DNA of 52,054 nucleotides from a virus, in the IMG/VR virus record IMGVR_UViG_3300032323_002379, positions 1 to 52,054 of that record; one strand, 5' to 3'. The notes below the pieces were generated by a model. It saw only the letters and a program-made list of their open reading frames with translations. It made no database searches and had not been told where the DNA came from. Both the position numbers and the translations under genes were made by a program. Of this stretch, positions 1-52,054 are shown in pieces. Position 1 is the stretch's first letter, and each line of letters opens with the position of its first letter.

Positions 1-114
1 GTCGACTCTTTTTGCCCATGGTACCATGTTTTGAATTTGAATCCAAAACTCTTCTTTCTTAGGTTCGTCATAAGTTAAGAATATACAATCTAAATCTGCA
101 ATATCAATCATCAT
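1..114 (-). CDS. Partial phage glycosyltransferase-like protein (N-terminus only)
   Basis: An open frame enters from an ATG at 114 (a second ATG follows directly at 111) and runs off the left edge in frame, giving 38 residues. It reads MMIDIADLDCIFLTYDEP and later PWAKRVD. The pattern of a short hydrophobic strand (CIFLTYDEP) followed by a W-rich segment and AKRV resembles the N-terminus of a conserved GT-A-like family common in T4-like aquatic phages; this is recalled family knowledge, not a search result. It overlaps the upstream gene by 11 bases, typical of this tightly packed block. Together with the next two larger genes it suggests a sugar-transfer cassette. The catalytic part lies outside the window, so the function is tentative. 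Confidence 0.6.
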   Translation of the reverse strand, partial: MMIDIADLDCIFLTYDEPKKEEFWIQIQNMVPWAKRVD

Positions 115-460
115 TTTGTTTCCAAGGAGTTGTTTCACCTACATAATTATCATCAACCAAAAACATACTGGACCCTTTTATTGTTTTATAAGCACCGTCA
201 CCTATCGTTAATATTCTTTTGTCTGTGTAATCAACTTGTTTTGGTTTTAATCGTCCGCTGACCACACGATATAATGCTGGATTGAATACATCGAATGTTG
301 TTCGATCAACTTCTATGTAGGGATCGTTGTGTAATACCACATCGCTATATAAACAATCACCTGTTGAATCGTTGTAATAAATTCTATATGTGTACTGAAT
401 TGGCTCAGTGTACTTGTAATTACTGAATGCTTCTAGCAAGTTCTTTTCTGTGTCGTTCAT
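104..460 (-). CDS. Hypothetical small phage protein
   Basis: This is a 118-residue acidic, tyrosine-rich protein with no recognised domain. The sequence alternates short predicted strands (YTYRIYYND, YSDVVL, RILTIGD) with charged loops and ends in a polar tail (TTPWKQNDD). No signal peptide or membrane segment is visible. The start ATG at 460 lies inside the upstream gene (41-base overlap) and the stop overlaps the next gene by 11 bases, so it is probably translationally coupled in the sugar-transfer block. That context suggests an accessory role in the same pathway, but the sequence itself shows no catalytic motif. It is accepted as real because it fills the only non-overlapping coding space between two larger genes on the same strand. 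Confidence 0.65.
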   Translation of the reverse strand: MNDTEKNLLEAFSNYKYTEPIQYTYRIYYNDSTGDCLYSDVVLHNDPYIEVDRTTFDVFNPALYRVVSGRLKPKQVDYTDKRILTIGDGAYKTIKGSSMFLVDDNYVGETTPWKQNDD

Positions 461-1265
461 TGATAAAATCTTTTTGATAATAATGTACAGGCCACAATTG
501 TCTATTAAAGTTTATGGTTAAATTTGTACCGTCTAATTCATGCTGTAATATGTTTTGCCAATCGGCGCCGGAATGTAAATGATTAATAGATCCTTTCATG
601 TGTACAAAACTGGGGTAATCTAGTGCAGGATTTGTACACAATTCAACACCTAGCAATCTAGCAGCAATAGCAAATACAACATCGGTGCTAGGCAGTTCTT
701 CTCTGCAGTTTTTTAAATTGTCTCTAAAGTAATTCCAATGAGAATATATTGCGTGTGCATATTTAAATAATTCTAAACTTTGACGACCAAATCTAAAATA
801 ATACATACCAGTGTAAATATCAGGCAGATTATTTTCGTCAAAAAACTTTCTATAAGATCTGTCTTTACTAACTGTGCCAAAATAATCTCTGACTTTTGTA
901 GTAAAACAAACCTCTTGTAGTCTTAATCCTGTCCACCAATGATCTACGTTGGTAGTAAACAGAATGTCTGATTCTAATTTAATTGTTTCTTTGAACGGTG
1001 TTAACTGCCAGGCCTGCCACTCGTTGCCCATAGCATTCGCTACAGGATCAACAATATCTACAACATAATCAAAAACTTTTTGATGTTTGTCTGTTATAAG
1101 TTTTTTTGTTTCACTATCTACTGCAACTGCATATTTGTTTATCTTTTGAGTTTGTTTGATACTGGCAGCTTGTGCATAGGCGAGCTCTAGGTAATTTACA
1201 CTTTCTGTATTTTGTGCAAAAGTAAAATATCCTTGTTGGTCTAGAAAACTGTTAGGACTACGCAT
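420..1265 (-). CDS. Putative GT-A-fold glycosyltransferase-like protein
   Basis: This 281-residue protein begins with a Rossmann-like N-terminus (GYFTFAQNTESVNYLELAY, then INKYAVAVDSETKKL). About residue 100 it has KLESDILFT, which resembles the hydrophobic-strand-plus-acidic (DxD-like) metal or nucleotide-sugar site of GT-A glycosyltransferases. The order of elements matches the neighbouring gene at 1258-2067, which has a clearer LLIDADYF motif, so the two look like distant paralogues. Its middle and C-terminal parts are rich in aromatic residues (YFRFGRQSLELF). The start ATG at 1265 lies within the last codons of the upstream gene (TATGCGTAG). The substrate is unknown; glycosylation of phage DNA, virion or host surface is possible. 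A non-catalytic homologue is the main alternative, because the acidic motif is SDI rather than DxD. Confidence 0.6.
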   Translation of the reverse strand: MRSPNSFLDQQGYFTFAQNTESVNYLELAYAQAASIKQTQKINKYAVAVDSETKKLITDKHQKVFDYVVDIVDPVANAMGNEWQAWQLTPFKETIKLESDILFTTNVDHWWTGLRLQEVCFTTKVRDYFGTVSKDRSYRKFFDENNLPDIYTGMYYFRFGRQSLELFKYAHAIYSHWNYFRDNLKNCREELPSTDVVFAIAARLLGVELCTNPALDYPSFVHMKGSINHLHSGADWQNILQHELDGTNLTINFNRQLWPVHYYQKDFINERHRKELARSIQ

Positions 1266-2067
1266 ATAAAATTTTAAATTTATCCAACGACTGTGTTAGA
1301 GTTTTCTTGTCAATAAAGTGTAAACTGATATTTCTAAGTTTGGTAATCTTCATGTCTCTTGTTGTGCCAAAAGGATAAAGAACCATTATTTCGCCGTTGT
1401 TCCTTACATCAACAATTTTTGTATCTTCTATCACAGTGTCTAAATTTCCCGGAATATTAACAAAATTTTTCGAACTATATCCAGTTAATGTTTGTAATGC
1501 TATGCTCAAAGCGTAGTCGTTGCGAAATTTATCTGCTCTAAAATTGTACATCAGACTATAGAACTCGTAATGATTTTTAATATATTCTATAAAATCAAAA
1601 ACACCATTGGCAAGATCGTTTTTGGTAAAATATAGTACTGTAGCCCATTGCATGGGTATACTGTTGTGCCCTATAGTTTTCTCCAAGATTTTTCTATCTG
1701 TAATATCATTGGCATCGCCGTAGCATGCAAATTCAATATCAGTTTCGAACAACGTCTTTAATCTATCATTGAGAATAAAATAATCTGCATCTATTAACAA
1801 TGTTTGTTCGTATGGAGTTACTGAATAAGCAGTAAATCTATTTTGATTGTGCCACGGCTGTAATTTACCGTCAGTATATTTTAACTGTAGTGGCTCGTTA
1901 TTGGGTTGCACAATAACCGTGTCAAATTCAGAATAACTGACCTCACTGTCTGTAACTAACGTAACTGGCAGTCCCAAATGTTTTTTTGCGAGTGCTGCAC
2001 TGACTCTGGCGATTTCTACGTAATCATACGCACCGTTAAAAGCGTATATCAAAATGCCTTTAGACAT
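1258..2067 (-). CDS. GT-A-fold glycosyltransferase-like protein
   Basis: From the chosen start this gene encodes 269 residues. N-terminal GILIYAFNGAYDYVEIA is a first Rossmann strand and loop, followed by AKKHLGLPVTLVTDSE. The central LLIDADYFIL has the hydrophobic strand with a DxD-type acidic cluster (D-A-D) that binds the metal and nucleotide-sugar diphosphate in GT-A enzymes such as GT8-type transferases. The frame stays open upstream to 2118, but ATG 2067 is preferred because GAGGT lies seven bases before it and it overlaps the upstream stop by eight bases, a coupling arrangement. A sugar-transfer role is inferred from fold-like motifs; donor and acceptor cannot be predicted. The 269-residue length suits a single-domain GT-A enzyme. 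Confidence 0.7.
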   Translation of the reverse strand: MSKGILIYAFNGAYDYVEIARVSAALAKKHLGLPVTLVTDSEVSYSEFDTVIVQPNNEPLQLKYTDGKLQPWHNQNRFTAYSVTPYEQTLLIDADYFILNDRLKTLFETDIEFACYGDANDITDRKILEKTIGHNSIPMQWATVLYFTKNDLANGVFDFIEYIKNHYEFYSLMYNFRADKFRNDYALSIALQTLTGYSSKNFVNIPGNLDTVIEDTKIVDVRNNGEIMVLYPFGTTRDMKITKLRNISLHFIDKKTLTQSLDKFKILYA

Positions 2068-2380
2068 CGCGACCTCGTCTGATTTTTCTAGAATTTTCAA
2101 ATTCTGTATGCCAAGCATTCATCACCGTTTGATAATGCTGTTGCGCTCTAATTAAAAACGTCTGCTTGTCTAATAGAATTGGATTGCCGTGTATATCTTC
2201 TAAATATAATTCATCAACCGGCCAAGTCTGCACAAATGCCAACAGTTCAGGAGTAATTCGAAACATGCCACCATTTGCTGTAAAAACGAGATCTGCTTGA
2301 ACTCGTTCCCGTAGTTGTTTACGGTATAAAGCATGATCGAATGCTGCGTTGGCTAAAGATTTTAAATCAGAAATATCCAT
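2060..2380 (-). CDS. Conserved-looking small phage protein of unknown function
   Basis: This is a 106-residue soluble protein (MDISDLKSLANAAFDHALYR...). A helical N-terminus is followed by ADLVFTANGGMFRITPELLAF, a strand-turn-helix, then DELYLEDIHGNPILLD and a long helix ending NAWHTEFENSRKIRRGRDV. No catalytic motif, signal peptide or membrane segment is seen. It lies between the fibre genes and the sugar-transfer genes, and overlaps the following start by eight bases. The frame extends five codons upstream to a TTG at 2395, but ATG 2380 is chosen because it lacks only a strong Shine-Dalgarno and sits at the 3' edge of a hairpin (2378-2405) that may control it. From its position it could be a fibre-assembly or adaptor factor, but this is only a guess. 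Confidence 0.65.
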   Translation of the reverse strand: MDISDLKSLANAAFDHALYRKQLRERVQADLVFTANGGMFRITPELLAFVQTWPVDELYLEDIHGNPILLDKQTFLIRAQQHYQTVMNAWHTEFENSRKIRRGRDV

Positions 2381-2405
2381 TGCACTATTATACAATAATG
2401 CAATG
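2378..2405 (-). promoter_or_regulatory. Hairpin overlapping the start codon of the 2060-2380 gene
   Basis: On the minus strand the sequence from 2405 to 2378 forms a stem with CATTGCA on the left and TGCAATG on the right (seven perfect pairs), continued by TTAT/ATAA around a three-base TGT loop, with a three-base TAG bulge. The final ATG of the right arm is the start codon of the downstream gene. The arm also contains TATAATA, a -10-like string. It could be an initiation-control hairpin or a weak terminator of the fibre operon. There is no uridine run after it, so a simple intrinsic terminator is less likely. Confidence 0.5.
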
Positions 2406-2416
2406 TCTTGTCAACC

Positions 2417-3397
2417 TTATTGATCTGCTACACTTGTAGTAATAGTTGGTGCTACCAACGCTGTACCAAAAGCAGAAGCTACCGGGTTTTGTGGTGTCAA
2501 TACGGTAGTTGGAGCATTGGCCACTGTTTGTTGGAAAGTACTGGTGTAATCATTTTCCCAATCCACAATAACTGTCATTACAGGAAATCCACCGTTTGAT
2601 GTTGTGCCACTGAATTGTGTAGTTACAGCAATATGATCAATGGTATAGGGAGCATTGGCACTGTACTGCCTAAACTGTAGTGTACTAGTTCCAGGATGCG
2701 ATCCGCCTACTGAGGTACCTAACCAATAACCGCCTGTTCCAGCAGTGGTTCTTATAGTTTCTGTTGAGCCAGAACCGCCAGATTTGGTTGTTGTATTATA
2801 ACCAATGATGATAGTACCAACTGCCGCGGCCAATGTGCTCCAATCACTATTTCTAGTAGTTCCGCCGGTGACTAGAGAACAAGTAATAGCTAGTCTACCA
2901 CCAGCGTTCCACCAGTATCGAGCAGCATCGGCGTTTGGCCATGTACAGGTATAAGTAAATCTTTGTCTACGTTCTGCGTTGCCGCCCCAGTTGGTCCCGC
3001 CGGTAACTGAGCTGGCTGTGCCATTGGTTCTACTGCCAACAGCGCCTGATGCTGCTTGGTTCCATGCGGTATCGATACCAGTTTGAATAGCGGCCACGTA
3101 GGTAATAGTATCGCCGGCAGTGACACTGGCCGGTGCAATATTTGACTGCCCTTGCAAGGACAAGGAAGAGTTAATACCGTTTATTACACCAGTCCACTGA
3201 GCAGCAGTTACAGTTGATCCCACAGCAGCTTGAGTATACGCACTGGTACTTTGACCGTACCCATATCGACTAAACCCAATACCATGAATGTAAGCTACGT
3301 TGTTTGCCGCGGTTGTATATGTCCCTCCGGAAGCACTTCCCCACGCTAAGGTATTAAAATCACTTGCTTCTATTAGATTAAATTGTAAATAACTCAT
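2417..3397 (-). CDS. Putative receptor-interacting virion protein
   Basis: This 326-residue protein is rich in G, S, T, N and aromatic residues and predicted to be nearly all beta, as expected for a tail-tip or fibre protein. Around residues 145-180 it has RRQRFTYTCTWPNADAARYWW followed by NAGGRLAITCSL, a segment that recalls a conserved beta-sandwich in tail proteins of many phages. N-terminal MSYLQFNLIEASDFNTLAWG provides a start-side region unlike either of the two fibre anchor families nearby. It lies last in the fibre operon, ten bases after the 3407-4948 fibre, with AAGG upstream of the start ATG. No enzyme motif is visible. A virion structural role is inferred from composition and position, and receptor binding from its place at the distal end of the cassette. 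Confidence 0.65.
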   Translation of the reverse strand: MSYLQFNLIEASDFNTLAWGSASGGTYTTAANNVAYIHGIGFSRYGYGQSTSAYTQAAVGSTVTAAQWTGVINGINSSLSLQGQSNIAPASVTAGDTITYVAAIQTGIDTAWNQAASGAVGSRTNGTASSVTGGTNWGGNAERRQRFTYTCTWPNADAARYWWNAGGRLAITCSLVTGGTTRNSDWSTLAAAVGTIIIGYNTTTKSGGSGSTETIRTTAGTGGYWLGTSVGGSHPGTSTLQFRQYSANAPYTIDHIAVTTQFSGTTSNGGFPVMTVIVDWENDYTSTFQQTVANAPTTVLTPQNPVASAFGTALVAPTITTSVADQ

Positions 3398-3406
3398 GCC
3401 AATACC

Positions 3407-4948
3407 TTAACTGTTTAATTTCACTATAGCTTCAACGATACCTTCGCCCGGACTTGATTTATCTTCTAGACTGCGACCAATCACGTTCCATGGTGTAAGT
3501 TCATTTTTAGCGCCAGAGCGTGCCAGGCCATTACCGGCAGCAACTAGTCGATCGCCTTTGCGTACACTACCAATTACTTTTACAGGTACCCTACCGTTTA
3601 CTGCAACAGGCGGATGTGTGTCATTACCTCCAGCTGCATCGTTCATCAAAAACGCTGCTTTCTCGCTAATAACGCCAAATACTTCATCGCTTAATTCTTC
3701 GTTGGCAGCAGTAATTTCTTTAGTACCGCCTAGTTTAACTACTGTACCGGCATCATAAGATTGATCCGAAGCAAATCGTTCTGCCAAGTCAGCGTACTGT
3801 GCTGTAATTGCTGTGCCGCGGAAGGTCTGTGCCCAAACGTTTGCATAAAAAGTTGTGCTACTACCTAAACTAAACACATTACTGGTCGCGGCTACAATAT
3901 TACCCTGCACTGTTGTTGAGCCATCACGCAATATTGTAGTTGCAATATTTGCAGCAATACGTGCATTAACTGATTGACTTAGGTTAACGTTAGCCGTATC
4001 AACATATGCTTTGGTAGCAATGCCCAGTGACGTAGTTGGGTCAGCACGTACTGTTAACAATCCGTCTGTGCCGCTTAGAGTCAAAACTTTTGTGTTTACG
4101 CTGGAGACTTTGGTGTAAAATGCTGTATCAAATCCATTGGCATTATTGATTAATCTGACTTCCGACCCGGACACGTTGATAGATAACTGGCCGGTTGCGC
4201 CAATATCAAATCCGTCATCGGTTTGTATTTGTAATTTTGTAGTAGTCGGTGTAGATACGTCGCTGCGTAGGAATGAACTAGCAGGAATCAAATCGCCGCC
4301 AATTTTTAAATTCAATGCACTGTTGGAATCACCGTAATAAATCAATGCAGGAGATTGATTACTAAAGTTAAATCCAGGTTTGATAGTACCAGCGAATCCG
4401 GTAATTGGAGTGACTGGAGTAAATGGACTGTCTTTGCTTAGGATAGCAACTAGAGTGTTAGAAATTAAAAACTTGACTACAACGTGTGGACCATCAATAC
4501 CAGTAATTGTATCTGCAATAGCACCCGAAGTACCTGTACTGGCAGTGAATGCTGGTCCAATTGTTACCCAGCTGGAACCACCATATACTTTGAGCTGACT
4601 GTTAGCAGTATCCCACCATAAATCGCCTGTGATAGCGGCACTAGGAGCACTGGAACTGCTGGTACTAGAACTTATAATTTTCCAAATTGGTGTACCAACT
4701 GATGTTGCTGCATTTACTTTAAGTACTGCTATTGTACTATCCCACCATAATTGTCCAGGTAGTGCATTTGCAGGTGCCGTGCCGCTGGCAAAATTCTCCA
4801 AAAGTTGGATGAAATTTTCGTTTAAAAAAGTTCCGTAACCAGGATAGTTCTTTCCGATTAGTGTTAAACTGGTGCTGGTAGTATTAACCGCACCATCTTG
4901 TAGTGTAGTTAATCCAGTACCGTTTGACAGAGATAAATTATAAGGCAT
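3407..4948 (-). CDS. Tail fibre, anchor family A, with peptidase-G2-like C-terminal cap
   Basis: This 513-residue fibre carries an N-terminal anchor containing NYPGYGTFLNENFIQLLEN and GQLWWDS, repeated once as GDLWWDT. The anchor is shared with the genes at 4985-6652 and 8627-9742. The middle contains repeated beta and coiled segments including LGIATKAYVDTA, a motif that recurs in these fibres. The last ~130 residues read QYADLAERFASDQSYDAGTVV, then EVFGVISEKAAFLMN, then GRVPVKVIGSVRKGDRLV. That order matches the C-terminal peptidase-G2/intramolecular-chaperone cap known from phage fibre and spike proteins. It probably trimerises on the baseplate or a longer fibre. It follows a CATAAATA late-promoter motif and a GGAG Shine-Dalgarno. 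Confidence 0.75.
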   Translation of the reverse strand: MPYNLSLSNGTGLTTLQDGAVNTTSTSLTLIGKNYPGYGTFLNENFIQLLENFASGTAPANALPGQLWWDSTIAVLKVNAATSVGTPIWKIISSSTSSSSAPSAAITGDLWWDTANSQLKVYGGSSWVTIGPAFTASTGTSGAIADTITGIDGPHVVVKFLISNTLVAILSKDSPFTPVTPITGFAGTIKPGFNFSNQSPALIYYGDSNSALNLKIGGDLIPASSFLRSDVSTPTTTKLQIQTDDGFDIGATGQLSINVSGSEVRLINNANGFDTAFYTKVSSVNTKVLTLSGTDGLLTVRADPTTSLGIATKAYVDTANVNLSQSVNARIAANIATTILRDGSTTVQGNIVAATSNVFSLGSSTTFYANVWAQTFRGTAITAQYADLAERFASDQSYDAGTVVKLGGTKEITAANEELSDEVFGVISEKAAFLMNDAAGGNDTHPPVAVNGRVPVKVIGSVRKGDRLVAAGNGLARSGAKNELTPWNVIGRSLEDKSSPGEGIVEAIVKLNS

Positions 4949-4970
4949 TCCAAAAACTCCAATTTTATGT

Positions 4971-4978
4971 TATTTATG
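4971..4978 (-). promoter_or_regulatory. Candidate T4-type late promoter (CATAAATA)
   Basis: Reading the minus strand, CATAAATA fits the NATAAATA form of the T4-like late -10 element recognised with gp55. It lies 22 bases before the fibre start at 4948, with a GGAG Shine-Dalgarno in between, so spacing to a plausible start site and leader is good. It sits in the 36-base gap between two fibre genes. Confidence 0.5.
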
Positions 4979-4984
4979 ACGTTT

Positions 4985-6652
4985 TTATACGACTTTCATA
5001 ATAAAGCAAAGTGCATAGTAAGGTGGCAAGTTAGCATCGGTTCCGCTTACACCAGACGAGGCAATATTCACTCCAATTCCAGTTGAGCTTGCGTTTATCG
5101 ATATGCCAGTTACAGCGCTCTGAGTTGAGCGATCTTGTGGACTTCTTTCCTGTCCGCTGCCCCGTCGATATGAACCATCTAGCACACCATCATCTAAACC
5201 TACTAGATTAATGGTCCCTTGCACAGGGTGTGTATGCCCAGGATCAGTTAAGGCATGATTGTGTCCAGGATCTGATACTGTGGCAGTGTGAGTGTGACTG
5301 ACTACCACTGCATCTTTGGTCCCGCCTATAGTGCTATGATTATAGGAGCCGCCTGCACCAATGATAAATCTGTTGCGTAGGTCCGGCGTACTGTTTGTTC
5401 CGTCGCATAACGACCATCCGGATGGCACTGAACCGGGGCTGCCGGACCACATAATGATAGAGCCATACGGTAATACGCTGTGTACAAAAGCGGTAGTTGC
5501 TATAGCTGTGTTACTTGTTGTTACTGTCCTAGTAGGTGCTTTAGGAACTCCACTAAACTCTGCACTAGCAATGTTTGCTTTTGTGCTGTTTAAATTGAGA
5601 GCATAGGTGTTAACATTGTTAATTTCTGTAGTTAGTGTGCCTAGCGCAGCATTGATTGCTATAACATTTGAATCTATATCATTACGTAGTACCGAGCTTA
5701 CTGCTGTAATATTTGTATCTACATAATTTTTTGTGGCTACACCAAATGCTGCTGTGGGATTTCCTGCCACTGTCAGTAATCCAGTTGCCGCATCTGATGT
5801 TATAAAATTAACTTGTGTGTTGTTAAAAGTTCCTGCAATGGTGATCCCAGCACCGTTTGTGCGGGTTCTTAGTGTAGTAGTTCCAGTCAAGGAATCGATG
5901 GTAGCTCTAAATTTGCCACCGCTGCCGATCCATAATCCGTTATCACTATTAATTAATAAGTTTCCACCAATGACTTCATTTTGTCCGCTTCTGAGGAAAT
6001 CAGTAGGTGCCAATGATTGTAAAGTAATTGCATTTTGTGCAGTTCCGTGATAGGTTGTTGTGGCCGGCGAGAAAGAACTTGCTAAATTAAATCCTTGTTT
6101 TATAGTGGAAAATCCCGGAATAACAGCACTTGGTGTGAAATCTAGATCAGGGTTAAAAATTGATCTTATTTGTCCACCAACATAAAATGTCATTAGAATA
6201 TGACTAACAGTTAATGTATCAGTTACAACCAATGCATTGGCAATGGTGTCCTGTCCTCGTTCATAGCTTGGGCCAACAACTATCCAATTATTTCCTGTCC
6301 ATACTTTAACTTGATCTTTTGTGGTGTCAAACCAAAAATCTCCTACATTTGCCCCGCTAGGCGGTGATGCTGTAGCAGTTGAGCTAGCTATAGATTTCCA
6401 GGTACTACCACTGATTCTGACTTTGAGTACGTTTACTGAAGTATCCCACCAAAGTTGTCCAACTAGTGGATTGGCCGGTGCAGAAGTTTTGGCAAAATTT
6501 TCTAGTAACTTAACTAAATTTTCCTGCAGGATTTCCCCATAACCAACATAATTTTGCCCAACAAAAGTAAGACTGGAAGTAGAATTGTCAGCTGTACCGT
6601 CTGGTATTGTAACTAAAGTTGTGCCATCTGATTTGTTTAGTGTGTAACTCAT
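4985..6652 (-). CDS. Tail fibre, anchor family A, with gp12-type collar domain
   Basis: This 555-residue fibre starts with the family A anchor (SLTFVGQNYVGYGEILQEN, QLWWDTS, FWFDTTKDQVKVW). The mid region has helical and coiled repeats (LFGVATKNYVDTN-like). Around residues 395-480 lies a phage tail collar domain: YGSIIMWSGSPGSVPSGW, then LCDGTNSTPDLRNRFIIGAG and SHTHTATVSDPGHNH, in the same order as T4 gp12. The histidines of the SHTHT and GHNH segments are the type that bind metal in collar-domain fibres. A short beta C-terminus ends NLPPYYALCFIMKVV. It probably forms a trimeric short-tail-fibre-like adhesin. A GCTAAATA late-promoter-like motif lies 23 bases upstream of the start. Confidence 0.8.
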   Translation of the reverse strand: MSYTLNKSDGTTLVTIPDGTADNSTSSLTFVGQNYVGYGEILQENLVKLLENFAKTSAPANPLVGQLWWDTSVNVLKVRISGSTWKSIASSTATASPPSGANVGDFWFDTTKDQVKVWTGNNWIVVGPSYERGQDTIANALVVTDTLTVSHILMTFYVGGQIRSIFNPDLDFTPSAVIPGFSTIKQGFNLASSFSPATTTYHGTAQNAITLQSLAPTDFLRSGQNEVIGGNLLINSDNGLWIGSGGKFRATIDSLTGTTTLRTRTNGAGITIAGTFNNTQVNFITSDAATGLLTVAGNPTAAFGVATKNYVDTNITAVSSVLRNDIDSNVIAINAALGTLTTEINNVNTYALNLNSTKANIASAEFSGVPKAPTRTVTTSNTAIATTAFVHSVLPYGSIIMWSGSPGSVPSGWSLCDGTNSTPDLRNRFIIGAGGSYNHSTIGGTKDAVVVSHTHTATVSDPGHNHALTDPGHTHPVQGTINLVGLDDGVLDGSYRRGSGQERSPQDRSTQSAVTGISINASSTGIGVNIASSGVSGTDANLPPYYALCFIMKVV

Positions 6653-6674
6653 CTTGTTGCCTTAGATTATCCTA

Positions 6675-6682
6675 TATTTAGC
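6675..6682 (-). promoter_or_regulatory. Weak candidate late promoter (GCTAAATA)
   Basis: The minus strand reads GCTAAATA, differing from NATAAATA at the second position. It lies in the 35-base gap before the fibre starting at 6652 and is followed by AAGG about 10 bases before that ATG. The position fits a late promoter but the match is imperfect. Confidence 0.3.
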
Positions 6683-6687
6683 CAATT

Positions 6688-8625
6688 TTACCAAGTTATT
6701 TTAACGTAAGGAGCACCAGCTCTGGTTTTATCGTCAAGTACGGTATAAGTTAGCGGACCTTGAATACCATTGGCTCCACGATAACCGCCGTAAGCGCCAG
6801 TATCGCCTCCCCTATTAGGTCCACGTAATCCCCCCGGATAACCACCACCTCCACCACCTCCACCACCACCGTCACCAGATTTGACTTGTCCGGTATCGCC
6901 GTTAACAGAAGTACCCACGGCAACTTGTGTTGTAAGTAAATTTCTTAAATTAAACAAAGTAGTAGTATTAGTGTTATTTGTTATAGTACAAGCTACGCCT
7001 GCAGCCACTCCCCAATCAGATACCACAACTCTTATTACATGATCCCCGGCAGGCAGTGATCGTACCACTGAGCTTGTTGAAGTAAAACTGGATGTTTCCC
7101 CTACCAAAGAACCATTAACATAGACCGCAGCATAATTATCCCCAGAAAAATTAAAATAATAGTTTCCAGTATACGGAGCAGTAAAAGTTCTGTATATATT
7201 GTAAGCTGTATTCAATTGATAATGTTTAGGCATTACAGCGTTGTTATTCATAAACGAAGACCATCGTCCGTCTAACGAAACCGCAACAAGAAATCCTCCT
7301 TCGCCAATTCCGGTGTTTCCTGCTAGTCCTAGGCTTCTATTTCCGCCGCCGCCTCCGCCGCCGCCTCCACCACCAAAAATATAAGTTGATGGTGGTGACA
7401 ATAGGCTATTTTTAATTCCCACAATGGTGGCGGCTCCACCGCCACCACCACCACCAGACCAACCACTTGTACCGGCTCTTCCGCCGGCACCGCCATTACC
7501 AAAGCCAAAAGAATTAGTCCCCCCGGCGCCGCCTGGTGAGCCGCCAGCACCTGGTGTAGTTGCACCTACTGATCCGCGGCCACCAATGGCAACTTGTAAC
7601 ACTTGCGGGTACGGAATAGTAGCCGATATTTTATAAAAGGCACCGTCGCCGCCAGCGCCGCCAGCTGCCGAATCGTTACCGCCCGCGGCACCTTCTGCCC
7701 CTTGAATTTCTAATTCTACATCGTTTAATAATCCAATTGGTACTTGCCATGTGCCATCAGTAGTAAACGTAATGCTGCCATGAGGAACTACTAGTAAATT
7801 GACAGGAATATTAATAGTGCCATCGACGCTGTCACTTACAATTCTTAAAGTATCAGAGTTGGCTCCGTATGAAGTTTTAAAAGATTCAGCTACGCTAACA
7901 CGATAGCTTCTAAAAGTCCCAGGGTCTACAGTTAAAAATAGCGAGTTTGAAATTCCCTGGGTGTCGTTTATTACACTGATTCTGCTAGAAACTCCTGCAA
8001 AACTAGAGATAGTTAGTGGCCCGTTACCGTTATTATATATTCGCACAGTAGCCACAGTGGTAGGCCCATTTTGATCGTGTCGTAAACTAAGACTAGTAAC
8101 ATCTGCCAATGCTTTTGAGAATAAAGGTATTGTTTCGCAAGACAAAGCAATAGTGATCGTTTCGTCACCAAGAGCACCTTTGTTTGTTTGAAGTACGATA
8201 GATCCTGTATCTGACCCTACATCTTTACCTAGTATTTGTGCAGTGAAACTTTTGGTCGCGCCAGGATTTATTCTGTAAGGAAGACTTGCGCCTAGTGCAG
8301 AATAATCAGTAATGATTTCAAATTTACTACTTGTACTTGATGTAGTAGAATTTATAGTCAATACTTCGTCACCGGTATTGGTAATTGTTATTGTTTCAAC
8401 TTTAGATCTAAAGGTTGTGTAAGTATCAAAGGTTAAACTAGAAACATTCAAATTGATTACAGCATTTGGAGTAGGGAAAACTCTAATCCATTGTGTTCCA
8501 CTTTTTATATATGCTATTTGAACCTCGGCCCACGTGGCACCGTTCTTGAGGAACAGTTGCTTTAGCGGATTTTGCTCACCGTCGTCTTTGACAGTAACAT
8601 ATCCGTAACCAAGAATATTTGCCAT
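6688..8625 (-). CDS. Glycine-rich tail-tip adhesin with beta-sandwich repeats
   Basis: This 645-residue protein has three regions. Residues ~1-60 (NILGYGYVTVKDDGEQNPL, then IRVFP) form an anchor unlike families A and B. Residues ~60-275 contain two beta-sandwich repeats with an ASPM-SPD-2-Hydin/Ig-like look (VETITITNTGDEVLTI, TVATVRIYNNGNGPLTI). Residues ~310-645 are very glycine-rich, with blocks of up to twelve glycines, and enclose a PA14-like insert (YRTFTAPYTGNYYFNFSGD). Polyglycine-rich adhesins are known in T-even phages such as S16 gp38, where glycine strands form a polyglycine-II sandwich and loops bind receptor. Glycine blocks separated by variable loops suggest the same design. One base separates it from the preceding family A fibre, so co-translation is likely. 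Confidence 0.7.
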   Translation of the reverse strand: MANILGYGYVTVKDDGEQNPLKQLFLKNGATWAEVQIAYIKSGTQWIRVFPTPNAVINLNVSSLTFDTYTTFRSKVETITITNTGDEVLTINSTTSSTSSKFEIITDYSALGASLPYRINPGATKSFTAQILGKDVGSDTGSIVLQTNKGALGDETITIALSCETIPLFSKALADVTSLSLRHDQNGPTTVATVRIYNNGNGPLTISSFAGVSSRISVINDTQGISNSLFLTVDPGTFRSYRVSVAESFKTSYGANSDTLRIVSDSVDGTINIPVNLLVVPHGSITFTTDGTWQVPIGLLNDVELEIQGAEGAAGGNDSAAGGAGGDGAFYKISATIPYPQVLQVAIGGRGSVGATTPGAGGSPGGAGGTNSFGFGNGGAGGRAGTSGWSGGGGGGGAATIVGIKNSLLSPPSTYIFGGGGGGGGGGGNRSLGLAGNTGIGEGGFLVAVSLDGRWSSFMNNNAVMPKHYQLNTAYNIYRTFTAPYTGNYYFNFSGDNYAAVYVNGSLVGETSSFTSTSSVVRSLPAGDHVIRVVVSDWGVAAGVACTITNNTNTTTLFNLRNLLTTQVAVGTSVNGDTGQVKSGDGGGGGGGGGGYPGGLRGPNRGGDTGAYGGYRGANGIQGPLTYTVLDDKTRAGAPYVKITW

Positions 8626-8626
8626 T

Positions 8627-9742
8627 TTAGATTACAAACCATATGTCGCCGTTGGCGCCATCGCCGGATGTTGGTAAAGAAGTTGAAACAAATTTATTAC
8701 TGCCTTTCCATAATCCGTTATCTGCTTCGGCAATTGCGCTTTTAACAAAAGCCGTGGTAGCTATTCTTGTAGAGTCGTCGGCAGTCGACGGTGTTGTAGA
8801 TAAAGGTGTACCTGTTAAAGTGGGACTAGCAATATTTGCTTTGAGATTATCTAGCGACAATAATGTACTATGTTGCGTAGCTGCATTGGCTGTTAAGACG
8901 GCCAAACTTGCATTAATTGCAGCAACGTTTGTGGCCAGCTTGGTGTCGACCCCACTGCTAGATAAATCTACATAACGTTTGGTGGCTATGCCTAAATCGT
9001 TAGTTGGTTGACCTGCTACAGTAATCAGGCCTGTGGTAGCATTGATATTGAGAGCCGAAGTAATTGTTCCGTTTACATTGACCTGTAATGTCACATTGCC
9101 AATATTGGCACCATTGGTAATCAGTATGCTGCCACCGGTTGACTTGGAAATACTAAATTGTGTGCTAGCCCCGTTATTGTAATTATATCCAGGTCGAATT
9201 GTTGGGTATCCAGAAATTGCGACGTTTGGTGTGAATTCTGAATCTTGACTTGTTATTGATGTACGAACATTGGATACAAAATTTGTAATAACCAAATGTT
9301 TTGTACCGGTAGTATCAAATACGGTTTCTACTAAAGATCCTGTACGACCATCCAGTTTACTGAATGCAGGGCCCACTAACTGCCAAGCGGTGCCGTCGTA
9401 AACTTTCAATTGATCGTTAGCGGTATCCCACCATGAATCTCCAGCTATAGCCCCAGTAGGTGCAGTTGCACTTACTGCCGAGCCAATACTTTTAAAAGAA
9501 GCGCCGTCATAAACTTTTAGTTTTGCTGTGCTAGTATCATACCACAACTGCCCGACTAGTGGTGCGGTCGGAGCAGTATTATTTGCCCCGCTTTCTAACA
9601 ATCTTATAAAATTTTCTTGTTGTAATTCGCCGTATCCGGGGTAATTTTTTCCAATTAAAAATAGACTGGTTGTGGTATCTAGTGTACCATCAGCTAGAAT
9701 CATCAATTGTTGACCATTTGTTTTGTTAATTACGTAGGCCAT
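8627..9742 (-). CDS. Tail fibre, anchor family A, short form
   Basis: This 371-residue fibre opens with the family A anchor (LFLIGKNYPGYGELQQEN, VGQLWYDTS, GDSWWDTANDQLKVYDG). Its middle has LGIATKRYVDLSSS and an alanine-rich coiled segment (KLATNVAAINASLAVL), followed by TRIATTAFVKSAIAE. It ends soon afterwards with NGLWKGSNKFVSTSLPTSGDG and IWFVI, so it lacks both the collar and chaperone domains of its paralogues. It may be a stem that binds the glycine-rich protein encoded directly downstream (one-base gap), comparable to a fibre and its detachable tip. Truncation of an ancestral longer fibre is the alternative. The Shine-Dalgarno AGGA precedes ATG 9742. Confidence 0.7.
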   Translation of the reverse strand: MAYVINKTNGQQLMILADGTLDTTTSLFLIGKNYPGYGELQQENFIRLLESGANNTAPTAPLVGQLWYDTSTAKLKVYDGASFKSIGSAVSATAPTGAIAGDSWWDTANDQLKVYDGTAWQLVGPAFSKLDGRTGSLVETVFDTTGTKHLVITNFVSNVRTSITSQDSEFTPNVAISGYPTIRPGYNYNNGASTQFSISKSTGGSILITNGANIGNVTLQVNVNGTITSALNINATTGLITVAGQPTNDLGIATKRYVDLSSSGVDTKLATNVAAINASLAVLTANAATQHSTLLSLDNLKANIASPTLTGTPLSTTPSTADDSTRIATTAFVKSAIAEADNGLWKGSNKFVSTSLPTSGDGANGDIWFVI

Positions 9743-9746
9743 TATA

Positions 9747-10436
9747 TTATCCTATAAAACTTAAATTAGTCAATGTTTGAATACGTACAGTATAATCAAT
9801 TTGAATTAGTCTGTTTAAACTTTTTTGCACTGGGTGAAATACCACGTGTGTTAGCAATTTACCTGTTGTTGATAAACCGGCAGTGCCGTCTGTGCTGCGA
9901 GCTTTTAATCCCAGCTCATCAAATACAAAAGCATCTTCTAAATTTTGACTGTTATCAAATGCACTTTGCCCGGCAGGCTCGCCGTAGTCTAGTAGACAGC
10001 TGATTACTAAATCACTGAACACTTGCCCGGGTACATGTCTGACTTCAATTCTGTTTCTAATAGGATCAGTATTGGCTGTGGCTGTGTCGTCGACAATTTT
10101 TGCAAAGGTTGGGTTATACAGATTGGCATTTTGTGTATTAGTGTTTGAAGGCAAATAATTAATAACACCAGTTGGATCTACACTGGTTCCACCGTTACCA
10201 AAGTGCATTTCGTAAATGTAATTTTGTCCTTTGTTGGCCAAACTGAATGCAATAGCTTCTGAAATATTTTCGTAGTGAATGGCATTTCTTTTATCAATGT
10301 AAACTTCGCCAGATTCTGGATCAAAGATCTTGATGTGTCCTTGCACATGAATACCACTGGTTTCGTCGGGCTTCTTTTGTACAATATCTTGGGTTTTTTC
10401 TTCCATAGTTTTATCCGTATTATCGTTATTTATCAT
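9747..10436 (-). CDS. Putative virion structural protein
   Basis: This 229-residue protein has a polar, lysine-rich N-terminus (NNDNTDKTMEEKTQD) then a beta-rich body: HIKIFDPESGEVYIDKRNAIH, YIYEMHFGNGGTSVDPTG, and a C-terminus IQIDYTVRIQTLTNLSFIG. Related proteins occur in tail regions of T4-like aquatic phages, and the position between two fibre families suggests a connector or fibre-attachment role; both are inferences. Two starts are possible. ATG 10436 has AGGA 8 bases before it; ATG 10406 (MEEKTQD) has GGAT before it and would suit transcription from the GATAAATA motif at 10427-10434. The stop is followed four bases later by the next start. No signal or membrane segment. Confidence 0.65.
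   Translation of the reverse strand: MINNDNTDKTMEEKTQDIVQKKPDETSGIHVQGHIKIFDPESGEVYIDKRNAIHYENISEAIAFSLANKGQNYIYEMHFGNGGTSVDPTGVINYLPSNTNTQNANLYNPTFAKIVDDTATANTDPIRNRIEVRHVPGQVFSDLVISCLLDYGEPAGQSAFDNSQNLEDAFVFDELGLKARSTDGTAGLSTTGKLLTHVVFHPVQKSLNRLIQIDYTVRIQTLTNLSFIG
10427..10434 (-). promoter_or_regulatory. Candidate late promoter (GATAAATA) overlapping an annotated start
   Basis: The minus strand reads GATAAATA, starting within the ATG at 10436. If used, transcripts would begin near 10420 and favour the internal ATG at 10406, which has its own GGAT ribosome site. It could be chance, since AT-rich codons (ATA AAT AAC) can create the motif. Confidence 0.3.
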
Positions 10437-11848
10437 GATTTTAATCCTGATTTAATATGATCTAATTCTTGTTTGAGTTCAACTATAGCAGCGAAAGCTA
10501 GCGCAGATAGTTTTTCATAATCAACAGCTAGACTTCCATCTTCTCGAGTTCGCACAGCCTGCGGGAACACTCGTTGTACGTCTTGTCCAATTACACCAAA
10601 ATCAGATTTTCTAACAAAATATCCATCGGCACCACCGTGTGCAGCTATAAATTCGTCGGTCCAATCAAACAGTTTTCCACCAATGTCCGATACCTTAGAT
10701 AACGCATCAGGAATCGGCTGCACATTTTCTTTATATTTGGCATCAGAGCTGAAATAAGCTGTGATATTGTTAGTAGCTCTAATTTCGCCGGTGGTACCCG
10801 AAGCTGCTGTTCCTACTCCAAAACTGCCAAACTGTACACTGCTAGTGGTTGCAATATTCTGCGGTAAACTGAGTCCAATATTTCCTTGTGAAACGTTGGC
10901 AGTGATTTGATTAGCTGTTCCTGTTACAGACACTACACCAGCTGCTAACGTCACACTACTGCCTAAACTGACCAAACTACCATTTACTGTGATTGAACTG
11001 TTTACCAATGCTGAATTTGGAATGTTTGTCAACAGGGCACCAGATCCTTGGAAACTGGTAAATGTGGCTTTTGTACCTGCGACATTACCTGTACTAACGT
11101 TGCCGGTTACTACAGCCGAACCAACCGTGGCTGCAACTGCTGACAAGCTTTGAATGTTAGCAGTGGTAATATTTGCTAGTGTAAGGAATGATCTGCTGGC
11201 ATTTAGATTGCCGCCAACATGAATGTTTCCGCCTACGCCCAGACCACCTGCTCCAGCAACCACAATGGCACCTGTGGTGGCATTGATGCTTAATGTTTCA
11301 ACTGCTGCTACCAAATTGCCATGCACCCTGGTAGTTGATTCTAAGACACTTGGTCCTACCACGTACAGCTGATTGCCTACTCTGGTATTGCCTGACCCTA
11401 CCAAGGTGTTTGTGATTACTAGATTGCCCGCGGCAATGTTACCGGTATTGGTTAACAAGTAGGAAGCCACGTTGGCATTGCTATAAGCTGGAGGTATTCC
11501 AGTTAAAAATCTGCCGTCACCTATTATAAACGGTGCATAAACGTTGCCGGATAAATTTACATTTGTGCCGGTGATGTTGCCCAAGCACACCAAAGATGCG
11601 AGACTTCCTACCTGTGTTATTCCGGCTTGTGTTTCGGGCGACAGTGTGCCAAAATAGCTGCCAGCAGTGACAAAATTGGGCGCTGTGACATTACCGGTTA
11701 CATTTAATGATGTTAAGCTACCACTTACAAAATCTCTTATTGCACTGGCTTCAATTTTTTGCGTGACGTTGGCATTTTCAACCGGAATTTGTGTTGTAGC
11801 CGATAAGCTTGTAATAAGCGGTAATTGTCCTATTTCGATTGATGCCAT
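10433..11848 (-). CDS. Tail fibre, anchor family B, with peptidase S74 chaperone
   Basis: This 471-residue fibre starts with anchor family B (SIEIGQLPLITSLSATTQIP, ENANVTQKIEAS), shared with the next two upstream genes. A long beta-helical middle is rich in VTGNVT, GNIT and GNLV triplets, as in cyanophage-type fibres. The C-terminal ~115 residues are a peptidase S74 intramolecular chaperone: YFSSDAKYKENVQPI, then FDWTDEF, FGVIGQDVQRVFPQAV, and a final helix YEKLSALAFAAIVELKQEL. The serine in SSDAKYKEN matches the conserved Ser-Asp cleavage site of endosialidase-type chaperones. This predicts trimerisation followed by self-cleavage. It overlaps the next start by four bases. Confidence 0.85.
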   Translation of the reverse strand: MASIEIGQLPLITSLSATTQIPVENANVTQKIEASAIRDFVSGSLTSLNVTGNVTAPNFVTAGSYFGTLSPETQAGITQVGSLASLVCLGNITGTNVNLSGNVYAPFIIGDGRFLTGIPPAYSNANVASYLLTNTGNIAAGNLVITNTLVGSGNTRVGNQLYVVGPSVLESTTRVHGNLVAAVETLSINATTGAIVVAGAGGLGVGGNIHVGGNLNASRSFLTLANITTANIQSLSAVAATVGSAVVTGNVSTGNVAGTKATFTSFQGSGALLTNIPNSALVNSSITVNGSLVSLGSSVTLAAGVVSVTGTANQITANVSQGNIGLSLPQNIATTSSVQFGSFGVGTAASGTTGEIRATNNITAYFSSDAKYKENVQPIPDALSKVSDIGGKLFDWTDEFIAAHGGADGYFVRKSDFGVIGQDVQRVFPQAVRTREDGSLAVDYEKLSALAFAAIVELKQELDHIKSGLKS

Positions 11849-11857
11849 TTTTTATCC

Positions 11858-14068
11858 TTAGTATTCCACAACAACTACGCCAGCGCTACCATTGCCTCCG
11901 GGAACCCCGCTTTCATCCGATCCACCACCTCCGCCACCACCATAAGCTCGTGCGTCACGATTGGTAAAATAAGTGCCGCCGCCACCAAAAAAACTACATC
12001 CTCCCGTGCCAATCGCACCCGGACCTCCTGCAAAATTTAAGTTTCCGCCACTACCTATCCCTCCGGTTCCGTTTATGCCAGTTCCGTAGGCAGTTCCTGC
12101 GCCGCCCGTAGCAGAACAAAATGCACCAAAAGACGACGTACCCCCTGTACCACCCGCACTTCCAGCTAAATTACCCCCAGCCCCTCCGCCACCCACAGTC
12201 ACGGCCACTGTACCGCCGGGAGTAAGACCACTTATGATTCTTATCGCTGTACCACCGGCACCGGCAGCTCCATAATTCATCGCGCTTCCACCACCACCGC
12301 CACCAACAACTGTAACTTTAACTTTGGTAACACCAGCGGGTACTGTAAACGTGCCGCTGCTAGTAAACACCTGCATGTTGCTGAATCCGCTTAACACCGT
12401 GCCCACGGCCGCAGAAACAAATGCTGTTGTGGCTATCTGTGTGTTCGCAGTACCAGATGCCGCTGTTGGTGCTGTTGGAGTTCCTGTAAGTGCCGGACTT
12501 GCCAAATTGGCCTTATAAGTCAATGCTGCTATTTCTGTTGCAACAAAAGCTGTTGTTGCTACATGTGTATTTGCTGTAGTAGCTGGCATGGTTGTAGATA
12601 TCAATCTACCACCTACGTGTAAATTGCCACTGATGCCGGCACCACCGACCACTACTAGCGCACCAGTTGTGGTAGATACACTTGCATTGCCCGAGGCTGC
12701 TACTATATTACCACCAGCAATAATATTTCCTACAGTTGCCATGTAGTTAATAGGATTATTAATTGACACGGCATCTGTCATCTTCTGAATGTAATATAAT
12801 GCGTAATACGGAGGCAAGTTTCTATTACTTGCAGTTACACCTTCTGTGCTTAGTGTAGTTGATGTAACTACGGTTCCCGACGGTGTTCCAGCAGTTTGAG
12901 CGTTGATTGTTATAGCTGTGGCTACAATATTGGTCCATGCGTCTACTCCAGGCCCCCCAGCATTGCCAATTCTCCAGCCTGTGCCCATATTACCATTATC
13001 GCCATATCTATTATTGAGCCCAGGCTCACCTCCAGAACCAGTTAGGTGTCTATGTCCAGGATCTGTAACGCCATGGCTGTGCGTAGGCAACGCACTACCA
13101 GTAAATGTACTTGTGCTAGTTGCAGTATGAGTATGCGAAGGTATTATTGCATCAGCTGATCCGCCTGTGGTACCCGGGTTGTACAAACTACCGGCCCCAA
13201 CTACGAATCTATCTCTTAAATCAACAGTTCCATTTGTGCCATCGGCGATTTGCCACCCGTCAGGTACAGTAGCCAGTGCCCCGCTCCATAGAGCAATAGT
13301 TCCAATCGGCATGCCAATGTTTAATGTATTAAGTGTACTGTTGACCGGTACGCTTGTAATGTTTGTTACACGGCCTTTGGTATCTACCGTAATCTGCGGT
13401 ACATTAATGGCGCCACCGTAGGTGCCTGCTGTAACGCCGGTAGTAGTTAAATTCAATCCAGGTGTACCAGATACGGTATTTGCTGTGATTTCTGCGGTAT
13501 TGCTAATTAGTGTCTGTGCCGGAAAAGATATGGCGATGTTACTGACTGCTAGTATTCTACCTTTAGCATCTACAGTCAATCGAGGGACTATGGTGGAATT
13601 ACCAAATGTACCTGTATCGGTATTAACTGTTCTTAAGTTCGCAGTAAGAGAACTATTATTACCACCAATGATAATATCAGTAGCCACTACATTAGCGAAT
13701 GTGCTTGTGGTCGTAAGTCCGTTAGTGGTTGCATCTGCGACCGCTGCACGACTGGCGTATAAGTTAGGAACCTGAGTAGTACTTGTCACAGACAACGGAG
13801 CAGTACCTGTGCCAACTGTGCTGGTCAATTGTCCAGCAGTTGCAATTTGCCCGGTACTTCTAATCTCTGATGCAAATACTGCGCCCGCGGTGACCAAATT
13901 GGCTGCTGTTACATTGCCCACGGAATTTAAAAAATCTAACGTAGTTACATAGGCCCTGATAGTAGACGCTTCAATTTTTTGAGTAATGTTGCCATTTTCA
14001 ACCGGTATAGCTGTAGTACCTACTAGGCTTGTAGTTAACGGTAGTTGACCTATTTCAATTTGTGCCAT
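11858..14068 (-). CDS. Tail fibre, anchor family B, collar domain plus glycine-rich tip
   Basis: This 736-residue protein has anchor family B (QIEIGQLPLTTSLVGTTAIP) and a long repeat-rich shaft (LYASRAAVADATTNGL, VPRLTVDAKGRI, VPQITVDTKGRVTN). Around residues 250-430 lies a gp12-type collar domain (IGTIALWSGALATVPDGW, then TVDLRDRFVVGAG, SHTHTATSTSTFTG, THSHGVTDPGHRH). A helical stretch (HVATTAFVATEIAALTY) follows, then a glycine-rich C-terminus of ~140 residues beginning TKVKVTVVGGGGGG. It thus joins the gp12-like collar to a polyglycine adhesin tip. Its first ~480 residues are closely similar to the gene immediately upstream, so the pair arose by tandem duplication. AAGGA precedes the next fibre in the operon. 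Confidence 0.8.
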   Translation of the reverse strand: MAQIEIGQLPLTTSLVGTTAIPVENGNITQKIEASTIRAYVTTLDFLNSVGNVTAANLVTAGAVFASEIRSTGQIATAGQLTSTVGTGTAPLSVTSTTQVPNLYASRAAVADATTNGLTTTSTFANVVATDIIIGGNNSSLTANLRTVNTDTGTFGNSTIVPRLTVDAKGRILAVSNIAISFPAQTLISNTAEITANTVSGTPGLNLTTTGVTAGTYGGAINVPQITVDTKGRVTNITSVPVNSTLNTLNIGMPIGTIALWSGALATVPDGWQIADGTNGTVDLRDRFVVGAGSLYNPGTTGGSADAIIPSHTHTATSTSTFTGSALPTHSHGVTDPGHRHLTGSGGEPGLNNRYGDNGNMGTGWRIGNAGGPGVDAWTNIVATAITINAQTAGTPSGTVVTSTTLSTEGVTASNRNLPPYYALYYIQKMTDAVSINNPINYMATVGNIIAGGNIVAASGNASVSTTTGALVVVGGAGISGNLHVGGRLISTTMPATTANTHVATTAFVATEIAALTYKANLASPALTGTPTAPTAASGTANTQIATTAFVSAAVGTVLSGFSNMQVFTSSGTFTVPAGVTKVKVTVVGGGGGGSAMNYGAAGAGGTAIRIISGLTPGGTVAVTVGGGGAGGNLAGSAGGTGGTSSFGAFCSATGGAGTAYGTGINGTGGIGSGGNLNFAGGPGAIGTGGCSFFGGGGTYFTNRDARAYGGGGGGGSDESGVPGGNGSAGVVVVEY
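12620..14068 (-). repeat. Copy 1 of a tandem fibre-gene duplication
   Basis: The DNA coding for the anchor, shaft, collar and post-collar part of this fibre aligns with 14660-16074 over its whole length, e.g. at ~12640-12770 versus ~14690-14810 where the two encode the same residues with scattered base changes. Boundaries are approximate, judged by eye. Confidence 0.7.
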
Positions 14069-14073
14069 TGTTG

Positions 14074-16074
14074 TTATGCCTTAATAATATAATAAATTGC
14101 CAAGTACGGAGGCATGTTGGCATCTGTTCCACTTGAACCAATGGTACTGATACCTACTGAAACTCCTGTGAATGCTGATTCGGTGTTTCTGTCTTGATAA
14201 TTGGCATCGTCGCTAGTAGCTCTGATTGATACTGCATCAAACGTCGCATCAGTGTTGGCGTCGGTTAATACTCGGCTCATTTGGTGGGCATGCCCAGGAT
14301 CTGTAACTGTGGCAGTATGCGTGTGACTGACAACAATGGCATCTTTGGACCCACCAGTTGCACCAGTAGCGTATAATCCGCCGGCACCTACCGGAACTCT
14401 GTTGGTATAGTTAGGTAAATTAAATGTTGTTGAGTTATTACCAACACCAAACGTGGTACCTAAAATAGCAAATAGTGCAGAATAGTTTACTCTTGAAACT
14501 TCTTGTCCGTTACACAATAACCAACCGGTTGGAGGGCTGGCAGTAGGCCACATCATTAAGCCGCCGGTTGGTGATCCGTTTACTTGTACAAAGGCAGTAG
14601 TGGCCACTGCGGTGTTAGCTGTACCCGGTGGCATAGTGGGTGTTGTAATTGTACTACCAACGTTTAAATTACCACTAATACCTGCGCCACCAACTACTAC
14701 TAGTGCGCCGGTTGTGGTAGATACGCTTGCATTGCCGGAAGCGGCAACTATGTTTCCGCCGGAGACGATATTGCCTGTTGTGGCCATGTAATTAATTGGA
14801 TTATTAATTGATACAGCATCAGTAATTTTTTGAATATAGTAAAGAGCATAGTACGGAGGAAGATTTGTATTTGTTGCACTTGATCCTTGTGTAGATATAC
14901 TAGTTGAAGTGGACACGGAACCGCTTGGCGTGCCGGCAGTTTGTTCATTGACAGATATTCCGGTTGTGGCCGGTTGTGTTTGTAATGTTCCCCAATTCCT
15001 ATTACTGCCGCCACCGTGTAAACTTTCGTCAATGTTTGTAAATCCCATTGGTGTGCTATGACGATGGCCCGGATCCGTTATTCCGTGGCTATGGTTAGGT
15101 AACTGACTGCCAGTAAATGTGCTTGTACTTGTGGCTGTATGCGAATGTGACACCAACACAGAATCGGCTGAACCGCCGGTAGCTCCTGGTGCGTATGTGT
15201 TTCCAGCACCAACTACAAATCTATTTCTAAGATCAACGGTTCCATTAGTGCCGTCGGCTATATGCCAGCCGTCCGGTATGGTATTCAAGGGACCAGACCA
15301 CATGGCAATGGTACCTACTGGTATACCTAAATTTAATGTGTTAAGAGTACTATTAACAGGAATACTGCTTAGATTTGTAACACGGCCTTTGCTATCAACA
15401 GTGATTTGTGGAACGCTTACTGCTCCGCCGTAAGTTCCGGCTGTAACTCCTGTAGTGGTTAGATTTAATCCAGGTGTGCCAAATGTGGTATTGGCAGTAA
15501 TCTCGGCTGTGTTACTGATTAATGTTTGCGACGGAAACGTAATTGTAATATTGCTCGCAGCGGTAATACGACCTTTTGCATCTACTGTAAGTTGTGGAAC
15601 TGCTAGTGTGTTTCCAAATGTTCCTACGTTTACATTTATTGTTCGCAAGTTAGCAGATATAGTACTGTTATTACCGGATATAATTACATCTGTAGTATCT
15701 ACATTGCCAAAACTAGATGCTGTAGTCAACCCGTTAGTTGTCGCATCAGCTATTGCAGCTCTTGATGCATAAAGATTAGGAACTTGAATACTGCTAGCAA
15801 CGTTCAGCGGAGTACTATCACTAACTGTGCTCACCAATACCGAACCAGTAATAATTCCTGTAGCTGTTACTGTTTGAGAATCAATTCTACCTGTAATATT
15901 TAAATTGGCTCCAGTAATATTACCTGCCACAGCAAGAACAGGCAGTGCGGTCATATAAGATTTAAGACTGGATGCTTCAATTTTTTGTGTTACATTTGCA
16001 TTTTCAACAGGTAGTTGAGTCAGATCTATAACTGATGTAGTTAATGGTAATTGACCTATTTCTATTGCTGCCAT
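14074..16074 (-). CDS. Tail fibre, anchor family B, with two collar domains
   Basis: This 666-residue fibre has the family B anchor (AIEIGQLPLTTSVIDLTQLP), the same shaft as the downstream paralogue and a gp12-type collar at ~250-430 (VGTIAMWSGPLNTIPDGW, VDLRNRFVVGAG, SHSHTATSTSTFTG). After the shared region it diverges. A second, different collar domain follows: GGLMMWPTASPPTGWLLCNG, VNYSALFAILGTTFGVGN, FNLPNYTNRVPVGAGG, SHTHTATVTDPGHAH. It ends MPPYLAIYYIIKA. Two collars in one chain are unusual against the single collar of T4 gp12. The second resembles the collar of Mu/lambda-type fibres with the full SxLFxxxGTxxG segment, so it probably has a separate origin. First in the fibre operon after the 5051-residue gene; AGGA precedes ATG 16074. 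Confidence 0.8.
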   Translation of the reverse strand: MAAIEIGQLPLTTSVIDLTQLPVENANVTQKIEASSLKSYMTALPVLAVAGNITGANLNITGRIDSQTVTATGIITGSVLVSTVSDSTPLNVASSIQVPNLYASRAAIADATTNGLTTASSFGNVDTTDVIISGNNSTISANLRTINVNVGTFGNTLAVPQLTVDAKGRITAASNITITFPSQTLISNTAEITANTTFGTPGLNLTTTGVTAGTYGGAVSVPQITVDSKGRVTNLSSIPVNSTLNTLNLGIPVGTIAMWSGPLNTIPDGWHIADGTNGTVDLRNRFVVGAGNTYAPGATGGSADSVLVSHSHTATSTSTFTGSQLPNHSHGITDPGHRHSTPMGFTNIDESLHGGGSNRNWGTLQTQPATTGISVNEQTAGTPSGSVSTSTSISTQGSSATNTNLPPYYALYYIQKITDAVSINNPINYMATTGNIVSGGNIVAASGNASVSTTTGALVVVGGAGISGNLNVGSTITTPTMPPGTANTAVATTAFVQVNGSPTGGLMMWPTASPPTGWLLCNGQEVSRVNYSALFAILGTTFGVGNNSTTFNLPNYTNRVPVGAGGLYATGATGGSKDAIVVSHTHTATVTDPGHAHQMSRVLTDANTDATFDAVSIRATSDDANYQDRNTESAFTGVSVGISTIGSSGTDANMPPYLAIYYIIKA
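14660..16074 (-). repeat. Copy 2 of a tandem fibre-gene duplication
   Basis: This is the partner of 12620-14068. The duplicated unit covers anchor, shaft and first collar but not the C-terminal tip, which differs completely between the two genes. Boundaries are approximate. Confidence 0.7.
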
Positions 16075-16089
16075 TTTAATTCCTAATTG

Positions 16090-19000
16090 TTAATTTACAG
16101 TTGCTAGTTTGATGAATCTTGCCTGTAGTGTACCACTGCCCTCCAGGCCGCCGCCGTCTGTTACTGCGTTTAGTTCTGGTGTTGCGGTGACCAAGTTTGA
16201 CGCAAAGTTGTCAACAATGAAATCACCGGTATCAGTTTGGAACGCATTGCCGCCGCCGGGTGGAGCATTTAACCATGTTAATTCATGAGCACGACCTGGT
16301 ACTAACTGATCCAATCCTGTGTCAACTACACGACTACCAATCACGTGAGTGTTTGCTATACCCGTACCATCAACACCTCTACGAATTTGAGTAAGAACAT
16401 TGGTATTAATTAATTTAACATTACTTATATTAAATGTAGATCCAGTAACATTAGCATTGGCATTAGCTGCAATGTAAGTGTTACCCAAGTAACTGACTAT
16501 GTCGGTAGCCACATAAACAACATTGGCTACCCATGGCTTGACTTCTTTGGCTATATTTCTATAGTAATAAATTTTTTCTCCGTTAATAAAGACCACACCT
16601 GGTAATGCTCCATTGGGATTTGGTGTTGGAAGAAGACTTGCATTATTGACATAGATGTTGGAATCAGTGTAATTTAAATTAGCGGTCAATACGGCAGTAT
16701 TGGCCCCGTTAATTCTGTAGTATGTTGGCCAAACTGTTGCCGTTCCGTCGGGTTGGGTAATCATGTTGTGCATCATACGATAACCAACATTGGCTGTGCC
16801 CGACAGCATCAATGTGTAAACTTCAATGTTGAGATTATCAAATACTCTGCCTGGCACAAACTCTTCTGGTCCGTGACTGCTGTAAGTGTCAACATACTTG
16901 CCGCCATCAACATTGATATCTTCTGGGCGCAATCCCAAACTGGTATCTGTGTAGTTGCTATTGATGATTGTGTCCACATACAGAGGATTATTTTCAGGGC
17001 CGTAAGCGATTGATACATTTGCACCTACGTTTTCGTCAACTAGGTTGGAACCAATGTTACCAAACACGGTAATGGCATTGTCGTTAACAGTACCAATGGT
17101 CCACAATCCATTATTGAAATTGGAACCCGATAGGTCAATAATTTGTCCGGGCCCAAAATTTTCTCTTTCAAAGTTAAAACTTTGCACATTGGCTGTAGTG
17201 ATTGTGTTGTTTACAGCAAAGAAACGCAGTACATTGCTTGTAATAGAAATGTTGCTGGTAAACTTACTACCTAAAACTTGTACACCAGGATAATCTATTC
17301 CGGAGAACAACTGTGTAAGATTACGACCAGGCATGCCTGTACCGGGTTGATAGTATGCCATAGTTCTGTCATTGGCATTTGTAAAATCAACGGCATTTAT
17401 TCTTTGATACTTGGTAACATCAAACACATATGTAATACCGTTGACTCTGGCCTGAAGATTGGAATTAATTGAGTAAGTGGGATTGCTGCCATTTTGCGAT
17501 GCTGTTCTTAACCAATGCACTGTGCCTTTTTGCAATGTGCCTATAGTATTGGAAATAAACACCAAATTTGAATTAATGACATTGGCACGAACAGTTGCTA
17601 CACCTGTAGCCAAACCTCCAATTGCTTCGTTGGTACTTACTGTTACCAAGTCAAGATTTCCGTTAATACTTGCAGGATCGTTCTTGTAGTATGTGATTGG
17701 TTTGTCTAGCGATACAATTGCACTAGGCACAACAGTTGCGTCAACCGGCATGGTGTTTGCGTAGTTGAATGTGACAAAACTATTCCCGCTGATGCTAGCG
17801 TTAGCGTTAGCAAAATAAGTAGCACTGTTGGCATACAAGTTACTTGATGATGCAAGAATATTTGCTATTATAATATTGCCAAGATAATCTAGAACAATAC
17901 TGCTTGTGTTGTAGATCGTGTTCGGTTGCCATGTTACAACATTGGCATTGATTCTTACCGAAGCAACATTTCCATTAGCATAGAACCAGGCAAAACTTCT
18001 TCCAGAAACATTTGCGGTAGTGTTGGCACTAATAAAAGTTTGTTGATTGATACTGAAAACTTCGTTAGGCTGTATCACGGCACTTGGTGTCCATGCTATA
18101 GTATTGGCTCTAGGCACAATTCTAACATTGCCTGGGTTTAAAGTAACTCTAGCAGACCCCAAGGTAACATTGCCCGGATTAAAGGTAACTGCCTGGGCAG
18201 TTTTTGCCACAACATTGCCTGAACTAAATGTTAAATTGCTTGATGTGGCTGCAACAACATTGGCATTGCCAAAGTAACGCGAACTGTTGGCAAACAGGTT
18301 TGCACCAATCACTTGAGTGTTGGCAATAAACACATTACCAAGATATTGAATCACATAATTTGTAGTGTCATAAACAATACCTGGTTCCCAAACTACAACG
18401 TTGGCATTTATTCTGCCGGCTCTTGGCGTAGAATTTGACCATGCGGGGAAACTAAAACTTCTACCAGTGGCATTGGCTGTGGTGTTAGCAAGTACAAAAA
18501 CATTACCTGCTGTGGCAAATACACTGGAATTATTAATGTTCACCGGGTCAAATATATAGGAGGCTGTATTTGAATATGTCAACACGTTGGCATTTAATAC
18601 CGTACCTACACCAGGGAAAGTATAAGATACACCGGATATGTTTGCACTGGTGTTTGCGTTGATAAAATAATTTACGCCAAATTTTACAATGGTGTTGGCA
18701 GCATAAGTCTGTGTGTTATCATAATCAACTATAGCAGCATTTTCATATGTGATCGAAGAGTTTCCGCCAAATGCATTAGCAAAGGTCACACTCAGTGCAG
18801 ATACCGAAGTATTTGCGTTAGATGCAACCAGTAAATTACTGTTGTAGGCAACAATTACATTGCTTGCATATATTACATTGGCGTATGTGGCTACTGTGTT
18901 TGCACGCCATGCTTCGCCATTATACGAAACAGTATCGCCTAGGTAGTATACAGAGTTTGGTAACCATGCCTGAACATTTGAAGAATAGGTAATTCTATCA

Positions 19001-22000
19001 AATTTAATTCTAGTGTCAATCGATCTGGTTGTGTTATAACTTAAAGCGGGATCAGGTCTATAAAACACATTTTTTAATCTTGCCACTGCTGCTGCCGCGG
19101 TGTTAGGATCAATTACTCTGATTCTGGTATTCCCTGATTGATAACCAAATCCTGGATCAACAATTGTAACATCAGATATCCGACCTGTGACAGCATCAAT
19201 ATTGGCCTGTAAGTTGGCCTGTATACCTGATCCTATAATTTCCAATATTGGTCTAACTGTAAATCCATCTCCTTGATCGACTATGAGTGTGCTAACGATC
19301 TGACCAGACACATCAATTGTAGACACGTTACCAAAATTAAATGTTACATTGGCAGTACTTGCAACAATAGCATTAGCAAACGGGAAGAATGATGCACTAT
19401 TGGCCCACAAGTTTGCGTTGATTACTTCTGTGTTGGCAATATAAACATTATTACTAAAACTGATTACATATGTTTCAGTATTATATACTGTGTCATTGGT
19501 CCATGGCACTATTGGCGTGTTTATTCTAGCTGCACGTGGTGTAGAGTTACTCCATGACGAGAAGCTATAACTTTGTCCAGATGCATTGGCAGATGCGTTT
19601 GCCAGCACATAGGTATTACCTAAATAAGCAATGATATCGTCGGTAGTAAACGAACTTGTTGGTGTCCACGGGGTGGCTCCGTCTATTCCTACTAGTGCAG
19701 TAATTTCCGCTCCAGTATCTCTACTTCCGTATCCGTTTATAATAACCTGAGGTGTAGTAGTGTATCCTTGTCCAGGATTAATTATGTTGATTGATGTAAT
19801 TGATCCTGTAGTTAAATCAATTTCTGCCTCGGCTGTTGCGCCGGTTCCGCCGCCGCCAGTAATTATAACCAATGGTGGCTGTTCGTAAGCAACGCCTGCA
19901 TTAACAACTTCTATACTACTAACTTGATATTTGTAATTGTTTAGCCAATGTTGATATGGTAACAATTGATAAATTTGACTGTCTAAACTTGAAGATCCAT
20001 TTGGACTACGATAAGTTTTTGACAATGTGTCATAATATCCAGGTAAATCAAAATCTGTAATGTTGCCATCAATTGTGTCGCTACCTTCATAATCAAGTAC
20101 GTATTCACGCACTTGTGTTCTATAAGGTTTTACTTCGTTAATGTAATCAAGATAATAAGTTTGGTTATCTCTTACAAAATTAGGATATTGATCTAATTTT
20201 CTAATTTTATGCAATACATTTATAAAGCTTGTTTTGAACACCCAATCAACATTTTTTTGTTCTGACAGTACATAATTTAGTAGTGCAAATACCAGTTGAC
20301 TGAACTGTGAACTCAAGGACTTAACAAAAATGTCTTCTACGATCGCAGTTGCAATGCTACGTACTTCGTCTGTTGGGTTTTGATCAAATCTTACTGTATC
20401 AAATACAGATGTATCAAAACTAGCGCCATCGATGGCCAGATTGTACAATGATTCTTTGAGTTGAACTGTGCCACGCTCTAATCCTACCAAGCTCAATGTG
20501 CCATCGTTGTTAACAACATAGTATGCAAATCTTCCGCTGCCGTCGTTGTTAACTAACAAAATGTTGCCCGGAGACAATGGTAAAGTTCCTATCTCGGCAA
20601 AAGTTTCAATGGTGTAATCAACCAGTTGAGTTCTATCAAAACTTGCTTCATACCAATCAACAAGATCTATATAAAAATCAGTACGATATGTTTGTATCTT
20701 AATCAATTCCCATTGTCTGTCTTGTGTTAATTCTGATATAGTCCACAATCCGCTGTGTCTAGTATCTTCTTCGACTAAAATCTTATAACCAATTGGTAAA
20801 GCGGATAATTCTAAATAATCTAAATTTTCGTAATTTGGGGTTTTTTCATCGTACAGACCCGAATTCTGATCTGGTATAGGATCAGCAGTGTAGAATTTTT
20901 GATTATCAAAAGCTACCACAATAGGAACTTGAATAAGAACAAAGTTAATGTAATTGACAAAGTTGGCCAATGCTGTTGTTCTATTAATAAACACGCTTTG
21001 TCTTGGTCTTGATGCTACACCGTATTTTTGGCTCTCTGGTAGCGCCGGGTCAGGAACCAAGCTTCCATCTATAGTAACACCACATAAACTATCGATAAAT
21101 TTTTGAATTATCTTTTCTTGTGGGTCAACAATTGGAGAATTTTCCTGTATCAAGTGATATTCACTATGAATGATATTATTATCGTTGCTGATAAGATTAT
21201 AATTTATATGCAGGATAGTGTCAGTGCCGGACAGATATCTAGTAACATGATACAAATTAAATGCATCATTTCTAATCGCAGCAATATAAGGAACACCTGC
21301 AGTTTGAGGATTTTCAATTATTTCTGCGATACTGCCAGCGCTCTTGGATTTAGTGCTGTAAGATTCTGTAGTAAACTTGTTGATTACCCAATAATAATAT
21401 TTGGCCTTTACCAATCCTGTTGGCTTGTCAACATAATAAGCAACAGAGTATCTGGTATTATCTGGAAACTTCACTGTGCCTTCGCCGGTATAACTGCCTG
21501 GCGGCACATCGCTTTCGATCCACTCGCAAATTTCAATTGTGGACCCAGGGAAAGTAGTTGCCCATGTTTTACTTCTATAAGTCAACGATCCTTGTTCATA
21601 ATCGATGTATCTAACAGAATCTAAATTCCACCATAGTTTGCCTATATTTTCTTTGCCCCAGCTGACTACCGTACCAACGTCGGTTGTAAAGACTGGATTC
21701 AATGGACCCACCTGTGGTGTGTTAACATCAATGGTAGGGTTAGCTTGATTATATCTTGCAGGATCAAAAGAACTGATGTAGTCTAGTTCCTGTTCAGCGA
21801 TACCTAAGATTTTTCCTTTAAGCGGGTCAATGTAATCAAATGTTGATAACATTTCTTGTTTAGTTTTATCAAATACAAATATTCTATTGATACTTTCTAG
21901 ATCGACTTTCGCTTCTTTTTGTCTGATTACGTTCCAGGACTTACGATTGTTTTCGTTATTGTACACGTAGACTTCGCCAGCCTGTTCGACCACGTTATTA

Positions 22001-25000
22001 TCAAACTTGGCTCCAATTACTAAAAATCCTTGGTTGGCATCAATACTTGATCCAAAGAAAGCTTCTCCCACGATATTGTCGGGCGATAATTGTTGAACAA
22101 ATGTGAACTGCCCCGGATTGGTTATACTATTTTGCGGGCTTACGATAAAATCAAACACATAAGCCGTGCCGGCGTTCAAACTAAAATCTGCAAATCTAGT
22201 GCTATCCTGATCAAATACCGTTTCGCCGGCGTCAATAAACAACGGGCTTCTAGTGTCTGAACCTTGACTGGCAACTATTAAAGTTCCGGCCGTGTCTGTG
22301 ATCTTGACAAATGTGCCAAAATATTCTGACTCCTCCTGGTAGGGGTGTTCGATTGCCTGAGTAAACGGATATATGTCTAGACCAAGTTTGCTTACAGCAT
22401 CACCGAAACCAGGTAGGATATTTAATACATTAAAAGCAATTTTAGAATCACTGTTTAGTTTTAGTTGTCCATTAAACACAGTTGCAGTTACACCAGGTAT
22501 TACAGAATTGTTTATATCAGCAACTGCATCCGCTATAGATCTGCCTGTAAATACTACTTCCACGCCATTAATACGCAAACTGTCGCCGATATCAACAACT
22601 GGTGTTGGTACACTGGTAGTAATTGATAAAAATCCGGCGGCCTCGCCCGGGGAGTCGCTAGTAATAGTAAATTCGTTACTTACAGAAACACCTATTATAT
22701 CTCCGCTGGTAGTCGCCGAACTTGAAGACGTGTATGTGAATGTATTCAGAGAAGTTACTGCTGTGACTACAAATGTGCCTGATGCTGCGATACCAGAAGT
22801 GATAGATACAATTACACTGTCGCCGACAACAAGGTCGTGCATGACCGATGTCACTGTGACTGTGGTCCCTGACTGTGTGTAAGTACCGTTGATGTTTTTT
22901 GTACTGACCGACACCACGGTATATCTTCCAGATTCAGCAGTGCCGCTTAGGATATCAGCATTAATAATATCACCAATTTTTAATCCGTGATTGGCGGCGC
23001 CGACAGTTATCACAATACCAGACTGTACATAACTGGCAGCTAGACTAATAAAAGGTTGAGAAATATTTCCAATTGCTTCACCGTATATTCTACCTTGATT
23101 AGCATATCTGTAAACTCTGCCGGCAAAGTAGTCTGGTCTTACGTAATTAGGAGCTCCAATATACAATGAACAATTATTAGGGCACATATCAATGGATGTA
23201 CCAAATCGTGCTCCGGCAGTAGCTACATCATCGCCCACTCGAGAAACAAGTTGGAAATCATTTATTTCAATTTCAACAAATTGGCCACCCGGCGGGGTGT
23301 TAACAAAGACGATAGAGTTGCCAACTTTATTGTAATCTGTACCTTCAACAGCGTCTACACTGTTAACAGTCACTCGATAAGTGGTTCCAATATTTCTATT
23401 CGGAATAAACGTTGAAGTAATACCGTCTGTGTAAAATCCTTCTTTAACTCTATCGTATATGAATGCTGCACCAGAATTTATTTTTGAATCAATATCTACT
23501 TCTGGTGCTCCTACTAAGATTTGAGCACCATCAGTACTACTCTTAATTGTTTGTCCAAATTGACCAATATTTCCTGCCGTTGCCGTAATATTAGAAATAA
23601 ATTTGTAGTACGATAATTGGTTAACAGTGATTATATCCTGACCTTCGATGGATCTAAAATCAATTACTCGTCCGTTAAGAGTATAATCTAAATCAGCAAT
23701 ATATATTCTGTTCTGCCCACCAACACCAACAGAATCTACGCTGGCCGGTGTGTAATCTAAAGTATATGATGTGACAGTAATTACACCGCTGCTAGTAACG
23801 CTTACATTAGAATCCATGGCAAACGTATCTACATCTAAGATAGCTCTTACGTTGGCATATCCGCTTGTAGCAGTGCCTGAAGTCACATAAACATTTGCTC
23901 GCGGCCAGATGTTGATGGCTCCGCTTGTGCTTGCTGATGTACCGGATGTGTAGATAAATGTATTCTCGTCTACAACATTAGAAACAATGTAGGATCCTTG
24001 AGTTGAAGATCCGCTTTGTACATTTGCCCAAATTGGTTGTCCAATTTTTAATCCGTGGTCTGTGGCTGTAACAGTTACGTTCGTTCCAATCTGAGAATAA
24101 GTGCCCGACGGAACAGTAAATCCATGATTTGAAATTGATGCTATAACATTGGATGTAGTTTGGTCGTATGATCCTGACAGTTTTACAATTGATGTTGTTT
24201 CGGCCGGTGCTATAGTAAGTGCATAAGCATAAAAAGATTCTGCTCCGGGGGCACCAACATAGAGCCACTTGTCATCTCTAGAGATAGCAACACTGGTTCC
24301 AAATTTGTGCCCGGCTGCTCCGTCGCTAGCTCTTAAAGCTGCAATAAAGTTCGCGCCGGTTGATGGATCATAGTTATAAACGAAAACAACACCGCGATCT
24401 GACAATGTTTTTGGAGCACCAACTACAATAACTCTATTACCGATATCTAAACTTTGTCCAAATCCTTCTGCGTAAGAAATAAATGGTTGGATAACCGTAG
24501 ACTGTGTAAAATTATCTCCGGTGGCTGCTCTTGAAAATACCCGGACCAGGCCTGTACCAACGCCAGCGGCGCCTGGTGCACCAATGATCATGGTGGTTGA
24601 ATTTTCGTTTAGTCTAAGGCTCGCCCCATACTCGTTTCCGGTATTGTAATCTTCTGTGTTGAGTGCTAAACTTCGACCACCGGTCCAAACTTCGGACTTT
24701 TCATAAACACGCCAGTCTCCGTTGTTGTCAACCCAAAGTTTATCATTCTCTCTCCAGTAATACGGCGGAGTTAGATCCACTATTCCAAAGTCAGTGGCAG
24801 ATCTTACACTAGTTAATAGAAAGATTGTTCCGGTTCCGTATACTTGTCCAACCTCTTGAATTAGCGCAGGGTTTCTGGATGCAGTTACAAAAAATGAATT
24901 GCTATCTATTAATTCAAATACTCTATAAAAGCCATCAAAGTCTGGATCAAAATTGCGGAACGCAAGGATATTGCCTTCTTGAAAATTATGCGGATCAAAA

Positions 25001-28000
25001 GTTGTAATTTTAATTAAGGTGTTTAAATTATATTCATACCCTGTAATGAAATTACCAGTTTCGTTAACTCTATAAACATTCCAATCACCATCAAAATCTT
25101 TGGCTACCCAAATTTTATATCCTGTACCTATTTCGTTCAAAATGTCAAGCAAGTTGCCATAATCTTGTAGATCAAAGATACTGTAATCAACATCACTTAG
25201 GTTAACATAACCTGCTGCCAATGGTTTGGCCTTGTCATTTGGATAAGTTTCGAGACGTAAAATATTTTTGTTATAGTTATTGGGTCTTCTATATAATCTA
25301 CTTGATCTTACTCCAATAATTTGATCCGGCGATGCTTCACTGTCGTTTAGTAACACAAAGGTGCTGGGATCTTCTCTAAATAATTCTTCATCTAAAGTTA
25401 TTTCAACAAAGTCATTGCTATCAATGGCTCCATACTCTCCTACACGCAATCCCCACTCTTCAAACACTTCGAGGCTACTGGTAAGGTTAGCTAACTCTAC
25501 ACTGCTCAGTGCTGTTACAGCATTACGTGTGCCTTTTTGTTTGATATATCCTTGATAAAACTTTGTTTGAGTTTCGACATCTAAGCCAAGATCAGTTAAG
25601 TAATCTCTTTCCCTGAATCCAATTAAACTGTTACTATACTGATTAAATTTTTGATCGGCTGGTTGATTATTGATATCATATATGTTTTCTAATATACCAG
25701 CGTTAAAAGTCAAGTTCTTTAATAAGCCGGATTTAATTTTTTCTTTATCAATTTCTTGCCAATTGCTAACAACAAAGTCTGTGCTTGCTAAAACATTTTG
25801 AAGTGCCACATAATATTTGTTTTTAAATGCAACCAATGAACCTTTTTGATAGTCTCTTCCGGTGGCCCAATCGTCAACTTTGCCGTCATTGTAGATGAAG
25901 CCAGGAATATCTAATTGTCCGTTCCACGACGACGTCTTGCTACCTACAATCTTTAACCGATATTGTCTGTTTCCAAGTTCTGGCTTGTAGATAATATCAT
26001 TAAACAATGTTGTGTTATCTAAAATAATTGCATGTTCGTACTCAACAACATTAAGTTGAGCTAAGGAAATAGTCTTTCCTTCAAACACAGTCAATTTAAA
26101 ATCAGACCCAGTGCGATTAACAGTAAATTGAGTACTTTTGATTATGTTAAAATTTTGGTCAAGAATCTTGGTTCCGGCAACCGAGTTTTCAATTTCGTCA
26201 ACAGTACCAACATCGTTGATTATGTAAATCTGATCTATAACCGGACTTAGAATGATTAAACTATCTTCTTTCCAGCCTTGTTGTGCCCAAGTTAAAAACT
26301 CTCTTGCACTTAATACAAAGTCTTGCTGAACCTGAAGATCAGCATTAAACTGATCAAATCTCATGCCTTGGCCAACTAGATACCGTTCGTAACTGATTAA
26401 AAAATCAACCACTTGTTGTCTAGTAGTAAATTCAAATCCATACGGAATTTTAACTTTGTAGCTTTGGAAATCCTGATAAATTATTCCAACTGCATCGCCA
26501 ACCTGAATACGTGCTATATTATTGTTTGCTAGACTTGGTATAATGTAGAAATATGGATTTTCTAGATCATATCCATTTACTGTATATCCAGCTGCGCTCT
26601 TTTGAACAATGACCGCGCTATAGTTAATTCTTCTAGTTGGTGTAGACTTGTTCAAGTATATCGCATAATTTTCCGTAGGAATAATAACACTTTCGTTGGT
26701 GCTGGTAGGGCTGCTTTGCTCTGCCAACAGTTTAATATAATTTTTATCTACGTATCCGGCCAGCTTGTAACTTAATCTTACATCTAAACCGTTCAAGTAA
26801 TCTTGTATTTTAGTTCCAGGATTGCCTATCCCGAGACCGGTTAAATAATCCCCGATCCAGTTTACGTAACCGGCAGAACGTTCTACAACATTATTTTTAT
26901 TAATACCATTTACTTTAACTAGCGAAGGCTTGACTCTTTGTAAGCTGGTGCGTAACGTAAACTGATTGAGATTTTCGTTGATTGCGTAATTGTCTACATT
27001 TAATAAAGAACCAAAATAAATGCCAGGCTTGGCCAATGCCAATGCTATTTGCACCACGTATGGGAATTCGCTACTGCGGCGCCAAGCATTTTCTGTAGGG
27101 CCAATATCTCCAACACTATAACTAGCGTTTGCCTTGGCACTATTAAAATTTTTCACCAAGAAAGATTCGGGACTGCGTAAGTTACCGGCATCATCTACTG
27201 GTATAATACTGGTGAGCCCTACACGAGCAAATCGTTCATCGAATCGATTCTCGCCGTAAATGTAACCAAACTCTAAGTCTTGCCATAGTACCAGGTTACC
27301 TCCAGTGTACGGGGCAGGACCATATCTATCTATCCACCAGTCTGGTATTTTACTGAATCCCAACATTTCCCACGGATGTGTATGTGGTCTGTCGGTATCA
27401 TAGAAATATTTGTAAATCGCTCGCCATGTTCCTTGAAGATTTTCGTTACCTGGTAAGACATCTCTAAAATTTTTGTAGTTCCATGTAAAAGGATCGTTGG
27501 CATCGAATACGGAATTTGTGATATAATCCACTCGATTGTTTCCTACCCATTTCAAGAAGCTTTGTGTGAGTATGCCGGTAAATTCTTCTAAGTTATAATC
27601 CGTGGTTCTAAATTTTCCGGGTACGTAAGAATAGATATTAAAACTATTGCTGTTGTAGCTTATTTTGATATTGTTGTATATTCTACGCTCTAGCTCCAGT
27701 AACAGATCGTCGCGGTAATCGCCGAATGCCGGAGTAATGCTGCCATCGTGTCCTTGGATAACCAAGGTGTCCTGTAAGTAAGTATTATCTACGAATACTT
27801 CTGGTACAAAACTTGGATACATTCCAAGCTTGCTAGGTGTTTCTGGAATAAAGCTTCCGTCAGTGTTGCTATAATCATGTATGACAATTATATCATTATA
27901 GAGTTGCGTAAATGATTCTAGTAGTCTAATTGCTGGTCTGTCTTGTTCAAATACAAAATCTTTGTTTTTAATTAATTGTCTACGAGCTGTTATAACAGGA

Positions 28001-31000
28001 ACGCTGTTATTATCTAAAACAATATTTCCGTATTGATCTTTTTGTGTTGTGTAGTAGTAAACTAATACGCCACGTGCAGATAGTTCGCTGTCGTTGAAAA
28101 TAGAAGATAATTCATAACGATTCAGTTGTGGATTTAAAACACGATATTCCAGCACTTGTTTGGTATTACCATATGGTACCATGTCGCTGTAGTACCACGG
28201 AAATTTAGAATTTTTTACGCGATTTATATTCTGAAGCAAAACATCTACACTTGCTACAATGTCATTCGTGTTTACAAGATTTGATGTAACAGATAATTCT
28301 AAAAATTTATTTTTAAACTTGGTGTATTCTTTTTGAGCATATTCTGTACTTTTGATAAAATTAAGATTTTTATCTAGTAGAAATAAATTGCTGTAAATCA
28401 CAGGCGCGGTATGTTGAAGAATACTTCCGCCTTGTCTTTTTATTTGTAAATCCCTTATGTTGCTTACGCCTGGTACCGTTCCAGTTAAAAAATTACTGTT
28501 TTGACTAATTGTAATCAGATGGTTACGCAATTGACCTAATGTAAGATTTTCAAAGTTACTATTAATACTGTTTAAATCTAAGTTTTTAGGAATTTCATAG
28601 TATCCAATTTGGCTTACCGATTGACTATAGATTTTTATTGTAATAAAATCACCTACAGCGAGTTGTCCAATGCTGACTCTGACTGTTGTTCTTGCACCTA
28701 CATTTACTATTGCATAAGTGCTACTGTCTAATACATTAAAATTTCTATAAACAACTAAGGTGGGAACGCCGGCGGATTCGTCGGGCAATATATCAATTTC
28801 AAAATAGTTTGTAGTACCATCAAATTGATAGTTGAATAACTGATATTGCTTGCTGGGTTCAGAAGTATTTGTCCATACATTTCTAAACTGATAACTATCA
28901 ATTGAACTATTTTGTCTTAGATAATAATTGTTAATTTTTTCTGTAGTAAATGCTACTGTTTCGTAATTAAATTCGTCGTTATCAAAATTATTGTCAAATT
29001 GAATATCGCCTACGTTATTAAAATTTCTGTAGGACAACGGGAATCCCAGAACAAGATCATTGGCTCCTGTGCCGGTTTTATAACTGAATAGTTTGGTACC
29101 AGTAAACGTGCTGTTCAAAAACAAAGTGTTGTCAGTAAGGCTATTATTATTTTCCGTAAAGACGTCAAATAGCGGTGCTTGATTTATCTGTGTTTTTTTC
29201 TGCGAGCGAACCCATACATTGCCATCAAAGTGATATTGGCTGTTTTCCACAATACCGTCAATGCTTACTACTTGATCGGTATAAACCGAAGTTCCGTTTT
29301 CTACAACATCATCTGTTTCTACTAGATGCACTCTGTAGTCGGGGTTCAGTACGTCGCTGTTAATATCTGCGATTTCTAATAGATAAACTTTATTTCGTGT
29401 AATTAGGTCTGTGTCGCTAGCAAATACTATTCTATCATTATGATTAACTGCGAATTCTAGACCATCAACAATTATAATTGTGCTAGTAGTAGAATCGGCC
29501 AGTTGTCCTTCAACCTGTACCAGTGCATTTGTAACGGTGTCTACTACGATACAGTTAATAGCATCTAGTGCTGCGGATCCATAGTTAAACAACTGTAGAT
29601 TGGACTCAAACTCAATGATAGGACGTAAGGCACGCTGCGCCTGATCCACTGAGGCTATAGCACTATTATACTCTGCCGTAGCATTAAGAACATCAATGTG
29701 AAACCATCTATTATTTCTAGTCCAAGAATTTCTATCTATACTTGCTCTATTAATTGTAATGTAATCAATTTCATTGTTGAAGATATCTTCTTTGATAAGT
29801 TGATCAACATCAATTAATTGTATTCCTGTGCCAACTCCTTCGACAAAATATTCTTTATCTGCGTAACTACTAGGAACTACATTGGTGTCAAATCTTACCT
29901 TCAATCCGTTAGTAAAGACGACTCCATTAGGACTTCTATAATTTTCTTTACCTAATATCTCGTTGGGAACATCAATGCTGCCACTGACAGGATTGACTAG
30001 TTTGATTCTGCCAGCAAAGGTTGACGATGTACCATCTTGATAATATAGGTACAAACTTGATGCAGTAATGATCGGAATTGATTCCCATATTCCGTTTCTG
30101 TTAATGTAATATTCGTTGTTGGCATATTTCTCGCCGCTTAGAATAAAAACTTTTTCTGTTATAGCAGTAACAGGTTGCGGATTAATTAATCTGACAACTT
30201 CATTGCCTTCTCCATCACTGAGCAGTTGAATTGTCCATATGCTAAATCTTAGATTTTGTGGTACCTGAGTGCCATTTTCAAAAGCAACAGTGTCTAACCC
30301 TTCAAAATCAAAAATACCATTGGCAGTCCAAAAATCATTACTGTTACTTTGGTCAAGGAAAATTACTTTCTTGCCTTGCCAGTTGGTTGTTATTCCGTCT
30401 AGGCCGCCGTAGGTATTGTTGATATAACTTACCATGCGATTATGAATTTCGCTGTAAGGAATATCTAAAGCAAAGTTTACATTATCAACTATAGCCATCG
30501 AAGCAAAATTATCTTGAGCTGTGGCCGTGGGCACCCTAAATGTTACTGTGCCCGAGTCGGTTCCGTTGTTAGTAACCCCCAGAATGTCTCTGCTTGATGT
30601 ATTTGGTTGATTTCTTCGTACACCAGTTACGCCAGGGTCACTTTGTATGTAAAAATCATGGCCCGGCTGGTCTACGACAAATTGATACACGCCGCCATGC
30701 GCTAGAGTAATTTCTGGGTTAAGGGCAGATCCGAAGGTACTAAATTTATATGTGCCGGTTGATTCGTCTCTGGTCACAGTAAAAGTTTCTGTGATAGGAA
30801 TTCCGGTTGCACGTACATCAACAGAATCTGCTCCATTAGGTAACCAATAGTATTGGTTAAAATTAACTAACTTATCAAAATCAATCAATCCACTGAAACT
30901 GTATGATTCGTTACTGAATAATCTGTCTTGGTCATTGGTTAACCCACCGTAGTATTGAATCTGTTGTAGTAAATCAATATAGTTGCCAAAAAAATCAATT

Positions 31001-31245
31001 TCGCCAGCTTTGTTTGTTACAACTACGCTAGGTTCAAGTTGGTAATTTTGTCTTTGAGCAGTTTGTTCTCTGATATAGCTATCGGAGCCTTTATTGGTTG
31101 GTGCAAACTGTCTTCCAATGTATCCATTGATTTTTAGAAGATCAGGTCTTGATACTAGTTGATCTATAGTAGCATTTAAAAACTTTTTATTAGTATCGGT
31201 TCTAAATACCTGTGGTAATAAATTAACTGATCTAATATTTGCCAT
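16090..31245 (-). CDS. Giant 5051-residue virion protein, probable baseplate wedge or fibre-network component (gp7 position)
   Basis: A single open frame of 15.2 kb. The N-terminus (NIRSVNLLPQVFRTDTNKKF, IDFFGNYIDLLQQIQYYGGL) resembles very large structural proteins found after gp6 in T4-like aquatic phages. The gene follows gp6 with a TAATG overlap, the place T4 uses for gp7 (about 1030 residues). Residues ~2200-3090 carry seven FG-GAP-type repeats (FGQSLDIGNRVIVVGAP and similar), as in a seven-bladed integrin-alpha propeller, with small Ig-like HGLKIGD domains inserted between blades 3/4 and 5/6. Residues ~3775-4050 have glycine motifs (PPLVIITGGGGTGATAE, PGQGYTT). From ~3870 onward come at least five copies of a NTYVLANASANASG-type repeat. 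No enzyme motif was recognised. gp7 equivalence is positional, not proven. Confidence 0.8.
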   Translation of the reverse strand: MANIRSVNLLPQVFRTDTNKKFLNATIDQLVSRPDLLKINGYIGRQFAPTNKGSDSYIREQTAQRQNYQLEPSVVVTNKAGEIDFFGNYIDLLQQIQYYGGLTNDQDRLFSNESYSFSGLIDFDKLVNFNQYYWLPNGADSVDVRATGIPITETFTVTRDESTGTYKFSTFGSALNPEITLAHGGVYQFVVDQPGHDFYIQSDPGVTGVRRNQPNTSSRDILGVTNNGTDSGTVTFRVPTATAQDNFASMAIVDNVNFALDIPYSEIHNRMVSYINNTYGGLDGITTNWQGKKVIFLDQSNSNDFWTANGIFDFEGLDTVAFENGTQVPQNLRFSIWTIQLLSDGEGNEVVRLINPQPVTAITEKVFILSGEKYANNEYYINRNGIWESIPIITASSLYLYYQDGTSSTFAGRIKLVNPVSGSIDVPNEILGKENYRSPNGVVFTNGLKVRFDTNVVPSSYADKEYFVEGVGTGIQLIDVDQLIKEDIFNNEIDYITINRASIDRNSWTRNNRWFHIDVLNATAEYNSAIASVDQAQRALRPIIEFESNLQLFNYGSAALDAINCIVVDTVTNALVQVEGQLADSTTSTIIIVDGLEFAVNHNDRIVFASDTDLITRNKVYLLEIADINSDVLNPDYRVHLVETDDVVENGTSVYTDQVVSIDGIVENSQYHFDGNVWVRSQKKTQINQAPLFDVFTENNNSLTDNTLFLNSTFTGTKLFSYKTGTGANDLVLGFPLSYRNFNNVGDIQFDNNFDNDEFNYETVAFTTEKINNYYLRQNSSIDSYQFRNVWTNTSEPSKQYQLFNYQFDGTTNYFEIDILPDESAGVPTLVVYRNFNVLDSSTYAIVNVGARTTVRVSIGQLAVGDFITIKIYSQSVSQIGYYEIPKNLDLNSINSNFENLTLGQLRNHLITISQNSNFLTGTVPGVSNIRDLQIKRQGGSILQHTAPVIYSNLFLLDKNLNFIKSTEYAQKEYTKFKNKFLELSVTSNLVNTNDIVASVDVLLQNINRVKNSKFPWYYSDMVPYGNTKQVLEYRVLNPQLNRYELSSIFNDSELSARGVLVYYYTTQKDQYGNIVLDNNSVPVITARRQLIKNKDFVFEQDRPAIRLLESFTQLYNDIIVIHDYSNTDGSFIPETPSKLGMYPSFVPEVFVDNTYLQDTLVIQGHDGSITPAFGDYRDDLLLELERRIYNNIKISYNSNSFNIYSYVPGKFRTTDYNLEEFTGILTQSFLKWVGNNRVDYITNSVFDANDPFTWNYKNFRDVLPGNENLQGTWRAIYKYFYDTDRPHTHPWEMLGFSKIPDWWIDRYGPAPYTGGNLVLWQDLEFGYIYGENRFDERFARVGLTSIIPVDDAGNLRSPESFLVKNFNSAKANASYSVGDIGPTENAWRRSSEFPYVVQIALALAKPGIYFGSLLNVDNYAINENLNQFTLRTSLQRVKPSLVKVNGINKNNVVERSAGYVNWIGDYLTGLGIGNPGTKIQDYLNGLDVRLSYKLAGYVDKNYIKLLAEQSSPTSTNESVIIPTENYAIYLNKSTPTRRINYSAVIVQKSAAGYTVNGYDLENPYFYIIPSLANNNIARIQVGDAVGIIYQDFQSYKVKIPYGFEFTTRQQVVDFLISYERYLVGQGMRFDQFNADLQVQQDFVLSAREFLTWAQQGWKEDSLIILSPVIDQIYIINDVGTVDEIENSVAGTKILDQNFNIIKSTQFTVNRTGSDFKLTVFEGKTISLAQLNVVEYEHAIILDNTTLFNDIIYKPELGNRQYRLKIVGSKTSSWNGQLDIPGFIYNDGKVDDWATGRDYQKGSLVAFKNKYYVALQNVLASTDFVVSNWQEIDKEKIKSGLLKNLTFNAGILENIYDINNQPADQKFNQYSNSLIGFRERDYLTDLGLDVETQTKFYQGYIKQKGTRNAVTALSSVELANLTSSLEVFEEWGLRVGEYGAIDSNDFVEITLDEELFREDPSTFVLLNDSEASPDQIIGVRSSRLYRRPNNYNKNILRLETYPNDKAKPLAAGYVNLSDVDYSIFDLQDYGNLLDILNEIGTGYKIWVAKDFDGDWNVYRVNETGNFITGYEYNLNTLIKITTFDPHNFQEGNILAFRNFDPDFDGFYRVFELIDSNSFFVTASRNPALIQEVGQVYGTGTIFLLTSVRSATDFGIVDLTPPYYWRENDKLWVDNNGDWRVYEKSEVWTGGRSLALNTEDYNTGNEYGASLRLNENSTTMIIGAPGAAGVGTGLVRVFSRAATGDNFTQSTVIQPFISYAEGFGQSLDIGNRVIVVGAPKTLSDRGVVFVYNYDPSTGANFIAALRASDGAAGHKFGTSVAISRDDKWLYVGAPGAESFYAYALTIAPAETTSIVKLSGSYDQTTSNVIASISNHGFTVPSGTYSQIGTNVTVTATDHGLKIGQPIWANVQSGSSTQGSYIVSNVVDENTFIYTSGTSASTSGAINIWPRANVYVTSGTATSGYANVRAILDVDTFAMDSNVSVTSSGVITVTSYTLDYTPASVDSVGVGGQNRIYIADLDYTLNGRVIDFRSIEGQDIITVNQLSYYKFISNITATAGNIGQFGQTIKSSTDGAQILVGAPEVDIDSKINSGAAFIYDRVKEGFYTDGITSTFIPNRNIGTTYRVTVNSVDAVEGTDYNKVGNSIVFVNTPPGGQFVEIEINDFQLVSRVGDDVATAGARFGTSIDMCPNNCSLYIGAPNYVRPDYFAGRVYRYANQGRIYGEAIGNISQPFISLAASYVQSGIVITVGAANHGLKIGDIINADILSGTAESGRYTVVSVSTKNINGTYTQSGTTVTVTSVMHDLVVGDSVIVSITSGIAASGTFVVTAVTSLNTFTYTSSSSATTSGDIIGVSVSNEFTITSDSPGEAAGFLSITTSVPTPVVDIGDSLRINGVEVVFTGRSIADAVADINNSVIPGVTATVFNGQLKLNSDSKIAFNVLNILPGFGDAVSKLGLDIYPFTQAIEHPYQEESEYFGTFVKITDTAGTLIVASQGSDTRSPLFIDAGETVFDQDSTRFADFSLNAGTAYVFDFIVSPQNSITNPGQFTFVQQLSPDNIVGEAFFGSSIDANQGFLVIGAKFDNNVVEQAGEVYVYNNENNRKSWNVIRQKEAKVDLESINRIFVFDKTKQEMLSTFDYIDPLKGKILGIAEQELDYISSFDPARYNQANPTIDVNTPQVGPLNPVFTTDVGTVVSWGKENIGKLWWNLDSVRYIDYEQGSLTYRSKTWATTFPGSTIEICEWIESDVPPGSYTGEGTVKFPDNTRYSVAYYVDKPTGLVKAKYYYWVINKFTTESYSTKSKSAGSIAEIIENPQTAGVPYIAAIRNDAFNLYHVTRYLSGTDTILHINYNLISNDNNIIHSEYHLIQENSPIVDPQEKIIQKFIDSLCGVTIDGSLVPDPALPESQKYGVASRPRQSVFINRTTALANFVNYINFVLIQVPIVVAFDNQKFYTADPIPDQNSGLYDEKTPNYENLDYLELSALPIGYKILVEEDTRHSGLWTISELTQDRQWELIKIQTYRTDFYIDLVDWYEASFDRTQLVDYTIETFAEIGTLPLSPGNILLVNNDGSGRFAYYVVNNDGTLSLVGLERGTVQLKESLYNLAIDGASFDTSVFDTVRFDQNPTDEVRSIATAIVEDIFVKSLSSQFSQLVFALLNYVLSEQKNVDWVFKTSFINVLHKIRKLDQYPNFVRDNQTYYLDYINEVKPYRTQVREYVLDYEGSDTIDGNITDFDLPGYYDTLSKTYRSPNGSSSLDSQIYQLLPYQHWLNNYKYQVSSIEVVNAGVAYEQPPLVIITGGGGTGATAEAEIDLTTGSITSINIINPGQGYTTTPQVIINGYGSRDTGAEITALVGIDGATPWTPTSSFTTDDIIAYLGNTYVLANASANASGQSYSFSSWSNSTPRAARINTPIVPWTNDTVYNTETYVISFSNNVYIANTEVINANLWANSASFFPFANAIVASTANVTFNFGNVSTIDVSGQIVSTLIVDQGDGFTVRPILEIIGSGIQANLQANIDAVTGRISDVTIVDPGFGYQSGNTRIRVIDPNTAAAAVARLKNVFYRPDPALSYNTTRSIDTRIKFDRITYSSNVQAWLPNSVYYLGDTVSYNGEAWRANTVATYANVIYASNVIVAYNSNLLVASNANTSVSALSVTFANAFGGNSSITYENAAIVDYDNTQTYAANTIVKFGVNYFINANTSANISGVSYTFPGVGTVLNANVLTYSNTASYIFDPVNINNSSVFATAGNVFVLANTTANATGRSFSFPAWSNSTPRAGRINANVVVWEPGIVYDTTNYVIQYLGNVFIANTQVIGANLFANSSRYFGNANVVAATSSNLTFSSGNVVAKTAQAVTFNPGNVTLGSARVTLNPGNVRIVPRANTIAWTPSAVIQPNEVFSINQQTFISANTTANVSGRSFAWFYANGNVASVRINANVVTWQPNTIYNTSSIVLDYLGNIIIANILASSSNLYANSATYFANANASISGNSFVTFNYANTMPVDATVVPSAIVSLDKPITYYKNDPASINGNLDLVTVSTNEAIGGLATGVATVRANVINSNLVFISNTIGTLQKGTVHWLRTASQNGSNPTYSINSNLQARVNGITYVFDVTKYQRINAVDFTNANDRTMAYYQPGTGMPGRNLTQLFSGIDYPGVQVLGSKFTSNISITSNVLRFFAVNNTITTANVQSFNFERENFGPGQIIDLSGSNFNNGLWTIGTVNDNAITVFGNIGSNLVDENVGANVSIAYGPENNPLYVDTIINSNYTDTSLGLRPEDINVDGGKYVDTYSSHGPEEFVPGRVFDNLNIEVYTLMLSGTANVGYRMMHNMITQPDGTATVWPTYYRINGANTAVLTANLNYTDSNIYVNNASLLPTPNPNGALPGVVFINGEKIYYYRNIAKEVKPWVANVVYVATDIVSYLGNTYIAANANANVTGSTFNISNVKLINTNVLTQIRRGVDGTGIANTHVIGSRVVDTGLDQLVPGRAHELTWLNAPPGGGNAFQTDTGDFIVDNFASNLVTATPELNAVTDGGGLEGSGTLQARFIKLATVN
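17740..19610 (-). repeat. Asn/Ala/Ser-rich protein-coding repeats in the giant gene
   Basis: Three long copies lie near 17740-18030, 18200-18490 and 19320-19610, each encoding a LANTTANATGRSFSF-like segment followed by RINANVVVW, YLGNVFIAN and an NSSRYFGNAN-like end. Shorter copies occur near 18600-18670 and 16400-16480. DNA copies are diverged, so the repeat is old and probably kept for structure. Boundaries are approximate. Confidence 0.65.
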
Positions 31246-34200
31246 TATGCTATTCCTGAGTTCATGGTTTGATTAATTTGTGCTGCGGTAATTGCGCTAA
31301 TAATTTCTACATCATCCACCGTGGCTGCACTGATTAAAATTTCGTTTGGTTCTGCATTGATTTGATAAAGATTACCAAATGTCACTGCTGTATCGTTAGG
31401 CACAATAATAACGCTGGCGATATTTGGAGATAAGGTGGTGTGCAAATAAGCACTTAATTCACTAAAATAAAATGTTTCGCCAAAGTCCCAGTTGTTGACA
31501 TCAAAATATGTGTTTACTGCTTCAATCAAATTGGCTTTAATATCGTTATCGCTAACTACAACATTTGAGTTTTTTACGACTTTAAATTTTGCTCTTAGTG
31601 CAGGATTTGCTTTGTTCCCAAACAATGGCTTGAATGTTACACTGTTATAAATGATGGTGTCGCTTAGTGCCTTGTAATTTTCTAAATTGTTATATTCTAT
31701 TTTTAATGCGTCAGCAGTTGGAACTTCTGGTTCTGGAACGGTTCCGCTAGAGTCAACAATGTATGCTGCATAGTCTTCGGCATACTGTTTTGTAAGAATA
31801 TATAAATCCATAATATTATTTGGGCTAGGATCTATTCTTCTGTAGTTAGGACTGTTGTGGCGATACTGGAAATACAATCGCTGTCTGCCTACGTAGGCAG
31901 TTAAATCAGTTCTTATAACAGTTACTCTGGTAGTGCCGCTCACTGTCAATTCGTAAAATGTTCTTTCAGTAGTGGCATAAAATAACTGACCGTTTTCGTA
32001 TGCGCTTACATTTTTATCAATCTCTGCTTTGGTTCCAAATATACTAACTACCAGCGTATTACTCAACGGCTGCTGGAATACAAATCTATTAGGATCATTG
32101 ATTGTTTGAAGGTAAACGTATTTGTATTCTGAATTTAATGTAGGGTTGACTATATGTTCAAAAAGATCCGGATTATCAGGAACACCATCAGAATTACTGT
32201 CAGGGAAGGTGACAAGAATTCTACGATTACTTTGGTAACCGTCGTTCTCTACAATATTTTTATACACGTACCATGTTTGATCTGTACCTAGTGGGTTTAA
32301 ACTATCAGGTTCAGTGTTTATCTTTAAGACTTTGATTTGATCGTTTAATGTCAGGCCGGTTCTGGTATCGTATACCTTGACTCTTTCGTCGTAGTAGAAT
32401 CTTGTTTCTAGTTCGCTTTCAAAAACATAGTTAATACCACGATAACCAACTTTATAATCTAGCCCGTTAAAGCTTACACGTATTAGCCAGCTGCTATCTA
32501 AACCTAGTCCATTTGTGTCGCCGGCATAGGTAAGGCTAAAACCCATTGGGTCGTCGCTGGTATTAAGATCTTGTTGTTCAATGATGTTCCATGTTTGAAC
32601 AACTGCGTCATATCTTAGACCAAAACTTTTGTATGTTCTAATTAAATCAGTAATCGAATCAACCAATGCTTCAGTTAACGAATTTTTAAATTCTGGAATA
32701 ATTTCTTCCAGTATTGAGCCATCAGGAACAAATGCACTCAGTGTCACAATAGTCACGTCGGCATTCATTGTTCCGGCGTAGATGTATTGCCTATCGCCTT
32801 CCAAGGTTGGTGTGCCGGTTCTAATTTGATTTTGGGCGTCAAAATACTTGCCTTCGCCGGCATTGAATTTTAGAATTGATCCAATGGTTACATATTTTAA
32901 ATTATTAATAGTTGTTGGTCCAACAATCAACGGAGTAGTAGATCCTACTGCTGTTAAAACACCTACAGCTCCGCTAGTAGTGGTGCTATTACTTGTCCAT
33001 GCAATAGATTCTTGTGTATATCTAGGATAAGCACTGTAGTATAAATGATTTAATTCTTGGGCGTTCAATAATGGAATAATTTGGTCATATATAATTCCGC
33101 GTATTTGCGAAGAACTTGTCCACGTGAACGGAAACGACCCAATGAAATTCTGTTTATAAACTAAACCATCTTCGGCAAATATGTTTGTACTTGAGTACTT
33201 GCCTGTTACATCTAGTACGTCTAAATATCTACTCACACCTGAACTGGTTCTATTTACTGCTTTAATTTTTAAAATACTTGAATATTGGGTGTACGGGAAA
33301 AGATTATAATCTTCACCAGTTATCATTCTATTCTGCGTGTAGTAGCTTTGAGGTGCTTTGGTTCTAATTTCTTCTAAAGTTTCTCTAGCCACACTATTGG
33401 CAATGGTGTAGTTTAGGCTTGCTCTGATTGTTAGGGTTTCGATACGACCTGTTCTGCTTTGATAAGTGATAGGAATGGAAATATCCTGCATTTCGTCGGG
33501 CGTGATCTTGTAGCTCAGACCGTTGCTGATTCTAAAAAAGAATCTAAAGTTTCCTTGTGGAATATTTGTAAAAGCACCATCGCCGAACACCAAATCAACT
33601 TGATCATTGGCTCTAGTTGCAACTTGATATAAATTTCGTTCTTCTGTATTGTTGTAAATTACGTTAACGCCGCTGACTGCTGGCACTTGTGTCCATTCTG
33701 TAGCTTCGTTACCCTCGCCGTCTACTGTGTATAACCATACATCTGAGTTGTTTATATTGTCATAATTGATACTAACAGTTCTATTTGGTAAACTATCTGC
33801 AACTGTGAAATCCTGAGCATTTAATGTACCTTGCTTAAAATAGACAAAGTAACCAGTGTTGTTACTGCTGTTGCCTAAATTATCATTTCTGTATAAAAAA
33901 TTAAAGTTGCCACCAGTAACTGGAGACTGTTCGTAAAGGTATGTTTGGTTCAAGCTGGTAGGACTTACAGCTTCAAAATTCATAGTGCCGCCGTCCACTG
34001 TGCTACTAAATCTAAATGTTGGTGTGGTCCCAGACAATAAGTTTATAGAATACTCGTCAGTTTGAATTCCGTTTATAACTTGATTGTTGCCTGGCTTACC
34101 TATAATTTGACTATTAATCAGTGCAGCGTCCAGTATTGCCGAAAACTGTTCTTGCCACATGTCGTTGGTGCTGTCGTTCCAAGATATAATCAAATTAGAT

Positions 34201-34610
34201 AAATTTAATCCGTTGGAATCAAATACATTTTCAGTTGTGGTAACACTATCAAATTTTAAAAGGCCTGCGGCCGCAACGTTTCTTTTTGGATTATAGCTAA
34301 TTAATCTAGCTAATTTTAATATACTGTCTCTACGTTCAGCAGTGTCAATAAAGTTTTCTCTAGCATTGATATCTGTTCTGAATGCTAAACTCTGTCCTAA
34401 AAATGCAATTAAGTCAATTAATGCAACAAATTCAGAACTTTCAATAAAATCATTAAAATCTTCAGGGTAGTAAGTTTTAATGTAGTCAATCATGGACTTA
34501 CGCAAAGTTTCAAAGTCATAGCTTTGAAAGTCAGCTTCGCGAAAAGTCTGATAAAGTGTTTTCCAATCTTGTTGTACTAATAAGCTTGTTTGACGTGTAG
34601 TAATTGCCAT
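31245..34610 (-). CDS. 6: Baseplate wedge protein gp6
   Basis: This 1121-residue protein matches gp6 at its N-terminus: TLYQTFREADFQSYDFETLR, then DYIKTYYPEDFNDFIESSEF, DLIAFLGQSLAFRTDINARE and RRDSILKLARLISYNPKRN. In T4, gp6 dimers join into the ring that links the wedges of the baseplate and carry baseplate_J-type domains; the middle here (NLYQVATRANDQVDLVFGDG, IPQGNFRFFFRISNG) matches that domain. T4 gp6 has 660 residues, so this protein carries ~460 extra, mainly in the C-terminal half, perhaps docking the giant protein downstream. The order gp53, hub, gp25, gp6 supports the call. The start ATG 34610 follows AGGG and an AATAAATA late motif. The stop overlaps the next start as TAATG. Confidence 0.9.
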   Translation of the reverse strand: MAITTRQTSLLVQQDWKTLYQTFREADFQSYDFETLRKSMIDYIKTYYPEDFNDFIESSEFVALIDLIAFLGQSLAFRTDINARENFIDTAERRDSILKLARLISYNPKRNVAAAGLLKFDSVTTTENVFDSNGLNLSNLIISWNDSTNDMWQEQFSAILDAALINSQIIGKPGNNQVINGIQTDEYSINLLSGTTPTFRFSSTVDGGTMNFEAVSPTSLNQTYLYEQSPVTGGNFNFLYRNDNLGNSSNNTGYFVYFKQGTLNAQDFTVADSLPNRTVSINYDNINNSDVWLYTVDGEGNEATEWTQVPAVSGVNVIYNNTEERNLYQVATRANDQVDLVFGDGAFTNIPQGNFRFFFRISNGLSYKITPDEMQDISIPITYQSRTGRIETLTIRASLNYTIANSVARETLEEIRTKAPQSYYTQNRMITGEDYNLFPYTQYSSILKIKAVNRTSSGVSRYLDVLDVTGKYSSTNIFAEDGLVYKQNFIGSFPFTWTSSSQIRGIIYDQIIPLLNAQELNHLYYSAYPRYTQESIAWTSNSTTTSGAVGVLTAVGSTTPLIVGPTTINNLKYVTIGSILKFNAGEGKYFDAQNQIRTGTPTLEGDRQYIYAGTMNADVTIVTLSAFVPDGSILEEIIPEFKNSLTEALVDSITDLIRTYKSFGLRYDAVVQTWNIIEQQDLNTSDDPMGFSLTYAGDTNGLGLDSSWLIRVSFNGLDYKVGYRGINYVFESELETRFYYDERVKVYDTRTGLTLNDQIKVLKINTEPDSLNPLGTDQTWYVYKNIVENDGYQSNRRILVTFPDSNSDGVPDNPDLFEHIVNPTLNSEYKYVYLQTINDPNRFVFQQPLSNTLVVSIFGTKAEIDKNVSAYENGQLFYATTERTFYELTVSGTTRVTVIRTDLTAYVGRQRLYFQYRHNSPNYRRIDPSPNNIMDLYILTKQYAEDYAAYIVDSSGTVPEPEVPTADALKIEYNNLENYKALSDTIIYNSVTFKPLFGNKANPALRAKFKVVKNSNVVVSDNDIKANLIEAVNTYFDVNNWDFGETFYFSELSAYLHTTLSPNIASVIIVPNDTAVTFGNLYQINAEPNEILISAATVDDVEIISAITAAQINQTMNSGIA

Positions 34611-34628
34611 TGTTATACCCTGTTTTTG

Positions 34629-34636
34629 TATTTATT
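34629..34636 (-). promoter_or_regulatory. Candidate late promoter of gene 6 (AATAAATA)
   Basis: The minus strand reads AATAAATA, a NATAAATA match, 18 bases upstream of the gene 6 ATG, with an AGGG Shine-Dalgarno between. It would also drive the 15-kb gene coupled to gene 6. Confidence 0.5.
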
Positions 34637-34656
34637 TTAAATAAAATATGGGTATT

Positions 34657-35037
34657 TTATTCGTTTCTAGTCAGTGTTCTTGATTTGTTTTCAAAATCAA
34701 GAACCAGTCTATCAACTTGATTGTCGGTAAGATATGACAATTCTACTACCAGTTGTATACCGTAATCGAACTGTGTAACAGCAACGTTCTGTACTCTAAC
34801 TCTGGGATCGTAGCTGACAACAGTTTGTACATCACTGACGATCATTTGTCTAGTTTCTTCAGTCAGAGGCTCAAACAACATGTTCCAAATCAAACTACCA
34901 AAATTTGGCTGCATGAGCTTTTCGCCTTTGCGTATATTAAAATGGTTAAAAATATTTTGTTTCACCAATTCAAGATTGGTTACACGAAATTTTTTGTAAC
35001 GGTTGTGAGTACTAAAACCTTTGTAAAAAGTAGCCAT
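34657..35037 (-). CDS. 25: Baseplate wedge protein gp25
   Basis: This 126-residue protein fits the GPW/gp25 family (T4 gp25 is 132 residues). Key parts are the central NFGSLIWNMLFEPLTEETRQ motif, followed by DVQTVVSYDPRVRVQNVAV and the strand LVVELSYL. gp25 is conserved through contractile tails, phage and type VI secretion alike, where it nucleates the sheath at the baseplate wedge core. It is located between the hub and gp6 genes, as expected for a baseplate cluster. The ATG at 35037 has no clear Shine-Dalgarno and only five bases separate it from a CATAAATA late motif, so its message may be nearly leaderless. Confidence 0.92.
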   Translation of the reverse strand: MATFYKGFSTHNRYKKFRVTNLELVKQNIFNHFNIRKGEKLMQPNFGSLIWNMLFEPLTEETRQMIVSDVQTVVSYDPRVRVQNVAVTQFDYGIQLVVELSYLTDNQVDRLVLDFENKSRTLTRNE

Positions 35038-35042
35038 ATTGA

Positions 35043-35050
35043 TATTTATG
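35043..35050 (-). promoter_or_regulatory. Candidate late promoter of gene 25 (CATAAATA)
   Basis: CATAAATA on the minus strand matches NATAAATA and ends five bases before the gene 25 ATG. T4-type late transcripts start about six bases after this element, which would put the 5' end at or next to the start codon. It overlaps the last codons and stop of the hub gene. Confidence 0.4.
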
Positions 35051-37823
35051 CGTTTTTCCTAGGTGGTGGAGTGCGACTCAATGGATACTGTAGGTGCGGT
35101 GGATCAACTTGGCCCAGGAACTGTAGCCCGTACTTTTCAACCAGGCCCAACTGAATCAGCTTCTGTACTTCTGCGGGCTGCAGGTCGATTGCCAGACCTC
35201 TGCCGTGTTGTCCGGTATTTCCGCCCTTGGTTGGGATACTCAGTTGTCCAAATTTTGGAGTGTTTACTGTGCTTGGGCCACCTTCTCTAGGATACTTACC
35301 GCCGGCTTCGCGCCAGGCGTTATACAGCTTTTCTTGATCCTCGGCTGTACGTATTGTACTGTTAACAGTAAGTTTGCGCCCAGTAGCTTTTTTGTATTCC
35401 ATGGCCGCTCCAGTTATTGCAGCTCTAAATGCTTCCTGAGTCTGTAGGAATCTTTCTCTGGATCCGCTACCTGTTCCGCCTCGCATAAAGTTAAAATAAT
35501 CATCAGGATTTAGATTCATTCCTGCCGCTTGCTTTGCTGCATCAGTCATGCCCAGTCCGTCAATTTTGGCTGTGAATGCCGCAGAATTAGTACCGCCCGG
35601 CGAAGTGGCTTGATTACCGTTGGCCAGTACATCAATTGCATATCGGCCACGATTAAAATAAACTGCACCTGTACTACCATTTGCATCTTGCCCGGCTGCT
35701 GTATATCTCCAGTTGCGAGCACCGGTGGCCCCCAATAGCTGCGCCACACACAGCATACCGGCTACAGTACATAGATCGTCGTCTGGCTTGATCCCTTGTT
35801 TTCCGTTATCTGATTTTTTGATCAGTGCTGCATAATTACGCTGCATTAGTTCGTACATGACTTTTTCTTGCACAGCTTTGTTTGCTAGATAATCTTCGTC
35901 GCTTTTGACATTGTCTGTGCCTAACCAGGCGTCAGGATATCTTACTGCTCGTGTTGAATATTGATCAAAGTAATCACGTTTCATGTAATTTAATTCAACA
36001 AAAGCGCCAGCGCCAACTTGATAACGCCCTAGATAATTGCCGTTGGTTCTTTCTCGTAGCGCATAATTAAATCTACTTTCACTGAATGCCATTTGTGCCA
36101 TGACACATTTAACTTGATACTGGCTCAGTGGTCCAATTCCACCTGGTGGATTAGGAACATCGGGCCTTGTAAGATATTCTCTAGGGCAAGGCAGTTTAAC
36201 AGTTTCTGTTGCTGCTTGCTTTGGCCCTGGATCTGCTTCTGCTGTACTGCGCCTAACTTCTTTCCCTGATCCATCAGTTACTGCTTTTCCTGAACTGTCC
36301 TTTACTACTTCTCCCTTGGGGGTACAATTTACTTCGCCAATGGTCTGTTGTGGTGCTGTGCCTGCGTTAACGTCAGCAGGGCCCACTACTCCGCTGCCTT
36401 CCAATCCAGCGGCTTCGTTCGTATCGCGATTAACACCAGTTTGTCTAAGCCATGGTTCGTGTGTGGGTAGCACCGTACAAATACTATCAAGGCTGTTAGC
36501 TACCTGTACCCATTCGGACCCTTGTCTGCTGGCATCGCTGTGTGTATAAACATTTAATTTTCCGGGCTCGTTTACTGTTGTTGCTGCTCCACTGTTTAAC
36601 AAAATTTTTCCGCCAACGCAAGACAACTCACCAGCTTTGAAAGTGCCTTTATCTGCCGCACTTAAATGTAGGCCGCCACTGCTGCCAATGTTTACGCCGG
36701 CGCCATAAATTGTAGATTGACCCAGTGATCTAGACACAAATGTGGTTGTTTCAAGATTAATTGATTCAACACCAGACATGTTAATCTTGCCTTCGGCATT
36801 GATATTGATATTTCGATCGCTGTGCAGATTCATATCGCCGGCCGTTCTTACGTTAAGGCCGCCAGCAGAGTAAATGTGCATTTGTCCGTTTTCAGCAAAC
36901 TCAAGCCAAACACTGCCTTCGCTGTTAGAGATGTACATCACACGAGCAGTATCGTTCATCAAAATTTGATGACCCGCCGAACTTCGTAATCTGACCAAAT
37001 TGTCAACGCCAGTAACGTCTCCGTCGTCCATGACAAAGCTATGTCCGCCTCTGCGAGGACCAGTCGGAAAGTCTGTTCCAGTTATTTCGCCTTGGTCTAA
37101 TTTGGCTAAAAAGGCTTCTTCGACGCCCTCAAAAAATCTTCCTGGTGTGCTTATACCAAACACGGTACTAGGACTTTCTCGCTGGCTACTAGATGATACT
37201 GCTCCTCTAATTCTGTCTTTATCAAGGCCTTGTTCTAATAATCGTTTGAACTGATATTCGTGTGGTGGCTTAGGGTTATTATAAAAGTTTACCCCAATAC
37301 TACCAGCTACACTTTCATTGAATTCTGTTACTGGTACCGCACTAGTATCTTTAATTGCAGATTTTACATCAGCTGAAGTCTGTGATAGATCTAACGCATT
37401 ACCAGCTGCCAGACCTGGAACCATATAATGACTGACTGCACCAGTGTACACACAGGCAAACCAATATCCTCGGTCTGGATCTCCGTTGGCGAAAACTACT
37501 AAAACTTGATTACCCAGATCAGGTGGTACCATCCACATACCGTAGGTGTGCGGTGCGTCGGCATAAGAATTATTTTGACCTTGGTTAGGGCTGAATGTTG
37601 TTCCATAGAATGGACTAGCATAACTGACAGTTTTCCAATTGTTAGGTTCCTCTTCGTTGCCCCCTAGGTCTGGAATGTATACCTGTAATCTACCTGCTCT
37701 TGCAGGATCTAGGTTATTCTTTACTATACCAACAAATGTAGCGGTGTCGTATTTTACTCCAGGTATAGCATCTCTGTTGGCCCAGTTGGGTATTTTTTTG
37801 ATTAATCTATCATTATTTGGCAT
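35046..37823 (-). CDS. 5: gp5-like baseplate hub/spike with transglycosylase-like and M15 peptidase domains
   Basis: From ATG 37823 it has 925 residues (T4 gp5 is 575). Residues ~20-130 form the OB-fold of gp5/VgrG (FVGIVKNNLDPARAGRLQVY, GMWMVPPDLGNQVLVVFANG). Residues ~280-420 are short strand repeats (NLHSDRNININAEGKINMSG) typical of the spike beta-helix. Residues ~570-705 resemble a lysozyme/lytic transglycosylase (QMAFSESRFNYALRERTNG, YLGRYQVG), with ES as the likely catalytic Glu. Residues ~800-915 match M15/VanY peptidases: STIRTAEDQ, GQHGRGLAIDL and DPPHLQYP give the zinc-ligand H-D-H pattern. The protein should puncture the outer membrane and cut both glycan and peptide bonds. ATG 37850 is less likely because it lies inside the previous gene; ACGGAAAC precedes 37823. 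Confidence 0.85.
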   Translation of the reverse strand: MPNNDRLIKKIPNWANRDAIPGVKYDTATFVGIVKNNLDPARAGRLQVYIPDLGGNEEEPNNWKTVSYASPFYGTTFSPNQGQNNSYADAPHTYGMWMVPPDLGNQVLVVFANGDPDRGYWFACVYTGAVSHYMVPGLAAGNALDLSQTSADVKSAIKDTSAVPVTEFNESVAGSIGVNFYNNPKPPHEYQFKRLLEQGLDKDRIRGAVSSSSQRESPSTVFGISTPGRFFEGVEEAFLAKLDQGEITGTDFPTGPRRGGHSFVMDDGDVTGVDNLVRLRSSAGHQILMNDTARVMYISNSEGSVWLEFAENGQMHIYSAGGLNVRTAGDMNLHSDRNININAEGKINMSGVESINLETTTFVSRSLGQSTIYGAGVNIGSSGGLHLSAADKGTFKAGELSCVGGKILLNSGAATTVNEPGKLNVYTHSDASRQGSEWVQVANSLDSICTVLPTHEPWLRQTGVNRDTNEAAGLEGSGVVGPADVNAGTAPQQTIGEVNCTPKGEVVKDSSGKAVTDGSGKEVRRSTAEADPGPKQAATETVKLPCPREYLTRPDVPNPPGGIGPLSQYQVKCVMAQMAFSESRFNYALRERTNGNYLGRYQVGAGAFVELNYMKRDYFDQYSTRAVRYPDAWLGTDNVKSDEDYLANKAVQEKVMYELMQRNYAALIKKSDNGKQGIKPDDDLCTVAGMLCVAQLLGATGARNWRYTAAGQDANGSTGAVYFNRGRYAIDVLANGNQATSPGGTNSAAFTAKIDGLGMTDAAKQAAGMNLNPDDYFNFMRGGTGSGSRERFLQTQEAFRAAITGAAMEYKKATGRKLTVNSTIRTAEDQEKLYNAWREAGGKYPREGGPSTVNTPKFGQLSIPTKGGNTGQHGRGLAIDLQPAEVQKLIQLGLVEKYGLQFLGQVDPPHLQYPLSRTPPPRKNA

Positions 37824-37833
37824 ATTGTTTCCG

Positions 37834-40800
37834 TTAAGCTGGTGTAGCACCTTTGAGCGCCAGCGCCTTAGAAATATCTGATTTAGCTAGCAAAGCTTGT
37901 CGCAGTAAATTATTATTTGTTTCTATCACTTTGGCCTTGACTGCAGGATTATTATCGTAGAAGCCATTTTCTACATTTTGTAATCTAGCTCTAGCTGCAG
38001 ATTCATCGTTGATTGCTAGGTTGTAATTTTCTTGAAGTCTGGATATTTCTGGATCAGAACTAAGCGCCCGACTGGATGGTGCAGGAGCGGTTACCAAAGT
38101 TGGATTGCTGGTTATAGGTTGATTACCGTCTCTGGAAAAAGCAACCTGTCTGTTTTGTTGATCAGGAGATAGCGTGGAGCCTTGTGCCACCACTGTTTCT
38201 AATTTGTTTTGCTTGACAGGATTACTATTTTGGGATCCGGCCGCAGATGTTAATTCTTCTTGCCTGTCTGAAGTGATTGTATTTACAATGGCTTTCTGTG
38301 TTTCAGAATAACTAGAATAACTTCCTTCTTTGGCAACTGTTTTGGTTTCTTGCTGGACTGTGACATTTGAATTAAGTTTGTTAAGATCGCTTTTACCCTG
38401 TTTGGTTGCTGCTGTTTTACCTGTTCTTTCGGCTATACTAGCGGCAACAGCTTGGTTGACTTCATCATCTAAAACTCTAACCAAATCCAAGCTTTGTTCG
38501 AATTTTCCCTGTCTAAATTCGTTTTCTACTTTAATAATTTGATAGCATCCTGAAAAGTCGGACTCAAGATAATCTTTATCCATTGCTAAACTTCTCAGGC
38601 CGCCGGTGTTTAAATCAATGTCAACAGGAGTTTTAAATCTTAAGTAACAAAAAATAGCACCGCGATCTGTTAAAATGCTTCCGTTCTCACTATTTTGTTT
38701 ATCTGGTGGAGGATATGCTTCGGTGTTCGGAGTATAGTAAATGTCGTCCTGTTTAATAAAATCTGGGTCGCCAACTATCCTCAGTTTAACTGAGATCATG
38801 TCCCCATCTGGGTCAGTGTACAAGGCCTGCAAGACATCGCTAGTTCTTTTTACGTCGGGATTTTGCTGCGAGTTGAAACCCATGTTTTGTTGATTACTGA
38901 CCACTGGTACTAACACGTTGGGCTGCACAGTACCTGTTCTTTGCTTAGGTAATTTATTTCCTTTTTTGGTTTTATCTTCTTTTTTGACGTTGGTGGCGTT
39001 GTCTTGTGAGTTAGATAATTTTTGTTTATTCTTTTGTAACACTTCGACCGCAGTGAACCAGGTAGTTTTGAACTCTAATGCAAAATCTAATATATCGTTA
39101 TTTTCACCTGTATAGATGTATTCATATTTTTTTCTTATGTCTTTTATTATAGTAGGTGCATTAGTTTTGGGTGCATCAGGGTGTTTGTAGTTGTGTGCTC
39201 TATATGCAATAATCTTATATGTTATTCTTTTCCCCCATACATTTCTGTTTTCATCAAAATTAATTAATTCAACAGATGATACGACTTTAAAAGCATTAAC
39301 TACACTGTCTTTTTTGTTTTCGGTATTTTTATCATCTACAAGTTGCGAAGTTATATATTTGCTAGCCCTGATTACCTTGTCTATTACTCCCAGCACATTT
39401 TCGCCGGCTTTGACATTAAATTTTTCAAATTTAGTATCAGGACCTAGCGCAGGAGTGGCTTTTTGTTTTGCTGGTGTTTTTGCCACAGCGGCAGCCTTGG
39501 ACTGTTGGGGGTTCGTTGGATCTGTCATGGCAGTATTACTAACAGATGTTTTTTCAGAATAAACTATAGGACTATTTGCTATTACTTCGTCAATTTGAAA
39601 AATAATTTCGTCGGGCACCTCGATTACACCAGTGTCTTTAAGATACAATTGATGCAAATTCATTGCCTGCGTATAGCTTTTAGTAACAATGGCAGTTTTA
39701 TAAGAAGCTTCTAATTCTTTTAATTGTTGTTCTTGAGAGTCAGTTAGTTTGCCTCTTTCTTTTTGTTTATTGATATTATTGATTTTTTCTCGTTGTGAGT
39801 TTTTTGTCTCTAGTTGTTTACGTAGTGCAACTATTGCGTCTTTCCCTGGACTAAAAAAATCACCTACTGTGCGAGCTGTTACTTCAAAATCTGCCGGGGT
39901 TGATGCTGTTGATTGATTGAATGCTTGATGATTATACGGAGTGGCGCGGCATGCATATACTGTACCTTGCTTGTCTACTTTCATACTAACAGCTAAAATT
40001 TTTATAGGAATGTATTTTGTAATACTCGGAATAGGATTTACTACATCTCCGCCATCTGTGTTACCAAAAAAATCAATTTGCAACACATAAGGATTTTCAG
40101 TATAGTTTGGCTGTTTTAATTTTAAAGATAACAATAGCAGTCTGTTTATCAGCGTAAATCCGTAAGGCTCAACAATATTAAAAGTAAAATCAATTGCGTT
40201 TGATGCTTTACCATTTGAGCTTAACCCAATTACAGTAGTAAAAGTAAAATCTTCAAAATAAAAGTCGTCTTTGAATTCAGTAGGTCTAACAAATGCGCCG
40301 GGATTGTTTTTATCGCGCTCGCCCCAGCGACCGCCGGAACTGAACAATGTTACAGCATCTTTCAACCAACCGTTGCCTTTTTTTCCTTGAGCCAATTGAT
40401 TGTAACTATCTTTCGTTAAAGCATGTAAAGTCAACCCATATGTGTATGTTGCATATTGATGCAACATATTAGGTGTTATGTTGAATTCTTGTTGTTCTTG
40501 TTTAGCTACTTTTTCGCCTAGACTGGTTCCTGCATCACTGGTTGATCCTGTCTTGGCGGTTGGGCCCGCAGACTGCGTAATTTTATTTAAAATATTCTGA
40601 TTGGTAGTAGTAATGTCCGGTGCCGGTTCACTGTTTTGTCCAGGAAGGGTTTTATTCCCCATTTGAGGGCCAAGCGATGGGTCTGCAGTAAATGTTGGGC
40701 CACCACCGGGATTAGGGGCATTGCTTTGATTGGCAAAAGCATTTGTATTAAAAGGACCAGTGGGAGTAGAATTTTTTACCGTTGTGCCGCCTTGCACTAC

Positions 40801-41169
40801 ATCATCAGATGTGTCGCTGCTGGGAATATCTTTATTTGCTAGAGCGTGTTTTTCCCTGTCGCTTAATTTTTCAACAGCAGGATTAGATGCTGCATTGGTT
40901 CCAGTTCCGTCGGCACGCGGATTTATTTGAGGAGCGTCTGCCGCAGTTTTACTACGTGCCGCTTCGGCTTCGTTGGCTACACGGATTTGATAATTGACGT
41001 TCCTTAAAGCCTTGTCGTTGGCTAGAGATCTTCTTTCCCAATCTTCTAATTTTGCTCCAGTTAAAAATTCTTTTCCGCCGCGGCCGGAACCATATTCTCT
41101 TTGAAGTGCTTCTTCTTCAGCAACGAGTCTTTTTCTCTCTGCTTGTAATTGATCTAAAGTAAGTGCCAT
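37834..41169 (-). CDS. Large baseplate hub-associated protein (possible gp27-like function)
   Basis: This 1111-residue protein starts with a charged helix (LTLDQLQAERKRLVAEEEAL) and a low-complexity P/N/T-rich segment to ~residue 220. The folded core from ~235 includes MLHQYATYTYGLTLHALT, FEDFTFTTVIGLSS, FNIVEPYGFTLINRLLL and KYIPIKILAVSMKVDKQG, followed by CRATPYNHQAFNQS. A central charged helix and a beta region near 790-900 (DGDMISVKLRIVGDPDFIKQD) follow. The last 200 residues are polar with a helix. Its position beside the gp5-like gene and the binding-type beta core suggest the hub ring that gp27 provides in T4; gp27 similarity was not seen directly. Large size and long disordered ends are unusual for T4. 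Only 10 bases separate its stop from the hub start. Confidence 0.6.
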   Translation of the reverse strand: MALTLDQLQAERKRLVAEEEALQREYGSGRGGKEFLTGAKLEDWERRSLANDKALRNVNYQIRVANEAEAARSKTAADAPQINPRADGTGTNAASNPAVEKLSDREKHALANKDIPSSDTSDDVVQGGTTVKNSTPTGPFNTNAFANQSNAPNPGGGPTFTADPSLGPQMGNKTLPGQNSEPAPDITTTNQNILNKITQSAGPTAKTGSTSDAGTSLGEKVAKQEQQEFNITPNMLHQYATYTYGLTLHALTKDSYNQLAQGKKGNGWLKDAVTLFSSGGRWGERDKNNPGAFVRPTEFKDDFYFEDFTFTTVIGLSSNGKASNAIDFTFNIVEPYGFTLINRLLLLSLKLKQPNYTENPYVLQIDFFGNTDGGDVVNPIPSITKYIPIKILAVSMKVDKQGTVYACRATPYNHQAFNQSTASTPADFEVTARTVGDFFSPGKDAIVALRKQLETKNSQREKINNINKQKERGKLTDSQEQQLKELEASYKTAIVTKSYTQAMNLHQLYLKDTGVIEVPDEIIFQIDEVIANSPIVYSEKTSVSNTAMTDPTNPQQSKAAAVAKTPAKQKATPALGPDTKFEKFNVKAGENVLGVIDKVIRASKYITSQLVDDKNTENKKDSVVNAFKVVSSVELINFDENRNVWGKRITYKIIAYRAHNYKHPDAPKTNAPTIIKDIRKKYEYIYTGENNDILDFALEFKTTWFTAVEVLQKNKQKLSNSQDNATNVKKEDKTKKGNKLPKQRTGTVQPNVLVPVVSNQQNMGFNSQQNPDVKRTSDVLQALYTDPDGDMISVKLRIVGDPDFIKQDDIYYTPNTEAYPPPDKQNSENGSILTDRGAIFCYLRFKTPVDIDLNTGGLRSLAMDKDYLESDFSGCYQIIKVENEFRQGKFEQSLDLVRVLDDEVNQAVAASIAERTGKTAATKQGKSDLNKLNSNVTVQQETKTVAKEGSYSSYSETQKAIVNTITSDRQEELTSAAGSQNSNPVKQNKLETVVAQGSTLSPDQQNRQVAFSRDGNQPITSNPTLVTAPAPSSRALSSDPEISRLQENYNLAINDESAARARLQNVENGFYDNNPAVKAKVIETNNNLLRQALLAKSDISKALALKGATPA

Positions 41170-41170
41170 T

Positions 41171-41473
41171 TTATAGCCCTAGGTCTTTATCTAGTGTGGA
41201 TTTTTTTGGAATGTAAATTTTTACGCCAGGTAAAAAATCAAATATGGGATCCCTAATTACGTTGGGATTTCTTGCAGCAAACACCCACCAAAGAGCGGCG
41301 TCGCCGTAAAGGTCAAAGGCCAACAAGTCGGGACGATTGCTGTATATTCTATCAATTTGATAGTAAACATCGTCCTCTAGTTTTCTAAAAGTTCTGTAAT
41401 TGATTATATCTAAAAATTGTCCGTAATACGTGGTGTTGTAGTAAGGGCTTGATTTTGAATATTGTACAGTCAT
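41171..41473 (-). CDS. 53: Baseplate wedge protein gp53
   Basis: This 100-residue protein matches gp53/LysM-like wedge proteins: YYGQFLDIINYRTFRKLEDD, YQIDRIYSNRPDLLAFDLYG, DAALWWVFAARNPNVIRDP and GVKIYIPKKS. The central block ending in WWVFAARNPNVI and the GVKIYIP LysM-like end are the family hallmarks. T4 gp53 is 196 residues, so this is a short version containing the core. In T4 gp53 clamps neighbouring wedges around the hub. Its gene begins with a one-base TAATG overlap with the upstream gene and stops one base before the next start. Confidence 0.88.
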   Translation of the reverse strand: MTVQYSKSSPYYNTTYYGQFLDIINYRTFRKLEDDVYYQIDRIYSNRPDLLAFDLYGDAALWWVFAARNPNVIRDPIFDFLPGVKIYIPKKSTLDKDLGL

Positions 41474-42804
41474 TAAATAAATCCTCCGCGACCTATTAAT
41501 AGCTCTCCGCTGGCAAATCTGTCTAGATTGAAATCATCGTGAAGTGTTTTTCTACTGTAAACTGGTTGTAATGTTACAGACAGTTGTGATGATGTAGGAA
41601 CTCTTGTTACTGCTGAATTTAATAACTGTATTTCTGATTTAAATTTTCCAGCGGCATTTACGAACCCAGTTGGATTAACTTCATCAATAAAATGGCTCAC
41701 TTCAAGATAATCTACTTCTCCAGGTAACGTCTGCTGAAACTGCGTAATAACACAAGGCACTGCCGGGAAAATATATTTTCCGTATCCATGTAAAAAAACA
41801 AGCGGGGGCGGGCTACCTGCTAGTGGTTGATCGTTGGTTTTTCCAAAAAACATTTTTGTACAACTTCTAAAAAATGTTACTGCTGCCAGTAAATATTTTC
41901 CTTCTTCGGGTGTTTGTACTGTAAAATCACCAGATACGGTAATTGCGTTTACTTCGCTACCTTCGAAAAAATAACTAGCATAATTAGAATGTGTTAGTCT
42001 TTGTTCGCCGTACCTGGCTTGATGTTGAACCTGAATAGTGGGGGTGTAAGGAAAAACTACGCCGTCGGTATTCTTGAGCACACTTTGAATACCTGCTTTA
42101 TTTCCTTTATAAAATAATTTTGAGGCTGTACCAAGACTAACTCTAACTCGCCAATCATCTTCTAATAATGCCAGACTTGGGCCAGACTGGGTAAACACTG
42201 TGACCGGTACCTGTCGCTGGGGCAATGGATTATTAGCAGTTCCGCCGGGAGCCAATCCGGCGTTTTGTAGCCGGTTAGCACTTGGATCGCCACTGTTTGT
42301 GCCTGATGTGCCCGGAGAATTAGCTGCGCCTACTCCTGAAGGATTTTTAAATCTATCGTCGGGCGCAGTACTAGACACATTGCCGGATGTGGTTATAGCA
42401 TTACCAGATTGAGCTGCTGCCGCTGCTGCTGCAGATTGGGCAGCTTTTTGTTGTCGAGCGGCTTCTGCCTGTCGCTCTTCCTCGGCTAATCTATTGCTCT
42501 TAACTGCGTTTAATTTTGGTTCTACTTCGCTTAACTCGGCCTGCCATTTTGCAATCTGAGCATTGTTTTCTTCTATTAGTTCTCGGCGACTTCGTATTGT
42601 TTGTTCTTCAACTCTAATTTCATCTTCTTTAACCGGGCCATCTGGTAACGCACGAGCTTTAGCAAGCCTCTCTTCTGATCGGGCAATAACCGTTTCCGAA
42701 AACCCGTTACCTCTATTCTGAGTCTTACTGTTAGCAACACTAATGTTAAGCTTGAGTTGGCTAACTCTATCTGCTAAATCACGTTCTTCTTTGCTTATTG
42801 CCAT
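41473..42804 (-). CDS. Tail tube cap/initiator-like baseplate protein (gp48/gp54-like)
   Basis: This 443-residue protein has a long charged coiled-coil N-terminus (DLADRVSQLKLNISVANSK, AKWQAELSEVEPKL, then an alanine-glutamine stretch to ~residue 135), a low-complexity linker and a folded C-terminus from ~205. The latter has DGVVFPYTPTIQVQHQARYG, THSNYASYFFEGSEVNAITV, LLAAVTFFRSCTKMFFGK, PPPLVFLHGYGKYIFPAVPC and DYLEVSHFIDEVNPTGF. This pattern is shared by tail tube-initiator proteins of the gp48/gp54 type in aquatic T4-like phages; recalled family knowledge. It would cap the hub and start tube polymerisation. The coiled-coil N-terminus is an addition relative to T4. A GATAAATA late motif lies 32 bases upstream. 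Confidence 0.6.
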   Translation of the reverse strand: MAISKEERDLADRVSQLKLNISVANSKTQNRGNGFSETVIARSEERLAKARALPDGPVKEDEIRVEEQTIRSRRELIEENNAQIAKWQAELSEVEPKLNAVKSNRLAEEERQAEAARQQKAAQSAAAAAAAQSGNAITTSGNVSSTAPDDRFKNPSGVGAANSPGTSGTNSGDPSANRLQNAGLAPGGTANNPLPQRQVPVTVFTQSGPSLALLEDDWRVRVSLGTASKLFYKGNKAGIQSVLKNTDGVVFPYTPTIQVQHQARYGEQRLTHSNYASYFFEGSEVNAITVSGDFTVQTPEEGKYLLAAVTFFRSCTKMFFGKTNDQPLAGSPPPLVFLHGYGKYIFPAVPCVITQFQQTLPGEVDYLEVSHFIDEVNPTGFVNAAGKFKSEIQLLNSAVTRVPTSSQLSVTLQPVYSRKTLHDDFNLDRFASGELLIGRGGFI

Positions 42805-42835
42805 TATTACACCCTAATAAATATAGTTCTACCAG

Positions 42836-42843
42836 TATTTATC
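42836..42843 (-). promoter_or_regulatory. Candidate late promoter of the baseplate operon (GATAAATA)
   Basis: GATAAATA on the minus strand matches NATAAATA and lies 32 bases before the first baseplate gene. It lies in the divergent gap between the late, minus-strand structural genes and the plus-strand gp55 gene. Confidence 0.55.
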
Positions 42844-42887
42844 GTACCCTAAAATAGCATCATTTAATGATTTTCCTGCAATAAAGG

Positions 42888-42917
42888 TTGACCTTGATGT
42901 TGTTTTTTTGCTAACAT
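42888..42917 (+). promoter_or_regulatory. Candidate sigma70-like promoter of gp55
   Basis: TTGACC at 42888-42893 is followed after 18 bases by TAACAT at 42912-42917, a 5/6 and 4/6 match to host sigma70 elements. It lies about 28 bases before the chosen gp55 start and is followed by an AGAGGAA ribosome site. The weak -10 keeps confidence low. Confidence 0.35.
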
Positions 42918-42944
42918 TTACTCAGTTTGAGAGGAACATCCCAA

Positions 42945-43829
42945 GTGAAAATAAACTACCTAAACAACAAAGATATTCTTAAAGAAATACACAAAAGCAA
43001 GAGCACTTATTGTAGCTTTTCAAAGCCTGAGTATGCTGATTATGACATCATACTACCAAATGTAAAACAAATTAATAAAAAAAATATATTGCAGGCCAGG
43101 CGTAACCGAGCAGAAAGATTGGCCAAGTTGGCACACGAAGCAGCATCAGTTGATGGAGTTAAACGCAAACTTGACGAATTTGAAATTAAATATACCAAGA
43201 TTCCAGAATCCGATGTGGTGTTTAGGGTAATGACTTGGGATCATGTTCCTGCAGACGAAGGGAAAAAATCTAAGAAATCGGATAGTAAACTGATTGATGA
43301 TGAAGAAATTTTACTAACCGAATACGACGATGGCGCCGAATTGGCAGCACCGACCAAATACATCAAATGTAATTTTCCCCCGTTTCAACATTATAAAATT
43401 GACGACAACGGAGAGCCGTACTGTGTGGGCAAAAGTCATTGGCAAGGCGATATTGAAAAAGGTAACTTTTCTAAGGACCACGGAACTATGACCAAGAAGC
43501 TGGCACACATGTTTATGAAGCTGTGTGAACGTTACGCTACAAGATCAAATTGGCGTGGTTACACCTACAACGACGAAATGCGTAGTCAAGCGTTACTACA
43601 GTTATCGCAAATTGGACTACAGTTTGACGAATCAAAATCACAAAATCCTTTTGCTTATTATACTGCTGCCATCACCAATAGCTTCACTAGAGTACTCAAT
43701 ATTGAAAAGCGTAATCAAAATCTCCGGGACGATATTCTTGAAATGAACGGGCTTACTCCTAGCTATACCAGACAAGGTATGGGATCGTGGGGCGGTGGTG
43801 CACCTTCTGGCGAATATAGCGATGATTGA
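42945..43829 (+). CDS. 55: Late-transcription sigma factor gp55
   Basis: From GTG 42945 it has 294 residues. The C-terminal half matches the conserved part of gp55: LAHMFMKLCERYATRSNWRG, YNDEMRSQALLQLSQIGLQF, then KSQNPFAYYTAAITNSFTRV and NIEKRNQNLRDDIL. This is the helix set resembling sigma region 2, which binds the host RNA polymerase clamp and recognises the TATAAATA-type late element. T4 gp55 has 185 residues; the ~110 extra N-terminal residues are basic, then acidic (KNILQARRNRAERL). The frame extends six codons upstream to TTG 42927, but GTG 42945 has AGGA nine bases before it. It ends with a glycine-rich tail (GSWGGGAPSGEYSDD). It is divergent from the late structural operon that it presumably activates. 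Confidence 0.88.
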   Translation: MKINYLNNKDILKEIHKSKSTYCSFSKPEYADYDIILPNVKQINKKNILQARRNRAERLAKLAHEAASVDGVKRKLDEFEIKYTKIPESDVVFRVMTWDHVPADEGKKSKKSDSKLIDDEEILLTEYDDGAELAAPTKYIKCNFPPFQHYKIDDNGEPYCVGKSHWQGDIEKGNFSKDHGTMTKKLAHMFMKLCERYATRSNWRGYTYNDEMRSQALLQLSQIGLQFDESKSQNPFAYYTAAITNSFTRVLNIEKRNQNLRDDILEMNGLTPSYTRQGMGSWGGGAPSGEYSDD

Positions 43830-43831
43830 AT

Positions 43832-43861
43832 TTGACTTTACTAATTAAAAAATAGTAAACT
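43832..43861 (+). promoter_or_regulatory. Weak candidate promoter of genes 47-46
   Basis: TTGACT at 43832-43837 is followed 18 bases later by TAAACT at 43856-43861. The start codon at 43868 has no clear Shine-Dalgarno, so transcription from here would give a nearly leaderless message. The match is poor enough to be chance. Confidence 0.25.
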
Positions 43862-43867
43862 ATATCA

Positions 43868-44887
43868 ATGTCTAACTTATTCAAACGAGCAGCAGTCTGC
43901 ACAGATATACATTTTGGATTAAAAAGCAACAGTCAAACACACAACGATGATTGTTTGAATTTTATAAAATGGTTTACTAAGAAAGCCAAAGAAGAAGGAT
44001 GCGAAACTGCATTCTTTCTTGGAGACTGGCATAATAATCGTGCAAGCATTAACATTGTCACTCTCAACTACAGTCTGCAAGCACTGGAGCACCTGAATGA
44101 CAATTTTAAAGCTGTTTATTTTATTCCTGGCAATCACGATCTTTATTATCGCGACAAGAGGGATGTCCAAAGTGTTGCATGGGCACGGAACTTACCTAAC
44201 ATTCATATTTGTAATGATTGGTATATCAGTGGCGACGTGGTTATTGCTCCTTGGTTGGTTGGTGACGATCATAAGCGTATTTCTAAGTTAAACGCCAAAT
44301 ACATGTTTGGGCATTTTGAACTGCCACACTTTTACATGAATGCCATGGTTCAAATGCCCGATCACGGTGATGTCAAGCGTGAGGACTTTCATGGCATAGA
44401 ACGTGTGTTTACCGGACACTTCCACAAACGCCAGACACACAAAAACATTACCTATATTGGCAACTGCTTCCCTCATAATTACGCAGACAACCATGACGAC
44501 GAACGCGGCATGATGGTACTAGAGTGGGGCGCAGAGCCTGAATATCATGCCTGGCCTGATCAACCCAGATATCGTGTTTATCAACTCAGTGATGTGTTGC
44601 AAAACACTGATAGATTGCTCAATCCCGGTATGCATGTGCGTGTGAATCTTGACGTAGACATCAGCTACGAAGAAGCCACATTTATCAAAGAAACATTTGT
44701 TAATACATATAATTTAAGAGAAATTACTCTTATTCCGCAAAAGGTTGTGAGCGAAGATATCAATTACGATATAACTGGAAATATCATGTTTGAAAGTGTA
44801 GATACTATTGTTACCAATCAGCTTACAAATATCGAAAGCGAACAGTATAATAAAACGTTACTACTTGACATCTATAGAAATCTCTAA
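43868..44887 (+). CDS. 47: Recombination endonuclease subunit gp47 (Mre11-like)
   Basis: The 339 residues equal the length of T4 gp47. The calcineurin-like phosphoesterase motifs appear in order: TDIHFGLKS (D and H metal ligands), FLGDWHNNRA, IPGNHDLYYRD, MFGHFELPH and FTGHFHKRQTH. The C-terminal ~110 residues (VRVNLDVDISYEEATFIKET onward) form the capping domain. With gp46 it makes the Mre11/Rad50-type complex that resects double-strand ends for recombination-dependent replication, and helps degrade host DNA. It ends in TAATG, a one-base overlap with gene 46. All metal ligands appear present. Confidence 0.95.
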   Translation: MSNLFKRAAVCTDIHFGLKSNSQTHNDDCLNFIKWFTKKAKEEGCETAFFLGDWHNNRASINIVTLNYSLQALEHLNDNFKAVYFIPGNHDLYYRDKRDVQSVAWARNLPNIHICNDWYISGDVVIAPWLVGDDHKRISKLNAKYMFGHFELPHFYMNAMVQMPDHGDVKREDFHGIERVFTGHFHKRQTHKNITYIGNCFPHNYADNHDDERGMMVLEWGAEPEYHAWPDQPRYRVYQLSDVLQNTDRLLNPGMHVRVNLDVDISYEEATFIKETFVNTYNLREITLIPQKVVSEDINYDITGNIMFESVDTIVTNQLTNIESEQYNKTLLLDIYRNL

Positions 44888-46656
44888 TGTTTAAAATTCG
44901 AACACTGGCAGTGAAAAATTTTATGAGCGTGGGTAATGCTACCCAGGCTGTTCAGTTTGACCGGCGAGATCTAACTCTAGTACTAGGACAGAATCTTGAT
45001 CTAGGCGGAGACGACACAGGAGCCAGGAATGGAACTGGCAAAACAACCATTATCAATGCACTAAGCTATGCACTGTACGGTGCTGCTCTAACTAATATCA
45101 AAAAAGATAATCTTATCAACAAAACAAATGGTAAGAATATGTTAGTCACTATTGAATTTGAAAAGGACGGAATTGACTATAAAATTGAAAGAGGTCGCAA
45201 GCCCAATACGATGGCATTTTATGTGGGCGGACAAGAACAAGAAATCACCGATGAATCACAAGGAGATTCGCGAGAGACACAGGCCGAAATAGAACGCATG
45301 CTGGGCATGAGTCACGACATGTTCAAACATATCGTTGCACTTAACACCTACACAGAACCATTCCTTGCCCTCAAGGCCAACGATCAACGAGCCATTATTG
45401 AACAGTTGCTCGGTATCACCATGTTGAGTGAAAAAGCAGATGCGCTAAAAGAGCAGCTCAAAGCGACCCGAGACGCTATTACTCAAGAAGAATATCGTAT
45501 CAAAGCTGTTACTGATGCCAATGCTCGTATCCAAGAACAAATTGAAGCTACTCGTCGTCGACAAACATTATGGAAAAATAAACAATTAAGTGAAATATCT
45601 GATCTCGAAAAAGCCTTGGCAGTTGTTGGCGATTTAGATATTGAGCAGGAACTTGCCAATCACGATGCACTTGATGCATACAATAAAACTGTTAATAGTA
45701 TCAATGAAATTACTCGGTGGAAAGTGTCTTGCGAAACTGAGCAAGTAAAATTGTTAAAACAACTAGACAAGTTTAAAAAAGAAATTGAAACACTAGAAAA
45801 ACACCAATGTTATGCTTGTGGTCAGCCAATACACGATCACAAGCATGAGGAAGTGTTAAATGAAAAAAAGACCACATCAAAAGAAACAGCTTTACAATAT
45901 CTTACCAACGACCAACAATTACAAACACACATTGGGGCTCTAGAAACGTTGGGAGACCCAGGAAAGCCCCCAAAAGTTTTTTACGACAAAAAAGAAGATG
46001 CTATCAATCATAGAAACACTGTAGCAAACTTACAGCAACAACTTGCTACAAAGCGCAGTGATCAAGATCCGTATGAAGAACAAATTCGTGAAATGGAAAC
46101 ACAGGCTCTTGAAGAAATCAATTATGATTTAATTAATGAACTTGCCAATTTACGAGAACATCAAGAGTTCTTGCTTAAACTATTAACCAACAAAGACAGT
46201 TTCATTCGCAAAAGAATCATTGATCAAAATCTAAGTTATCTAAACGCTAGATTAAGTCAGTACTTGGATAGAATTGGGTTGCCGCATACTGTTAAATTTC
46301 AAAACGATCTGTCTGTCAGTATTGAAGAACTGGGTAGAGAGCTAGACTTTGATAACTTGAGTAGAGGTGAACGCAATAGATTGATATTAAGCTTGTCATG
46401 GGCATTTAGAGATGTGTGGGAAAGTTTGTATCAACCCATCAACTTGTTGTTTATTGATGAAGTTATCGACACAGGCATGGATAGTTCGGGAGTAGAAAAC
46501 AGTCTAGCTATTCTAAAGAAAATGGCCCGTGAGGGAAATCGCAGTGTTTGGCTTGTTAGTCACAAGGACGAACTGGCTGGGCGTGTAAACAATGTTCTTA
46601 GTGTAGTTAAAGAAAACGGATTTACTAGTTATAATACGGATGTTGAAATAAAATGA
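44887..46656 (+). CDS. 46: Recombination endonuclease subunit gp46 (Rad50-like ATPase)
   Basis: 589 residues (T4 gp46 is 560). Walker A is GARNGTGKTTIINALSYALY near residue 45. Two coiled-coil arms flank a zinc hook (HQCYACGQPIHDH) at about residues 305-320. The ABC signature is NLSRGERNRLILSLSWAF near 500, and Walker B is INLLFIDEVIDTG. It is the ATPase partner of gp47 and should bridge and unwind DNA ends. Its last four bases overlap the next start (ATGA), coupling the recombination genes to the radical-SAM block. Confidence 0.95.
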   Translation: MFKIRTLAVKNFMSVGNATQAVQFDRRDLTLVLGQNLDLGGDDTGARNGTGKTTIINALSYALYGAALTNIKKDNLINKTNGKNMLVTIEFEKDGIDYKIERGRKPNTMAFYVGGQEQEITDESQGDSRETQAEIERMLGMSHDMFKHIVALNTYTEPFLALKANDQRAIIEQLLGITMLSEKADALKEQLKATRDAITQEEYRIKAVTDANARIQEQIEATRRRQTLWKNKQLSEISDLEKALAVVGDLDIEQELANHDALDAYNKTVNSINEITRWKVSCETEQVKLLKQLDKFKKEIETLEKHQCYACGQPIHDHKHEEVLNEKKTTSKETALQYLTNDQQLQTHIGALETLGDPGKPPKVFYDKKEDAINHRNTVANLQQQLATKRSDQDPYEEQIREMETQALEEINYDLINELANLREHQEFLLKLLTNKDSFIRKRIIDQNLSYLNARLSQYLDRIGLPHTVKFQNDLSVSIEELGRELDFDNLSRGERNRLILSLSWAFRDVWESLYQPINLLFIDEVIDTGMDSSGVENSLAILKKMAREGNRSVWLVSHKDELAGRVNNVLSVVKENGFTSYNTDVEIK

Positions 46657-47312
46657 CTTACAAATCTATACCAATAATCAGTATATCTCCCGTAGATCAT
46701 AACATTATTATAGAGTGGCATTTACACGATAGATGTAATTTTGACTGTATGTATTGCCCTGAAAAGTGGCATAGTTTGACGTCCAAAACGAAAAGTTTAG
46801 ATGAGTTAAAAAAATGTTGGCTTGAAATTTATGACAAAACTAAACACAGAAACTTGAAGTATAAAATAAGCTTAACTGGAGGTGAGATTACAATAAATCA
46901 AGACCTGTTGCCTTTTATACAATGGCTGGCGAGCTCATATGGAGAAAAATTGGCAGTAATAGGAATGGTTACAAATGGGACTGCAAATCAAAAGTTGTAC
47001 ACGGATTTATTCGAATATTTAGATTGGATCAGTTTTTCGACCCACAGTGAGTTTTTTAACGAAAATAAATTTTTTAACAATGTATTGAGCGCCAAAATTG
47101 CAACTAAAGGAACCAACAAAACAGTCCATGTTAATATAATGAATGAACCCTGGCACCAAGATAGAATAGAAATTTACAAAAAATTTTTAAATCAACGTGA
47201 CATAAATTTTTCAGTATCAGAAATTGATTGGTCTTTGCGTATACGCGATGAAGCAAAAACAAATAATAATTTAAATCTTTTTCATTTTGATGACCATGCA
47301 GCAAATAATTGA
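46653..47312 (+). CDS. Radical SAM protein, N-terminal (core) part of a likely SPASM enzyme
   Basis: This 219-residue frame has the radical-SAM 4Fe-4S motif CNFDCMYC (EWHLHDRCNFDCMYCPEKWH) near residue 31, the GGE motif KISLTGGEITI and later strands of the partial TIM barrel (AVIGMVTNGTANQ, DWISFSTHSEF, KTVHVNIMNEPW). It ends HFDDHAANN* without the auxiliary iron-sulphur domain expected after the barrel. A cysteine-rich SPASM/twitch-like segment begins at once in the +1 frame (next entry). The sequence therefore looks like the first part of a ~315-residue radical-SAM/SPASM enzyme. Such enzymes use SAM radicals to modify peptides, sugars or other substrates; the target here is unknown. A sequencing error in the junction cannot be excluded. 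Confidence 0.75.
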   Translation: MTYKSIPIISISPVDHNIIIEWHLHDRCNFDCMYCPEKWHSLTSKTKSLDELKKCWLEIYDKTKHRNLKYKISLTGGEITINQDLLPFIQWLASSYGEKLAVIGMVTNGTANQKLYTDLFEYLDWISFSTHSEFFNENKFFNNVLSAKIATKGTNKTVHVNIMNEPWHQDRIEIYKKFLNQRDINFSVSEIDWSLRIRDEAKTNNNLNLFHFDDHAANN

Positions 47313-47601
47313 TCACAACTATAATGTTATTGTTCGTGACGAACAAGGAAATGAATATTTAATGTACGCCAATAGATTACATAACGAGCAACTTGATTAT
47401 TGGAAAGGCTGGAAGTGTAATGCTGGATCTGATTATATTCTAATAGATAGTAAACTCAATGTTTACGGTGCTCAATGTGAAAATGATTTTTTAGGCGTTT
47501 TGTTTCAAGATTTCAAACTGTTAGATCAACCTACAACTTGTAAACTAGAAAGATGCACAAATAGTACAGATGATCTTTTAACAATAAAATCTGCTAAATG
47601 A
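47290..47601 (+). CDS. SPASM/twitch-like iron-sulphur domain, probable C-terminal part of the preceding radical SAM enzyme
   Basis: About 103 residues. After IDHNYNVIVRDEQGNEYLMY come GWKCNAGSDYILIDSKLNVY, GAQCENDFLGVLF and CKLERCTNSTDDLL. The cysteine pattern Cx(~18)C...CxxxxC, with a beta-hairpin resembling 'kIyidaDGxvypC', is typical of the auxiliary iron-sulphur region of SPASM/twitch radical-SAM enzymes. The reading frame is +1 relative to the upstream barrel and overlaps its 3' end by 23 bases. The upstream frame is closed by TAA at 47272, so a frame change anywhere from 47275 to 47312 would join them. No Shine-Dalgarno is visible before ATG 47290 or 47296, which argues against independent translation. 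Its final bases overlap the next ATG. Confidence 0.6.
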   Translation: MTMQQIIDHNYNVIVRDEQGNEYLMYANRLHNEQLDYWKGWKCNAGSDYILIDSKLNVYGAQCENDFLGVLFQDFKLLDQPTTCKLERCTNSTDDLLTIKSAK

Positions 47602-49103
47602 ATCCCTACGCATTAATATTAAGCATACCAAGAGTGGCTCCGGTACGTCCGGCAGCAGCACCTGCAATAATCAAGCAAATTTTTAATCAACATAATTTGC
47701 CTAGCAAAATTTTAGATATTAATATTGATTATTTTACAAGATTTAAAAATTCAATTGATTCTGTTCTGTTTAACGAAATTGATGAATATCTATTTGTAAA
47801 AAATAAAATTTTATCGAGTGACGCTGAAAAAGAACTAGTAAATTTTATTGATAGTTGGATTTCTAAAATACTGTTACTAGAATCTAAAAAATTGTTTATT
47901 AGCGTATTCAGTTGGCAAGCACAAAGATTTGTGGAGTTGTTTTTAAGAAGATTTAGAGTTCAAAGCACTACGGAAGTTATCGTGGGCGGCCAAGGCTTGA
48001 TTAGAGAAGAAAATGGCAGTTACAGCGAACGCCCAGAGTTCGCGCACTTTTTAAAAAAAGAAAATTTAATCGACCATTGGATACGTGGCGAAGCCGAAAC
48101 GACTATACCAGAAATTATCAAAGGCAACTACGACGTTGCAGGTATCAACACAGATTTTTTCGCTGAACGCAGTAACGTAAAAGAACACCAACCAATGGAT
48201 TTTAGTGATTTTACAATCACTGAATATCAAAGTGGTTATAAATCTGGTGTGCTTCCAATGGAAACCAGTAGAGGATGTGTACGTAATTGTACTTTTTGCG
48301 ATATTCCTACCATGCAAGGAGGCTTTCGGTTCAAGACAGGATCTCAGCTCGCAAAAGAGATGATTCATTATTACGAGTCGTACGGTGTACGAGATTATTT
48401 TTTTCACGATGCGTTGTGTAACGGAAGTGTTCGAGATTTCAGACAATTCAATGATTCATTGATAGCTTATTACGAATCACATGGATTGCCCGACAGGTAC
48501 TTTAGTTACAGCAGTCATGCTATTGTACATAATCAAAAAGCGTTTCGTCCAGAAGATTTTGAATCAATGTGTCGGGCAGGAGCCGACACCATGGTGATTG
48601 GAGTTGAAACCGGAAGTGATCGTGTTCGTGCTCATATGAAAAAAGGTTTTAACAATGAGGATTTAGATTATAACATGGAATATTATAGCAAGTATAATAT
48701 GCATGTGTATTTTTTAATTATTGTCGGTTTTCCTACAGAAACCAAAGAAGATTTCGTCGCTACCTTAGATATGTTAACAAAATATCAACGTTATGTAGCC
48801 GACGGCACAATTATAGGAGTAAACTTAGGCACAACACTTACCATTGAAGAAGGAACCGAACTTTACAATAATCCTGAAAGATTAAAAATAATAGGTGTCA
48901 ATAACCAACGTCCTCAAGGAACAGAATGGATTTGTGAAGATAACCCTACACTAACTTACAAAGAACGTATACTGCGACGTATACAAGCCCAAGAACATGC
49001 TGTTGCGTTAGGTTATACTTTCTGGAAGGGCGACGATCAAATGAAAATTATGATGGACAAATATCAAGATAGGTTAAGTAAATTGGCAGGAGTCATACAT
49101 TGA
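47598..49103 (+). CDS. B12-binding-like radical SAM protein
   Basis: This 501-residue protein has an N-terminal Rossmann-like region (YALILSIPRVAPVRPAAAPA, then FISVFSWQAQRFVELFLRR and VIVGGQGLIREENG) resembling the B12-binding domain of class B radical SAM enzymes. DxHxxG, the motif with the cobalt-binding histidine, was not found. At ~215-240 lies the radical-SAM core: GVLPMETSRGCVRNCTFCDI, with CxxxCxxC. Barrel strands include GADTMVIGVETGSDRVRAHM and YFLIIVGFPTETKEDFV. The last part is helical. This type of enzyme often methylates or rearranges unactivated carbons; the substrate is unknown. It begins in a four-base ATGA overlap with the upstream gene, consistent with coupling in one radical-SAM operon. 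Confidence 0.8.
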   Translation: MNPYALILSIPRVAPVRPAAAPAIIKQIFNQHNLPSKILDINIDYFTRFKNSIDSVLFNEIDEYLFVKNKILSSDAEKELVNFIDSWISKILLLESKKLFISVFSWQAQRFVELFLRRFRVQSTTEVIVGGQGLIREENGSYSERPEFAHFLKKENLIDHWIRGEAETTIPEIIKGNYDVAGINTDFFAERSNVKEHQPMDFSDFTITEYQSGYKSGVLPMETSRGCVRNCTFCDIPTMQGGFRFKTGSQLAKEMIHYYESYGVRDYFFHDALCNGSVRDFRQFNDSLIAYYESHGLPDRYFSYSSHAIVHNQKAFRPEDFESMCRAGADTMVIGVETGSDRVRAHMKKGFNNEDLDYNMEYYSKYNMHVYFLIIVGFPTETKEDFVATLDMLTKYQRYVADGTIIGVNLGTTLTIEEGTELYNNPERLKIIGVNNQRPQGTEWICEDNPTLTYKERILRRIQAQEHAVALGYTFWKGDDQMKIMMDKYQDRLSKLAGVIH

Positions 49104-49615
49104 GATTGGAAATAGATCTACATGTAGAGCGTCGTCTAGGTGACCCATTAATTAAAATAGTTATTGATGACTATCTGACTTTATATGATGGTGTAGCACA
49201 AAACTATTATGATTTTGATATAGATCTAACCGATGGCGGGCACGATTTGACATTGGTTCATTACGGTAAACTTCCAGATCATCACGTACTTGATAGTCAA
49301 GGCAACATTACAATTGATAGGTATGTTGAAATTAAAAACATAAAACTAGATAACATATTACTTGAATCTGAGCTATGGGCAGGCAAGTTTTTTCCAGTTT
49401 ATATGCACAAAGCCGACCATGAACCATACTTTATTTGTCCAAATTTATATCTAGGGCACAACGGTGCATGGAAATTAGAATTTGCCACTCCTGCAACATC
49501 TTGGTTAATTGACGTCAGAAAACCAGGACCAAAATTATCCGGCACTATATTTAAAACTAATAGTGAGACTTTGGAACTAGCTAAAAACTTTTTTAGAGAT
49601 TTACCTGATGTTTAA
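49100..49615 (+). CDS. Hypothetical beta-rich protein of the radical SAM block
   Basis: 171 residues, from a TTG at 49100 that overlaps the previous stop (ATTGAG). The body is mainly predicted beta: EIDLHVERRLGDPLIKIVID, NYYDFDIDLTDGGHDLTLVH, RYVEIKNIKLDNILLESELW. The pattern is like a small beta-sandwich or carbohydrate-binding-like domain. No catalytic, metal or membrane motif is seen. Its overlap with two radical-SAM genes (four bases before, eight after) indicates co-regulation and perhaps a substrate-presenting role, but that is inference. The short C-terminal helix SETLELAKNFFRDL ends just before the stop. Confidence 0.6.
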   Translation: MRLEIDLHVERRLGDPLIKIVIDDYLTLYDGVAQNYYDFDIDLTDGGHDLTLVHYGKLPDHHVLDSQGNITIDRYVEIKNIKLDNILLESELWAGKFFPVYMHKADHEPYFICPNLYLGHNGAWKLEFATPATSWLIDVRKPGPKLSGTIFKTNSETLELAKNFFRDLPDV

Positions 49616-50723
49616 TTACAATAACATTGATGAATATCAACTTGAAATTACAACTTATTGTAATGCTGCCTGTCCTCAGTGCCCTAGAAATATTCAAGGG
49701 GGGCCGATTAATCCCTTTATGCCATTGATTCACTTAGACAAGGATGTTATTGATGCTGTCTTTGATGTTGACCACTGTAGGAAACTAAAACAGATATTTT
49801 TTTGCGGTAGCTACGGCGATCCTGTTATGCATCCTGAATTTCTTGACATACTACAGGCGTTTAGACAAAAAAATCCAACACTATGGTTATACGTTCACAC
49901 CAATGGCGGCGTTCACGATACAGACTATTGGGCAGAAATCGCTACTATCATAAATGGGTATGGTCAAATTGATTTTGGCTTTGACGGATTAGAAGATACT
50001 TTACATCTGTACAGACGTAATGTAAAGTACAACGTTGCTATGCGGAATGCGCGAGCTTATATCAAATCCGGCGGTAGAGCGCAATGGAACTATATTGTTT
50101 TTAAACATAACGAACATCAAGTCGAACAGGCAAGAGCGTTAAGTCAAGAATATGGATTTTTTAATTTCCTTCCTAGGCGAACTGGAAGATTTTACGACCA
50201 CACCAATGAATGTGCCTACCCATCTTGGCCTGTGCTTAATAAAAATAGAACTGTAGAATATTACTTAGAAGAACCCGTAAATGAAGAATGGCGCAATGCC
50301 AGTGTACAAAAAATTGAAGTAATTAAAAAAATGCATGGTAGTTTTGAAAAATATTTAAAGCAGACTCCTGTTCGTTGTGATGCATTATTAGGAAATAAAG
50401 TTGTCATTACTGCAGAAGGACTAGTGTTGCCCTGTAATTTCTTTGAACATAACATGTATGATGCTAGATTTTATACTCACGCAATGCCTGGCGCTAATGG
50501 AGCTAGCTTTATCAGTTCAGGAAGAATTCAAGTAAAAGAATTTGTGGATGAATACAAGGATGAATTAGATGTCAACAAAAACAGTTTAGAAAATATTTTT
50601 AAGTCTAATTTTTGGACTGAGCTTGTTGATCGCTGGTCTGGTCCAAACAAAATTATGGAGTGTGCAATGACCTGCGGGGATAAGTTTACAAAAGTATGGG
50701 ATCAAGGAGGGTCCAGGAGATGA
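49608..50723 (+). CDS. Radical SAM protein with SPASM-like C-terminus
   Basis: This 371-residue protein opens with EYQLEITTYCNAACPQCPRN, the CxxxCxxC motif at ~residue 18, then KQIFFCGSYGDPVMHPEFLD and LWLYVHTNGGV, matching barrel strands and a GGE-like segment. The central IDFGFDGLEDTLHLYRRNVK resembles the substrate-side barrel of the SPASM-type family. The C-terminal part has CDALLGNKVVITAEGLVLPC, NFFEHNMYDARF and ECAMTCGDKFTKVW, giving cysteines suitable for one or two auxiliary clusters. It is a complete example of what the gene pair at 46653-47601 would be if joined, and could be a paralogue. The final bases overlap the SDR gene by four (ATGA). Substrate is unknown. Confidence 0.8.
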   Translation: MFNYNNIDEYQLEITTYCNAACPQCPRNIQGGPINPFMPLIHLDKDVIDAVFDVDHCRKLKQIFFCGSYGDPVMHPEFLDILQAFRQKNPTLWLYVHTNGGVHDTDYWAEIATIINGYGQIDFGFDGLEDTLHLYRRNVKYNVAMRNARAYIKSGGRAQWNYIVFKHNEHQVEQARALSQEYGFFNFLPRRTGRFYDHTNECAYPSWPVLNKNRTVEYYLEEPVNEEWRNASVQKIEVIKKMHGSFEKYLKQTPVRCDALLGNKVVITAEGLVLPCNFFEHNMYDARFYTHAMPGANGASFISSGRIQVKEFVDEYKDELDVNKNSLENIFKSNFWTELVDRWSGPNKIMECAMTCGDKFTKVWDQGGSRR

Positions 50724-51304
50724 AAGTTTTAGTTACAGGTGGTAATAGAGGTTTAGGCAAACACTTGGTGCAAGTGTTCAATGGCACCAGTATCAGTCGT
50801 GCAGACAATCTTGATATAACAAAGGATTACAACTCTATTGCCAAAATGAGCTTGGATTATGATATTTTTATCAATAACGCATTTGATGGGCCACCGCAGG
50901 AGGAATGGGCCAACTTTGGACAAGTACATGTACTAGAAGCTGTGTATGATGCATGGGTTCAATCTAATAAAAAAGGCTACATTTACAATATTGGCAGTGT
51001 GGGAGAAAAAAGCATTGTAGCCAGAGAACCTAGTTTTGAAACTTATCGTGTGGCAAAAGCAGCACTGGCACATGCATCAAAACAATGTACAGCATCATTT
51101 AAAGCAAACTGTGCGCTGTTTAAAACCACATTGATTACTCTAGATCGATTGGACACAGAACTTAGTCGTAGCAGGGCAACGTGGACAGGTAATGGTATTA
51201 ATGCCAACGACATAGCAAACTTTATAAAATATGCATATACATTAGATCATAATACTTGTATAGAAGAAATAACATTTTATTGTAACCTTGAATATAAGAG
51301 ATAA
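50720..51304 (+). CDS. Short-chain dehydrogenase/reductase family protein
   Basis: 194 residues from ATG 50720, which follows AGGAG directly and overlaps the previous stop by four bases (ATGA); an extension to 50696 would use a GTG-like or internal start and lies within the upstream gene. The Rossmann motif MKVLVTGGNRGLGKHL (TGxxxGxG), IFINNAF (NNAG-like), YIYNIGSVGEKS and YRVAKAALAHASKQ (YxxxK) define an NAD(P)-dependent SDR. At ~195 residues it is shorter than the 250-residue classical enzymes, lacking part of the C-terminal substrate-binding region. It probably reduces or oxidises a product of the radical-SAM enzymes encoded before it. Direction and substrate cannot be inferred. Confidence 0.82.
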   Translation: MKVLVTGGNRGLGKHLVQVFNGTSISRADNLDITKDYNSIAKMSLDYDIFINNAFDGPPQEEWANFGQVHVLEAVYDAWVQSNKKGYIYNIGSVGEKSIVAREPSFETYRVAKAALAHASKQCTASFKANCALFKTTLITLDRLDTELSRSRATWTGNGINANDIANFIKYAYTLDHNTCIEEITFYCNLEYKR

Positions 51305-51315
51305 TTATATGCTGT

Positions 51316-51750
51316 ATGTCATGGCTATTCGAATCCACTCTAGTGGAATCACTTCCTGAAGATTGTGTGGGATTTGTGTATTTGATAACAAATACTGTGT
51401 CTGGGCGCAAATACATAGGGAAAAAATTAGCCAAATTTTCAAAAACTACAGTACGAACAGTAAAACTCAAAAACGGCACCAAAAAGAAAAAGAAGATCAG
51501 AAGCAAAATAGACAGCGATTGGCAACTATATTATGGCTCAAACGACGAACTCAAAAAAGACATCGAAACACTAGGCTCAGAAAAATTTATTAGAGAAATA
51601 CTGTATTACTGCACATCCAAAGCACAATGCTCATACATCGAAGCACGAGAACAATTCAGACACAAAGTCTTAGAATCAGATGCATATTATAACGGACAGA
51701 TCAGCGTTCGTGTCCATGGCTCCCATATCAAAAACAAGTTAAGCAGTTAA
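51316..51750 (+). CDS. GIY-YIG nuclease
   Basis: 144 residues. GFVYLITNTVSGRKYIGKKL near residue 20 is the GIY-YIG signature (V-Y and Y-I-G). It is followed by a very basic stretch (KNGTKKKKKIRSKIDSDW), then LYYGSNDELKKDIETLGSEK and a helix with the expected catalytic Glu (QCSYIEAREQFRHKV). The C-terminus (YYNGQISVRVHGSHIKNK) fits a family of compact GIY-YIG proteins frequent in T4-like phages. It may be a homing-type endonuclease or a DNA-processing enzyme. It is the last gene before a stretch of structured non-coding sequence, which could be linked to it. The start at ATG 51316 is 12 bases after the SDR stop, without a strong Shine-Dalgarno. Confidence 0.78.
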   Translation: MSWLFESTLVESLPEDCVGFVYLITNTVSGRKYIGKKLAKFSKTTVRTVKLKNGTKKKKKIRSKIDSDWQLYYGSNDELKKDIETLGSEKFIREILYYCTSKAQCSYIEAREQFRHKVLESDAYYNGQISVRVHGSHIKNKLSS

Positions 51751-51753
51751 GCT

Positions 51754-52054
51754 AGCACAGGCCAACATCGTGTGCTCTATACCTGGATCTAGGATCGCAG
51801 GGACGGAAGACTCGCCGCTGCCGCGAGCACTCAACTACTACCCTTCGGGATGAAGATCGCAAATGCCGCGATTTAGTTGTTTGAATAGGATTAATAAGGC
51901 TAAAAAGACGTGCGAGCGATCGCACACGGTTAACTACATGCTGATATATGTAAATTAACCCGCCGTTGTATAAGAACGGAGCTCGAGGTACCGGACAACC
52001 GCCTCTGTAATGCTCTAATATCAGTGACTGTGCTACTCAGATGAAGTACATATA
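51754..52054 (+). ncRNA. Candidate large structured non-coding RNA, truncated by the window edge
   Basis: About 300 bases without a gene. Perfect stems, by position: 51754-51759 with 51771-51776; 51811-51815 with 51823-51827; 51832-51837 with 51874-51879, enclosing a UUC(G) hairpin at 51841-51849 and the stem 51856-51860 with 51868-51872; 51910-51915 with 51920-51925, closed by a GCGA (GNRA) loop; 51928-51933 with 51955-51960, containing 51935-51939 with 51948-51952; 51963-51967 with 51975-51979; 51985-51988 plus 51992-51994 with 51999-52005 (three-base bulge); and 52034-52037 with 52045-52048. UUCG- and GNRA-type loops occur only on the plus strand, so that strand is favoured. No tRNA, tmRNA or intron core was recognised. 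Comparison with GOLLD, ROOL and HEARO RNA models is suggested. Confidence 0.6.

Follow-up and report, generated by a model that had tools for sequence, protein, structure and literature searches.

An island of three radical SAM enzymes, a beta-rich protein and a short-chain dehydrogenase/reductase (SDR) follows the gp55-, gp47- and gp46-like genes on the plus strand of a viral genome, just as an earlier note on this DNA had described, and we read it, with somewhat more belief than doubt, as a phage-borne module that tailors sugars or glycans by radical chemistry. The window, by which we mean the whole stretch analysed, covers positions 1-52,054 (around 52 kb) of the viral IMG/VR record IMGVR_UViG_3300032323_002379, and its relevant features are given in Table 1.

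Table 1. Genes of the island, its borders and the adjacent context in the window
Feature	Positions	Strand	Basis
gp55-like late sigma factor (context)	42927..43829	+	PHROG 12791, E 2.3e-81
gp47-like SbcD nuclease subunit (context)	43868..44887	+	PHROG 100
gp46-like SbcC nuclease subunit (context; left island border)	44887..46656	+	PHROG 77
RS1N: radical SAM core subunit, CNFDCMYC, 219 aa	46653..47312	+	Pfam Radical_SAM 1.3e-6
RS1C: detached twitch-like auxiliary Fe-S domain of RS1	~47296..47601	+	cysteine pattern; homology to fused Bacteriovoracaceae protein
B12RS: radical SAM with predicted N-terminal B12-binding-like Rossmann domain, CVRNCTFC, 501 aa	47598..49103	+	Pfam Radical_SAM 1.8e-20
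BETA: free-standing protein, predicted CBM60-like beta-sandwich, 171 aa, TTG start	49100..49615	+	predicted fold
RS2: radical SAM, twitch-type auxiliary site, CNAACPQC, 371 aa	49608..50723	+	Pfam Radical_SAM 7.2e-11
SDR: short-chain dehydrogenase/reductase, N-S-Y-K tetrad and TGxxxGxG (probable start)	50720..51304	+	conserved motifs
GIY-YIG SegE-like protein (right island border)	51316..51750	+	Pfam SegE_GIY-YIG 1.1e-32

Regarding the layout, all the genes from gp46 through SDR overlap, by 4, 17, 4, 4, 8 and 4 nt in order, with ATGA at 46653, 47598 and 50720 and TTGA at 49100. The overlapping junctions of the ATGA or similar type that had been noticed are therefore real, and they are consistent with translational coupling. 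An 11-nt gap separates SDR from the GIY-YIG gene. The start of RS1C is the ATG at 47296 or the one at 47290, the listed ORF beginning with the TTG at 47287, and SDR probably starts at the ATG at 50720 (194 aa) and not at 50696. When the window was compared with a close relative (L004), the island genes had dN/dS values of 0.05-0.08, which are approximate given the high dS.

The cluster is real and is widespread in one clade of uncultured T4-like jumbo phages. Scanning viral contigs with B12RS, RS2, SDR and BETA yielded about 200 loci, several of them sharing a contig, and the carriers are phages of this kind with contigs of up to 364 kb. The identical gene order on dozens of independent contigs excludes an assembly artefact or chance, and the genes keep a conserved linkage in relatives instead of being scattered independently. 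In these relatives the island sits between gp46 and the GIY-YIG gene, and further on there is a gene that we presume, from its position in PA5oct, to be baseplate-hub-like. The region is variable among loci, where SGNH-like, 2OG-oxygenase-like and other inserts come and go. Among cultured phages, gp46 comes closest to PA5oct- and Atu_ph07-type jumbo phages (49% identity at most), and these have no island-type genes after gp46. The cultured-phage collection gave no match for B12RS, SDR or RS1N, and for RS2 only partial matches below 30%. One locus (L049) taken at one point for a bacterial genome with the block was dropped as such, since pelagimyophages carry curli genes, and it was kept as a different phage context. 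An aquatic jumbo phage lineage published in 2025 (PMC12619734) was also considered as a possible match; the word 'radical' is absent from its text. As to the host, RF01718 offers a weak hint of freshwater Burkholderiales.

The CX3CX2C motif is present in all three radical SAM enzymes, and both B12RS and RS2 score above the Pfam Radical_SAM cut-off. The first of the three, RS1, had been taken for a single SPASM-type gene. Actually, it consists of two ORFs, the core (RS1N) and a detached twitch-like domain (RS1C). RS1N lies at the Pfam Radical_SAM cut-off (29.1 against 29.5 in one search, 29.7 in another) and its cysteines are conserved in 13 of 14 cases, while RS1C has four cysteines with a looser spacing (GX2C), three of them invariant and the fourth present with a shifted alignment. 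The split was seen, with differing junctions, in all of the 8 distinct loci that have RS1, and a dN/dS of 0.06 indicates purifying selection on each half, which rules out a frameshift or sequencing error; no fused RS1N-RS1C ORF was found in any phage. The Bacteriovoracaceae have one protein (378-387 aa) whose segments at around 34-201 and 278-370 correspond to RS1N and RS1C respectively, therefore we regard RS1N and RS1C as two halves of one enzyme type.

RS2 had been called a second SPASM-type enzyme as well, but its auxiliary site is of the twitch type. The arrangement C257-X13-G-X4-C276, followed by C352 and C356, agrees with the twitch pattern (CX9-15GX4C and further cysteines, for one auxiliary cluster), and these four auxiliary cysteines, which differ from the seven-cysteine SPASM set, are present in 79 of 79 sequences; C18, C22 and C25 are present in 78 of them. 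The Pfam SPASM score was under the cut-off (15.0 against 21.5 bits), and a search of RS2 against PDB sequences gave chance matches only, with no close solved relative. Neither RS2 (25.7 bits) nor RS1N (21.2 bits) is a full member of the N-twitch radical SAM family NF033640, whose cut-off is 170. The SDR was identified correctly from the beginning: its glycine-rich NAD(P) motif (TGxxxGxG) and its intact N-S-Y-K tetrad are invariant or nearly so among 78 sequences, with N98, S101, Y117 and K121 (numbered from the 202-aa ORF) in all 78, and the window copy is under the Pfam adh_short cut-off (22.5 against 26.6).

The predicted model of B12RS (pLDDT 91) shows an N-terminal B12-type Rossmann domain and a radical SAM core. 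Its closest fold matches are AprD4, a sugar diol dehydratase (6fd2, Z 25.1 over 391 residues), OxsB, an enzyme of nucleotides (24.0), and MgmA, an enzyme of proteins (23.7), which for this model appear tied within around 1.4 Z, gaps too small to choose one of them, and Foldseek orders its matches as MgmA, TsrM and AprD4. The AprD4-type combination of Rossmann and radical SAM folds is found in B12RS, although it is common to class B enzymes and thus nonspecific, and the score against the AprD4 family model NF033070 was 16.0 bits (E 0.0043), below the cut-off of 500. In the description of this protein as a B12-like radical SAM enzyme, the radical SAM match stands above the Pfam cut-off, the B12-type fold is predicted and the use of cobalamin is putative.

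BETA, previously an unknown beta-rich protein, is indeed beta-rich, and its model (pLDDT 87) is predicted to have a CBM60-like fold at residues 1-141, so that carbohydrate binding is its putative function. The match to CBM60 2xfd reached Z 10.7 (rmsd 2.7 over 103 residues) and that to 2xhh Z 10.4, the next unrelated fold being at 5.8. Pfam CBM60 (PF16841) matched 3 of 32 BETA members below the gathering score (best E 0.15), a weak independent support for the fold. A search of BETA against PDB sequences gave nothing significant, and no cellular BETA was found by a tighter alignment, which covers close BETA relatives only.

We analysed linkage in 74 loci with distinct SDR sequences, among which near-identical variants may count separately. 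SDR is directly downstream of RS2 in 70 of 73 core loci and fused to it in the other three (L074, L075 and L077), the sole exception among the 74 loci being a 35% paralogue. B12RS and BETA are adjacent in 50 of 51 loci, with the remaining one at a contig edge, and RS1N and RS1C in 8 of 8. Furthermore, when loci were retrieved through BETA alone, 57 of the 64 BETA genes had B12RS as a direct neighbour; the remaining copies mostly adjoin N-twitch radical SAM or aminotransferase-like genes, and the family has divergent members that are barely recognised by pairwise search. As far as sequences tell, these three pairings are genomic ones. Five loci (L216-L219 and L221) have, in the place of RS2-SDR, a BETA gene flanked by two aminotransferase-like paralogues. 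The aminotransferase-like phage proteins had no PDB match and no Pfam match, and we assign them through a relative in bacteria that matches Aminotran_1_2 weakly.

Co-inheritance was assessed with pairwise distance matrices and Mantel correlations in 46 loci. The B12RS and BETA distances correlated with r 0.97, and the partial r given gp46 was also 0.97, whereas gp46, which represents the phage backbone, gave r 0.10 with B12RS and 0.13 with BETA. Against RS2 and SDR, gp46 gave r 0.71 and 0.54 respectively, and RS2 against SDR gave 0.60. RS2-SDR is therefore a core pair, mostly vertical, that tracks the phage backbone, B12RS-BETA is a swappable cassette exchanged as one unit, and RS1 is sporadic and shifts its position between loci. 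These distances and the linkage contradict the idea that the set travels as a single block. Nevertheless, the linkage, the RS2-SDR fusions and the strong purifying selection support the other proposal of the earlier note, a dedicated biosynthesis or modification pathway.

Bacterial RS2 homologues adjoin glycan or polysaccharide genes in several phyla. Their neighbours are a polysaccharide flippase-type protein, sulfotransferases and FemAB in L229, GT4 and GT28 in L233, GT2 and Gfo/Idh in L225, and GT2, a fused RS1 and an N-twitch-like radical SAM gene in L224 and L231. The Bacteriovoracaceae neighbourhood contains RS2, the fused RS1, more radical SAM genes and an aminotransferase-like protein which is related to the genes replacing RS2-SDR in the five phage loci, and a Bacteriovoracales MAG has a chromosomal RS2 (43% identity) and, separated from it by one small ORF, an SDR. 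Some bacterial homologues, for example in cyanobacteria, have no glycan neighbours, and the island of the window itself contains no glycosyltransferase. The larger phage records have 10-16 radical SAM genes each. In several of them there is a second tandem array of 5-8 N-twitch-like radical SAM genes, often after structural tail-fibre-like genes. A carbamoyltransferase goes with it in 8 of 10 records, and a UDPG/GDP-mannose dehydrogenase and an NAD epimerase in a single one. The bacterial RS2 neighbourhoods and these sugar enzymes of the second phage array, taken together, favour sugars or glycans.

Thus, among the pathway types that had been named (peptide, sugar, lipid or nucleobase), sugar or glycan is the favoured one, on the grounds of the CBM60-like partner, the AprD4-like fold and the polysaccharide-locus neighbours. 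What we observed are the genes, their linkage, the co-inheritance of B12RS and BETA, the RS2-SDR fusion, the split RS1, the catalytic motifs and the predicted folds; the substrate, the order of reactions, the products, the physical contacts and the biological role we infer. A 5'-deoxyadenosyl radical of RS2 would abstract a hydrogen from a sugar-like substrate, and a dehydrogenation or dehydration would lead to a keto intermediate, the twitch Fe-S cluster taking the electron. SDR would then reduce the keto group, with a net epimerisation or deoxygenation as the result. B12RS, with its AprD4-like predicted fold, may dehydrate, deoxygenate or C-methylate another position, BETA, as a specificity subunit acting in trans, may bind the glycan and hand it to B12RS, and RS1N and RS1C would together make up a third radical SAM enzyme, of the twitch type and with two chains. 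The modified sugar would end on a phage or host surface glycan, and we propose that the cassettes are swapped because variation of surface glycans is useful against receptors or competitors. A more specific version, in which BETA supplies specificity to B12RS-type enzymes in trans and the phage edits an assembled glycan, swapping the pair to change the edit, is a possibility that we consider less likely than not.

It seems unlikely to us that the radical SAM enzymes modify a peptide or a protein of the phage or host, by a RiPP-like maturation or on a coat or tail protein, with BETA serving for recognition. SPASM and twitch enzymes often mature peptides, the closest NCBIfam models of RS2 are maturases such as W_rSAM_matur, and MgmA, the first Foldseek match of B12RS, is a protein glutamine methylase. 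However, the fully overlapping cluster contains no precursor gene, in agreement with what the earlier note had reported (one may lie at a distance), RS2 lacks the full SPASM cysteine set, BETA resembles a carbohydrate module and several of the bacterial homologues adjoin glycan genes. We find it similarly improbable that B12RS performs a cobalamin-dependent C-methylation, or another step, on a diffusible secondary metabolite or lipid that is tailored by SDR. The B12-binding-like Rossmann domain would suit this, the model also matches the class B methyltransferase structures TsrM, OxsB and TokK, and NCBIfam matches include PhpK and ladderane-type enzymes, far below the cut-off. On the other hand, AprD4 has the same B12-binding-like fold and can function without B12, the partner is CBM-like, and no carrier-protein, terpene or polyketide genes were seen in the island.

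A modification of nucleobases, nucleotides or DNA (hypermodification), including a viperin-like RS1, has a very small chance of being right. The cluster is downstream of recombination genes and the best NCBIfam match of RS1N is the prokaryotic viperin (NF038283), but with 60.5 bits against a cut-off of 180; RS1C is twitch-like and, in polysaccharide loci of bacteria, forms one protein with the core, a TGT/DpdA-type enzyme is absent from 10 related records, which are possibly fragments, and the gp46 genes of cultured relatives have no such neighbours. Finally, there might be no joint pathway, the region being a hot spot in which auxiliary genes with no relation to one another gather and are each maintained on their own, as the variable SGNH-like and 2OG-oxygenase-like inserts and the sporadic RS1 could suggest. 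The near-perfect pairings, the RS2-SDR fusion, the co-inheritance of B12RS and BETA (r = 0.97) and the low dN/dS make this highly improbable for the island, and for the RS2-SDR and B12RS-BETA pairs it is already largely refuted.

Phages are known to have glycosyltransferases and sugar genes. If the sugar or glycan reading is true, radical glycan chemistry would add deoxygenation, epimerisation or C-methylation to the ways in which a phage can alter a surface. Furthermore, B12RS and its CBM60-like partner are a concrete candidate for a protein complex, and the swapped cassettes are variants provided by nature whose specificities may differ.

Regarding the known systems, a close parallel is AprD4/AprD3 of apramycin biosynthesis, the precedent for a radical SAM enzyme that works on a sugar with a reductase as partner: the 1,2-diol dehydratase AprD4 is paired there with AprD3, a reductase dependent on NADPH (PMC5461906). 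The predicted fold of B12RS is similar, the AprD4 structure nearest to it has paromamine bound, and a reductase-type gene, SDR, is nearby. Nevertheless, B12RS scores far under the cut-off of the AprD4 family, the island has a CBM60-like partner in addition and the genes are phage-borne; and since SDR partners RS2 and not the AprD4-like enzyme, the parallel concerns the logic of the two systems rather than orthology. RS2, with its radical SAM motif and four-cysteine twitch site, presumably resembles the twitch alcohol dehydrogenases of the BtrN type, a likeness that we draw from the cysteine pattern, although no solved radical SAM structure matches RS2 significantly in sequence. BETA shares its predicted fold with the Ca-dependent CBM60/CBM36 modules, but it is free-standing, is tied to a radical SAM enzyme and remains under the Pfam cut-off. 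The N-twitch radical SAM family is abundant as tandem arrays in the island-bearing phages, although no radical SAM gene of the window is a full member.

Among phages, jumbo cyanophages have variable clusters for capsular polysaccharide modification with sugar enzymes (PMC7824862), and 'radical SAM' is absent from the main text of that report. We found no paper joining CBM60 with radical SAM in the openly accessible literature, and the pairing of B12RS with a CBM60-like protein did not appear in the literature searched, whereas radical-SAM-rich T4-like phages have already been reported. Environmental T4-like phages with 12 radical SAM genes (PMC5332604) and pelagimyophages with radical SAM cassettes in variable regions (PMC7029224) are described, in the passages of both papers that we drew on, as lists of genes with no function given, and these passages mention neither a CBM60-like partner nor an RS2-SDR core, a split RS1 or a pattern of swapping. 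For the unexplained abundance of radical SAM genes reported in environmental T4-like phages, the tailoring of sugars or glycans would be a likely functional theme.

The core pair of the island, formed by the radical SAM enzyme with a twitch-type auxiliary site (RS2) and the short-chain dehydrogenase/reductase (SDR), was joined into a single ORF of around 570 aa in three related loci. L218 and L221 had, in place of this pair, a BETA-family gene (CBM60-like beta-sandwich) flanked on either side by one of two aminotransferase-like paralogues. The swappable cassette, B12RS (radical SAM, B12-binding-like domain) and BETA, can also be substituted: between gp46 and RS2 we found, in L028 and other loci, the genes c29, c30 and c31 (around 159, 171 and 254 aa respectively), and among the cassette genes searched these gave no significant Pfam or NCBIfam match. 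L049 kept the order B12RS-BETA-RS2-SDR but in a different phage context, accompanied by CsgG-like and curlin-like genes and preceded by a cupin gene whose C-terminus is similar to the end of gp46.

In three other loci, structural genes were followed by arrays in which N-twitch-like radical SAM genes, around five to eight of them, were interspersed with glycosyltransferase-like, SGNH-like and carbamoyltransferase genes. Elsewhere in the window, an uninterrupted minus-strand open frame of 5051 codons presumably encodes a giant structural protein.

Coordinates of the features described
Feature	Locus	Position
RS2-SDR fusion ORF	L074	6406-8115
RS2-SDR fusion ORF	L075	5463-7172
RS2-SDR fusion ORF	L077	5734-7452
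Aminotransferase-like pair + BETA-family gene	L218	8156-10690
Aminotransferase-like pair + BETA-family gene	L221	4443-6956
c29-c30-c31 cassette	L028	8277-9992
B12RS-BETA-RS2-SDR in its phage context	L049	2624-14880
N-twitch-like radical SAM array	L147	5761-17276
N-twitch-like radical SAM array	L148	4146-12406
N-twitch-like radical SAM array	L150	10536-19548
5051-codon frame	window	16090-31245
RF01718 match	window	51750-51882

Immediately after the GIY-YIG gene, the right border of the island, the window showed a strong Rfam match to RF01718, the Polynucleobacter-1 RNA (116.5 bits against a gathering threshold of 37), and an Rfam scan of 20 related phage loci placed it downstream of this gene in 12 of them. 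The presence of RF01718 may point to the phage host. In 2010 this RNA was listed with Burkholderiales and fresh water or estuary as its sources; therefore, taking that listing together with the phage matches, this orphan RNA is at least in part phage-borne.
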